In this document: in pieces, positions 1 through 46,941 of the stretch
Position numbering within the stretch: the stretch's first letter is position 1
Layout of the letters: each line of letters begins with the position of its first letter
Virus record (IMG/VR): IMGVR_UViG_3300024257_000017
Coordinates: 1 to 46,941 of that record
DNA: 46,941 nt
From: a virus
Reading direction: 5' to 3' (one strand)
Notes under the pieces: model-generated
Database searches by the model: none
What the model was told of the DNA's origin: nothing
The model's input: the letters and a program-made list of their open reading frames with translations, nothing else
Program-made: the position numbers and the translations under genes

Positions 1-263
1 CGAATTATCCCGTCGAAAAAATTCAATACACGTCGTAGATGAGGTCCCCTGAGCTTTAATTTCTGCTGTTCTCTCAACTGTAAGGTGTGTACCACTTTTG
101 TAATAGTTCCATCCTTGCGCTTGCTCCAAGTTTTAGAATCGAATATATCGGTCAGAACTAATACAGTTCGCCATTTCTTTTTAGCACCTTCACCATATAC
201 AAAGGTTAATACTTGTCCCGGTTCAATCTGGTTCCAATTGATTTTAATTCTATTTTCATTCAT
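1..263 (-). CDS. hypothetical protein, 3' end outside the window
   Basis: The reading frame opens at an ATG at 263, two bases after the stop of the upstream gene, and stays open to the window edge (87 codons). The visible protein is basic, with a stretch PGQVLTFVYGEGAKKKWRTV followed by a strand-rich segment that looks like a small beta barrel. I do not recognise the family. It is the last member of a chain of small abutting genes on this strand. The real C-terminus cannot be seen. Confidence 0.7.
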   Translation of the reverse strand, partial: MNENRIKINWNQIEPGQVLTFVYGEGAKKKWRTVLVLTDIFDSKTWSKRKDGTITKVVHTLQLREQQKLKLRGPHLRRVLNFFDGII

Positions 264-264
264 T

Positions 265-738
265 TTATTGGGTCTCTAAATCTACGGTAATTCCCATGCT
301 TTTTACGGCACCTAGAAAATCAAATTTATTGTATATTTCGGCACCTTCGGTGTCCAAACGGCTCTCATAAAATTCTCCATCTTTTCCCGGTACTGGATAT
401 TCCTTTTGGCTTTCTTTATCTATTTCTACCACTTTGGCATATCTCCATACCCAATTATCTTCTTTACCCTCTGGGAATATGATGCCTTTTGGACCCATAT
501 TTAATACACTGGGATACCAGAACAGCTCTCGCTCGGTATCAAATACTTCAAGACTTCTAATCAATTCGGGAGTATTCTTTATATGTTTGGCTCTTTCTTT
601 TGATTCTTTAGTGTAATGTGAATTACTGGTGTACCCACATCTGAAGCACATATATGATTTAAAGTCATTTTCTTCCATTGTATCTTCAAAACAATGATCA
701 TCGCTGTCACATACTGGACATTTTACAATTATTTCCAT
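265..738 (-). CDS. zinc-ribbon hypothetical protein
   Basis: This 157-residue protein starts with a zinc ribbon: CPVC near residue 8 and CFRC near residue 31 form two CxxC knuckles. The rest is acidic and includes a FPEGKEDNWVWRYAKV stretch of a kind found in conserved small proteins of T4-type phages. No catalytic motif is visible. The start at 738 follows a GAGG ribosome-binding site and lies four bases after the stop of the neighbour at 743. A nucleic-acid or adaptor role is only a guess from the ribbon. The stop is TAA. Confidence 0.8.
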   Translation of the reverse strand: MEIIVKCPVCDSDDHCFEDTMEENDFKSYMCFRCGYTSNSHYTKESKERAKHIKNTPELIRSLEVFDTERELFWYPSVLNMGPKGIIFPEGKEDNWVWRYAKVVEIDKESQKEYPVPGKDGEFYESRLDTEGAEIYNKFDFLGAVKSMGITVDLETQ

Positions 739-742
739 TTTA

Positions 743-1027
743 TTAATCCTCTACTATTTTTACTTTTTGGGTTTTTATATGCAAATTGATTTCTGGTATT
801 TCACCGGCCGGAGTGGGAGTGTCGGTTACAACCAAATAAAATAACATCTGATCCCAATCTTCAGACGGTTCGGTTTTCGCCATTTGATCTTCAAAAGTTA
901 AATCCTTAGTCAATTCCCTATTTGGGTATTCTTCTTTACTTCTAGGATCGGACATTGGGATTATTTGCATGATATCATACCACCAATGTTTTAATTTATC
1001 ATACGATCCATATAATATATCATCCAC
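743..1027 (-). CDS. hypothetical protein, GTG start
   Basis: An acidic 94-residue protein rich in Trp and Asp (KHWWYDIMQ near the N-terminus). The start at 1027 is GTG and overlaps the TAG stop of the upstream 57-residue gene, with an AGGGA site upstream, a pattern of translational coupling. I do not recognise the family. All tryptophans are TGG and the stop is TAA. Confidence 0.7.
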   Translation of the reverse strand: MDDILYGSYDKLKHWWYDIMQIIPMSDPRSKEEYPNRELTKDLTFEDQMAKTEPSEDWDQMLFYLVVTDTPTPAGEIPEINLHIKTQKVKIVED

Positions 1028-1200
1028 TATTCAGTCCCTTTAGTGTCTCCGAATCGGTCGGGGTATAATTCTTCAATTTTACTTCTGATGGGATATTTTA
1101 TGGCATATTCAAGTTGTTTGATATAACGATATACAGAATATTCCACGTTAACTTTTTCTAATTCACCGTTGGTATTTTTTATAGATACTATATGATTCAT
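1027..1200 (-). CDS. small hypothetical protein, 57 aa
   Basis: A short frame that fills the gap between two genes exactly: its ATG overlaps the TAA of the glycosyltransferase upstream (TAATG at 1202-1198) and its TAG overlaps the GTG of the next gene. The product begins MNHIVSIKNTNGELEKVNVE and is mixed charge with no motif I know. Precise coupling on both sides is the main support that it is real. Confidence 0.7.
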   Translation of the reverse strand: MNHIVSIKNTNGELEKVNVEYSVYRYIKQLEYAIKYPIRSKIEELYPDRFGDTKGTE

Positions 1201-2576
1201 TATTTTGTCACCTTTTTTAGTTTTGGCATTTTTGCGGTCATTTTACTATCGGTTGTTTTCTTCAATGTAGGTAGCTTCATTTTTGGTGAGCCCCCACCCT
1301 TTTTCTTCAATTTGGGTAGTACCAAATTCGCTTCAGTTGTGAAAACGGGGAGATATTTATCAAGTACATTTTCAAATGCGATTGTCATTGCATCCATTGA
1401 AAATTTACCTTTGTTGATTAGAGAAAACACTTTAGCAGATTTGGTATATTTGTTGTAACTATCAAACACATCTTTTAATATCTTGGATGCAAAACCATAA
1501 TCTACTGTAAACCAGTGTGCCCCATCTACCACCAAACCATTTTGGAGACCATCTTTGGGAACTTTCACCAGACCACCTGGTAATAATGTTGTATGTTTTT
1601 CATGCAAAAAATCTAAATGACCGGACCATTTGGGTGCAATGATGGGTTTTTCACTAAACACAGCTTCAAGAAGTGGACGACCAAAACCCTCACCATGCGT
1701 AAATGTTACGTGTGCCTTAACCTTTGGGTGATTATACAATTCATTCATTTCAACGTCAGTCAAATCGCCGTGCAACACATAGATATTTGGGAGCTTGTTA
1801 TTACCCATTGAATCTTTAATTTGATCAATTTTGGCCAATATCATTTCCCGATCCAATATAGAAAAACTGGACCCACTTGTTTTCAATATTAATGCCGGAG
1901 CTTTTGCTTTATTTTTAAATGTATCAAAAAATGTCCTAATTAACATCCCCAAATCTTTTCTATCATTGCCCAATCCACCTTGTAACCAATGACCAACAAA
2001 TAAAAATGCAAAGCTCTCCTTAACTACTGACATTTCAGCTTTCAATTCGGCTCCTACATTGTTAATCTTTTTGTATATATCAGTATCGGCACCTTCAAAT
2101 AACACTTCAATTGGTTTTTGCATTTCAATTTCACGGGTAACATTTCCATCCTTACCCTTTTCAGTAAATTTGAGACTATTGAACATACCCTTAACAAATT
2201 CCGATGGTACAATATTCAAGTCCATGCGATTCATCCCATCAATCCATTCGGGAGGACAAACAGTAGTTTCCACACCAGCCGTTATACCGATGTTATATTT
2301 CCCAGGATTCTGAAATTCGTTTGGCACGGTGCATTGCATAAATACTTCCGGCTGTCTGTTCATCCTAGGTTCATTCATTAACCTATCTATGATGATTTTA
2401 TCATCTTTATTTAGATAATCCAAAGCATCTTGTGGAGTTTCCCCCCATTTTGTAGGTAAAATTTTGACATCAAATTTATCCATTTTTATTATTGATCTGA
2501 TAATATCTCTCGAGTGTGAGCCGTACCCCGATCTAGTAGCCACCGGAGCCATAAAAACTAATACTGGTTTATTCAT
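1200..2576 (-). CDS. glycosyltransferase (GT4/GT-B type)
   Basis: This 458-residue protein has the layout of a GT-B glycosyltransferase. The N-terminal half has a Rossmann-like start (VLVFMAPVATRSGYGSHS), and the C-terminal half carries the nucleotide-sugar signature HGEGFGRPLLEA, which contains the E-x7-E pair typical of retaining GT4 enzymes. The last 45 residues are a Lys/Pro-rich tail (KLKKKGGGSPKMKLPTLKK), which is unusual and may bind nucleic acid or a partner. A second glycosyltransferase lies immediately upstream. The acceptor is unknown: modified phage DNA, a virion protein or host polysaccharide are all possible. It has an AAAGGA ribosome-binding site. No in-frame TGA. Confidence 0.85.
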   Translation of the reverse strand: MNKPVLVFMAPVATRSGYGSHSRDIIRSIIKMDKFDVKILPTKWGETPQDALDYLNKDDKIIIDRLMNEPRMNRQPEVFMQCTVPNEFQNPGKYNIGITAGVETTVCPPEWIDGMNRMDLNIVPSEFVKGMFNSLKFTEKGKDGNVTREIEMQKPIEVLFEGADTDIYKKINNVGAELKAEMSVVKESFAFLFVGHWLQGGLGNDRKDLGMLIRTFFDTFKNKAKAPALILKTSGSSFSILDREMILAKIDQIKDSMGNNKLPNIYVLHGDLTDVEMNELYNHPKVKAHVTFTHGEGFGRPLLEAVFSEKPIIAPKWSGHLDFLHEKHTTLLPGGLVKVPKDGLQNGLVVDGAHWFTVDYGFASKILKDVFDSYNKYTKSAKVFSLINKGKFSMDAMTIAFENVLDKYLPVFTTEANLVLPKLKKKGGGSPKMKLPTLKKTTDSKMTAKMPKLKKVTK

Positions 2577-2602
2577 AACAATTCCTTTCGATGCGATATT
2601 TT

Positions 2603-4198
2603 TTAATTTTGACAGTCTGGAATGTATATATTTCCAGCTTCAATTTTTTTAGTAAGTCGCAATCCATTGTCTTTCATTTTCTTTTTTTGATTTTGAACTT
2701 TAAACATTGTGAATCTTTTTCTGGGCATCCATTCTTCAAAGGTTTCATCCATGTATTTGATAAATCCACCACACATTTCAGCCGCGGACATTTTGATCTT
2801 ATCGTCCATAACATATTCCCGACCCTTAAGTCCAGCCTCTTTTCTATCTTCTTCTGGAGTATCGTACCATTCTAATATTCTGATAGCAATATCTTGCCAG
2901 TCACACCTATCGTCAGCGATATATGGAGTTGGAACCGACCCTACGATTGCCCTATTAGTAGGCCATATTGGTTTTGACCATTCACCATGCTTTGTATATC
3001 TACCGTCATGATTTGAGCCCCAACCATTTGAATAATCCTTCACGGATACATACGATCCGTCATCCTTTTTAAATCCAACCTGATCTTGAAGTCCCCCAGT
3101 CGTATTGACTATGATCGGTGTGCCGGCCATTAGTGATTCCGCCGTACCCAATCCGAATCCTTCATTTGAAGATACCAATGTGGTTACATCTCCAACATTA
3201 TAAAGGAAATTTAGATGTTTAACGTCCAATTTATTATGTGAAAAGGTGATATTATACCCATCGGCAAGTTCACCAATAACAGCTGGCAAATCTGTACCAT
3301 TTTCATCCACTGGTTGGGTATGCAATACCAATAAACACTTTTTGGCTTTATCTGGAGGTAAATTATCACAAAAGGTTTTAAACCCATAAATTAAATCCGT
3401 AGTCATTTTCCGGCGTATATTTCGGCTATTATATAATACAACAAATTCAATATCCATCCCATTAACAACTTCTTTTCTAAATTGTTGAAATTCAACCCAT
3501 TCTTCATGATCTTTATCAATTGGGTAAAAATCATGCTCATTGATGCCATGGGGAACATAACTAATTCTAGTTTCCATATCATTGTCGTTATGGTTTTCAT
3601 TCAGTACTTCATTAATTGACATATCAATAACTTTAGAATCTGTTTCCAATAATGCCGATTTGTGAATATAATGGGATTGTTTTGAAATGGCCATGATCAA
3701 ATCGCAAGATTCATAGAATCGTTTATTGTACATAGGCACTGGCAAATCATCCCAAAGTGCATAATAAAAAATGGGTATATTTTGCCTAATTTCATGTTCC
3801 ATTTGATACAACCAACCCCAAAATCTTGGGTCTGTAAAATGTAGTATCGCGTCCGGCTTGTCAGTTGTCATTATTTGCCTAACCAAATCTTGATTGCCAT
3901 ACCCGTTAACTGGATATATTTTGCAATTTGGGTCTGGGACTCCAGTTTCCAATTTCAATGAATCGGACATATCAATTATTTTATTGACATCTGGATGTTT
4001 TATTGCACCCCCGATTTGAATAATATTAAATCTGTGGATTATCCCAAAAACTATTTCCTTTGTCATAGTCCCCACCCCAGACTGCATCCTTAAATCGTCT
4101 GATAATATCAATATTGTTTTTCGTTGATCAATTGGTAGAACTTCACTACCGTTTCTCATATCACCAACACTTCAAATTCTTGTATCCTTATTGCTCAT
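2603..4198 (-). CDS. glycosyltransferase with in-frame TGA at codon 9
   Basis: A 531-residue GT-B glycosyltransferase. The signature NEGFGLGTAESLMAGTPIIV near residue 335 and an N-terminal Rossmann-like strand (TILILSDDLRMQSGVGTM) support the call. A GGAGG ribosome-binding site five bases upstream points to the ATG at 4198, and from there codon 9 is TGA (4174-4172): MSNKDTRI-W-SVGDMRNG. Without readthrough the protein would have to start at an internal ATG at 4159 that lacks a comparable site. It is therefore a recoded gene with the TGA placed very early. Downstream is a second glycosyltransferase of related fold. The substrate is unknown. Confidence 0.88.
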
Positions 4199-4212
4199 AT
4201 TGTAACCTCCGA

Positions 4213-4404
4213 TTAAAATTTACTGCCACTCAATGGCAGTTCATAATTTAATATTTCTTGTCTGTATTCGTCATCATTCACGTACTTGTATATAGATCGA
4301 TTGACTAGCTTTTGCAATGTAAATTCATCCGTAATGGCGTGGTATTTAAATTGCTTGTATCAGTCTGTTATTATCTTTACTGTCGTTAATTTTGTATCTT
4401 CCAT
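4213..4404 (-). CDS. ribbon-helix-helix-like small protein, in-frame TGA
   Basis: This 63-residue frame becomes visible only when TGA is read as sense at codon 15 (4362-4360): TTVKIITD-W-YKQFKYHA, then FTLQKLVNRSIYKYVNDD. The pattern of a beta strand TVKI followed by two helices resembles the ribbon-helix-helix DNA-binding proteins and a family of short phage proteins with TLQ-LVNRS-like motifs. It has a GGAG ribosome-binding site and ends in TAA 15 bases before the next ATG. An inverted repeat (4222-4240, 7 bp stem) lies in its last codons, just before the ribosome-binding site of the glycosyltransferase. It may be a regulator; this is inference. Confidence 0.75.
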
Positions 4405-4462
4405 ATTTTTCTTCTCCATCCGTATATATATATGTACACCCTCTAATATATATATCAGGGGA

Positions 4463-4870
4463 CTAATTAAAAACGACGACTTTTTTTTCTAATTTTTTGG
4501 CATGTTTTATAGTATCATTCGTACCCTTGCTTTCCTTACCCTTTGGTATAAACGCAAAAATATAATCTGAATATTCCGCTATCTGTTTATTCCTAGCTGA
4601 GTAATTCCAGACCCTATATGGCTTGTCATATTCAGTTTGCTCAAGAATACAATGGGAATTATATGGATAGTGTGCAGGCGGGAACGATACATATTTCATG
4701 TCCAATTCAAGGGCTATTTTTTTAGCCATTCCATCGGCACCCTGTTTCTGTTCTCCACTCACTATTTCTAAATCTTCCCCAAATCGTTCCTTAAGTTTAA
4801 AAATAACATCTTTTATTTTCCTCATGTTCACGTATTCACGACTTCCGATCACGCCTATTTTAACTGTCAT
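4463..4870 (-). CDS. SLOG-family (YpsA/DprA-like) nucleotide-binding protein
   Basis: The 135-residue protein has the marks of the SLOG superfamily: an N-terminal KIGVIGSREY strand-loop, the SGEQKQGADGMA motif (SGxxxGAD) near residue 39, RNKQIAEYSDYIFAF near 93, and the closing KGTNDTIKHAKK. Members bind nucleotides or nucleotide-derived ligands; phage versions have no settled role. Its start overlaps the end of the HNH endonuclease gene by 11 bases. Stop is TAG and no in-frame TGA occurs. Confidence 0.8.
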   Translation of the reverse strand: MTVKIGVIGSREYVNMRKIKDVIFKLKERFGEDLEIVSGEQKQGADGMAKKIALELDMKYVSFPPAHYPYNSHCILEQTEYDKPYRVWNYSARNKQIAEYSDYIFAFIPKGKESKGTNDTIKHAKKLEKKVVVFN

Positions 4871-5600
4871 ATTTTGCTCCTTTTTTTAAATTTTCTTCCC
4901 ATGGGATAAACCTCAGATTGTTAATATCCGCAATTTCAATAGGATCAATGCCATTCATAAATCCATAGTGAATTGATATTATATGATCTAAGTGATATGC
5001 ACCAACAGTTCCGGCCCGACCCCTGAGATCATAATTTTCCAATGTATCAAATTGTTGTTTTTCAGTCAAAAGTCTTACCCTTTTAAGATATAATTCTTTT
5101 TCTGGCATCTCACGTTCATATTGATCATAGGAATCGTACCCATATTTGATCATCAGCTGTTGTTTCGTATGTTCTGAATTTTGTTTGCTAATTCCCATTA
5201 ATATATCATTGTTATGTTTTGTAAGACCTTTATTTCAAGGCGAATTATGACTGAAATATCCATTTTCACGTATATATTCACGAACCTCCATTGACCTTTT
5301 CTTCCCTTTATTTGATTTGCCTATTTTCATATTTCACTCGGGCGTTCTATCGTAACCACTGGATATGCAACTCCGGCATCTAGTATTTCTTTTTATAGAC
5401 GTTCGTAAAGCAGTCCAAGAACTAAATTTTATCATATTACCACATTTGGGGCACTTTTTTTCCATTTCTTTTGGATTTGTGTATATTTGATGTGAACAGC
5501 TTTTGCATGACAAATTATGTTCTACCGCGTATTTTAACCTATATTTATTGCAATAATATTGATTTCTATTACATGTCGGGCATGTCTTTTTTCATTTCAT
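4860..5600 (-). CDS. HNH homing endonuclease with zinc knuckles, three in-frame TGAs
   Basis: Reading TGA as Trp joins several fragments into a 246-residue HNH endonuclease. The N-terminus has four CxxC knuckles (CPTC 7-10, CKSC 32-35, CPKC 50-53, CRSC 75-78), probably two zinc ribbons. A NUMOD-like motif P-W-NKGLTK follows at 121-128, with the Trp encoded by TGA. The C-terminus has the HNH motif YHLDHIISIHYGF...NLRFIPWEENLKKG near 204-243. TGAs are codons 3, 89 and 122 (5594-5592, 5336-5334, 5237-5235). The start at 5600 has an AGGAG site seven bases upstream. The first 30 bases overlap the end of a small basic protein gene in another frame. It is likely a free-standing mobile gene. Confidence 0.92.
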
Positions 5601-5736
5601 CCTTTTTCTCCTGATATTTCTTCTTAGCATCTTCAAGGATTTTTTCACGGTGGCGCCAATAGTAATCCATACGGTGTTTCCGTTTGGCTTCCAATTGTTC
5701 TTCTTCAGTCTCATACTTCCTTTTTCTACCAGCCAT
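5569..5736 (-). CDS. small basic protein of the GRxxKY family, copy 1
   Basis: A 55-residue, highly charged, probably helical protein starting MAGRKRKYETEEEQLEAKRK. It has two paralogues in the window (9042-9188 and 22576-22755) that share GR-x-x-KY-x-T-x-EE and a YW-x-R-x-REKI-like middle. It overlaps the start of the HNH endonuclease by 32 bases, just as copy 2 overlaps the GIY-YIG endonuclease, so it may be part of the same mobile unit or a DNA-binding accessory. The function is unknown. The start has an AAAGGA ribosome-binding site. Confidence 0.8.
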   Translation of the reverse strand: MAGRKRKYETEEEQLEAKRKHRMDYYWRHREKILEDAKKKYQEKKDEMKKDMPDM

Positions 5737-5796
5737 GATTATTCCTTTCTAATAATAAATATCAACTTATCCCAAAAAACACACAAAAATATCCAA

Positions 5797-6246
5797 TTAT
5801 TTTGACCATCTATCGTTCCTTTTTTGTTTTCTACCCTCTGGTTTTGGTTTTTCAAAAAACTTGGCAGTATCTATAAACGTGGATATCGCATTGCCCATAT
5901 CTTCAATGCCCCCATATACATATTCAAATTTATAACTTTTATGCAAATTTTTATACCGTTCCGGTGTGATATTAAACCACACATGATGTTCAAATGAAGC
6001 TACATCAAATCCGTGAGCTTCACTGGTATTTGGTTGCAATGGTTTAAATGATACTCTACATGTCAATTCAGAAGAACATCTGTCTACAAATTTTCGTAAT
6101 TTATCAAGTCGCAATTGACCTTCAATGTACCAAAATTCAGCCGTAAATCCAGTACTCAATTCGGTCTGGGCTTTATTTATACGCTTCATTATTATATTTT
6201 CCATCGGTGTGTCTATAAAATCCGTTAATAATAATCTTATAATCAT
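5797..6246 (-). CDS. hypothetical protein, 149 aa
   Basis: A soluble protein with a lysine/arginine-rich C-terminus (KPEGRKQKRNDRWSK). There is no signal peptide or membrane segment and no motif I can name. The ATG at 6246 lies five bases after the stop of the nuclease gene, and there is a weak AGGTTAAAG site. An internal ATG (MKRINKAQTELSTGF, residue 20) is an alternative start. A DNA-related role is suggested only by the basic tail and by its place beside nuclease and clamp-loader genes. Confidence 0.7.
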   Translation of the reverse strand: MIIRLLLTDFIDTPMENIIMKRINKAQTELSTGFTAEFWYIEGQLRLDKLRKFVDRCSSELTCRVSFKPLQPNTSEAHGFDVASFEHHVWFNITPERYKNLHKSYKFEYVYGGIEDMGNAISTFIDTAKFFEKPKPEGRKQKRNDRWSK

Positions 6247-6251
6247 ATTCT

Positions 6252-7136
6252 TTAACCTTTCATTCTACTTTTAGGTTCACAGTACTCGGGGTGATCTTTG
6301 AATGGGCAATATGTACAATTCCTATTATTTTTACCAGACCGAGCCTGATATTTTCTATCAGTATTATATTCCCCATCTTCAGTAAATCCCTCGGTTACAA
6401 GAGCATCCAATTCAGCCATCGCTTTATTTACCGATGGAACCCCATTAGCGGGAACAAATCTTTGAATTCGTTTCTGTGGGTAATCTATATTTTCATACAA
6501 TTTGCGCTTCAATATCAAATATTCAATCTGAATATCGTTTATCTTTACATTGTATTTTTCACCATAAAATTTCTTATAAAATAACAATTGGTTGGTTTTG
6601 ATCTTGTCCATTTTTTGCCACTTATTCCAACCATTAGTGCTAGTCTTTAAATCAATAATTTTGATTTTTTGGGTTTTTTCATTCAATATGACAACATCCA
6701 AATATCCAACAAAATTGACCGGCCCGTATGGTAAATCCAAATTAGATTCTATTCCCAATAATTTATGTTTGCGCTTTGGGAAAAATTCCTTTTGATGTGA
6801 TACCATATACCTGAATATCTTTATACCATCGTAATAAAATTCAATCATCTCAGCCTTAGTACATGGATTGGGATCACCCTTTTCCAATGACTTGGCAAAT
6901 TCAGATTTCATTTCATCAATAAGCATCTGATCCAAATCCATCTCATTGGCATTCTTAACACTTTCGTTATACAATGTCAACAAGTACTTCTGGATTACAG
7001 TATGCATTGATGTACCAAATATCAAATAAATATTTGTTTCGTATTCTCCAATTTTTTGAATATATTCTAGATTCCACCTGTGGGGGCATTGTGAATATAT
7101 CGATACCTGAGAATTAGAAACATGCTGCTTAGCCAT
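6252..7136 (-). CDS. PD-(D/E)XK nuclease, RecB/Cas4-like
   Basis: The 294-residue protein matches the PD-(D/E)XK nuclease superfamily. Visible elements are an N-terminal SQVSIYSQCPHRWNLEYI, a GTSMHTVIQKYL helix, the catalytic core GYLDVVILNE then IIDLKTST (D and D-x-K), and a helix with TNQLLFY. The C-terminus has CTYCPFKDHPEYC, which resembles the cysteine cluster of Cas4/AddB-type enzymes and could bind an iron-sulfur cluster with the Cys near the N-terminus. I chose the ATG at 7136 because GGGGGA precedes it; an in-frame ATG at 7148 is an alternative. It overlaps the ClpP-like gene end by eight bases. A role in recombination or end processing is likely. Confidence 0.85.
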   Translation of the reverse strand: MAKQHVSNSQVSIYSQCPHRWNLEYIQKIGEYETNIYLIFGTSMHTVIQKYLLTLYNESVKNANEMDLDQMLIDEMKSEFAKSLEKGDPNPCTKAEMIEFYYDGIKIFRYMVSHQKEFFPKRKHKLLGIESNLDLPYGPVNFVGYLDVVILNEKTQKIKIIDLKTSTNGWNKWQKMDKIKTNQLLFYKKFYGEKYNVKINDIQIEYLILKRKLYENIDYPQKRIQRFVPANGVPSVNKAMAELDALVTEGFTEDGEYNTDRKYQARSGKNNRNCTYCPFKDHPEYCEPKSRMKG

Positions 7137-7752
7137 AAAATCCCCCAATTCTGTCAGCTATACCAAAGGCGATGCATTGTTCAGCATCAAGATACAAGTC
7201 ATTTTTGGTTTTGTCAATCCAAAAATCACGATTCATTGAAGTTTTTTCAACGAGCATATCCAATACCGTATCACTCATTTTTTCCATGTGATCCTTTTGG
7301 ATTTTGATATCATCATATTTGCCACCCATTGTGATTTCACCATCATGAAATAGGACTATAGAATTTTTTCCGACTACCCGTTGACCAGTGGTACATGCCA
7401 ATAAAATGCCTGCAGACGATAACGCCTGTCCGATGACATACACATTTACTTTGACCGGCAAGCTATCAATAAAATCAATTAACCCAAACAGTGCATATAA
7501 ATCTCCACCATTAGAGCTAACCATTAAATTTATATCAGTTTCACTATTCACATTATACATGAACCCCATTCGATTAATAATATCAGCCACCGATTCTGGT
7601 GTGACTTCTCCCACGAAATGAACGGCATTATTTATTAAATCAATTCCATTATCTAACTGAAATGCACCAACGTCAATTAAATTGTCATTATTTTCCACTG
7701 GTTCTGGTGCATCCACAATCGCCGCTTCAATCTCTTCTTTTGAATATTTCAT
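7129..7752 (-). CDS. ClpP-like serine protease
   Basis: A 207-residue ClpP/crotonase-fold protease. Visible signatures are NLMVSSNGGDLYALFGLIDF (oxyanion loop), the nucleophile region YVIGQALSSAGILLACT (Ser near 112), and the His region NSIVLFHDG (His near 136). The acidic residue probably follows in the DKTKNDLYLDAEQ helix. The C-terminal AFGIADRIGG is typical of ClpP ends. T4-type marine phages are known to carry ClpP-like genes. Candidate roles are prohead processing or general protein turnover; it sits with DNA metabolism rather than capsid genes, so prohead cleavage is not assured. Confidence 0.88.
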   Translation of the reverse strand: MKYSKEEIEAAIVDAPEPVENNDNLIDVGAFQLDNGIDLINNAVHFVGEVTPESVADIINRMGFMYNVNSETDINLMVSSNGGDLYALFGLIDFIDSLPVKVNVYVIGQALSSAGILLACTTGQRVVGKNSIVLFHDGEITMGGKYDDIKIQKDHMEKMSDTVLDMLVEKTSMNRDFWIDKTKNDLYLDAEQCIAFGIADRIGGFYG

Positions 7753-7759
7753 AATTCTC

Positions 7760-7939
7760 CTACAATCTCAACTCTATTAATTTTTCTCTTGGCACCCCAC
7801 GTTTAATTAGGATAGCCTTTAATTCAACCCTGCCCTGTTCTGTGGCATTGTATGTCTCTGCATACTGTAATGCTTCTTCTTCAGTTACATTCCAGTATTT
7901 TTGTATTTCTTCTATTAACCATCTTTTATGTAATGACAT
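7760..7939 (-). CDS. small hypothetical protein, 59 aa
   Basis: A short frame filling the gap between the gp62-like gene and the ClpP-like gene. The product (MSLHKRWLIEEIQKYWNVTE at the N-terminus) is helical and charged, ending in LIKRGVPREKLIELRL. Its stop TAG is part of the leader of the protease gene (GTAGGAG), and its start lies one base after the stop of the upstream gene. I do not recognise it. Confidence 0.7.
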   Translation of the reverse strand: MSLHKRWLIEEIQKYWNVTEEEALQYAETYNATEQGRVELKAILIKRGVPREKLIELRL

Positions 7940-7940
7940 T

Positions 7941-8378
7941 TTATACTCCCTTTAAATATTTCCGTTTTGTCTTTTTGTCCAGACCATATAGGTCTAAAAT
8001 TTCTGTGACATCAGTTGTGGACATCATGCCCACATATTCTGTGACCTCAAGGATACTAACCTCATAATGCTTAGATAACAATTGAATGAAATCGGTATCA
8101 TATTTCGCGGCCTGTTTGTTTTTGACATATTTTAACCACCGTTTACCCTTTGGCAACACATCAATGTAGAACTTATACACCATCTCTGGATCAAGAGTAT
8201 ATTTCTGTAATTCGTTGATGATTTCAATGAATGCGGGTTCCATCGATAAAAATCTGTGGATCATATATGTGCTCCATGTCTTGCGATCTTCTTCGGACAA
8301 TGTGTCCCAATAACCTTTAGTCTGTTTTTCATTAATGTGGTTCACATGATCGAACAGCGTCTTTTTCTTTATAACCAT
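7941..8378 (-). CDS. 62: clamp-loader small subunit, gp62-like
   Basis: About 145 residues, small and helical. The phrase YIDVLPKGKRWLKYVK near residue 78 matches the conserved LPKGKR-x-x-K-x-x-K segment I know from gp62 proteins of T4-type phages. Gp62 forms the 4:1 clamp loader with gp44, which puts gp45 on DNA. I chose the ATG at 8378, which overlaps the stop of the GIY-YIG gene (TAATG) and has a GGAG upstream; an in-frame ATG at 8396 is possible. Unlike T4, it is separated from gp44 by about 3 kb holding a homing endonuclease and two Mom-like genes. The identification rests on one motif, size and context. Confidence 0.7.
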   Translation of the reverse strand: MVIKKKTLFDHVNHINEKQTKGYWDTLSEEDRKTWSTYMIHRFLSMEPAFIEIINELQKYTLDPEMVYKFYIDVLPKGKRWLKYVKNKQAAKYDTDFIQLLSKHYEVSILEVTEYVGMMSTTDVTEILDLYGLDKKTKRKYLKGV

Positions 8379-9055
8379 TAATTTATGCGTCTCCATTTGA
8401 TACCAACCAATTGTACATTATTATTTATATGCCGACGTATAGTGCCTCTACTTATTGAAAAATAATCAGCGGCATCCAATATACAATCAAAAATCATGCC
8501 AGTTGGTATATGTTCCACAACTATAGCATTTTGAGATAACCCGCGCTTATTATTTAATTTTAAAGCCGATTCTCTCATTTTTTGTATGGAATGTTGTGTG
8601 TGTTTTTTCCCAATTTGGGATTTCTTTATCTTTTCAATGCTCGATTGTGTATGCTTTTTTCCATACATGGGATTGTTTTTACCATCGTGTTGCCCGATCA
8701 TGCTTAATTTTATTTTCATTTTTGTGGATTCATTCCGTTTTTTATTATGCCAATGACCAATGCTTCCATCCGTATGAAACCCTTCAGTTGGAATATAATA
8801 ATTTTCATTTAATGGATTGTCTATATCTTTACCAATCAATTCACTTTCATATTCTATAGCGTTATTCATTGTGGTGAATCCAATTTTAATTATATATTTT
8901 ATTAAGCTATCACGATTGATTGGAACTCATTTTTTCATAGACCCCATATATTTATCGTCATTTGGATCACAATGGCAACCACGACTCCCGTAATAAAATT
9001 GATTGGTTTTAGGATCAACCACTTTGTACACATAATAATTTTTATTTATTTTCAT
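8378..9055 (-). CDS. GIY-YIG homing endonuclease with in-frame TGA
   Basis: A 225-residue GIY-YIG endonuclease. The catalytic module is NYYVYKVVDPKTNQFYYGSR at residues 6-25 (YVY and YYG replacing GIY and YIG), followed by DKYMGSMKK-W-VPINRD, where W43 is TGA (8929-8927), a position often aromatic in this family. Two NUMOD3-like motifs (KNNPMYGKKHTQSS near 90 and QIGKKHTQHS near 111) and a C-terminal helix-turn-helix (AADYFSISRGTIRRHI) give DNA binding. It overlaps the small basic protein gene upstream by 14 bases. It sits beside the gp62-like gene, a plausible homing target. Confidence 0.92.
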
Positions 9056-9188
9056 TCTTTTTATCCTGATACTTGCGTTTGGATTCTTCAAGAACTTTCT
9101 CGCGATTTCTCCAGTACCAATCCATGCGTTGTTTCCGCTTGGCGTCCTGAAGTTCTTCGTCGGTATTATACTTCTTTTTTCTGCCCAT
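9042..9188 (-). CDS. small basic protein of the GRxxKY family, copy 2
   Basis: A 48-residue paralogue of the proteins at 5569-5736 and 22576-22755, starting MGRKKKYNTDEELQDAKRKQ and continuing RMDWYWRNREKVLEES. It has a GAGGAACGGGAAC leader and its last 14 bases overlap the start of the GIY-YIG endonuclease. The repeated pairing with a homing endonuclease suggests joint mobility. An AT-rich promoter-like motif lies just upstream at 9201-9217. Confidence 0.8.
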   Translation of the reverse strand: MGRKKKYNTDEELQDAKRKQRMDWYWRNREKVLEESKRKYQDKKNENK

Positions 9189-9261
9189 GTTCCCGTTCCT
9201 CTTTATATATAAGTATCATCCAATCCAATAAAAATCCAATAAAATTCCAACTATTTTTGAT

Positions 9262-9516
9262 TTATTTTAATTCGTCTGGATTTAAATCGCCAAGCATATC
9301 GGCGTTTACAGCACCGCAATTTCCACATGACATTATTGGGATTTGAAGTAATTCTTCTTTACCACTTGGACTCATTAAAGCCGATACCCTTTTCATCATA
9401 AATGACTGAATGAATAATACATTCTCGCATTCATCACATTTTAAGGTTTCGGCTTGTGCAAGGTCCAGTTTGACTGGAGCCTTTGGTAGGGGTTTTCTTG
9501 GATTTAATTGACTCAT
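9262..9516 (-). CDS. zinc-ribbon protein, 84 aa
   Basis: Two CxxC pairs (CDEC near residue 28 and CGNC near residue 65) define a zinc ribbon, between a proline-rich N-terminus (PRKPLPKAPVKL) and an acidic C-terminus (LGDLNPDELK). It resembles small conserved zinc proteins of T4-type phages, but I cannot name a function. The start at 9516 has a GAGAGGAAAA ribosome-binding site. Confidence 0.75.
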   Translation of the reverse strand: MSQLNPRKPLPKAPVKLDLAQAETLKCDECENVLFIQSFMMKRVSALMSPSGKEELLQIPIMSCGNCGAVNADMLGDLNPDELK

Positions 9517-9549
9517 AACATTTTCCTCTCAAGTATAAATATATACTAA

Positions 9550-10317
9550 TTAAATAAACTTATTGATTTTCTTTTTTTTATCTGGAATTACTTCGATGAC
9601 TTTCATCTCATAATCGTTGTCTTTTGGATATGGCAGGTTTGGATATTTGAACTTAGATTTCAACAATCTATTTTCCCGTTTGTTTCCCAACAAATACAAA
9701 TACCTATATTTAGGAGACGATTTCTTAATGTAGAACGGCTTGTCCAATACACTTTTCAATCCATCCTTACCAGCAAATCCGAATTTGATATGCACCGACC
9801 TTGGGTGCATCCATTCATACGGGTCTTTCGTTAATGAAGTCCATATCGCTCCACCAGGTTCTGGACATTGAAACATCCAATTTGTAGATTGATAAACGTA
9901 CCCAATATGACCCGCTTCGGGATCGGCATAACTGACCAATATTTTCACCTTAGGCCGGTTTTCCTTTAACCATTTGAACGACTGACCTATGACATAACTT
10001 TCAATATTCTTGCCATAACCATCATGTATAAACAACCGTAACAATTCACATATATTGGTAGATTTGATATTTTCATCTTCTACAATGGAATTTATTACAT
10101 GCCTACCAACTGGATATCCATACATTATACAACCTATCAATTTTTCATCATCATCGAAAAACTTGCTTGTATCATCACCCCTATAATATACCCCCAGAGC
10201 ATCTTGCAATGTCCCAGGTGCCTTATGGGTATAATGATATTTTTTGATTATGTCAATAGCTGTCTTTTTGTCAATTGGTCTCAGACTAACTTTCGACGTG
10301 TCCGTATATTTTTCCAT
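9550..10317 (-). CDS. Mom-like DNA modification protein, paralogue B
   Basis: 255 residues. The sequence follows the pattern of phage Mu Mom, a GNAT-fold enzyme that converts adenine in phage DNA to a carbamoylmethyl derivative: KKYHYTHKAPGTLQDALGVY near 25, LIGCIMYGYPVGRHV, LLRLFIHDGYGKNIESYVIG near 92, and ILVSYADPEAGHIGYVYQST then NW near 131. It is about one-half identical by eye to its tandem neighbour and starts inside that gene's stop (TAATG at 10319-10315). The two copies may act as a heteromer or on different targets. DNA modification is inferred from family resemblance only. Confidence 0.75.
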   Translation of the reverse strand: MEKYTDTSKVSLRPIDKKTAIDIIKKYHYTHKAPGTLQDALGVYYRGDDTSKFFDDDEKLIGCIMYGYPVGRHVINSIVEDENIKSTNICELLRLFIHDGYGKNIESYVIGQSFKWLKENRPKVKILVSYADPEAGHIGYVYQSTNWMFQCPEPGGAIWTSLTKDPYEWMHPRSVHIKFGFAGKDGLKSVLDKPFYIKKSSPKYRYLYLLGNKRENRLLKSKFKYPNLPYPKDNDYEMKVIEVIPDKKKKINKFI

Positions 10318-11120
10318 TAAATGAACTTCCCGAATTTACCACTTTCTTCGACCTCAATTTTCCTGATTTCTTCTTCTCCATCAGCTTCAGTTGGGTACGG
10401 GTGAAATGGATGTTTTAACAATTTCATTAACCGGCGCTTCTCTCGTTTATCGGTTAGGAATTGAATATACCTATGCTTGATGCATTCTCGTTTCATCCAA
10501 AATGTCTGGCCGACTGCCTTTTTCATTTTCTCTACAGCTACTGGAGTTGGATATGGAGTGACCCCATATCTTGAAAATACAGTCCTGCTGTGAATCCAAT
10601 CATACGGATCATCTGAAAGTGATATTGGATAATTATCCATCAATTTCATATCTTCAGCTTTCTGATAACCCCAGTTGGTGGCTTTGTATATTCCACCAAC
10701 ATGACCCTGTGCTGGATCGGCATAACTGATTAATAGTTTGATGTCTGGCATGTTTTCCTTTAGCCATTTGAATGACTGACCAATAACAAAGCTTTCAATA
10801 TTTTTACCATAACCATCATGTATAAATAATCGAGTGAGTTCCAATACACTCTTGTGCGGGTCCATTGTATCATCATTCACTACTGATGCGGCGGCCCTGC
10901 GACCGACTGGATTTCCATATATGATACACCCAATCAACTTTTCATCTTCGGCATCTAGAAACTTATGACCCCCACCAGTTTTATAAAATACACCCAATGG
11001 TGCCTGAGTTGATGCCGGCCATGCATGGCTGTAATGGTATTTTACAATCATTCGCTTGGCGAGAGCAATCGTAATCGGTCTCAGTTCCACCTTCGATGTA
11101 TCTACATATTTTTCTTCCAT
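10317..11120 (-). CDS. Mom-like DNA modification protein, paralogue A
   Basis: 267 residues and clearly paralogous to the next gene: the segments TSKVELRPI, VKYHYSHAWPASTQAPLGVF, LTRLFIHDGYGKNIESFVIG and LLISYADPAQGHVGGIYKAT-NW align closely. These are the conserved blocks of Mom-like GNAT proteins. The C-terminus is longer and acidic. A likely role is protection of phage DNA from restriction by adenine hypermodification. It starts at 11120 inside the end of a small upstream gene. Confidence 0.75.
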   Translation of the reverse strand: MEEKYVDTSKVELRPITIALAKRMIVKYHYSHAWPASTQAPLGVFYKTGGGHKFLDAEDEKLIGCIIYGNPVGRRAAASVVNDDTMDPHKSVLELTRLFIHDGYGKNIESFVIGQSFKWLKENMPDIKLLISYADPAQGHVGGIYKATNWGYQKAEDMKLMDNYPISLSDDPYDWIHSRTVFSRYGVTPYPTPVAVEKMKKAVGQTFWMKRECIKHRYIQFLTDKREKRRLMKLLKHPFHPYPTEADGEEEIRKIEVEESGKFGKFI

Positions 11121-11287
11121 AATGTCCTATACCACGGCCTAATTCTAGGCCATATCGTTTTACTACATCCAATGCCATAATCTTTTAAATATTTTATATG
11201 AATTCCACCACTATCAGAAAATATTAAGATATAGTATTCTGTTCTTAACTGTTTTTTATTTTTCCAAATTGGGATTGTCAATTCCAT
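11102..11287 (-). CDS. small hypothetical protein, 61 aa
   Basis: A frame that bridges the neighbours: its ATG lies inside the end of the 62-residue gene upstream and its TAG lies inside the start of the Mom-like gene. The product (MELTIPIWKNKKQLRTEYYI at the start, then a Trp/Arg-rich end) is basic. No family is recognised. Support is only position, overlap pattern and lack of any alternative frame in the gap. Confidence 0.45.
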   Translation of the reverse strand: MELTIPIWKNKKQLRTEYYILIFSDSGGIHIKYLKDYGIGCSKTIWPRIRPWYRTLWKKNM

Positions 11288-11444
11288 TGTCTATTGTCCT
11301 CCACACAGTTCCATATACCAATATCTCTTTATCGTCATCATATATATGCCTTGTGATTGTTTCATATGATCTATTTGAAGGGGGTTGCTCATAATCCCAC
11401 GATGTCCATTCGCCCAAAATTCTTAATTGTTTCTTTTTTGGCAT
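11256..11444 (-). CDS. small hypothetical protein, 62 aa
   Basis: A charged protein beginning MPKKKQLRILGEWTSWDYEQ, with strand-like segments ETITRHIYDDDKEILVYGT. It lies 11 bases downstream of the clamp-loader gene end and overlaps the following small gene. The family is unknown. Stop TAA. Confidence 0.6.
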   Translation of the reverse strand: MPKKKQLRILGEWTSWDYEQPPSNRSYETITRHIYDDDKEILVYGTVWRTIDNGIDNPNLEK

Positions 11445-11455
11445 TATTTATATTC

Positions 11456-12382
11456 CTATTTTATTTCATCCAATAATCTGATCATCATTGCCATGAAATT
11501 AATTTCCTTATCAGGCACCATATTGTCATACTTCATACCTTCCGCCAGTATTAGTATAGTTTGAGCGATATGACCTTTGGCGTAGCTATCAATTTCTGAA
11601 TATAACATCGCATAAACCTCTGCGAAATCTCGAATTGAATTGTTAGCTACCAATTGTCTAACATTGGTAAATGCGTTCTTTTTATCTTGATTCTTCAGAA
11701 TGTCCACAATTTTGAGTTTGTAGTCATTCTCTACAATAGACCGCCTATCCAGTCTCAATTGACCGTTGATAGATTGTTTTTGTAGTGCATTGATTGTACC
11801 CCTGATGTCTGGATATTTACTATTCACGATCATCGCGATATCTTCGGCGGTATGTTTGATATTTTCCTTAACCAATATTCCACTGGAATGTATGGCTACT
11901 TCCTTTTTGGAAGGTGGATATACTTCAAACATTTGACATCGACTTTGAATCGCATCCAGAATTCTCTCTGGGAAATTACAAGTCAATATGAATCTAGTAT
12001 TTAACGCGTATGTTTCCATCGCATTTCTTAATGATGCCTGAGCATTTATTGTTAGAAAATCACACTCATCCAATATGACCAATTTTAATTCGCTGAATCC
12101 AACACTACTGGCAAATGGGATGATATCATTTCTGATGTAATCTACCCCACCTTTATCCGAAGCATTGATATACAAGTAATCGCATTCAATTGTATTATAT
12201 ATGATTTTAGCTAATGTGGTTTTACCAGTACCAGCCTTACCATGAAATAACAGGTGTGGCGGATCATTGGTTTCAAGATACATATTGATCTTTTCCTTTA
12301 GATGTTCGTTGCCCACAAATGTGTCCATTGAATCTGGTCGATATTTCTCCACGAAAATCGTGTGATCTTTATTTCTAACCAT
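11456..12382 (-). CDS. 44: sliding-clamp loader ATPase, gp44
   Basis: A 308-residue AAA+ clamp loader. Walker A is FHGKAGTGKTTLAKII near residue 46, Walker B is VILDECDF near 106, the arginine-finger SRC motif is IQSRCQMFEV near 148, and an N-terminal EKYRPDSMDTFVGNEHLK is typical of clamp loaders. With the gp62-like subunit it would load gp45 onto primer-template DNA. It sits directly downstream of gp45 (six bases apart), the T4 order. No in-frame TGA; stop TAG. Confidence 0.95.
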   Translation of the reverse strand: MVRNKDHTIFVEKYRPDSMDTFVGNEHLKEKINMYLETNDPPHLLFHGKAGTGKTTLAKIIYNTIECDYLYINASDKGGVDYIRNDIIPFASSVGFSELKLVILDECDFLTINAQASLRNAMETYALNTRFILTCNFPERILDAIQSRCQMFEVYPPSKKEVAIHSSGILVKENIKHTAEDIAMIVNSKYPDIRGTINALQKQSINGQLRLDRRSIVENDYKLKIVDILKNQDKKNAFTNVRQLVANNSIRDFAEVYAMLYSEIDSYAKGHIAQTILILAEGMKYDNMVPDKEINFMAMMIRLLDEIK

Positions 12383-12388
12383 TACTTA

Positions 12389-13108
12389 TTATCCTACGTT
12401 TTCGGCTGCTGCCATGAAATATACAACTTCATAATCATCGACATTGAATGTCATTTTAGCCAAGCCCTCTGAGCTGATTTCCATAAGACCGCTTTTACAT
12501 TCACGGTTGTTAATCAGAATATCTCTGAATATATTAGCATTGAATGACACCTTATCAATTGATTCAAATACTTCAGTATCCACTGGAACGATGACCCTAT
12601 CGGTATTAATTGAAGCATATCCAATTACCAAATTAACAGAATCGTTATCCGTAACTACTGTGAAATTATCAACTTCTGATAGAGCGCCCTTACCCTTAAC
12701 AAACTTATTAATGAAGCTTGAATCCAGATTCAATTTAAGATTGAATGGTGGAATATATTTAAGTGGTGGTACGGTCGGGATAACTGATAAGTCCGATAAC
12801 ATTAAATTTACCGTTGAACTGTTATCAGAAATCTTCAGCGTAATCGCTGTATCGGATGATTTCAACAATGACAATTTAACATCATTATCCAAAACTGCCA
12901 ACAATTTTAAGAATTTTTCGGTATCTAAAATACCAATTTGAGATTTTTCAAAACCCCAATTTTTCATTTTGATCGTGCCCAATAGACCCCGATCCGCGGT
13001 GACGAATTCAGCCTTTAATGTTTCACCATCGCTGTTCATCGAAACTGATTGCACATTTCCATTCAAATGGTATTTTTGAATAAACCGTACTAATTTTGCT
13101 TTTTCCAT
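12389..13108 (-). CDS. 45: DNA polymerase sliding clamp, gp45
   Basis: 239 residues, close to the usual 228 of T4 gp45. The all-beta pattern, the N-terminal LVRFIQKYHLNGNVQSVSMN and the acidic hydrophobic-strand repeats fit a trimeric clamp, and the position between gp43 and gp44 confirms it. In T4-type phages this clamp also activates late transcription. It has an AGGAG ribosome-binding site and an AT-rich promoter-like motif at 13123-13139. No TGA in frame. Confidence 0.92.
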   Translation of the reverse strand: MEKAKLVRFIQKYHLNGNVQSVSMNSDGETLKAEFVTADRGLLGTIKMKNWGFEKSQIGILDTEKFLKLLAVLDNDVKLSLLKSSDTAITLKISDNSSTVNLMLSDLSVIPTVPPLKYIPPFNLKLNLDSSFINKFVKGKGALSEVDNFTVVTDNDSVNLVIGYASINTDRVIVPVDTEVFESIDKVSFNANIFRDILINNRECKSGLMEISSEGLAKMTFNVDDYEVVYFMAAAENVG

Positions 13109-13158
13109 TATAACTCCTGTTTCTTTATATATACATATTAATCAAATGTCTCAAACGA

Positions 13159-15660
13159 TTAAAAAAATCGATCCATTGAGAATTTTTTATCTATCGGCTG
13201 TTGCCAATCAATGGCATCATATATCGATACGATCTTATTCAAGAATATACTATCATACATCTTGTCCCGATCGACATATTCATAGATGAAATCCATGATC
13301 TCTTTGGGGTCCTCATGACCCTTATATGCCACACTGTTCAGCCCGAGGTTATTCTTTTTCAAATATACCCACTTGACTTTATCGCCAGCGCCTATTAATT
13401 GATATTTCTTTTGTTGGTTGAAATGCTTAACCAAATCATTGTAAATAATTGATGATTTCACATGAATTGGGCAACCAGTTCTCCAAGTAGAAAATCCATC
13501 TTTATGTGTAACCAAATACTTTTTGATATTCTTAACCCCAGTTGGCTTTGCCACGTCTTCCACTTTCAAATATTTCATATTGTTTTTATATTCAATAATA
13601 CGTTCATCAATTTTTTCCTTTGGAACGTCCGCTAGAATGTCACTCAATACTTCACCCAACAATTTTCTATATGATTGTGGAAAATCACTGCGTACAACTG
13701 CCAATCCTTTGTACACCGTTTTGTCAACTTTTACCCCATTGTCATTGATTACACGCAATCCGTAATTCTTTTTGGCGTTGACAAATATAGCCGACTTTGC
13801 AATCAATTCCTGCTTAATCTCAAATCGATGCTCACCCGATATGTTACAAAATCGTTTGGCAAAATAATCATATGACTTATTAATAAATTTTTGTGTATCA
13901 TCGGCAACCGTTAAAATGTATTGAGATAACATCACATCACTAAACTTTTTATCGCCATATCTACCTTTCACCATAGGAATTGAAGATATAAAAAGTGAAT
14001 CGGTGTCGATATATATTACATAATCTTTATCCGTGCCCAATTCTGTATTGTAGTAATGATTAGCGATTTGTTTTGAGAATCCAATTAAGTCTCGCCCAGT
14101 CGCCGTAACAGCAAGTGCCGACTCAAAATCATGGAATCTCCAACCCTGTAACCCAATTACACCAAATAGACTATTAAGCAGAATTTTCTGAATATGTTGT
14201 CGCCTATTGAAATATGAATATTTTTCATTGTCACCAGCGTCTGCATACTTTTTAGCAAGTCCCCTATATTCAACACGTTCTTCAAACCACCTCTTTAATA
14301 TAGTTGAAAATAGCCCATCCCTATCAGTACTATACATTATACCATTCGCGGATATCGAAACTCCCTTTTCGTCAAAGAATGCTTGCAACTCATCTTGATC
14401 CAGAGATTGTGCGGCAGATTTACCATATTTTACTGTGTACGTTTTTGGTTTCTTCTTTACAAAATCTGGAGCATCCCACCCATCAATTTTACCCATTTTG
14501 GTCTCTGGAGAAATGTTTAGTGACATAATTATACTAGGATACATTGATGTCAAATCCAAATCGTAGACCCATGCATGGCGACCTTTTTTCGGCTTTTGAA
14601 CGTGAGCACCCTCAAATTGAATTCCTTCTTTCCAACCTTCCCTCTCAGGTTTGTTTGGTGAAATGACTCCCAATTTCTTCAAGTGAACAAGGATTGCTGA
14701 CTCAAGATACCTACTATCCAAATATATGTCGTCATACGGCACGTGACCTTTATGACATATACCACGAGCGATTTCTATGAAATTCAACTTATCATCCATC
14801 ATCTTGATTAGCCTAACATCATGGATGTTGTATTCAACAAATTTTAATATATCATTTTCATATAATTCATTCAATGTACCGTCATATTCAATTTTACGCT
14901 CGCCCAATTCAAAATCGGCTATAGCATCCAATCGATATGATGCCTGTTGTGTAAATGTAAACTTTTTATACAATTGTAAGTAGTCCAATGTAGCTACACC
15001 AGCTATCCTATACACACCCCTAAAATCACTCCAATGCACGTGGCCGATTGGAGATAAACAATTGGCTACATCTTCATCCAATACATTACATGCTCTGTTG
15101 TATAGATATGTTACATCAAATCGATCAACATTCCAACCAGTTATTATTGATGGATTTATTTCAAGATATATCTGAAAAAATCTATTCAATAAATAGACTT
15201 CAGTATCAAATACTTCTGTATTTATTTCCTTAGTAACCGATGGTTTTACAATACCCTTGCCATTTTCCAATACCAAAGCATGATATTTATCGGCAACAAA
15301 ATCGTATATCGATATAGCCGTAACCTTATTTTCAGCCAATGTCGCTGTTGGAAATCCATCAGTAACTTCGACCTCAATATCAATAATAATGGTTCTGTGA
15401 CCCTTTGAAGGTTCATCATCATTGGTGTATAAATCAATTAATGTTCTAGTTTCTGGGTGCACATCACTTTCAAATAATCCAGTAGTAGTTTTGTCCCACT
15501 TGTGAATTTTCTTAAGTCTATCACCATATAATGATGTGTACGCACCATTTCTATCTTTTATATATCCATAACGTCTGTATGGTGCGGTGAAATATCCACG
15601 TTGATCATCCCAGATGTGTAGTTTTCGCTTTTCAGCTTCGAAAAATATCCCTTGATACAT
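13159..15660 (-). CDS. 43: family B replicative DNA polymerase, gp43
   Basis: 833 residues. The 3'-5' exonuclease motif is TIIIDIEVEV near residue 92. The polymerase motifs are DLDLTSMYPSIIMSL (A, near 367), QKILLNSLFGVIG (B, near 493) and YVIYIDTDSLF (C, near 550). The length and motifs match T4-type gp43. It has at least twelve tryptophans, all TGG, and no in-frame TGA, in contrast to the structural genes. The start abuts the stop of the 112-residue gene upstream. The C-terminal KKFSMDRFF is a probable clamp-binding tail. Confidence 0.97.
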   Translation of the reverse strand: MYQGIFFEAEKRKLHIWDDQRGYFTAPYRRYGYIKDRNGAYTSLYGDRLKKIHKWDKTTTGLFESDVHPETRTLIDLYTNDDEPSKGHRTIIIDIEVEVTDGFPTATLAENKVTAISIYDFVADKYHALVLENGKGIVKPSVTKEINTEVFDTEVYLLNRFFQIYLEINPSIITGWNVDRFDVTYLYNRACNVLDEDVANCLSPIGHVHWSDFRGVYRIAGVATLDYLQLYKKFTFTQQASYRLDAIADFELGERKIEYDGTLNELYENDILKFVEYNIHDVRLIKMMDDKLNFIEIARGICHKGHVPYDDIYLDSRYLESAILVHLKKLGVISPNKPEREGWKEGIQFEGAHVQKPKKGRHAWVYDLDLTSMYPSIIMSLNISPETKMGKIDGWDAPDFVKKKPKTYTVKYGKSAAQSLDQDELQAFFDEKGVSISANGIMYSTDRDGLFSTILKRWFEERVEYRGLAKKYADAGDNEKYSYFNRRQHIQKILLNSLFGVIGLQGWRFHDFESALAVTATGRDLIGFSKQIANHYYNTELGTDKDYVIYIDTDSLFISSIPMVKGRYGDKKFSDVMLSQYILTVADDTQKFINKSYDYFAKRFCNISGEHRFEIKQELIAKSAIFVNAKKNYGLRVINDNGVKVDKTVYKGLAVVRSDFPQSYRKLLGEVLSDILADVPKEKIDERIIEYKNNMKYLKVEDVAKPTGVKNIKKYLVTHKDGFSTWRTGCPIHVKSSIIYNDLVKHFNQQKKYQLIGAGDKVKWVYLKKNNLGLNSVAYKGHEDPKEIMDFIYEYVDRDKMYDSIFLNKIVSIYDAIDWQQPIDKKFSMDRFF

Positions 15661-15999
15661 CTACTTAGATATCCCTGTAATTATAAGACCTACATTTGGA
15701 TCACCAACACGACATTCAATCGCATTTATTTTGAAAAAATTGGTATCATACATGATAACCTGACCAGATTTTACTGGATATTTATTGATATCTACCATGA
15801 TGACCCGACCCCTGCCAACTATATGTGTATCAAGATCAACATCTTCGGTTAAAATTTCAACCGTTTTTGGTGGGGGTGTTAATCCAAGTGCATCACGCAA
15901 CTGTTCCCACAACCTAATTTGTTCTGGCAAATCAATGTCATTGGTTATCCAATGTGCCGATTCGTATATTTCCTTTGCGGCTTGTTCTAATTTATCCAT
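15661..15999 (-). CDS. hypothetical protein, 112 aa
   Basis: An acidic N-terminal helix (MDKLEQAAKEIYESAHWI) is followed by strands GRGRVIMVDINKYPVKSGQV. No motif is recognised. It is sandwiched between the DruA-like gene (two bases apart) and the polymerase (abutting), so it is probably co-translated with both. Stop TAG. Confidence 0.7.
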   Translation of the reverse strand: MDKLEQAAKEIYESAHWITNDIDLPEQIRLWEQLRDALGLTPPPKTVEILTEDVDLDTHIVGRGRVIMVDINKYPVKSGQVIMYDTNFFKINAIECRVGDPNVGLIITGISK

Positions 16000-16001
16000 T
16001 C

Positions 16002-17159
16002 TTATCTTCCCACTTCTTTTAAATACATTTCTTTACATTCATCCCAAGTTACCCCTACGATATCACCATAAAATAATTTTTCGGGTTTGACTCTACCCTG
16101 TTCAACCACATTTCTATATCGTCTTATGGCTTTCTTTTTCCACCAACGATTGATATATTCATAATCCTGTTCGTATTTAAGCTTCATTTTCAACTCTGAT
16201 TCTTCGATTTCATTCTTCAAGAATGGTATTGTATTATCATATATTGATGCAAAATATACACCCCTATGAAATCCATGCTCATAACCCCTGATCTTCAAAT
16301 GACTGAATACTTTGTTTAACACATTCTGCTTGGGACCCGTTCCAGTGATAGCCTTTTCATATTGCTCTGGATGATTCTCTTTGAGCCATTTGTTCCATTT
16401 CATATATTCCGAATCGTCTGGCTTGATTCTGATCTTACCAGCTGATTCACCCATCGTTTTCCAATGGGGAATGCCATTATATTGTGAATGAATTCCGTAC
16501 AATGATGTGGTAGTAACTCCGGCCAATACATCACCGTATACTTCAAACCACTTATCCCTGATAGTTGATACCGTTGCCAATGTGGCTATCAATTTCCCAC
16601 CAAGCATATTATACCCCAGCGGTTGAACCGATACAATTGTACTGGCTATAGCTGTGTTATTCAACTTGTGTTCTACGAATTTATTATCTTTTGTCCAACC
16701 AATATAATCATCCCTGACCTTAATACTGGTGACATCAGAGCCCATTGATATTAGTCCTAACACTTTCCGAGTGACAGCATCCTTTACATAGAATTTCATA
16801 TTTCTACCCGGATTAGCTGACCAATCCATTGTGTGAATTAACATCCTGTACAATGACCAATCTGAAGCTTCATCACTTCCAGCATATTCTACTATCGGTT
16901 CGAGAGCTTCAATTTCCTTTACAGTCAATTCAACGTCATTAATGTCCGTTGGTGCCCATAACCTTTTTTCAAACACATCAAACAGATGTGCTTTTTCTCT
17001 GATTTTATACTCATTCTTATTGAACTCCTGCCATTTTTTGTATAGCGTTTGTTCTTCTACTGTCATAGAATGTAAAAAATCCAAGTTGTTTATTAAATTT
17101 TGTTTCTCTTCTTCAATATCAAATGGCTTGATATCAAAAAACTTGTTTGAAAATGTCAT
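16002..17159 (-). CDS. DruA/DUF4338-like protein
   Basis: 385 residues. The central region has the order seen in DUF4338 proteins (DruA of Druantia defence systems): VLGLISMGSDV, then KVRDDYIGWTKDN, a variable linker, YNMLGGKLIATLAT, KWFEVYGDVLAGVTTTS and a late GIPHWKTMGESAGKIRI that corresponds to the NW-x-x-x-G-x-x-x-GR block. DUF4338 resembles the Mom-like GNAT fold, so this may be a third member of the same group next to two Mom-like genes. The exact activity is unknown and the call rests on motif order by eye. Confidence 0.55.
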   Translation of the reverse strand: MTFSNKFFDIKPFDIEEEKQNLINNLDFLHSMTVEEQTLYKKWQEFNKNEYKIREKAHLFDVFEKRLWAPTDINDVELTVKEIEALEPIVEYAGSDEASDWSLYRMLIHTMDWSANPGRNMKFYVKDAVTRKVLGLISMGSDVTSIKVRDDYIGWTKDNKFVEHKLNNTAIASTIVSVQPLGYNMLGGKLIATLATVSTIRDKWFEVYGDVLAGVTTTSLYGIHSQYNGIPHWKTMGESAGKIRIKPDDSEYMKWNKWLKENHPEQYEKAITGTGPKQNVLNKVFSHLKIRGYEHGFHRGVYFASIYDNTIPFLKNEIEESELKMKLKYEQDYEYINRWWKKKAIRRYRNVVEQGRVKPEKLFYGDIVGVTWDECKEMYLKEVGR

Positions 17160-17185
17160 AACCTATTTTCCTTTGCATTAAAAGA

Positions 17186-17256
17186 GCGATTGGTAGGTCT
17201 CGAACCCACTCCTCTGATATGGAATACCAGCGTGCTACCTGTTACACTTCAATCGC
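17186..17256 (-). tRNA. tRNA-Gly (UCC)
   Basis: A complete 71-base cloverleaf on the minus strand. The acceptor stem GCGATTG pairs with CAATCGC, the D arm is GTGT/GCAC with a GG loop, and the anticodon stem CTGGT pairs with ATCAG around the loop ATTCCAT (anticodon TCC, preceded by T and followed by A). The T arm is GTGGG TTCGAGA CCTAC. CCA is not encoded. It reads GGA codons. It cannot decode UGA. Confidence 0.9.
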
Positions 17257-17268
17257 ATTTTATTTAGA

Positions 17269-17339
17269 GCGGCTGGAAGGTCTTGAACCAACTCCTTCAG
17301 CTGGAAAGCTGACATGCAATCCTGTTACACCTCAGCCGC
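17269..17339 (-). tRNA. irregular tRNA-like gene, possibly degenerate tRNA-Gly
   Basis: This 71-base sequence shares the D-arm GTGTAACAGG with the neighbouring tRNA-Gly and has a perfect 7-bp acceptor stem (GCGGCTG/CAGCCGC). Two parts are abnormal. The anticodon arm folds as TCAGC/GCTGA around a 6-base loop TTTCCA, and the T stem (GTTGG/CCTTC) has two mismatches although the T loop TTCAAGA is normal. It may be a decayed duplicate of the Gly tRNA or a non-canonical tRNA; the amino acid is uncertain. No UCA anticodon is present. Confidence 0.5.
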
Positions 17340-17395
17340 ATATATAAATAGTATTAAATCTCCCAAAGACCCGATTTATTTTTCAAAATCATCAT

Positions 17396-17851
17396 TTATT
17401 TGCCTGTACTGCCGATCCCACCAGTTCCACGATCTGAATCTGATAACTCGTTTACTATCGACATATAAAATGATTGGAGCGTTGGAGCCACAATCTGTAA
17501 TAACCTGTCTCCCGCAGAAATTAGATAATCACGATCACTGTGGTTATCAAATAGTGCCATAATTTCACCACGATACCCAGCATCTACTAATCCGATTGAA
17601 TTTGATAATCGGAGTGGTGTTTTTGAAATGCTCGATCGTGGATAAATGTTAAATGATACCGCTTCATTCATACCATAAAACATTTCACAGGCAATTCCCA
17701 TTTTTATTTGCCTACCCAAAGTTCCAGCTGGGATCATTACATCATCGGGGCAGAATAAATCCAACCCAGAATCTCCTTGGTGATAATGGGTATGATTTTT
17801 ATATAGTTCTGCTACATCATCTCGTAGTGGTTTTATTCTTAATGTGTACAT
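17396..17851 (-). CDS. dut: dUTPase
   Basis: 151 residues with all five trimeric dUTPase motifs: GDSGLDLFCP, NIYPRSSISK, SIGLVDAGYRGEI, AGDRLLQIV and the C-terminal DRGTGGIGSTGK. It hydrolyses dUTP to dUMP and pyrophosphate, keeping uracil out of phage DNA and feeding thymidylate synthesis. It sits next to the ribonucleotide reductase, a logical nucleotide-supply pair. Confidence 0.96.
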   Translation of the reverse strand: MYTLRIKPLRDDVAELYKNHTHYHQGDSGLDLFCPDDVMIPAGTLGRQIKMGIACEMFYGMNEAVSFNIYPRSSISKTPLRLSNSIGLVDAGYRGEIMALFDNHSDRDYLISAGDRLLQIVAPTLQSFYMSIVNELSDSDRGTGGIGSTGK

Positions 17852-17852
17852 A

Positions 17853-18032
17853 TTAATTTTCCGGCTTAAAATTAATGGTTAAATTTTTCAATTGACCATC
17901 ATTTTGGCGTTCCCAACTAATCGAATCAACCGAGCACAGATTTATTCCCATATTGTTGGGGATGGTTTCAAGTGGCAATGGACTTTTACCATTATGGATT
18001 AGTTCTTCGATTTTCATTGTAATTCTTTTCAT
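17853..18032 (-). CDS. small hypothetical protein, 59 aa
   Basis: The frame is open further upstream, but the first 35 codons would lie inside the reductase gene. I place the start at the ATG at 18032 because AAGGAAAAA, the end of the reductase gene, lies just before it. The product (MKRITMKIEELIHNGKSPLP) has no recognisable motif. It overlaps neither neighbour. Confidence 0.65.
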   Translation of the reverse strand: MKRITMKIEELIHNGKSPLPLETIPNNMGINLCSVDSISWERQNDGQLKNLTINFKPEN

Positions 18033-18033
18033 A

Positions 18034-21000
18034 TTATTTTTCCTTTTGTTCTTCTTCAATTTGTGCCCACTCGGCATCGATCTCGCATACGTCAGTTCCA
18101 CAGTATTTGTCTGGATTTGCCATTTCACCGTCAACATGTAAAAAACTCAAATATTTCAATCCAGATAGGATTTCATCATATTTCTCTTCAGTAATTTCTT
18201 CGTATGGCATTTGTCTATATGCACCTTTTTCAACCTTAGGCAAGAATGATATACCTTTCAATTGATATTGGTAATAGTTTAACGCGTGTTTTAATTGAGG
18301 ACCTTCAGTTTCAGGATCAAACGTGATCGTACAACTAACAGCATTGTCCGCCCAATGCCGTTGCATAAACGCCGCTAGAGCCAACTGCTCCCACATAGTT
18401 AAGTCCTGCTTTGTCCTAATTCCGTCTCCCTCATCGATTGGAATTTCCAATACTACTGTGCTTTCTTCACTACCATATGCGGGTTCGATCTTATAACCAG
18501 CGGCTTCAAGTGGTTTTATCAGTTTACTATTCTTAGATAATCTAACACGCCTGATGTAAAATCGGCTCTCTGGATAATGTAATCCGGGAGTTGATCCAGC
18601 TAATAATGACACCGTGCCACTCGGTTTGACACTTGTAATTTTTATACTCTTATTGATGCATAACCAATCTGAATACATTGTGTCCCACTTTTTAATTTCA
18701 ACATACCCATCTTCTAACCATTCCCTAAGTACCCCCAAGCCCCTATTTGTGATAAACTGTGCAATACCAGATACAGATGTTCCAATTCTACGATTCCTGA
18801 GCATGACTCTATTTGTATCAGGCCAATGAGTTTTCCCAAGTGTGACCGTTTTTGCATAGAGATATGCATATTTCAATGTCCGTAGATAATCTTCTTTTGA
18901 CGTATGATTATTGGGGAATGTTTCTACAAGACAACACAATTCATATGATTCGAGCGATTGTTCTAAGCAATTATGAATAAATATTCCAGACGATTCCATA
19001 TATTTATCGTCAACATTTGACGTTATTATTCCAAAATTATGGGTATTTTCAACTGTCATATCATAAACATCTTCATGTCCATAAAATTCAATGGACAATA
19101 CTTTATGATTCCAAATGCCCCTATTTTCCATTCCCCGCTTAACATTGGAACAGGAGTAACTACAGGTTTTTCTAGTAGAAGCTTGATGTTCGGTTAATGT
19201 TTTTTGTTTATTACAAACTGGGCATTTCCAATCAACCCAAATTGTTTTTTCTTTCATTTTATCGGATATATGATTTCTAACTTCGGCGGTCATTCCATTT
19301 TTAATAGATTCTGTCATGAAATCTTTTTGATTTTCCCAATTTTCCTTCGATTTCTCACCTATGGATTTTAATGTGGATTTTTTATGATATTTGCCATACA
19401 TTGGATTATTTTCCGATAAATTATATCCTCTTTCTTCCCTTGTATTTTTCATCTTTTCTACACATTCCGGATTGTGCATTGGATTGTCAATTAATCTATG
19501 CAAACTACTATGCTCAGATTGTGTAATAATATCCAAATTATCCCATTCATCGTTTGTTTTATCAAAATCCACATGATGAATAGCATACTTTTTAGCGTCA
19601 GGCATATATCCAATTTTATTTTCCGTGATAAGTCTGTATTGCCTTATTCCACTCGCCTTTTTACCCGTTCCACTTATATTTCTATAACCTCTATTAAAAC
19701 TATTAAATGGAAATATCGAATCCCCTTCTTGCAAATCTTTAAGTTCTTTATACACGCCAGACCTTAACATAATTTTATGATTGGGAGTTGCCAATAAAGT
19801 AGAACCATCGTCTAAAATTAATTTCCATATTTCAGCATTTTCTTGTGTTTTCCAAGTTTTAATTGACTGACTTATTATTACTTTCCCATCATCATTAACT
19901 GAATAAACTGGATATATCGTATTTACCAAATCTTTAATAGGGATGGCGTTTCTACCATCCGCCACCGCAATTAAAGTATCTCCGACAACACAAGGATTGC
20001 CACCCTTTACCTTATGATCAATATTATCTTTGCCATTTTTCATTCTGGAATACCCCTGCATATTTTCTAACCATGCAAATCCAGGTTCTCCATTTTTAAC
20101 CACACGTTCGCACGCTTCCGTATAATCCATGCCCAGTTCGGCAAAGATTGAATTATTAGAAGTCCATCCAAATTCTTCACGTTGTGGGTTTACCTCATAA
20201 TTTTTAAGGTCAAGATACTCGGTATCATTGGGATCACCGAATACGATTTCAGCTGTACGCCTTACGTTTCCAGCAACCACACATTTGCCAATATGGTTCA
20301 TAATGTCCACAATAGTTGTGATTGTAATTGGGGCACCGATATTATCTTGCAATGTATCCCTCACACGTTCAATGGCATCTTCCAATGGTTTATACCCACT
20401 AGACGTTCCACCAAATCCTTTGATTGGTTCTCCCTCACCCCTGATTAATGAATAATCAAATTCCATCACAGATGTTCCTTGAAAGTAGCTTTCGATTACA
20501 AGTTTCATTGCCTCTACCCAACCTTCACGAGAATCTGGAACTTGGTATATTTCAACTGGTCTAGTCATATTGGGACCTTTGACAATAAGTGCCCCAGCTC
20601 CCTTTGTATCAAATCCAACGCCAACGCCCAGCATCGACGCATCCATAAGAAATGTAAATGGCTTGGCCAAATCATCCTTAAGATTTTCAGTAGATACAAA
20701 CGCACAATTATTAAGTGCGGCATACAATCCCTTTTCTTCGGTGATGGGAGTACCCATTGCCCACAATCCACGTCCGGGTGGTAAAAATTTCATTTCAAAT
20801 ATACGCTCGTACATTTCTTGTGCCGATCGCTGTGCTTGCCATGCATTCCATCCCAGACCGTCATTTTCTATGGATTTCTTCTGCATACTATATGTACCTT
20901 CAACTACACGCTGGACAGTTTCCCACCATTGTTCGTTTGAACCATCCTCTTTAATGCGTGAATATGTCCTCATATACACCAATGCCCCGAGACCGTTAAA

Positions 21001-21066
21001 CCCAAAGGGTGCCCGTTTTCTCTTAAACCCATCTATAAATTTATCCGATAATTTAAAATTTATCAT
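18034..21066 (-). CDS. nrdJ: class II ribonucleotide reductase (adenosylcobalamin-dependent) containing an intein
   Basis: The 1010-residue precursor contains a 341-residue intein; the mature enzyme would be 669 residues. Extein markers of class II reductases are FLPPGRGLWAMGTP near 94, NNCAFVSTENL (first redox Cys, 121), VVAGNVRRTAEIV near 263, the catalytic junction GGNP-CLEQSLESYELCCLVE across the splice site (Cys700), VKPSGTVSLLAGSTPG, and a C-terminal CGTDVC pair. It makes deoxynucleotides using adenosylcobalamin, so it depends on host or scavenged B12. All tryptophans are TGG. It lies between dUTPase and the helicase. Activity depends on intein splicing because the intein precedes the catalytic cysteine. 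Confidence 0.92.
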   Translation of the reverse strand: MINFKLSDKFIDGFKRKRAPFGFNGLGALVYMRTYSRIKEDGSNEQWWETVQRVVEGTYSMQKKSIENDGLGWNAWQAQRSAQEMYERIFEMKFLPPGRGLWAMGTPITEEKGLYAALNNCAFVSTENLKDDLAKPFTFLMDASMLGVGVGFDTKGAGALIVKGPNMTRPVEIYQVPDSREGWVEAMKLVIESYFQGTSVMEFDYSLIRGEGEPIKGFGGTSSGYKPLEDAIERVRDTLQDNIGAPITITTIVDIMNHIGKCVVAGNVRRTAEIVFGDPNDTEYLDLKNYEVNPQREEFGWTSNNSIFAELGMDYTEACERVVKNGEPGFAWLENMQGYSRMKNGKDNIDHKVKGGNPCVVGDTLIAVADGRNAIPIKDLVNTIYPVYSVNDDGKVIISQSIKTWKTQENAEIWKLILDDGSTLLATPNHKIMLRSGVYKELKDLQEGDSIFPFNSFNRGYRNISGTGKKASGIRQYRLITENKIGYMPDAKKYAIHHVDFDKTNDEWDNLDIITQSEHSSLHRLIDNPMHNPECVEKMKNTREERGYNLSENNPMYGKYHKKSTLKSIGEKSKENWENQKDFMTESIKNGMTAEVRNHISDKMKEKTIWVDWKCPVCNKQKTLTEHQASTRKTCSYSCSNVKRGMENRGIWNHKVLSIEFYGHEDVYDMTVENTHNFGIITSNVDDKYMESSGIFIHNCLEQSLESYELCCLVETFPNNHTSKEDYLRTLKYAYLYAKTVTLGKTHWPDTNRVMLRNRRIGTSVSGIAQFITNRGLGVLREWLEDGYVEIKKWDTMYSDWLCINKSIKITSVKPSGTVSLLAGSTPGLHYPESRFYIRRVRLSKNSKLIKPLEAAGYKIEPAYGSEESTVVLEIPIDEGDGIRTKQDLTMWEQLALAAFMQRHWADNAVSCTITFDPETEGPQLKHALNYYQYQLKGISFLPKVEKGAYRQMPYEEITEEKYDEILSGLKYLSFLHVDGEMANPDKYCGTDVCEIDAEWAQIEEEQKEK
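18970..19992 (-). mobile_element. intein with HNH homing endonuclease domain
   Basis: Precursor residues 359-699. The N-terminal splicing block is CVVGDTLIAVADG with Cys1, and block B is LLATPNHKIML with the TxxH histidine. The C-terminal blocks are VYDMTVENTHNFGI (F) and GIFIHN followed by extein Cys700 (G). The middle holds an HNH_3-type domain (AIHHVDFDKTNDEWDNLDII), a NUMOD3-like ENNPMYGKYHKK and a zinc ribbon (CPVC, then CSYSC). It is thus a full bifunctional intein. It contains no TGA, so it can be made under the standard code, unlike the free-standing endonucleases here. Confidence 0.93.
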
Positions 21067-21076
21067 TTATTTTCTC

Positions 21077-22468
21077 CTACTCGTACCCATCCAATTTTTT
21101 CTCTCCATCATCATTCATTAAATCTTTGTATCTATTTTTCAATTCCTTACGGACATATTCATCCCCGTTATTCATTTTTTTCTGTTGCTCTTTACCGCCA
21201 AAACTCTGACCTTCAAAGATTTCTATTTTTCCTACATTCGTGTTCATATTCATTGGCAGGGTTATTCCATCCTGACCAAATCTATTTTTAATCACATGAC
21301 ACCTAGCCGTATTTGCAATCTTATCAGACACCTGCCTGCTAATAGACATTACAAAATCTGCTGTCATTACTTTTGAATAATCTTCAGCGACTTTAGACGC
21401 ATCAATTATTTCTTCTTCCAGTGCACTACGATTAGCTTGAGATGCAGTCCATACTGGAATATTGAATTCCCCAGCCATGCCCCTCAAATCTTCATAGATA
21501 TTACCAAGTTGAAATCTTTTTTCTGTAGCACCCGACGCGTCTCTTAAAATATCAGCATAATCAACTACAACCAAATCTGGTATAATATTCTGAATTTCCA
21601 TTTGTTTCAAGTGTGCCGCAATCGTTTGTACCGATGCCGATCTTGTCGGCCAGTATTTGATTATCATTTTTCCCGGTAATGCATCAATTACAGCTTTCAC
21701 TTCATCTTGATGATATTTAATGTTTGCGGTTGGTATTCCACTAATGATAGTATCATATCTCAACCCAACATAATTTTGGTTTAATTCCAGTGTATAATGT
21801 ACTACTGTTAAACCCTTTTTTACACCATGAGCGGCTACGGTTTGTAGCACCCAAGTTTTTCCAATTCCAGCCGGTGCAACCACAACTATCAATTCTCCAG
21901 CTCCAGCTCCCCCGTCCATTAATTCTGTGATAGAATCCCAAGGGGTTTCTACCGTATCTCTAACGCTTTTTGTCAATCGTTCCTCCAAGCCCACAATATA
22001 ATCATGGCCTATATCTCGTTCTGATCCAGCTTTAAGGGCACCATCAATTAACCCCTTAATCGAATCGTATTCTTTATTCTGTAATAGGTCAACCGATTTT
22101 ATAATCGCATTTTTTAGGATTTGGTTTTTGCAAAATTCTAAGGACTCCTCTTTGATAAATTCCAAGTCCGTGGATTCCATTTGTTGCCACGCTTCTTTTA
22201 ATTTAACAATGACCGATGCCTGTAGTATATCGTTCTGTATATCGTTTATTTTGATTTTTAATACATCCAGAGTTGGATTTGTTTTGTACTCAACATAATA
22301 TTCTTTTATTATGTCCACTAGCCATTGATTGGCCTCACTATCAAACATGACTGGTTCTAATATATCTCCAATTGTTTGAGAATACTTCGTATCAGCTAGT
22401 AATGAAGATATTACTTTTGTCTGAAATGAAGACCCATAACCTGTGAATTTTGATTGCTCATCTGACAT
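21077..22468 (-). CDS. 41: replicative DNA helicase, gp41/DnaB family
   Basis: 463 residues. A DnaB-like N-terminal helical domain is followed by a RecA-fold ATPase: Walker A VVAPAGIGKTWVLQTVA near 194, Walker B DLVVVDYADIL near 298, and the VWTASQANRSALEE sensor region near 343. The tail (MNNGDEYVRKELKNRYKDLM) is charged. It unwinds DNA 5' to 3' at the fork and couples to primase. AAAGGA precedes the ATG. Stop TAG. No TGA in frame. Confidence 0.93.
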   Translation of the reverse strand: MSDEQSKFTGYGSSFQTKVISSLLADTKYSQTIGDILEPVMFDSEANQWLVDIIKEYYVEYKTNPTLDVLKIKINDIQNDILQASVIVKLKEAWQQMESTDLEFIKEESLEFCKNQILKNAIIKSVDLLQNKEYDSIKGLIDGALKAGSERDIGHDYIVGLEERLTKSVRDTVETPWDSITELMDGGAGAGELIVVVAPAGIGKTWVLQTVAAHGVKKGLTVVHYTLELNQNYVGLRYDTIISGIPTANIKYHQDEVKAVIDALPGKMIIKYWPTRSASVQTIAAHLKQMEIQNIIPDLVVVDYADILRDASGATEKRFQLGNIYEDLRGMAGEFNIPVWTASQANRSALEEEIIDASKVAEDYSKVMTADFVMSISRQVSDKIANTARCHVIKNRFGQDGITLPMNMNTNVGKIEIFEGQSFGGKEQQKKMNNGDEYVRKELKNRYKDLMNDDGEKKLDGYE

Positions 22469-22575
22469 AAAAATTTGTTCCTTTAATCCCGTGACCTATG
22501 TTCTTTTCCGTGTATATAGATATCGTATATATGGCAAAAAACGCTGATATATTTTCAATTATATTCATTTATTTT

Positions 22576-22755
22576 TTACTCATCGTATAATTTTTTCATT
22601 CGGTCACGTTTGGCCTTTTCTATTTTTTTAGCGCGATAACGCTCTCTAGCCTTTTTCAATATTTCTTTTTTATTGCGTTCATAATGATCGGCCTGCCATT
22701 TCTTTTGGGCCTCTTTGCGTTCTTCTACGGTATTATACTTCTTGTTTCTTCCCAT
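22576..22755 (-). CDS. small basic protein of the GRxxKY family, copy 3
   Basis: 59 residues from the ATG at 22755 (MGRNKKYNTVEERKEAQKKW), overlapping the end of RNase H by 23 bases. It is a paralogue of the proteins at 5569-5736 and 9042-9188. Unlike those, no endonuclease follows; about 100 bases of AT-rich non-coding DNA lie between it and the helicase. It could be the remnant of a lost endonuclease pair or an independent copy. The function is unknown. Confidence 0.75.
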   Translation of the reverse strand: MGRNKKYNTVEERKEAQKKWQADHYERNKKEILKKARERYRAKKIEKAKRDRMKKLYDE

Positions 22756-23803
22756 TATGCTCTCTTGCAAATTTATCCAATGTTAAAAATGATTGGTTCA
22801 ACCAAGTGTCCACATTTGGAATTGATTGTTGCAATTGATCTTGGATAAATCTTTTCTCAAATTTTAGCTTATTCAGTTGCTGATGTTCACCGTCAATGGC
22901 GGATAGAATTTTGAATTTGGAAGCATTACTAATGTCCACTTCATTCAATTGCATCAGCTTCCAATTCAAATGTAATATATTTTCATTGTCTATCACATTT
23001 TCATATACTTTCAATTTGTTCTCTTGTGACTTGGCATGCTGTATTAAATCTTCGATTTTCATATTTACATTTTCATCCAGAATATCCGGAAATCTTTTTA
23101 TAATTGTTTTGATTTTTGCTCCACCTACCCCAGGAATATTATCCGATACGTCACCTTCCATGATTCTATATGCTAAGAAATTATTAGGTGGAATTTGGTA
23201 TTCTTCCTTTATTCTCTCTGGTGTATATAATATTTTTTTGGTAGGAGACCAAACTGAAATCCTGTCACTAACCAACTGCAAGAAATCTTTGTCGGTGCTC
23301 ATAAATGTGATTTTACTATCGGTCAAAACCTGCTTCGCGATGTACGCCATTGTATCGTCCGCTTCAATATTCTCTATAACTACCAATGACAATGGGAGTG
23401 TTCCCAGATAATCTATCGTCTTGCGTAATTGCATCATCATTGATTCGTGTTCATCTTCAGCGGTACTATACACGTCACCCCTATTTAATTTGGAGATTTT
23501 CCGTTTGCCTTTGTATTCAGGAAATAATTTTCTCCTGCGCACTGATCCACCCTTACCGTCAAATGTAACTATCAGTCGGGTAGGATTTAATGTTTTTACT
23601 GTGAATGCTAGAGACCTCAAGAATCCAACTATACCCCCGACATGAGCACCATTGGTGTTAGTCATTGGTACGGCACTGAATGCTCGGATGAATGTGTTCA
23701 ATCCATCTACTATTAATACCCTGCTATTAAATTCTAAATCTTCTATTTCATCATGTTCCTTTTGAATCTGATCAAATATTCTTTGCAACGTCTGTTTATT
23801 CAT
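22733..23803 (-). CDS. rnh: 5'-3' exonuclease / RNase H (FEN-like)
   Basis: 356 residues from the ATG at 23803, chosen because AAAGGAATT precedes it. FEN-family motifs are LIVDGLNTFIRAF near 34, IVTFDGKGGSVRRRKLFPEY near 78, VIENIEADDTMAYIA near 140, STDKDFLQL near 169, and EGDVSDNIPGVGGAKI near 218 (the H3TH region). It removes RNA primers and trims flaps from lagging-strand fragments, working with gp32. No TGA in frame. Confidence 0.93.
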   Translation of the reverse strand: MNKQTLQRIFDQIQKEHDEIEDLEFNSRVLIVDGLNTFIRAFSAVPMTNTNGAHVGGIVGFLRSLAFTVKTLNPTRLIVTFDGKGGSVRRRKLFPEYKGKRKISKLNRGDVYSTAEDEHESMMMQLRKTIDYLGTLPLSLVVIENIEADDTMAYIAKQVLTDSKITFMSTDKDFLQLVSDRISVWSPTKKILYTPERIKEEYQIPPNNFLAYRIMEGDVSDNIPGVGGAKIKTIIKRFPDILDENVNMKIEDLIQHAKSQENKLKVYENVIDNENILHLNWKLMQLNEVDISNASKFKILSAIDGEHQQLNKLKFEKRFIQDQLQQSIPNVDTWLNQSFLTLDKFAREHNGKKQEV

Positions 23804-23907
23804 AATTCCTTTCGTAAAAAGGGGCATTTTCAAGTTTTATATATTTATGTATGTATTATTGGAGTTCATAACCCAAAACAAAAACACCCCTAATTTGATA
23901 GAAGATT

Positions 23908-25032
23908 CTATTCTTCTTCTAAAACCTCGTCATCCGGTTCTTCTGGAACCGTTTCTACTACGATTTCTTCATCGTCATTTGCGACATTTCTATACTTCAA
24001 TATAACATTTTCGCATATTTGTTGATATAGATATTCTTTCAATTTGGGATTCTTTTCAAGAACTTCCTCAAATTTCTTAGCTTGGAATTTTATCGATTTA
24101 TCTTCATACTCAATTGTGTACCAAGCTCCAGCTTGTTTTATAATCTTATATGCGGCCAATATCCTGATCCAACTTCCCAAGTCGTCAATGCCAGAGGCAA
24201 AATCGAGCTGAAATTCGGCTTTTCTCAATGGTGGTCCCATTCTATTTTTGATTACTTGGGCTCCAATTTTCATCCCAATTATCCGTTCCTTTGTACCAGT
24301 ACCAACTTTTATTCTGCCCATATTCTTCAATCGTATTCTAACTGAAGCGTGGAATGGCAGAGCCTTACCACCAGAAGTAGTCCATGGATCACCAAATCCC
24401 ACTCCCAATTTTTGCCTTAATTGATTTGTAAATACTAACGCCACACGTTGTTTGCCAATCGTCTGGGTAATTTTTCTCATGGCTTTTGAAATCACAATAG
24501 CTTTGGTCGTTGCCCAACCATCCTTATCATAATCGGCTTCCATCTCAACTTTTGTACTAGCAGCGGCAATACTGTCAACTAATATAGTAACCAATCGACC
24601 TTTTTCCGTTTCTCTAGTTTTGAGTATAATACTTTCGATGTGTTCGAAAATTTCTTCAACGGTTTCAACATGATCATAAATCATATTTCTAACATCAACG
24701 CCAATCGCTGTTAAAAACTGTGGACTAACAGATGTTTCCGTATCAATGTAAATGGCCACCCCACCCTTTTTTTGAGTATTGGCTAGGATATGGGCACCGA
24801 TAAGACTTTTACCGGTTCCTTCAAGTCCATTAAATTCTGTGATTCTACCTACTGGTATTCCTCCATGTGGAATATTAGATATTGCTAAATCTAATTCAGA
24901 CGATCCCGTTGAAATTCAATCGGATACGTCCGTAGGTGTTGATTCTCCATCCAGAAAATATGCAACTGTATCATCAGCGGCACTATTCAATGAATCGGCA
25001 ATTACTGAGGCTAATTCGTCTCGATCTCTCAT
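23908..25032 (-). CDS. uvsX: UvsX/RecA-type recombinase with in-frame TGA at codon 39
   Basis: With TGA at codon 39 (24918-24916) read as Trp, the gene is a 374-residue RecA-family recombinase: TPTDVSD-W-ISTGSSELDLAI, then Walker A GLEGTGKS at 69-76, IYIDTETSV, Walker B TILVDSIAAAS, LVFTNQLRQKLGVG (L1-like) and a C-terminal acidic tail. Stopping at TGA would remove everything from Walker A on, and a restart at the GTG at 24759 would delete the P-loop, so readthrough is needed for activity. It is the only TGA-bearing gene among the core replication enzymes. The upstream neighbour is gp32. Confidence 0.93.
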
Positions 25033-25050
25033 ATGCGTCTCCTAAATTAA

Positions 25051-25068
25051 GGGGGACCGAAGTCCCCC
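25051..25068 (-). terminator. UUCG-loop hairpin between gp32 and uvsX
   Basis: On the minus strand the RNA folds as GGGGGAC-UUCG-GUCCCCC, seven pairs with a UUCG tetraloop, in the gap after the gp32 stop and before the uvsX start. The following TTAATTT is only a weak U-tract, so it may terminate partially, stabilise the 3' end of the abundant gp32 message, or both. Confidence 0.75.
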
Positions 25069-25082
25069 TATTATTATTTATC

Positions 25083-25844
25083 TTATTTCTTTTCCGCGAA
25101 AATTTCATCAAAATTATCAATTGATGAAGCTTCGATGGATTCTTGCATTTGAGATTTCGTAACACCCTCACCATCATCGGACGCTTCTTCGTCGTCTGGG
25201 CTAAGGTATGCGTTTAGAGCTTCAGCTAGTTCATCATAAGTGAGCTCCTGATAAATTTCACGAATATCCTTCTGTTCATTCAAGAATTTATCTAACTGTG
25301 CTTTGTTATCTGTTAATGGAGTGACATTCGGCTTTACGCGAATGGTCGTTTTTGGGAAGTTTGCATTCAGCTCTTCTGCTGATTTGTATTCCACGAGGAC
25401 ATCACGACCACTTGTTGGGTCGACAATATCACCGTAATCTGGATCAGACATGAATCCTAAAAGTTCTTGGTAAACGGTTTTACCAAAACCCCAGAACTTA
25501 ACGCCCTGATCTTCTTCACCACGTACTATAATAGGAACATAAGTTCTCATTTTTGCACTCAGTTTCTTGGACAATTTCCAACCTTCGGAGTCGCCTGAAG
25601 CACGGAGCTTCTTAGCGAAATCTTCAATTGGGTCTGGTCTTTGAAATGATGTTGGGGATAGGTAGTTTTTTCCACCTAGATCATAGTGAAAGTACAGCTC
25701 AATAAATGGATTATCCATATCCATTTTATAAGGTACTAATCTGATTAGGTTTCTACCTGGGGAAGGTTTCCACAGGTTGTTTACACGGTGGTTTGATGAT
25801 TCAAGTTGTTCTAGTCGCTTCTTCAATGCATTAATATCGGTCAT
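25083..25844 (-). CDS. 32: single-stranded DNA-binding protein, gp32
   Basis: 253 residues. The N-terminal basic helix (INALKKRLEQLESSNHRVNN) is followed by an OB-fold region with VPYKMDMDNPFIELYFHYDL and MRTYVPIIVRGEEDQGVKFW, and the C-terminus is strongly acidic (LSPDDEEASDDGEG). This matches T4-type gp32, which coats single strands and recruits recombinase and polymerase. AGGAG precedes the ATG. Placement before uvsX and rnh supports the call. No TGA in frame. Confidence 0.9.
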   Translation of the reverse strand: MTDINALKKRLEQLESSNHRVNNLWKPSPGRNLIRLVPYKMDMDNPFIELYFHYDLGGKNYLSPTSFQRPDPIEDFAKKLRASGDSEGWKLSKKLSAKMRTYVPIIVRGEEDQGVKFWGFGKTVYQELLGFMSDPDYGDIVDPTSGRDVLVEYKSAEELNANFPKTTIRVKPNVTPLTDNKAQLDKFLNEQKDIREIYQELTYDELAEALNAYLSPDDEEASDDGEGVTKSQMQESIEASSIDNFDEIFAEKK

Positions 25845-26006
25845 TATTTTTCTCCTAATTTTTCAATGCTTATTTGTTAATGTTTTACTTGTTACTATTT
25901 AATTATTCATTAAATAAAACCCTTTTCACATTAATATATAGTAAGCATGCGGAGAAAAACGCCGCTTTATTTCGCTATTTTTTAAAATAATCTTATGAAG
26001 TTTTTA

Positions 26007-26189
26007 TTATCTCAGATTCAAATTCCCCTCAATATCTACCACTAAAAATTGTGCATTGGTTTGAATTTCCACTTCAAGCTTGACCGATTCTCCGGATTCA
26101 ATGCGTTCCATTACTTGAGTATGGAGTGGAGCATTTTGATATATCAAATGATAATCATTTACATTTTTTGGAGTTAATACGACTTCCAT
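26007..26189 (-). CDS. small hypothetical protein, 60 aa
   Basis: The product starts MEVVLTPKNVNDYHLIYQNA and looks like a small alpha-beta protein with acidic residues. Its ATG overlaps the TAA of the upstream membrane peptide (TAATG). No family is recognised. The 160 bases downstream, up to gp32, contain no gene, only AT-rich leader with a GCGG/CCGC inverted repeat near 25951-25967. Confidence 0.65.
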   Translation of the reverse strand: MEVVLTPKNVNDYHLIYQNAPLHTQVMERIESGESVKLEVEIQTNAQFLVVDIEGNLNLR

Positions 26190-26299
26190 TATCCATTTTC
26201 CCTTGTATTATCGTTGGGATATGATGGCAATGTTTCAATCAATTTCATAAATCCCAATGCTACTGTTATTGACGCCAAAGCGCCCGATAGTAATACCAT
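26189..26299 (-). CDS. small membrane peptide, 36 aa
   Basis: A very short frame from the ATG at 26299: MVLLSGALASITVALGFMKL forms one hydrophobic segment, followed by a polar tail with TREN. It is coupled to both neighbours (start two bases before the upstream stop ends, stop overlapping the next ATG), and a GAGG ribosome-binding site lies in the upstream gene. It is probably inserted in the host membrane; the role is unknown. Confidence 0.6.
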   Translation of the reverse strand: MVLLSGALASITVALGFMKLIETLPSYPNDNTRENG

Positions 26300-26300
26300 C

Positions 26301-26471
26301 TTAAATTTCCTCTACTCCCGATTCAAGTGCCCAGTTATAGAGACCTTCATCGTTCATAATCCACAATCTACGTTCGTCATCATCCAAATCGAAATTTGGT
26401 TGGTCGATAGCCGTTCGAATCATTAAATCCAATTCGGCTCTGTTGTCGTCAATAAATTCTTGTAATGTCAT
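26301..26471 (-). CDS. small acidic protein, 56 aa
   Basis: The frame starts MTLQEFIDDNRAELDLMIRT and ends with YNWALESGVEEI, with a central run of aspartates. It is helical and acidic. It overlaps nothing and is packed between genes with two-base gaps. No family is recognised. Confidence 0.65.
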   Translation of the reverse strand: MTLQEFIDDNRAELDLMIRTAIDQPNFDLDDDERRLWIMNDEGLYNWALESGVEEI

Positions 26472-26472
26472 T

Positions 26473-26688
26473 TTAATTTTCCTCTTGTTCCATTTCTTCT
26501 ATTAATACTGGAATAGTTTGGTCGTATGGATTTCCACCATTTGCCCAGTTATCCAAGTGTGCCACTAAATACGCATCGACTGACATTTGATTATCAGTAC
26601 CCGATACGGCTTCTTCGATTAATTCGATAGCCTCATTAATTTTCATTTGAGCGTTTTCTAGCAATTCAATCTGATCACTTTTTGTCAT
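26473..26688 (-). CDS. small hypothetical protein, 71 aa
   Basis: An acidic helical protein (LLENAQMKINEAIELIEEAV), probably with a short coiled coil at residues 5-28, then WANGGNPYDQTIPVLIEEME. No known motif. It is part of the operon driven by the promoter at 26995-27023. Confidence 0.65.
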   Translation of the reverse strand: MTKSDQIELLENAQMKINEAIELIEEAVSGTDNQMSVDAYLVAHLDNWANGGNPYDQTIPVLIEEMEQEEN

Positions 26689-26692
26689 TATA

Positions 26693-26968
26693 TTATCCTT
26701 TATAATTCTTAGCTATTAATGAACCGTCCCACGCCTTTTCAGCAGGGAAATCATATTTGTTAAATCCAGAGAAGTAACCAAAGGTGTTACCACCTAAAGC
26801 GACCACTGCTTTGTTTAGAAAATCAATGTACTGAAAAGCAATACTCTTGCTCATTCGTACACCCTTTAACCGAGTGATTTCCTCACCAACTTTAACGAAA
26901 AAACCCTCTTCGTCTTTCATTAGTTCGTACTCAGTTTCATACCAAAATATTCCAGTTATTTTTCTCAT
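26693..26968 (-). CDS. hypothetical early protein, 91 aa
   Basis: The first gene behind the promoter at 26995-27023. An upstream in-frame ATG at 26989 lies at the expected transcription start and cannot be used, so I place the start at 26968, preceded by AGAGG. The product starts MRKITGIFWYETEYELMKDE and contains ALGGNTFGYFSGFNKYDFP. The function is unknown. Confidence 0.75.
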   Translation of the reverse strand: MRKITGIFWYETEYELMKDEEGFFVKVGEEITRLKGVRMSKSIAFQYIDFLNKAVVALGGNTFGYFSGFNKYDFPAEKAWDGSLIAKNYKG

Positions 26969-26994
26969 TTGATTGTCCTCTCTTATCATACCTG

Positions 26995-27023
26995 AAGATA
27001 CAAGAAAAAAATGACAATGTCAA
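26995..27023 (-). promoter_or_regulatory. early sigma70-type promoter A
   Basis: TTGACA (27023-27018), a 17-base spacer, and TATCTT (27000-26995), followed by CAGGTATGATAAG. It is one of four near-identical copies in the window and lies directly after a terminator hairpin. It drives the small-gene cluster from 26968 downward. Confidence 0.9.
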
Positions 27024-27043
27024 GCGTTATTTTGCTTTTTCGC

Positions 27044-27069
27044 AAAAAAAAAGCACCATTTCTGATGCT
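27044..27069 (-). terminator. rho-independent terminator before promoter A
   Basis: On the minus strand AGCATCA pairs with TGGTGCT (one G-T pair) around a GAAA tetraloop, followed by a run of nine T. It lies after the stop of the 27092 gene and just before promoter A, giving the stem-loop plus early promoter arrangement known as PeSL cassettes in T4-type phages. Confidence 0.85.
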
Positions 27070-27091
27070 TTCTTCGGTGTACAAGTGTATC

Positions 27092-27460
27092 TTAACGACT
27101 CAATGCCATTTTGACATTCTCTGAGCGGAATTTGTAACTCCGCCCATTAACCACATTTTCAGCGATGATGGGCATCTTACGATTCCGAGTTTTCAAACCA
27201 GTGATACGGAATGTCTTGCCGTTTGACATGAATTCACGACCCAAATCGGTTGGTTCCAAACCGTAGTAATGTGCCTCAGATTTAAAATCCAACGCCTCAC
27301 GGGATTCCACACCGACCTCGCGGAACTCAAATTTGGGAGCGAATGAAAGTGAATCAAACTTCCCACCCTTATTCTCTACTTCCAAACCGTTCTTTGCAGC
27401 AAATTCTGCCAATACGGTTTCTAATTCTGTTCCTAATACACGTGCGCGTCTTCTATCCAT
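27092..27460 (-). CDS. hypothetical early protein, 122 aa
   Basis: Driven by promoter B. The ATG at 27460 is preceded by GGAG; the frame extends four codons upstream only to a TTG. The N-terminus is basic (MDRRRARVLGTELETVLAEF), followed by GKTFRITGLKTRNRKMPIIA. It may bind nucleic acid because of its charge, but I know no family. It ends 23 bases before the terminator. Confidence 0.75.
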   Translation of the reverse strand: MDRRRARVLGTELETVLAEFAAKNGLEVENKGGKFDSLSFAPKFEFREVGVESREALDFKSEAHYYGLEPTDLGREFMSNGKTFRITGLKTRNRKMPIIAENVVNGRSYKFRSENVKMALSR

Positions 27461-27492
27461 TTTTTTCTCCAATTGTGTTTTGTTTTGACTTT

Positions 27493-27563
27493 CTTATCAT
27501 ACCTGAAGATACAAGATAAAAATGACAAAGTCAAGCGTTTTCTGCTATTATTTTAATTTATTT
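27493..27563 (-). repeat. 71-base direct repeat with promoter B (copy 1)
   Basis: This stretch is identical over 71 bases to 30831-30901. It contains the whole promoter and about 30 bases upstream of its -35 box. The flanking genes are unrelated, so the cassette itself has been duplicated or exchanged. Confidence 0.92.
27506..27534 (-). promoter_or_regulatory. early sigma70-type promoter B
   Basis: TTGACT (27534-27529), a 17-base spacer, TATCTT (27511-27506), then CAGGTATGATAAG. It is identical to promoter C and lies inside the 71-base repeat. It would start transcripts about 40 bases before the gene at 27460. No terminator hairpin precedes it. Confidence 0.9.
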
Positions 27564-27917
27564 TTAAACACTTTCCAAAAATTTGGCTGTTACATCAACC
27601 ACATTTTCCCGTAGAGCGTCATTAAATATAATCTGATGTTCCATTTCGATGGTTTCTTCACAATCAAATTCAATCATTATAAATCCATTGTCAACCATTT
27701 CTTGAACGTCCCGTTTAGAAAACCAATAAGACATATCAGCCATGCTACCAACTGCAGTTTTCCAAATCTTACCGTCTGTCCTATGAATATCATCATGGGG
27801 CATGGGCATTTCGGCCAGTCTCCTATCGGTTAGTTTTTCAAGTACTAACTCACCATCAAATTTAACTGTCCACATTCCATCAGTTGTTGCTTTGTGCTCG
27901 ATTCTGTAAAGCTTCAT
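27564..27917 (-). CDS. hypothetical protein, 117 aa
   Basis: It starts MKLYRIEHKATTDGMWTVKF. The phrase RTDGKIWKTAVGSMADMSYW, then FSKRDVQEMVDNGFIMIEFD, suggests a compact alpha-beta fold. The AAAGGAG ribosome-binding site is strong. It follows the polynucleotide kinase with a 15-base gap. The family is not recognised. Confidence 0.7.
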   Translation of the reverse strand: MKLYRIEHKATTDGMWTVKFDGELVLEKLTDRRLAEMPMPHDDIHRTDGKIWKTAVGSMADMSYWFSKRDVQEMVDNGFIMIEFDCEETIEMEHQIIFNDALRENVVDVTAKFLESV

Positions 27918-27932
27918 AACTTTCTCCTTTAT

Positions 27933-28892
27933 TTAAAAATCACCCTCGGCCACTTGAAAACATGGTATTCCGACCACTTCTCTCCAGTGTTCAACCATTT
28001 GATCACGGTCATCCAATACGAATAACACGTTGTATTTGCCCTTGATTTCAGCCTCATATAATTCATCTTTAATGATTGAATCTCGGCGTATATCATCTGG
28101 TGCTCTCATGAATAGGTTGTCCCCGTATGTTACTGGGAACCAAGTCTTATCAGCGAACCATCGGATTGTTTCATCGCGAGCGTGTCCATCACGGCCTGAT
28201 AAGAATATGATTTTAACCATATCCTCTTCAGGAATACAATGTTCCATATCAGTCCAATTGCAATGTTGGATGAATTTCAACAACTCATGTACTGGTTCAT
28301 TTACATCATCCTTATATACAGCAGACCAATCGAATGGTCCCCTGTTGGTCATCTTTGCAATAGTACCATCAATGTCAACCAAGATACATTTTTGTAATGA
28401 CTCATCCTGTTTGATATAGAACGACCCATTTGTGCTTGGTGGATAATAGCTCTTAGGAACTATGTTTAAATTCTTGTTGATGAATTTCGTGAAGAATTTT
28501 TTAACCACACCCTCTGGAACTTGATCAATTACAGGACGGCCAGCATTTCTCTTCAAAGCGGTCTTTAAATCTACATCGATATATTTTTCAATTACTTCAA
28601 CATCACCGACTTTTTCGGCAATTTTGTGCCATTGTTTACGCACTTTCCCCTTTAAGTTGGTATCATCTGAAATAACATTCAGACCCTTTTTCAATGCCTT
28701 TTTGGCCATATCGAATGCAGTCTTAGCTACAACCATTTCTAGTTCATCCGAATATGCTCCGCCGTTCATCATCATTCTGAGATCGTCGCGGTTAATCCTA
28801 ACCCAATTTGATGGGTCTTTACGCACTATTTCTTTGGCGATAGTGGACTTGCCAGCCCCTGGTACTGCCACCATTATAATTAATTTATTCAT
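27933..28892 (-). CDS. pseT: polynucleotide kinase / 3'-phosphatase (PseT-like)
   Basis: 319 residues in the T4 Pnk layout. The N-terminal kinase has the P-loop VAVPGAGKSTIAKEI at about 8-22 and RINRDDLRMMM; the C-terminal HAD phosphatase has ILVDIDGTIAKM near 171, IIFLSGRDGHARDET and LFVLDDRDQMVEHWR. It repairs RNA or DNA ends by adding 5'-phosphates and removing 3'-phosphates. A probable RNA ligase lies 2 kb upstream, giving a repair pair like that used by T4 against tRNA-cleaving defences. Confidence 0.95.
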   Translation of the reverse strand: MNKLIIMVAVPGAGKSTIAKEIVRKDPSNWVRINRDDLRMMMNGGAYSDELEMVVAKTAFDMAKKALKKGLNVISDDTNLKGKVRKQWHKIAEKVGDVEVIEKYIDVDLKTALKRNAGRPVIDQVPEGVVKKFFTKFINKNLNIVPKSYYPPSTNGSFYIKQDESLQKCILVDIDGTIAKMTNRGPFDWSAVYKDDVNEPVHELLKFIQHCNWTDMEHCIPEEDMVKIIFLSGRDGHARDETIRWFADKTWFPVTYGDNLFMRAPDDIRRDSIIKDELYEAEIKGKYNVLFVLDDRDQMVEHWREVVGIPCFQVAEGDF

Positions 28893-29125
28893 TATCTAAA
28901 TCCTCTAGTTTCCGTTGGATATTGCGCGCTTCGAACGCTGTCCAATTCTTTTCGTAAATATTTGATACAATTGGCCAAATCTCCGTGTTGTTCTTTTGTC
29001 GCTTCCCAATCACTAGGGAAGTGACCCATGTCATCCAATTTAATCAGTTGTTTAATACGCCGTAATTCCTGACCGCATAATTCACAACATACCGATTCGT
29101 CATATTCGTATGTTTGATTAGTCAT
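28892..29125 (-). CDS. small zinc-binding protein, 77 aa
   Basis: The phrase SVCCELCGQELRRIKQLIKL near residue 11 gives a CxxC pair; a later Cys (NCIKYLRK) and a His may complete a site. The remainder is helical. It overlaps the kinase start (TAATG). The function is unknown. Confidence 0.65.
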   Translation of the reverse strand: MTNQTYEYDESVCCELCGQELRRIKQLIKLDDMGHFPSDWEATKEQHGDLANCIKYLRKELDSVRSAQYPTETRGFR

Positions 29126-29127
29126 TT

Positions 29128-29328
29128 TTAATATCCCGATTCGTTGTCTTCAATGATTTCATCGATGTTATCCTCGGTGACTTCATCGGAATGCATCTCG
29201 TATATGTCAATGTCCACATTTTCCCCACGGATTTCAATCAATGGTTGTAAACTTGTCCCGTCGGGAGACGCCATAGCATCCCTTACCGTAATGGTTCCAT
29301 AATATTCAGTTTCAATTGTCTTGGTCAT
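29128..29328 (-). CDS. small acidic protein, 66 aa
   Basis: MTKTIETEYYGTITVRDAMA is followed by a strongly acidic C-terminal half (EVTEDNIDEIIEDNESGY). The charge pattern resembles DNA-mimic or inhibitor proteins of early phage regions, but that is only an analogy. It is packed two bases from each neighbour. Confidence 0.6.
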   Translation of the reverse strand: MTKTIETEYYGTITVRDAMASPDGTSLQPLIEIRGENVDIDIYEMHSDEVTEDNIDEIIEDNESGY

Positions 29329-29330
29329 TT

Positions 29331-29849
29331 TTAATCTTCCTCATATCCATATAGTTCATCGAGATGTGCCCACATATCTGCAAAGAGTACCCCACGCTTT
29401 AGAGCGTATCTGAATGTTGGGTATTCCTTAGTGTATGCTTTAAACATGCGATGCCCGTTCCTCTTTGACCGGCGGGTGTTTGCAATCCTGTCCGATAATT
29501 TTAGAAACGTGGCTCCGTGGCTTTCTCTTGTTTTGGGGTAAGTTTTCATTCCCCGTTCAATTCTGTTTTTTCCCAATTCGTTGGTAACTCTATATACCAA
29601 ATCAGCAACTACCGTTCCAACCACCTTTTCCAAATCTCCATAGCTGGTATCTGTATCTTCCAATACGTCATGGTTCCATGCCGCTGAAATCAGTTGTTCG
29701 TAGTTTTCGGAGAATCCCCGAATTAGATGCTTAAATTCTTCAACCACGTTTACCACTTCGCTCAAGTGGGTTTCATATGGTTTTCCATCATAGGTTTGAT
29801 TTGCTATGCTGTGTCTATGTACTGCGTACGATTTTGCTTTCTCAATCAT
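29331..29849 (-). CDS. HD-domain hydrolase, MESH1/SpoT-like
   Basis: About 172 residues. The motifs follow small (p)ppGpp hydrolases: an early YAVHRHSIANQTYDGKPYETH, then AAWNHDVLEDTDTSYGDL (HD followed by ED) and KLSDRIANTRRSK. These would bind Mn2+ and cleave the 3'-pyrophosphate of alarmones. Phage-encoded versions could blunt the host stringent response. Two adjacent ATGs (29852, 29849) follow a GGAGG site, so the start is uncertain by one codon. The upstream gene overlaps it in another frame. Confidence 0.8.
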   Translation of the reverse strand: MIEKAKSYAVHRHSIANQTYDGKPYETHLSEVVNVVEEFKHLIRGFSENYEQLISAAWNHDVLEDTDTSYGDLEKVVGTVVADLVYRVTNELGKNRIERGMKTYPKTRESHGATFLKLSDRIANTRRSKRNGHRMFKAYTKEYPTFRYALKRGVLFADMWAHLDELYGYEED

Positions 29850-30561
29850 CATCTTCCTCCAAATAGTCGGTCATGTGTTCGTTTTCAAACATAACTTTTT
29901 CTAAAAATTCTGCCAGTTCCTTGATGTGATGGGCCTTAAATTCAAATTTGTCCCATTCTCTAATCATTCCAGAGCCTGAATCGATTGAATACTGACCATC
30001 GGGCTGAGCTGATAATGTCAATAAAGGTAATGGAACCGTTGTTGTCTCTTGCCCATAATAGGAACGTTTTTCCATTTCACGGGTTTTACTAGCTATATCA
30101 ATAGTTCTAGTCCCACGAGTTGTGACATTAAAATTTCCATCATCGAATTCTGAAATTGCGTTGTATTTGAAATCTTCAACTTTGTTTTTCTCATCGATTA
30201 ATTGCCGAATATGTTGCTCATATTGTTTCATCGCGTCGTTGGCCAATGTGAATATTTTCTTAAATTTACCCAATTTCTTTTCACGACGATCTCTGTGGTA
30301 CAGAAAAGAAGCGTATCCCGGTTCATATACAAATCTACCTGGAGACACATTTGAATAAATTTCAGTATGGGTAATCGAAATTCTGAATTCGTTTTCGTTT
30401 TCAATTTTACCAGAAGTGTTTTTACCCCAAATTCTGATATATTGGTCTCTTACCCGTTCAATTTCAATCGAAATATACGGACTTTTCTTAAACAATTGAA
30501 CCAAATTTAGGTTCAAAAATGCTTCTAATTTATCAAATTCTTGTTTGGTTACTATAGCCAT
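29815..30561 (-). CDS. hypothetical protein, TGA near its end
   Basis: The frame meets TGA at 29844-29842 after 239 residues (LEEDDD) and would continue W-ESKIVRST to a TAG at 29817-29815. Given that TGA is sense elsewhere, I take the TAG as the true stop, so the last nine codons overlap the hydrolase gene. The protein is rich in charged residues and has a central helical stretch (MKQYEQHIRQLIDEKNKVED). No family is recognised. If TGA does terminate in early genes, the end would be 29842. Confidence 0.65.
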
Positions 30562-30562
30562 T

Positions 30563-30817
30563 TTATATACTAATTCCTTTAAATGTGGGGAATGCCCGTT
30601 TTAATACCAATTTATCCCAATCACTAAATTTTACTTCGGGTATTAAAACCTTAGGCTTTAATTCCGATGTCATTGGGTTGTGATTCATACCACTTAAAAA
30701 TATAGTTGCACCCACGGGATATTCAACAAAATCACCCATTTCGGCGAGACGCAAAAAATCACTCCTAAAAATATCAGTTAATAGTCGTAATTCATTTTTC
30801 GTAATATTTGTAAACAT
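30563..30817 (-). CDS. hypothetical early protein, 84 aa
   Basis: The first gene behind promoter C. An in-frame ATG at 30838 would coincide with the transcription start, so the ATG at 30817 is chosen. It begins MFTNITKNELRLLTDIFRSD and includes EYPVGATIFLSGMNHNPM. The function is unknown. Confidence 0.7.
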   Translation of the reverse strand: MFTNITKNELRLLTDIFRSDFLRLAEMGDFVEYPVGATIFLSGMNHNPMTSELKPKVLIPEVKFSDWDKLVLKRAFPTFKGISI

Positions 30818-30830
30818 TGGTATTTCCTCT

Positions 30831-30901
30831 CTTATCATACCTGAAGATACAAGATAAAAATGACAAAGTCAAGCGTTTTCTGCTATTATTTTAATTTATT
30901 T
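30831..30901 (-). repeat. 71-base direct repeat with promoter C (copy 2)
   Basis: Identical to 27493-27563. Here the repeat also encodes the last codons and the TAA of the RNA ligase gene, so the duplicated cassette has been joined to a coding end. The two copies lie about 3.3 kb apart in the same orientation and could recombine. Confidence 0.92.
30844..30872 (-). promoter_or_regulatory. early sigma70-type promoter C
   Basis: TTGACT (30872-30867), a 17-base spacer and TATCTT (30849-30844), then CAGGTATGATAAG. The whole block equals promoter B. It sits between the RNA ligase gene and the gene at 30563-30817. Confidence 0.9.
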
Positions 30902-31830
30902 ACCATTTTTTCATTCCATTTGGACATCCAATGATCATCAGTTGCCCCGACATGACCAGCACGGACACATTTTCCAACCGAATCAGCGAAGTCGTCATAG
31001 TGAAATCTGTCAGCCAGACGAACTACATAACCTTCAACCTCATCACCATCCAACCCATTTATCATCAAATCGTCTCCAATTTCACGAATTATCGATTCGT
31101 CATATATTCCTTCATATATTGTAGCGACCGGTGTTAATCCCAAATCTTCAATATAATGAAGTGTAGATTTCCATGATAAACAAATATTGTCAGCTTGCCA
31201 TATTGAAAATGCTTGGAAATAACTGTCCAGATATTTATATTTGATAGCGTGTTCTGCATATAAATTTTCACCACACACGCGCCACCCTGCAGGGAGACGG
31301 TGCCTGATAGAACCATGGATTCCCTTTACATAATTGCGACTATTGTGATGTCTACTATCCAATGATCGAGCATGGAAATGGTCGTTGTACATTGTCGTAT
31401 TCTCACCATCCATTTTCACAGTTACAACAACTTCTTTGCCAATAAATTGATCAGGATTTTCCATCATCTTGTCATCATTCTGAAGTCCTTCCGACCAAGG
31501 AAAATGATACGTTCGTGGGTACTTGAAATATTTTTGTGTTTTACCCCACTTGTCATAATCCAATCTTGGATCGTATGTCCCATCGGGGAGAATCACTTCT
31601 TCAATGCCAATAATTTCCCTCAGATCGGCTGGAGTAATATCACCATTTTCCGCTTCCAAGTGATGTTTGGAGCACAATGAGGCCCCATTGTCCAAGTAGT
31701 ACCCACCATCTTTAAACAGTTTCCTGTCCATTATATGATGTGCATCGACCGCCTCTTCACCACATATTACGCATAGTGAAATATCACGTTCAAATACCTG
31801 CATCCCAAATTCTTTTCTAGTTAGTAACAT
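30886..31830 (-). CDS. HNH domain fused to RNA ligase domain
   Basis: 314 residues from the ATG at 31830 (AGAGG upstream). The N-terminus is an HNH module: CVICGEEAVDAHHIMDRKLF (CxxC and HH) and then LCSKHHLEAE, residues 20-60. The C-terminal two thirds look like an ATP-dependent RNA ligase: the nucleotidyl motif I VVVTVKMDGENTTMY (Lys139), HARSLDSRHHNSRNY, GWRVCGENLYAEHAIKY, YFQAFSIW and EGYVVRLA. RNA ligases with an HNH-like zinc module are unusual. With the kinase-phosphatase it would make an RNA repair pathway. Confidence 0.85.
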   Translation of the reverse strand: MLLTRKEFGMQVFERDISLCVICGEEAVDAHHIMDRKLFKDGGYYLDNGASLCSKHHLEAENGDITPADLREIIGIEEVILPDGTYDPRLDYDKWGKTQKYFKYPRTYHFPWSEGLQNDDKMMENPDQFIGKEVVVTVKMDGENTTMYNDHFHARSLDSRHHNSRNYVKGIHGSIRHRLPAGWRVCGENLYAEHAIKYKYLDSYFQAFSIWQADNICLSWKSTLHYIEDLGLTPVATIYEGIYDESIIREIGDDLMINGLDGDEVEGYVVRLADRFHYDDFADSVGKCVRAGHVGATDDHWMSKWNEKMVNKLK

Positions 31831-32026
31831 TATGTAACCTCTTATAATCCTCGTCCTCAAATATGATTTTACCATCACGTTCCACACGGACAATATCAAA
31901 TTTTATGTTTTTCTTAGACGTGAAGTCTTCATTATGTGTGCCCCAAATGCTTCCAGCATAAGTTAGATACACCCTGTTATTTCTGAATGTCAATGAATCG
32001 TATGGTTGTAAATCTTTTAATTTCAT
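31817..32026 (-). CDS. small hypothetical protein, 69 aa
   Basis: The product MKLKDLQPYDSLTFRNNRVY continues with LTYAGSIWGTHNEDF and looks like a small beta barrel. It overlaps the RNA ligase start at its 3' end and the recoded end of its upstream neighbour at its 5' end. The function is unknown. Confidence 0.65.
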   Translation of the reverse strand: MKLKDLQPYDSLTFRNNRVYLTYAGSIWGTHNEDFTSKKNIKFDIVRVERDGKIIFEDEDYKRLHNVTN

Positions 32027-32382
32027 TTTTTTACCCTTATTTCTATCTCATATAAATAATCCCAATGGCCACTTGGTTGATATTTTATGACCTTTGGATG
32101 ATATTTTAATTTGTGCAATGTATCTTCAATCCCGAAGATTGTATCCATCGCCTGTTTTACACTATCTTTGCGAGTACCCATATTTCCACGAAATGATACC
32201 GAAATATTCACAGCCTTTCGTGATCTTCGGATTTCCACCGATCCCAATCCAGAATGATATGTTCCATTATCAGCCTGTCTGGCCACCTCTGCAACATCTG
32301 TTAAATTATCTGAATTTATTACATCCGATATTGTCCCATCCATATCTTCTGGTAGTTCAAATAGTGTGTGTTCGTCAGTCAT
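32017..32382 (-). CDS. hypothetical early protein, TGA near its end
   Basis: The first gene behind promoter D. After 119 residues (EIEIRVKK) it meets TGA (32025-32023) and, read as Trp, ends W-N-TAA two codons later, overlapping the next ATG. The protein contains SVEIRRSRKAVNISVSFRG and DTIFGIEDTLHKLKYHPK. The family is not recognised. Confidence 0.7.
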
Positions 32383-32404
32383 TTTGTCCTCTTTTCCTTA
32401 GATG

Positions 32405-32433
32405 AAGATACAAGATTATCCGCACAAAGTCAA
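32405..32433 (-). promoter_or_regulatory. early sigma70-type promoter D
   Basis: TTGACT (32433-32428), a 17-base spacer, TATCTT (32410-32405). The core matches promoters A-C, but the spacer and downstream bases differ (CATC instead of CAGGTATGATAAG). It follows the terminator at 32454-32475. Confidence 0.88.
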
Positions 32434-32453
32434 GCTTTATTTTGCAATGCCGC

Positions 32454-32475
32454 AAAAAAAACCCCCAATCGGGGG
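32454..32475 (-). terminator. rho-independent terminator before promoter D
   Basis: On the minus strand CCCCC-GATT-GGGGG is followed by eight T. It comes five bases after the TAA of the recoded 138-residue gene and 20 bases before promoter D, a second stem-loop plus promoter cassette. Confidence 0.88.
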
Positions 32476-32480
32476 CAGTT

Positions 32481-32897
32481 TTAGTTTTCTTTAGATTCTC
32501 ATTCGGTTACATTAATGATTGTATATATCCGGGTGGGTATTTTAACAAACCCAGAGGAGTTCGTAAGCAATAAATTATTTCTGAATTCGTCTCAATCTAT
32601 TGGAAATGTCTTATCCAGTACCCCATTGTTCTTACGCCTAATCACTTCATTAAGAGCGTTAATGGTATATAGTGTATTGGATTGTTTTTTTCTATGCAAG
32701 GAAATGGTATCCTTATTTGTAAGGTAATTTTCAGTATCCTGTTCTATATTGTATGTGCATATCAACTGGTGGAAATTGTCTTCATTTTGAAACACGTATA
32801 TTTTATTGAATAGTATTTCATGGTAATCAATGATTAAATCTATCGTATCGTGCAACTGATTCCGTTTTGTGAATGAGCAAAGTAATTGCGTGTGCAT
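32481..32897 (-). CDS. hypothetical protein, 138 aa, two in-frame TGAs
   Basis: Reading TGA as Trp at codons 102 (32594-32592) and 133 (32501-32499) gives one 138-residue protein ending at a TAA right before a strong terminator, which supports the longer frame. Segments: LLCSFTKRNQLHDTIDLIID, NALNEVIRRKNNGVLDKTFP, ID-W-DEFRNNLLLTNSSG, then IPTRIYTIINVTE-W-ESKEN. It resembles conserved hypothetical proteins of T4-type phages, but the function is unknown. AAAGGA precedes the ATG. Confidence 0.82.
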
Positions 32898-32923
32898 ATT
32901 GCATTTCCTTTCGTAGCGGGGGA

Positions 32924-34819
32924 TTATTTATTTCCGATTTCCACCAATTTCTGTTTAAGTTCCGATATCTTTTCTTTAATATATGGAGCATTAGCTGGTG
33001 CCGCGTCTTTTAATTCTTCTTTATATTCAGCAATGGATTTTTTTAGAAAATTCTTTTCTTGAAGTGGTGGCCACTGATCAATATCCATACCATATTGTAG
33101 AGCGTTAGCCATAAATGTGGTTTGCACTATTTCCATTGTAGGTGAAGCTCCTATACCCCTTGATCTGGCCGACATTTTGAATAATGGATATTCAGTTCCA
33201 TCTTCGTGTTTTATTTTTATAGACCCATCCCTTGAACCGTCTTTATAATCAATTACCAATTTCGATTCAATTTCATCCATTAACATTTTTTTATATTTAT
33301 CTTTTTCATTATCTGGAGCATCTCTGAATTTTTCGAGTATATTTTTGGATTTGTTACCAAATATCGTCATCAATGTCTTTTCACTCAATTTCGACCCATC
33401 TGGTGGAATACCATAAACAGTAATAAACTTATCCAAACTCTTATTGGGAGTAATGCCCAATGTTTCATCAATATGAATTCCATGCAAAATATGTTTTTTA
33501 AATCCATCTTCAATCTGTGGATTGTCCTTAACGGATTCCAAAAATCTAGATAGAAGTCTAGCATCAGCATTTCTCATATTATTATATACTTCCGGATTGG
33601 TTTCTCTAAAAGATGAAGATTGTGCAATCTTAGCAAACGTCCTAACATCAAGTCCATTCATTTTCCCAGATTTCCCAGAAATTCTATTTACAAATTCCGA
33701 GTCGATCCGTTTTCTATATTTTTCAAAATTTGGGCCCAATGTGTCTCGGGCATATTTGTCGTCTTTTAATAATTTTTTCAAAATTTCATTTGAATTTGCA
33801 CTTTCCGCAAATGCACTGGCACCTTCATTAACCTGTTTTTTCAAATCGGCAACATATGACTTTTTACCAGCCTTTTTCTTAAATTCTTCAAGATCGGATT
33901 TGCTCACCCCACCTTTGGTTAATTCTACCGATATTGTGTCAAATACTTTTCCATATCCACCATTGCTCAGAAATACCTGTCCGCTCTTTTTAAGGCTTAT
34001 CCCAACTCTAGTTCCATCTTTTAATTTAACAAACATATCCGAAGAAGTCCCATGACCAGTAGTATTTATAGCGGAATTTCCTTCTGGAGTATCCCACATA
34101 ATTTCATCTATATTATCCATTCCAAACATGCTTTCAATAGATTTGCCAGACGCGATAGCTGCCGTTACCCATTCTTTAGTTAAAACGGATTCCTTTTTAT
34201 TAGCAATATCCATTAATTCAGATTCGATTTCATCCATGGATTTTCCACTCTTAAGCAATCTCAATGTTTTGTGAACCGCGGCTTCTCCTGCTCTCGATTC
34301 CGCTGTTCCGGCACCGACACCCTTTATTCCCGTTTGTTTCGCCTGAGCTTTAGCACCTTCTTTTGTCATCATTAGAGCGGAGTCGGTTTTTTGATGATCA
34401 GTACTAGTCAATTCTTCATGCTTTTTATCAGTGCCTTGATCCCCATTGTCCCGACTATCAGATTTTGGCTCATCTTTTCCTCCAGATTCACCATCAGATT
34501 TTGCCGGTTCTCCAGTTTTAGGATCACCCTTGTAATAATGGCCACCCTTTGGTCCAGTTTCGATTTCCGCTCCGGCCGGTGCATCCTTATCATTCTGAAC
34601 ATACACCTTCCCTATTTTTTCATTCAATGTTTTTACATTTTTCAAATTTGTAATAAATTCATTGATCGTGGGTATATCCCAATCCCATTCGGTTAATATA
34701 TCCCTAAGTGCCATTTGATGACCAAAATCATTGGGATTTGGCATTCCATCGTGGACTCTGTAGCCCCACTCTATTAATAGTGCGTCCAAATATTCATCGG
34801 TGTTAAAGTCAAAACTCAT
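32924..34819 (-). CDS. large protein with GPKGGHYY motif, possibly nuclease-like
   Basis: 631 residues from the ATG at 34819 (GGAG upstream). Residues about 70-100 contain KVYVQNDKDAPAGAEIETGP and then KGGHYYKG, a motif repeatedly found in phage head/portal-associated proteins. A Lys/Asp-rich linker follows (110-145). Residues about 250-300 have TGHGTSSDMFVKLKDGTRVG then ISLKKSG, in which D-x14-S-x-K could be a PD-(D/E)XK-like site. The C-terminal half is helical and charged. No TGA occurs. Whether it is a virion protein, an injected effector or a nuclease cannot be decided from sequence. Confidence 0.75.
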   Translation of the reverse strand: MSFDFNTDEYLDALLIEWGYRVHDGMPNPNDFGHQMALRDILTEWDWDIPTINEFITNLKNVKTLNEKIGKVYVQNDKDAPAGAEIETGPKGGHYYKGDPKTGEPAKSDGESGGKDEPKSDSRDNGDQGTDKKHEELTSTDHQKTDSALMMTKEGAKAQAKQTGIKGVGAGTAESRAGEAAVHKTLRLLKSGKSMDEIESELMDIANKKESVLTKEWVTAAIASGKSIESMFGMDNIDEIMWDTPEGNSAINTTGHGTSSDMFVKLKDGTRVGISLKKSGQVFLSNGGYGKVFDTISVELTKGGVSKSDLEEFKKKAGKKSYVADLKKQVNEGASAFAESANSNEILKKLLKDDKYARDTLGPNFEKYRKRIDSEFVNRISGKSGKMNGLDVRTFAKIAQSSSFRETNPEVYNNMRNADARLLSRFLESVKDNPQIEDGFKKHILHGIHIDETLGITPNKSLDKFITVYGIPPDGSKLSEKTLMTIFGNKSKNILEKFRDAPDNEKDKYKKMLMDEIESKLVIDYKDGSRDGSIKIKHEDGTEYPLFKMSARSRGIGASPTMEIVQTTFMANALQYGMDIDQWPPLQEKNFLKKSIAEYKEELKDAAPANAPYIKEKISELKQKLVEIGNK

Positions 34820-34847
34820 TTTTTTCTCCATTCTTTATATATAAATA

Positions 34848-36137
34848 TTACACAAAATAATTATCGATACTTTTCATATCATAATAATTTACGCCCATAT
34901 CTACAGTTACCAATTTGCCTTGGCTTTCCATAATTCTCTTAATTCCAATCAGTAATTCCTTACCGTCAGTTCCGTTAAAATCGAATAGTAACGAATCATA
35001 AGTGTAAAGTATAAGCTTAGTTTCTGATCTATCCAATATAATTTTAATTTGATTCAAGTATTCATGTACATCTTCGAACTCCAGTAATTGTAACATATAA
35101 TTAAACAATTTTTGTGGATTCATATTTTTTAAATTTGATTTGTATATGGTTTTCCCACTTATGGGAGACACTACGCTATGCATTTTATACTTATTCCACA
35201 ACTTCTGTATATACATATTAACTTGTGCAAAAAAGTCGATTTTTTCAAATTCCCTATCAATTCCCCCATATAATAATTGAAACGTGATCCCTTTGCCCTC
35301 TTTATATTGCTCTGGGGTTAGCTTGTCAGTATCAAAATAAATTTTTCCAAGGTAATCGTGGGGAGATTCTGTAAATTTGAATCCTATTAAATCAGCAATG
35401 ATATACAAGTGATTACCGCTGAAATCATATTCAATCAAGTATCCATCCTTGCCAAATCTACTGATATATTTTTTTCTAGTCTCATCCGATTTATTCAATG
35501 CCGCGTAATTAGTACCACCATACGCATTTGAAGGTCTCCCCGTACTAGTGTACATATTGTAATTCGTATATGCCATGCCGTCTAATGTCCGCAATCCCGC
35601 CGATTCTATGTATTCCATATTGTCCATATACTGATTATTATATAAATCATTTGGTGGTATGAATGTCCATATTCCCAACTCGCCAGCCAAATTTCTGCAA
35701 TATTCCAAGTGCTTCATTATAGGGATGACCGAGTTCAAATTCGATTTTCTATAATGCCTAACGTGAAAAAACTGGTGTGCTGGAGTCGTGATATTATCGA
35801 TCAACAGCGGCTTGTTGTTCATCTGATAGTGGAGCATATTAACATCGATTACATTGTCAAATTTGTATATATGATTCATTTCCTTTTTATCGTACACATA
35901 TTTTTTCTGACCAGTCTCTAATTTGGCCAGAGCGTCATATGGAAGATTCAATGATTCTGTATGATCGAATGCCAAAATAGCGTCGGTATCACTTTCTATG
36001 GGTTTGACGTATAGGACACATAATTTGTTCTGTAATGGGTGTACTTTGGTGTCGGACATAATGGGCACTACAATCCACTCATGGGAACCCCATAGTGCCA
36101 TAAAATCATCCAATTGTGATATTGTTTCAATAACCAT
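34848..36137 (-). CDS. divergent family A DNA polymerase-like protein
   Basis: 429 residues. The order of family A polymerase motifs is visible: STGRPSNAYGGTNYAALNK near 198-216, motif A YLIEYDFSGNHLYIIADL (Asp238), motif B region KGITFQLLYGG at 282-292, and motif C LILYTYDSLLFDF near 375-387 (Asp381; the usual HDE reads YDS). The N-terminal third is too short for a full proofreading domain. It is a second polymerase besides gp43, located beside structural genes. It could be active or have lost activity. No in-frame TGA. Confidence 0.75.
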   Translation of the reverse strand: MVIETISQLDDFMALWGSHEWIVVPIMSDTKVHPLQNKLCVLYVKPIESDTDAILAFDHTESLNLPYDALAKLETGQKKYVYDKKEMNHIYKFDNVIDVNMLHYQMNNKPLLIDNITTPAHQFFHVRHYRKSNLNSVIPIMKHLEYCRNLAGELGIWTFIPPNDLYNNQYMDNMEYIESAGLRTLDGMAYTNYNMYTSTGRPSNAYGGTNYAALNKSDETRKKYISRFGKDGYLIEYDFSGNHLYIIADLIGFKFTESPHDYLGKIYFDTDKLTPEQYKEGKGITFQLLYGGIDREFEKIDFFAQVNMYIQKLWNKYKMHSVVSPISGKTIYKSNLKNMNPQKLFNYMLQLLEFEDVHEYLNQIKIILDRSETKLILYTYDSLLFDFNGTDGKELLIGIKRIMESQGKLVTVDMGVNYYDMKSIDNYFV

Positions 36138-36173
36138 TTATACAACCTTTATTATAAGTATCAGCGTATATGT

Positions 36174-36761
36174 TTAAAACCCCAGTTTTTTTTCGATTGC
36201 TTCCTTTTTTGTTGGGACATCCTGCCAGTATTCTGTGAAGCTAATTGATATGAATGTCTCTGGAAATATGTCTCTCAGCAAGTCCAATGCTTTTATATTT
36301 GATTCTACCACATCATTCAATTTTCCAGATATGACCCAGCGTATTTGACCTTTTGTATAATATGGTAATGGATTTCCAAATTGGGATTTATTGATCTCGA
36401 TTAGTGGAGAATGATTGTCGTTTAATCGTTGAACAAAATACCTGTCCAAATATCCATTTTTGATATCTTTTTTCTTCACTTCCACGGCGTATGGTGTTAC
36501 AAACCAGGTGGATGCTATATTGCCATTTCTGGACTTTTTATATTTGGCGAAATCGGTACTACCCTTTTTTAGTGTAATTATTTCTGGAACAATTGTGTCC
36601 GTAATATAATATTCAATTTTATCCTTTGTGTAATATATAGAATATGGCAAGTCGGCTCTAACCCAGTTACCATTGTCATAGGTAAATTCATTTATCCCAG
36701 TGATACGACCAGTCAATTTACGATCCATTTTATCTCTTATATTTTTAATTTTTTTTATCAT
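36174..36761 (-). CDS. hypothetical protein, 195 aa
   Basis: Basic N-terminus (MIKKIKNIRDKMDRKLTGRI), then YITDTIVPEIITLKKGSTDF, STWFVTPYAVEVKKKDIKNG and DLLRDIFPETFISISFTEYW. It follows the recoded baseplate gene by three bases, so it is probably in the structural operon. The ATG at 36761 has a weak ribosome-binding site; an ATG at 36728 behind AGAG is an alternative. All its tryptophans are TGG. Function unknown. Confidence 0.7.
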   Translation of the reverse strand: MIKKIKNIRDKMDRKLTGRITGINEFTYDNGNWVRADLPYSIYYTKDKIEYYITDTIVPEIITLKKGSTDFAKYKKSRNGNIASTWFVTPYAVEVKKKDIKNGYLDRYFVQRLNDNHSPLIEINKSQFGNPLPYYTKGQIRWVISGKLNDVVESNIKALDLLRDIFPETFISISFTEYWQDVPTKKEAIEKKLGF

Positions 36762-36764
36762 TTT

Positions 36765-39212
36765 TTATAATGCATCCGGAATAATATAACCCAATCGTCT
36801 CATTAATTCAGCTTTCGTTTCCGAGTTCTCAGTCCTTTCAATTTGTTCTTCATTTTCGGCCTTTTCATCTTTTAGGAAATTTCGGTCGGATTTTTCCGTG
36901 TCAAGTTGATCCCTTACGGATATTCTCATTTTTCCCACAATGGAAGTTTTTCAGCTGGACGCGTCCAGCTCTTGTGTAGAACTCATAACCTGAAATAATA
37001 CCCGATCTTTATATTGGGAAGGCAGATAATTGCTTGTAAAACAATTTCCTGGGAAAATCCCAGATATACCATCCAATGTTAATGAGATTTCCAACGCGAC
37101 CATGGGATCAAAATCAATAGAAACCGATTCTTTTTCATCGTATGTAATTAAATATTTCATGACATCCAATCATGGAGTGTCCTTGGTATTTAATAAATTC
37201 CCCCAATATCCATAAACACTGCCAGTCAATGTGTCTTTATCTTCCGATTTGAAATTAAAATCAAAAAATTGTTTTTCGGTAAATTTCAACGTATGTATGC
37301 TTTTGACAGTTTCGGCGGTTTCATCATCGTGATTTTCTGAATCTGACCCTTTTTTATCAATGGCCTCAATACCAACATCGGGACCACTTTCCGTATCAAA
37401 TTTGGAATTTACCCCAGCGGATTTATTACCAAATTTATCAAAATTTCAACCGGGTTTAATATCATGAATCAGCCCGTCTTTATCACCAGGAGCACTACCC
37501 AATTTACTAGCAGCGACAATTTTAATGCCTCCCATTTGGGAAGGTGACGTAATTTCCTCAGCATTATCCCACATCATCGCCATAGCCATTTCATTTGTAA
37601 TTTTAGCATTTAATGATTGTGCAGTAACAATACTATCCTTACCCATAACTGGGAAATGGAATAAACCACCAGTAACAGTTTCTCAATATTTATCCAATTC
37701 ACTCGGAATTTTAAGCAACGATTTTACAGATTGTTTGGTAAGATTCATGTCTACAATCTTTAATGTACCGGGTCTATCTGGTGCAGATACCAATTGCAAA
37801 TCTCATATTCCAACATTTTCATTCATTCTCTCAAACAATTTTTTAAGTGCACTGGTGATATCAGACGCGTCATTGAATACATTTGTTATCAAATAATTCC
37901 AATTGAACATTATATTTCGCATGTATCCTATCTTTAAATTTTTATATTCAGCTGGATCATCAGTTACTTGGAACGTTGGGAAATCCTTATTAAAATCCCG
38001 CAATATCGGATGAACATCAGTAAGATCATCCACATTTCTATGCGATTGTCCAGGTAAAATAAAAAATTTATAATCTGGAGAAATCAATTTATCATGACTT
38101 GATATTTTAGTTGATTGTCATGCCAGCTGATCTGGGGGCAATCCTTCAGTTTCAGCCAATCCAGCCGTTTCGATTGTGTGTTGATCCCCGTTGTCTTTTA
38201 ATATAGGTTCTATACTTCGAATTGAACTTATTACTACACCGTGAGCGTCCACTTTGCTTAAATATTTATTTAATATATTATCTTCTATTCATCCCCATGA
38301 TATATATAATTCATGTGATCTCGGATCGGCACCGGTAGATGGTTCAAATCTATTCTTAATTCATTGTAATGGCATTCCTTCATTGCCAATTCCACCATCA
38401 TCCACATGTTTAAATTTTTCAAGTTTGGTTGAAATGTCCCTTAGAAATGTTTGGAAATTTTGTTTAAGTTCAACTTTTCGGTTATCATTTTTATCCGTTT
38501 TTGCGACATTTATATTGTCCACTGGAGTAATTCGTTGTTTTAATATGTCTAATCCCATTGAAGAAATATTGGTAGTGCAATCGATTCCCCCATCGTCTCT
38601 AGTCGATCATTCAAAATTGGTTACGAGACCAATCATACCATCATAAGTTCCATTGGAATTAAATGAATTTTCCATCATTTTTTTATGTGCCAATATCATA
38701 TCTGGGCTTTTTTCATTTATATCATGTAATACCATATCATTGTCCGAATATGAATATCCCCATTCTAAAATAACAGTTCTACCCGGTTTTAAAAAATATG
38801 GAGTATATTTGGTAACATCGTCAAATGACCAACAAGTCCAATTAATAGTAGCAGTACGCAATGTCGCCAATGTATTTTTATATTCAACACTAATACTTTT
38901 TACTCCAGGCATTGGTCTGTACTGATTATCACCAGTATTTCTAGGAGAATTATACATATCCTCAAAACCATAATATGCTTCTTGATTTTCTTTTAACAAT
39001 CCCCCACCTATTATTACAGGTTTATCATCTTTGATAAGCCCAACCATCCGGATTCAAGTCGATTTTGCAAAAATGTTATTTGCGTCGGCTTTCTTTTTCC
39101 CAGTACCATCGGTCTGCGGACCTTCAAATAGTATGCCTTCTCTATTTAACAACTTTTGTCGTCTGTGCAATTCCGCCCTAATTTTACTATGTATGGGTTG
39201 TAGATTAATCAT
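36765..39212 (-). CDS. baseplate-like structural protein, ten in-frame TGAs
   Basis: Under the standard code this region is a series of fragments. With TGA as Trp it is one 815-residue protein ending in TAA. TGAs are codons 53, 202, 284, 308, 365, 470, 510, 589, 681 and 754, all exactly in frame. Typical contexts are IFAKST-W-IRMVGLIK, LVTNFE-W-STRDDGG and ELYISWG-W-IEDN. TGG occurs about seven times, so both codons serve. Segments such as LKPGRTVILEWGYSYSD and DAHGVVISSIRSIEPI resemble large tail/baseplate proteins of marine T4-type phages. It begins two bases after the gp53-like gene. Confidence 0.93.
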
Positions 39213-39214
39213 TA

Positions 39215-39517
39215 TTAAAACCCCCTATTTAATTCTTCCAAATCACTAAATATTTGTGCAGTGTCGGTGGGTATTCTGATATCCAGTCCAGATTTTAATG
39301 TAAAATTTGCATCATCTATATCATTGGCAAGTGCTATTATCCACCACAACGATGTGTCTCCATAATATTTAAATGCAAGCAAATCTAGCCTGTCACCTTT
39401 TTTGGACATTGTGAAAATATCAGAATCCAATATTGGAATCTTGGGATACAATGTAGTCTTAAATACACGGTTTTTTAAAGAATTTCTTTTTATATTGGTG
39501 TGTGTATATCTACCCAT
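39215..39517 (-). CDS. 53: LysM-like baseplate wedge protein, gp53-like
   Basis: 100 residues. SKKGDRLDLLAFKYYGDTSL, then WWIIALANDI and LKSGLDIRIPTD form a LysM-like fold: a D-x-LD-x-LA-x-x-YYG-x-x-x-x-WW-I-x-x-x-N pattern used by gp53-type baseplate proteins that attach the wedge. It contains no TGA, in contrast to both neighbours. It is separated by three bases from the recoded genes on each side. Confidence 0.8.
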   Translation of the reverse strand: MGRYTHTNIKRNSLKNRVFKTTLYPKIPILDSDIFTMSKKGDRLDLLAFKYYGDTSLWWIIALANDIDDANFTLKSGLDIRIPTDTAQIFSDLEELNRGF

Positions 39518-39520
39518 TTT

Positions 39521-42500
39521 TTAATCCTCCCACGATGGATCAGACCATGAAAATGGTCCATCGCCCTTTCCAGATTGCCCCATTTCCGCGAACAATTCCC
39601 TTAAATCCATCCCATCGGAATGCCTATCGGGATAATTGCCATTTGGATTATCCAAATATGCAGTGGAACTTTTATTATTGTTATTTTTATAATCCAGCCA
39701 ATCCAAATCATAATGCTTACCCTTTTGAGCCGGCTTGTGTTTTCCAATGTATTTATACCCAACACTAACACTTAAATGCTTGGGCAATTTGAAATGATCA
39801 TCCAATTCCCAAGTGGTGTTATCTTCTACCGTTATTGATAAGCTGGTTAAAAATCCTGGAGCCCCCGTTCACATATTACCAATGGTCAATTCGGCAAATG
39901 GAGATACCATTCGTTCCATATCACTATTGGAAAAATCTTTTCAGCTGGGGTAACACATTCCAATTAAATAATTCATTTTTTCTCATAAAATTGGCAGTTC
40001 CTGTTTCGTCTTTGGATATACATTGAAATTGAAACTTATTTCCCTGTCCACTCCAGCGTATGTATATACTTTATCGGGGCGGCCTATGTATTTTTCTTCT
40101 GATCAATCTGGTGTAACACTATCCGATATCCCAGACAGAATGGCTCTGAAAATGATTCATTTATTATTGACCACATCTTTAAATTTAAATGGAATGAAAT
40201 CTCGTACTTCTAAATTGTTAATTTCCTTTGGCTCTTTTCCATTAACACTCCCGTATGGTAGGGCATTAACTTTGTCAACCTTACTTGTCATAAGCTTACT
40301 CGATCCCAAATCGGCCTTAATATGACTAAAACCAGCCTTTTTCAAACCGGCATTAAATGTCTCGGGCCTAAAGAAAAATCCATCTCCGGTTGTTTCAGAC
40401 CCATCTGTAAATTGTCTAAGAATTCCAGCATTACTTTGATCTCCAACATCAATTACAGCAAATTTTTCATCATCACCAAATTGATCTTTTCGAATTCTAT
40501 CTATCTCTCTACTTGCTTCCGCATTATTGCCCAGTAGACTTCCCAGTTTTGATAATAACGGATTTGTTCCCGGATTATCTATAATTGCTTCTTCTTTTCT
40601 GAAATGATAATTCAATGAATTTTCACCCCAATCAACAAGTTTTGTATCTAAAGGATTGGCCGCTTCGAATTCCAAAACGGTAGATGATACAAGTGGTGAT
40701 CCAGTATTCCAATGTCGGTTGATATGAACTGTAGGCGTTATAGAACCCAATGACAATGGATTCCATGTTCTAGTTTCTTCCTTAGTATTAAGGGTCTGCA
40801 ATGCCACTTGTTTTATTCCAAATAGAACACCTTTAGTCGAAAGTATAAATTTGCCGATTCTGAATACATCGGCAATAGTTCTTGATATGGATGTAATTAA
40901 TCCACCACGTACTATGCCCTCATCAAAAGCGCCTGTATTACCCAATCCATATTTATCTCCTATATCATGAAGGTAAAATGGTTGGTTAAATCCTATATCA
41001 TTATGTCCATCTCCAATTCTATAATTGAGTTCATCACCGTCTTTAAATCCACGGCCGTAATAATTATCCAAATTTGTAGCATCATCATTTCCCCACGAAT
41101 CTTTATGCAAATCTTTTAAGCGTGATTGATCACCACGTGTGTTATTTGTTATTGAGCTGCCCTCTCCAATTTTGGCCACGGAAGGAGAATAAGCCTCCCC
41201 CCTATAAAAACCAGTATTCAGAAATTTTGGTGAATTTTCATTCTGTTTGCCCAATTGAAAATTTCTAGTATATGGTTCCATTGTCAATGTGGTACTGGTA
41301 TCAAAATATTGAATTCTAGATCGTCGTTTGTATGTTTTTGTATATGACTTGCCTATACTGAATGTTTTAAACCACGAATCCGTAGGACTTGGAGTATCTT
41401 CTTTTGTAGGTAAAGCGATATTGGAATTCAATGACGACAATGCTTCATATGCATGCCCAAATATATCCGTAAATGTCATGTTTATTGCATCGCCGGTTTT
41501 AAATCTACTGTCTTTAATTGGTCCAAATAAGCTGGCAAATTGTAATGTTGATGTAGGTTTAGTAGACGCTTTATTTGGTAGGTATGTTCCAGCCCAATCA
41601 ATGTTTTCATCCGAATCGGTCAGTATTCTAGTCTGTAATCCATAATTACCAACAAAACTATATTGTTTTGGAATATGAAATGTAGGTTGTTTTCCATCCA
41701 CAAATGATGTATTGATAGCATCTTTAGTTGTGGATCATACTGGAGCAGTCGCTATTCTAGATAATTGTCTAGCTCTAATAGTAGTTGGATTGTGTGCGGC
41801 CAAATTGACATCACCCTCAATCCAATGCAATGAATCTTCAAAATCTACCTCTGGATAATGATCAAAAAATGTTCGGTCTGTTTTCTCATATGATATTGGA
41901 ACACCAGTATCAGCTATGTCTCCTGTCATATATTGAACAGAATCTGCAAATGGAATCGCCGTGTGATGATTAAATGCCGCTCTAGTTTTAGCGTATGAAA
42001 TTGGCAATGTTATCGCCGGAGTGTCATAAACAATATCAGGATTAGTTACCGATGTTTCAATTGGAGGAGCATATCTACTAATATAACTGGCAATTGGAGT
42101 AGTCATAAAATCACTCCCATGTGCGCCCAATGTACTGGGTGTCGTATTTATTGCCGTTTGATATGTTTCACCAGCGGTTGGTCCAGTTAATGTAATCATA
42201 CTTACATTATGAGTTAATGAATCTGAAAATCCCTGCAGATTACTTATGTTATTAGCAATTGGAGTAGTCATAAAATCGCTGTCATATGCATTAGGTGCCG
42301 CAAAGATGATAGGTTCCAATGTATCTAACCCCACAGTATGTCTGGTTGTACTTAGTGCCATTGTGTCATTTGGTGCCAGTTTTGAGTCCCCGTATGCCAT
42401 ATTAAAAGTAAATCCAGCGGGCAATGTCCCAGGTCCCCATTCTCCAGTAACCCCACTAAAATAATTAACAGGACCAGTTTGAATACCTTCACCAGTTGGG

Positions 42501-42775
42501 TGTACCTGACTGCCCACCGCTTCCAGCATATTAGCTAATGCACTTTCATTGGGTCTATCAAATTCTTTATTTCCAGTAACAGTATATCCATGACCATCAT
42601 TAAATGATTGTGCATTACTTGAATTACCAACTCCAGTATCAAGTTGAGAATGCTCAATTGAATGTGCAGGCATGGATGGAGTTTCATTTGATAATCCACC
42701 ATGGCGTCCACCATGTTGACTTAAATTGTCTCCAGCACCAGCTGATAAATCACTTGTTAAATCTATAATACTCAT
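39521..42775 (-). CDS. large tail/baseplate structural protein, six in-frame TGAs
   Basis: A 1084-residue protein if TGA is Trp at codons 347, 873, 891, 931, 945 and 969. The C-terminal domain reads VTPD-W-SEEKYIGRPDKVYTY, ELPIL-W-EKMNYLIGMCYPS-W and TIGNM-W-TGAPGFLTSLS, a conserved tail-protein domain in which the first Trp position is Trp in relatives I recall. The N-terminal third has two pairs of internal repeats (SDFMTTPIA and PISY-x-KT-x-x-x-F). Stop TAG or TAA occurs only at 39521. It overlaps the tape measure stop (TAATG). Confidence 0.92.
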
Positions 42776-45477
42776 TAGTCCGATACTCCCAGTTCTCCAA
42801 CTTTACCAGTCAGTTTGTTCATCAAATCCTTATTTTGTTTTAATAATTCCCTATTTACACCCACTATTTGAGTTAATAATTTATTCGTTTCGGCCATATC
42901 AGTCGCTTGATTAACAGTATTTCCATCTCCAGAAACAGTCACATCCGACGATCCACCTATTCCAGTCAATTTGTCCAATACAGGCAAAAATGGAGACAAT
43001 AATAATGCCCCGCCAGCCAGTTTTGCCATACCTCAACCAAGTTTACCAAATGCTTCTCCCAAGCTTATTATGGAAGATGTCATTGGGGCCAATTTTGTAA
43101 GTATAGGTTCAAAACTAAGAAATCCAGCAGATAACATAGTAAATCCAGTTCCTATCGCCTGAATAGCATATCCCAATACCAATAATCCGCCAGCCATTAT
43201 TACCATTGCTGCCGCACCAGCCAAAATTGCCACAGTTCCAACACCACTAGACATTATTGCCCCCAATGCTAATACCGCTACTACCAATCCACCCAATGCT
43301 AAAGCGGCCTTACCCAAACTGGGCCAATCCACTTTATTAAATACCACCAATGCCTGTGCGGTTATGTATAATGCACCAGCCACAATTACCATTGCTGCAG
43401 CACCAGCCAACATCTTTTTGGGATTAATTCGTTCCACGAATCCAAGTCCAGCCTTACCCTTTGGCTTTGGAGCTTTTGCAAATCTTCCTTTAGCATCTCT
43501 TAATCTGCCAGCCTTATCTGTTGATAATCCACCCTTTGAAGAGGCCATTCCAGATATCAAACCTTTCATTTTGCCCAACTTTGTGAGCATTCCATTGCCA
43601 ATAATTCGTTTTCTGAATAATAAAGCAACCGCAGCGAGAGCTGTCAGGCTCGCCAATAATCCTGGAGAATATTCATACAGTTTTTTAATACCAGTGACCA
43701 ATAAACCAACGGAGGCCACCATCAATGCAAATTTTGCCGCTATCGCAATAACTGGTAGTAAAAGTACGCCGACTGTTATAGCTATTATTTTTCAATTTTT
43801 AACCATTCATTCTAATGCTGGAGCTATATAGTCAGTTATCCACCCACTCATCGTTTCCAATATTGCAGGTATTTTTTCACCAATGGACTCTAACATTGGT
43901 TGAAATCTTTTCTTTAAAGCCCCAGTAATGTCGTTCCACGCGGTCCCGATATTCTTTACCATTGCAGCGTGTTTTTCTGCAGCGGCAGTTTGATCGGTTG
44001 ACATATGATTTAAATGCTCTTGATTCAATACCATTTTTGTTAATTCTTCAACTCCCACACCAAATGCTGCAGCTAATTTTTTCCTTTGGAAATACTGCAT
44101 ATTTTCCAGTTCCGCTTGACTACCAACTTGTTTTAATACCTCTCGTTGCATTCCTGCCAAGTCACCTGTAAATGCCAATTGTCTAGCTTTATCCGTATTG
44201 ATATTTCTGCCTAATAGAATTGATGCTTCCATTGAAGATTCGATTGAACTTTCAAAATCCAATAGACTTTCAGCCATTTTTGCAGTCGTTGCAATACTCA
44301 ATCCCAATTTACGAGCTTCGATTGCCGCTGTAAATAAATTGTCCCCACCGTCTTTTGCGTATGTGGCGAACATTTCGGTGTCCCCAGCCAAATCTTCCAT
44401 AACTGCCGCTGGAGCAACTTTGTTTGCTCGAGCCAATTCACCTACCATTGCCAAACTATGCATTGATGCTGAAAAGGATGAACCTGATACAGCCATCATC
44501 ATTTCAGCCAATTTAGCTGTAGATTCGGCGGATACCCCATATTGGAATCCCAATAATTTCATTTTCATTAAATTTTGACTTGTCGCTATATCAAGTGAAC
44601 CAAACTCAGCCAATAGTGCTTTCGCTTCCTCTCGCGCAAACAATATGGCCGGTCCAAATTGAATTAATTGACCATATGAAAATCCAGTTTCATTACCGAA
44701 ATCAACCATTTTCTTACCCAATGCTACTAACCCCACCCCTATAGCCAAAATGCCAACTTTAAGGGCCGTTATTGGATTGGTGACAATGGATATCAATTTG
44801 GCCTTTATATCACCCCATTTTTCCTTTTGAGCTTCAATTTTTGAATTTAATTCTGTATTTTTTTTGTTTATCAAATCATGCATTTTTGACTGTGCTTGCA
44901 TACTTTTAACATTTTTGATTTGAGCGTTTATCAGTTTAATATTATTTTCAACACCTTGTTCCGTAATATCATATTCACCGTCGGCCAGAGATTTTCTAGT
45001 TTTCATCAGATCGGATAAATGTGAAGATAAATCAACCGTTTCAAATTCTTCAGAATTTAAATTCTTCCGGTTGTGTACCATAGCCAAACCCAAATCCATA
45101 GTTTCACTAGATAAATCTCGTATTTTTTGCAGTGATTCCGATTCCTTTAGGGTAATTCCTTGCAGAGTTGCCATATTGTCAGTTCAATTGACTGTATTTT
45201 GTAGAATCTTTTGTTGTGACTTGCTAAGATTGGCAAATTTTTTCCCGAGATTTTCTATTTGAGTTTCGTTTGTAGCGGTGTTTTTTATTTTTCTCTTTAA
45301 TTCGGCATTTTGCTTTTTTATATTTTGATATGTTACTTCTTCGGCCGCACTACGTTTTTTACCCTTTTCTGCCAAAGTATCGGCCTTTTCAATTTGCTCA
45401 TCAAGCTTCGTGATTTGAGCTCGCATTAAATCAAGTGTTTCTTTGGCCTCAATATTTCTAGAAGTTCGTTTTGCCAT
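42775..45477 (-). CDS. tail tape measure protein, four in-frame TGAs
   Basis: 900 residues when TGA is Trp at codons 98, 557, 562 and 815. The N-terminal 100 residues are coiled coil (TLDLMRAQITKLDEQIEKAD). The middle is typical of T4-type tape measures (SYGQLIQFGPAILFAREEAK, MASS- and Ala/Met-rich helices). The region 557-815 has several long hydrophobic stretches (KIIAITVGVLLLPVIAIAAK, LAALAVALLF-like) that would cross the host membrane at injection. A short coiled coil (TNKLLTQIVGVNRELLKQNK) ends it. It should set tail length. Stop TAA overlaps the next ATG. Confidence 0.92.
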
Positions 45478-45500
45478 TTTATTTAATCCTTACCAATCCA

Positions 45501-45740
45501 TTACCGTTTGAAATATTCAGACATGAATTCTTTTTTTGTAATAACCCTTTCAAGTTTATCAATATCCACTTCTGCCCAAGCAGCATTTGCCGATTTTATT
45601 CGTCGATCCAATTCTTTTCTATGTTTTTTTATTTCTGGATGATTCTTTATATACTTCTTGGCACCTTTCGTGTCATTTCTAAGTAGAAATGTTAAAAAGT
45701 TATCCAATATATCCATGATGCCCTCATTTAATTTACTCAT
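45501..45740 (-). CDS. hypothetical structural-operon protein, 79 aa
   Basis: Helical and charged (LDNFLTFLLRNDTKGAKKYI, then KNHPEIKKHRKELDRRIK). It lies just upstream of the tape measure start and overlaps the preceding gene by eight bases. Position next to the tape measure suggests tail assembly, but no motif confirms this. Confidence 0.65.
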   Translation of the reverse strand: MSKLNEGIMDILDNFLTFLLRNDTKGAKKYIKNHPEIKKHRKELDRRIKSANAAWAEVDIDKLERVITKKEFMSEYFKR

Positions 45741-46008
45741 AATTTTCTCCGATTAATTTGGCAATAATATCCGCGACGATATCTGATTGTTCGTCATTTA
45801 TAGCATGTAAATCTGATAAATAATGCCCAAATAAATGTCTAGCCTGATATATGGAATCGCATGATTGTTCTTTTATTCTTATAAAATATGGAGGATTGGT
45901 AGTATCACATTTATCATCAACCAGTGCCGGCACAATGTCCGGCACTTCGATTAAATATTTACTACATAACCGTTCAAATTCATTCTTAATTGTTTTGTAT
46001 GAACTCAT
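45733..46008 (-). CDS. hypothetical structural-operon protein, 91 aa
   Basis: Acidic, helical protein: MSSYKTIKNEFERLCSKYLI, then CDSIYQARHLFGHYLSDLHA. AGGA precedes the ATG, and an AT-rich promoter-like motif lies at 46022-46040. The family is not recognised. Confidence 0.65.
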   Translation of the reverse strand: MSSYKTIKNEFERLCSKYLIEVPDIVPALVDDKCDTTNPPYFIRIKEQSCDSIYQARHLFGHYLSDLHAINDEQSDIVADIIAKLIGENYE

Positions 46009-46046
46009 AGTTCAATCCTATCTATTTACATATAAATATCAAATTC

Positions 46047-46250
46047 CTAAGTTTTCAGTTGTGGACCACGCGCAATACCCGAATTCTTATTTTGGGCTTT
46101 ATCGTGTGCATCTTGTTCATCTTTGATAGATTTTTGAATCATTTTTATATAGAAGCGGCGGAGCCATACGGGCATGTGATACACCTCAGTATGATTGAAT
46201 CCGCCGTTCCCATGATAACACAAAGTATAGATTTCTTCGTGTACGGTTAC
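46047..46250 (-). CDS. tail assembly ORF lacking a normal start, possible frameshift product
   Basis: The frame encodes VTVHEEIYTLCYHGNGGFNH, then TEVYHMPVWLRRFYIKMIQK and a charged tail to TAG. This EEI-x-x-LCY-x-GNGGF phrase resembles small proteins of T4-type phages encoded next to baseplate-hub genes. No ATG, GTG or TTG occurs before the conserved region in this frame (the first ATG is at MPVW). The frame is +1 relative to the preceding gene and is open across a run of seven T at 46278-46272 in that gene. It may be expressed as a frameshift extension, or from a rare start. Confidence 0.6.
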   Translation of the reverse strand, partial: VTVHEEIYTLCYHGNGGFNHTEVYHMPVWLRRFYIKMIQKSIKDEQDAHDKAQNKNSGIARGPQLKT

Positions 46251-46251
46251 T

Positions 46252-46941
46252 CTATACTCTGGCGGAAGGCCAAAAAAACTGGACCGTCATAGGGACAGTC
46301 ACCTCCTCAGCATGAGCACACAATGAACATTCAAAGTTGTATGACATATCAACATCTGGTGTGATATTTCTAAGGTGTTCTCTGAATGGCATTGAATCTA
46401 CTGCCAATAAGCTGGTATCTACAAAGTTATTAATGAAAGCTCGTTCTGAATTTCCATTGACACTTGTAATCACTTTTTTCAGTCTGGTTGTGATATCACT
46501 TTCAACGTCGTTTTTACTAATTTTCTTTAGACCCTTGAGTTCGGCATCAATTTCACGTTCATCCTTTTGGGTGAGCAATTTGAATTTAATATCAATTTTC
46601 GACTTTGGAAGTGTTCAACTGAATTCATTAATTCCTTTTTCAAGACCATCAAAACTGACAGCTTTTTCAACTAATAGGGTTAGATCGACACTATCCTTAT
46701 TATGTTCTGAACATGCAGGACAATCGACTTCAAAGTTATAATCTTTGCCATATCCTAATACGCGGGCCGCTACCATCAATGCATTTTTGTCTCCAATAAG
46801 CATTGAATCTAAATCAATAGATTTGTCAACTACGAGGGACTTTAATAACTTGTCAATAACCACCCCCCTTCTTATTAAGTTTTGTGATGTTAAAATATCT
46901 TCATCTTTTGCGGTCATATACCGCATCTCTAATTCGCCTGA
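46252..46941 (-). CDS. T4-type baseplate hub/assembly protein, partial, one in-frame TGA
   Basis: The gene enters from beyond the right edge (the frame is open there: SGELEMRYMTAKDEDILTSQ). A zinc-like pair CPAC and later CSLC, the conserved KGINEFS-W-TLPKSKIDIKFKLL with Trp encoded by TGA (46617-46615), and the closing VPMTVQFFWP fit the T4 gp26/PF12322-like baseplate family. The stop is TAG. The N-terminus is missing. TGG and TGA are both used for Trp. Confidence 0.82.

Follow-up and report, generated by a model that had tools for sequence, protein, structure and literature searches.

Opal-recoded phages and the T4-type phage studied here

Phages in which TGA specifies tryptophan have been described before. 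In the crAss-like phage Lera TGA stands for Trp and occurs within 41 ORFs, mostly structural among those with a predicted function, and opal-recoded crAss-like phages include genomes recoded without a detected suppressor tRNA as well as a case in which a close relative is not recoded (PMC12386605). Among phages predicted to use translation table 4, a Sup-TCA tRNA is present in only 11 of 73, and 22 of the 27 cases from INPHARED are Mycoplasma or Spiroplasma phages; a T4-type case is not named in the sections on these predictions (PMC11210395). In code-4 phages, structural and lysis genes contain TGA within their reading frames, an arrangement proposed to delay late proteins (work cited in PMC10746230). 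In the light of these sources, the suggestion of a previous sequence-only reading of the present locus that its use in a T4-type phage with such a gene-by-gene pattern looks new is too strong as far as the kind of phenomenon is concerned. What our results would add to the opal-recoded phages is a lineage of T4 type; our searches of open-licence PMC papers turned up no earlier report of one.

Here we analysed a stretch of 46,941 nucleotides (the window) of one phage, for which environmental DNA is the sole source, together with other assemblies of this phage and a 140 kb contig of a sister species. The comparisons presented below indicate that both this T4-type phage and its sister species very probably use UGA as a sense codon for tryptophan, a recoding of the code-4 type. 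The code would be that of the predicted table-4 phages (PMC11210395). Lera and ct1yV3 are gut crAss-like phages with many tRNAs including Sup-TCA, whereas ours is T4-type, and its available sequence yielded two or three tRNAs of Gly type but no Sup-TCA. In some code-4 phages RF1, TrpRS and a suppressor tRNA for UGA are phage-encoded (work cited in PMC10746230). We found none of these here; the searched parts of assemblies G002-G004 contained no UCA tRNA and no protein with an RF-1 domain or a tRNA-synt_1b (TrpRS-type) domain.

The T4-type label given to the phage from sequence alone fits its synteny with Flavobacterium phage vB_FspM_immuto (NC_055915; immuto) and the gp23-like major capsid protein of the sister. 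The order of tail genes, which in our phage runs hub, tape measure, large protein, wedge-like protein and baseplate protein, is common to both phages, and our hub is 50.6% identical to that of immuto. The capsid, terminase and portal proteins of the sister show 50-52% identity to those of immuto, with 52% for the major capsid protein (PHROG major head protein); the immuto capsid protein had no match in the available sequence of our phage, so that the gp23-type protein is seen in the sister only. Immuto differs from our phage in that its aligned tail genes are free of TGA, and in its annotated tRNAs (Cys, Ser, Glu and Gln, against the Gly-type tRNAs of ours).

In-frame TGA codons of the tail and baseplate genes

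Four adjacent minus-strand frames of the tail/baseplate block, translated with TGA as Trp, contain 10, 6, 4 and 1 in-frame TGA codons and no TAA or TAG, while under the standard code they are interrupted at the TGA positions. The ten belong to a baseplate-region gene of 815 amino acids (36765..39212), a homologue of immuto gp033 (annotated as 'carboxypeptidase'), and the six to a structural gene of 1084 amino acids (39521..42775) whose C-terminal region is homologous to immuto gp035; neither protein found a match in a PHROG search. Four lie in the tail tape measure gene (42775..45477; 900 amino acids, PHROG tape measure) and one in the baseplate hub gene (46252..46941; PHROG baseplate hub), which has 229 amino acids in the window, is truncated by the window end and reaches its full length of 257 amino acids in assembly G003. 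Coordinates and TGA counts that had been proposed earlier for the four genes were reproduced, and the absence of TAA and TAG from the broken frames was borne out. All 21 codons are likewise TGA in each of three other assemblies of the phage (21/21 in G001, in G002 and in G003). As TGA accounts for about 0.26 of random stops at 36% GC, the probability of 21 out of 21 stops being TGA by chance is about 1e-12.

The residue read at TGA was inferred from homologues with TGA masked and the sister contig L029 left out, a procedure that in a control recovered 51 of 52 sense codons. Homologue residues were available at 19 of the 21 tail-block sites, and the per-site scores summed over them were highest for Trp (12.3), followed by Tyr (8.5), Phe (5.3) and then Met (-2.7). 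Tabulated in this way, the homologues prefer Trp, as the sequence-only reading had expected. Against this, the summed Trp score is lower at TGA, with 12.3, than at TGG, with 27.8 (19 sites each). Codon 202 of the 815-residue protein (W 17, Y 2, F 2) and codon 891 of the 1084-residue protein (W 21, Y 5, F 2) stand mostly opposite Trp. Several other sites of the block are opposite mainly Phe/Tyr or mixed residues, among them hub codon 137 (F 47, Y 34, W 1) and tape measure codons 557 and 562 (mixed), and these count against Trp.

Comparison with the sister species over 59 reciprocal-best gene pairs revealed an exchange between the two codons. Taking our codon first and that of the sister second, we counted 14 TGA:TGG columns (two of them in weak alignment), 5 TGG:TGA, 11 TGA:TGA (one of them with TGA within a promoter-like repeat) and 190 TGG:TGG, alongside 3 TGA:Tyr and 2 TGA:Leu. 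The promoter-like repeat includes a TGA in five ORFs of the sister and in one of ours. Homologue residues, the TGA/TGG exchange with the sister and a NUMOD3 domain match that spans one TGA thus support the assignment of TGA to Trp.

TGA as probable sense codon and as stop in the two genomes

The sense reading proposed for the tail/baseplate block is supported there, but the pattern extends beyond it. TGA outside the block occurs in UvsX, in the NUMOD3 gene and in an epimerase gene. The UvsX/RecA-like recombinase (23908..25032, minus strand) has TGA at codon 39, and its sister counterpart contains TGA too; a glycosyltransferase gene (2603..4198, minus strand) has it at codon 9, as does the sister, and here a start 3' of the TGA is possible. 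A weakly supported ORF of 284 amino acids (4860..5714, minus strand; no match in a Pfam search) carries three TGA codons, two of them in contexts that by eye resemble the TPWNKG of NUMOD motifs. The terminase and portal genes of the sister contain TGA, and its major capsid and tape measure genes have none.

The two AT-rich genomes have about six TGG codons for every TGA (330:53 and 440:73). The DNA polymerase (13159..15660, minus strand; 12 TGG) and the ribonucleotide reductase with its HNH-domain insertion (18034..21066, minus strand; 22 TGG), taken for contrast, lack TGA altogether. Virion (late) genes have TGA/TGG counts of 24/54 in our phage and 18/83 in the sister, against 1/49 and 2/56 in replication genes, in classes that were set, and a bias that was tested, only after the counts had been seen. 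The replication class omitted the true SSB gene (25083-25844) and one further listed gene from the comparison, and included an EEDDD-tailed gene with no assigned function (29815..30561, minus strand) whose terminal TGA went uncounted under the end rule; as the SSB sits elsewhere, the EEDDD-tailed gene was rejected as a candidate for it. With less strength than the assignment itself, these counts suggest that TGA is the minor of the two Trp codons and is used more in virion genes than in those for replication. Of the gene-by-gene pattern described earlier, the larger share of TGA in virion genes stands in both species, and a switch limited to four genes does not.

As a stop, TGA is nearly lost in both species and is depleted in comparison with their relatives. 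In 32 relative loci TGA ends 134 of 512 genes, and only 2 of the 134 have a long coding extension, whereas 9 of 14 TGA-ended standard ORFs in G003 and 19 of 31 in the sister continue into long coding sequence. Seventeen TGA-ended ORFs of G003 and the sister are without a long extension, and 13 of them hit TAA or TAG within 16 codons. In the EEDDD-tailed gene TGA follows the acidic tail, eight codons before TAG, with the sister's TGA at the same place; in a short gene (32017..32382, minus strand) TGA is followed by one codon more and then TAA, and the sister ortholog stops at our TGA. Because TGA lies at or next to the gene end of the other species in two ortholog pairs, some stop use may persist. 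Recoding was seen only in these two species among the relatives compared, which retain TGA stops, so that the change looks confined to a two-species clade. Two recoded species beside relatives with TGA stops, with a low share of TGA, make a useful case of phage code change: hardly any TGA stops are left, and TGA-Trp has spread further into virion genes than into replication genes. A practical warning is that the tape measure, hub, terminase and portal genes of phages like these come out fragmented when genes are called with the standard code.

Candidate decoders of UGA

During infection a Trp-charged tRNA would read UGA and outcompete release factor 2, and in the late phase decoding would have to be strong enough to translate a gene with ten UGA codons. 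The tRNA in question would most likely be encoded in phage DNA outside the assemblies, with a UGA-reading host as the next candidate. The first option, a phage Trp suppressor tRNA with anticodon UCA in the unassembled part of the genome, is the one we favour, though we stop short of calling it probable. Lera and ct1yV3 carry tRNA-Sup-TCA, and the TGA genes of Lera with predicted function are mostly structural (PMC12386605), which matches the late bias of both our species. Both genomes may extend beyond the assembled sequence that was searched for a decoder; immuto baseplate-region proteins gp108, gp109 and gp111-gp113 had no match in G002-G004, so a genome segment may be missing or diverged. 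What speaks against this option is that about 84 kb of our phage and 140 kb of the sister yielded no UCA tRNA by ARAGORN and Rfam, the cluster found being Gly-type. Permissive Rfam scans covered positions 17000-17600 of the window, the remainder of ours being searched by ARAGORN, and sister loci L202-L205, L207 and L208, with L206 covered by an RF00005 search and a scan around the tRNA cluster; ARAGORN lists at low threshold were noise. A scan for contigs extending the ends of our phage yielded no useful extra length.

A host that reads UGA as Trp, with the phage following or adapting to its code, is possible but less likely. It would explain both the missing suppressor and the lost TGA stops, and the Mycoplasma and Spiroplasma hosts of 22 of the 27 table-4 INPHARED phages (PMC11210395) give it a precedent. 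The late bias would be left unexplained by host code alone. Moreover, TGG is about six times as frequent as TGA despite the AT-rich genome, unlike the codon use of code-4 hosts. A pattern scan of GTDB for Trp-type UCA tRNAs returned 73 loci, 33 of which were then run through ARAGORN, and pointed to many Mycoplasmatota and to three contigs of Flavobacteriales MAGs. Two of these (L218 and L246) were rejected as recoded hosts for their mitochondrial-type genes (cytochrome b, NADH dehydrogenase) and the third (L244), with an S4 domain only, for its resemblance to them; since prfB is also present in the bins of all three, they provide no evidence for a recoded host. When two 20-kb pieces were compared at the DNA level with 395 genomes from the order to which G033 belongs, matches at E <= 0.01 occurred in 170 and 129 genomes and were mostly short. 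The one genome followed up, G159, contains two contigs from relatives with the standard code, and this is at best evidence from binning.

Near-cognate reading of UGA by an ordinary or altered tRNA-Trp(CCA), with RF2 low or blocked in infection, seems unlikely. PMC13092985 lends it support, and TGA is a minority codon, rarer in replication genes. A follows TGA at 25 of 46 chosen sites in our phage (16.4 expected from other A-ending codons; one of the 46 falls in a promoter-like repeat) and at 18 of 35 in the sister (12.0 expected), an excess that is modest (p 0.013 and 0.048) with sites partly common to both. A shortage of T after TGA, which this reading would also predict, is not significant (9/46 against 13.7 expected; 7/35 against 9.9), and the shift against TGG is mostly common to other A-/G-ending codon pairs. 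Ten UGA codons per gene would demand high efficiency, and no RF2 antagonist was identified. Slightly more doubtful still is a T4-type lineage early in its code change with no suppressor of its own, in which tRNA-Trp(CCA), A after UGA and RF2 activity falling in the course of infection would suffice, and virion genes would tolerate UGA but replication genes shun it.

Pseudogenes or assembly errors, for which only the broken standard-code frames speak, are extremely improbable given the TGA codons common to three other assemblies, the lack of TAA and TAG in the four frames and the TGA/TGG exchange in the sister. In Gracilibacteria and Absconditabacteria UGA encodes glycine, and the tRNAs found here are Gly-type; such a reading is just as improbable, as their anticodons read UCC and ACC rather than UCA, Gly is outside the five best residues at TGA and no Gly codon stands opposite TGA in the sister columns. 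The cluster comprises a tRNA-Gly(UCC) (17184..17256, minus strand) and a divergent Gly-type tRNA with a six-base anticodon loop (17267..17339, minus strand), rejected as a suppressor because of the UCC in its loop and because both ends carry identity elements like those of tRNA-Gly. The sister has this divergent tRNA too, with changes in the stems that preserve pairing, and its pattern matched three contigs of the viral contig set, all from the two species.

TGA as a sense codon in the tail block

The tail block of this 46,941-base virus record comprises four adjacent minus-strand frames, encoding proteins of 815 (36765-39212), 1084 (39521-42775) and 900 amino acids (42775-45477) and a hub gene truncated at the window end (46252-46941), which contain 10, 6, 4 and 1 in-frame TGA codons, respectively, and are open only if TGA is read as sense. 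PHROG matches identified the 900-amino acid protein as the tape measure protein and the product of the window-end gene as the baseplate hub, with no match for the 815- or 1084-amino acid protein, and the tail gene order is that of the T4-type Flavobacterium phage vB_FspM_immuto. Three IMG/VR contigs (G001, G002 and G003) are other assemblies of our phage (identity of at least 99.8%), and each keeps TGA at 21 of the 21 sites described in the sequence-only reading. Together, G003 (71.8 kb) and 11.8 kb from the start of G002 extend the known genome to approximately 84 kb.

That reading had also proposed Trp as the very probable meaning of TGA, and the homologue tabulation suggested to check it ranks Trp first. 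With TGA masked as X and 84 relative loci searched (the 85 loci of the clade comparison below minus the sister contig L029), at least one homologue residue was available at 19 of the 21 sites, the summed per-site scores being 12.3 for Trp, 8.5 for Tyr, 5.3 for Phe and -2.7 for Met, the next residue. As a control, 51 of the 52 sense codons represented by at least ten sites were assigned their standard amino acid by this approach. The strongest columns lie in the 815-amino acid protein at codon 202 (W 17, Y 2, F 2) and in the 1084-amino acid protein at codon 891 (W 21, Y 5, F 2). Counter-evidence came from hub codon 137 (F 47, Y 34, W 1) and from the mixed residues at tape measure codons 557 and 562; at many sites in the 815-amino acid protein, no more than one to three homologues were available. 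TGG sites outscored TGA sites for Trp (27.8 over 19 sites versus 12.3), indicating that TGA tends toward less conserved positions.

Searches with DNA polymerase and hub revealed a second species, the sister phage (G004, a contig of 140,003 bases), with 82-83% identity to ours in these two proteins and 45-53% in the large tail proteins; G005 and G031/L029 apparently belong to it as well. Aligned columns over 59 reciprocal-best gene pairs (ours:sister) comprised TGG:TGG 190, TGA:TGG 14, TGG:TGA 5 and TGA:TGA 11 (one of the latter inside a promoter-like repeat and one near a gene end), together with TGA:Tyr 3, TGA:Leu 2, Cys:TGA 1, Tyr:TGA 1, TGA:gap 7 and gap:TGA 11. Discounting two TGA:TGG columns that rest on a 28%-identity alignment leaves 12 TGA:TGG and 5 TGG:TGA better-supported exchanges, in which the two codons behave as synonymous ones would. 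These comparisons of sequences argue that the recoding is real and that TGA means Trp.

Extent of the recoding in the genome and among relatives

Sense TGA had been placed across the tail block, where it holds, but it is not limited to that block: UvsX has a TGA at codon 39 in both species, one TGA of ours falls within a NUMOD3 match, the epimerase has TGA in ours opposite TGG in the sister and vice versa, and the sister terminase and portal genes contain three and five TGA, some of the latter in an HNH-like region. Counts of TGG:TGA over called genes with 150 codons or more, doubtful ORFs included, were 330:53 for our phage and 440:73 for the sister; because CAA outnumbers CAG and GAA outnumbers GAG in these genes, TGA is used below the level suggested by base composition alone. 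Leaving TGA in the last nine codons uncounted, TGA:TGG was 24:54 in virion (10 genes) and 1:49 in replication genes (6 genes) of ours (Fisher P = 2e-5), and 18:83 (13 genes) and 2:56 (10 genes) in the sister (P = 0.011), in sets picked after the counts were known, with some virion labels assigned by position only and with genes of no known function in the replication sets (1 of 6 and 2 of 10, respectively; one of the sister's two replication TGA sits in such a gene). The bias varies among virion genes: in the sister, neither the major capsid gene (7 TGG) nor the gene for the tape measure (8 TGG) contains TGA.

Stop codon usage was compared with 32 relative loci, drawn from approximately 127 relatives outside the clade and some looking like copies of one phage. 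Over their 512 called genes the stops are TAA (321), TGA (134) and TAG (57); a long coding extension follows the TGA end in 2 of the 134. Among standard-code ORFs, TGA is the stop of 14 of 69 in G003 and of 31 of 140 in the sister, and 9 and 19 of these, respectively, continue into long coding sequence. For 13 of the remaining 17, a TAA or TAG follows within 16 codons; as such short distances are common in relatives too (69 of 132 TGA ends have TAA/TAG within 8 codons), this is not put forward as a sign of selected backup stops. In two cases (32017-32382 in ours; the sister ortholog of G002 974-1291) TGA falls where the ortholog in the other species ends.

In the tail protein comparison of 85 loci (the best 80 of 598 hub relatives, plus 5 further loci), in-frame stops inside alignments came from the sister contig L029 alone, seven of seven being TGA, and the 815-amino acid protein matched 9 of 29 records, with TGA in two, both from the sister. 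Contigs C3 and C32 (44 and 43 kb; loci L310 and L312-L316), two different contigs of a Flavobacteriales genome bin (G159, of the same order as G033), are standard-code relatives. Within the relatives searched, the recoding thus appears limited to a two-species clade. TGA recoding is already known as a kind; the T4-type lineage, low TGA share and missing decoder make this a good case, though not a revolutionary one.

The decoder

In the parts searched of both possibly unclosed genomes, ARAGORN and Rfam found only Gly-type tRNAs, and no decoder for TGA. Our phage has a tRNA-Gly(UCC) and a divergent Gly-type tRNA, and the sister has three of Gly type, including tRNA-Gly(ACC); in each genome they lie in the corresponding region between reductase and polymerase genes. 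RF-1 and tRNA-synt_1b domains were looked for in the parts of G002-G004 searched and neither was found; searches with five immuto proteins from the baseplate region gave no match in these contigs. PMC11210395 gives a suppressor tRNA for TGA (Sup-TCA) in just 11 of the 73 phages for which table 4 is predicted, and PMC12386605 describes several opal-recoded crAss-like genomes without a detected one. Its absence here is therefore not evidence against recoding. In the divergent tRNA (17267-17339, minus strand; also L117 8398-8471), the anticodon loop has 6 bases (TTTCCA) and the T stem contains two T-T mismatches. This tRNA is also conserved in the sister, where the acceptor and anticodon stems show paired changes.

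Near-cognate reading of UGA by tRNA-Trp is a live option. In E. coli, A after UGA favours reading by the normal tRNA-Trp. A followed TGA at 25 of 46 sites in ours (16.4 expected from other A-ending codons; P = 0.013) and 18 of 35 in the sister (12.0 expected; P = 0.048), in hand-picked genes with sites partly common to both species and one of the 46 in the promoter repeat; T was not significantly rarer in either. A precedent in E. coli, reported in PMC13092985, is UGA reading by a tRNA-Trp(CCA) with a 4-bp stem.

Promoter-like repeat, hosts and insertions

A dispersed repeat, TTGACTTTGTC...TCTTGTATCTT (also written TTGACTTTGTC(N)TCTTGTATCTTCAGGTATGA), looks like a canonical -35/-10 promoter in its sequence; the Bacteroidota promoter consensus differs from this. 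It occurs at 26968-27052, 27479-27563 and 30817-30901 in ours; the sister has 22 sense-strand copies (L202-L208), against 0.38 expected there (50 shuffles). Its TTGACT creates false in-frame TGA in over-extended ORFs.

Hosts of named relatives are Flavobacterium, Rhodothermus and Microcystis, and a GTDB scan for a recoded host gave no usable candidate. Three Flavobacteriales MAG contigs (L246, L244 and L218) with UCA tRNAs and many in-frame TGA were dropped as they look organellar, L218 carrying cytochrome b and L246 NADH dehydrogenase, and their bins seem contaminated. Patescibacteria MAG contigs L222, L248 and L250 also carry a UCA tRNA, with many TGA in long frames of L222 and L250, whose lineages are perhaps UGA-recoded; PMC13092985 reports one such case in Patescibacteria.

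The ribonucleotide reductase gene (18034-21066) carries an HNH-type insertion, with HNH matches within residues 385-641, and the sister DNA polymerase match is approximately 1 kb longer than ours, probably owing to another insertion.
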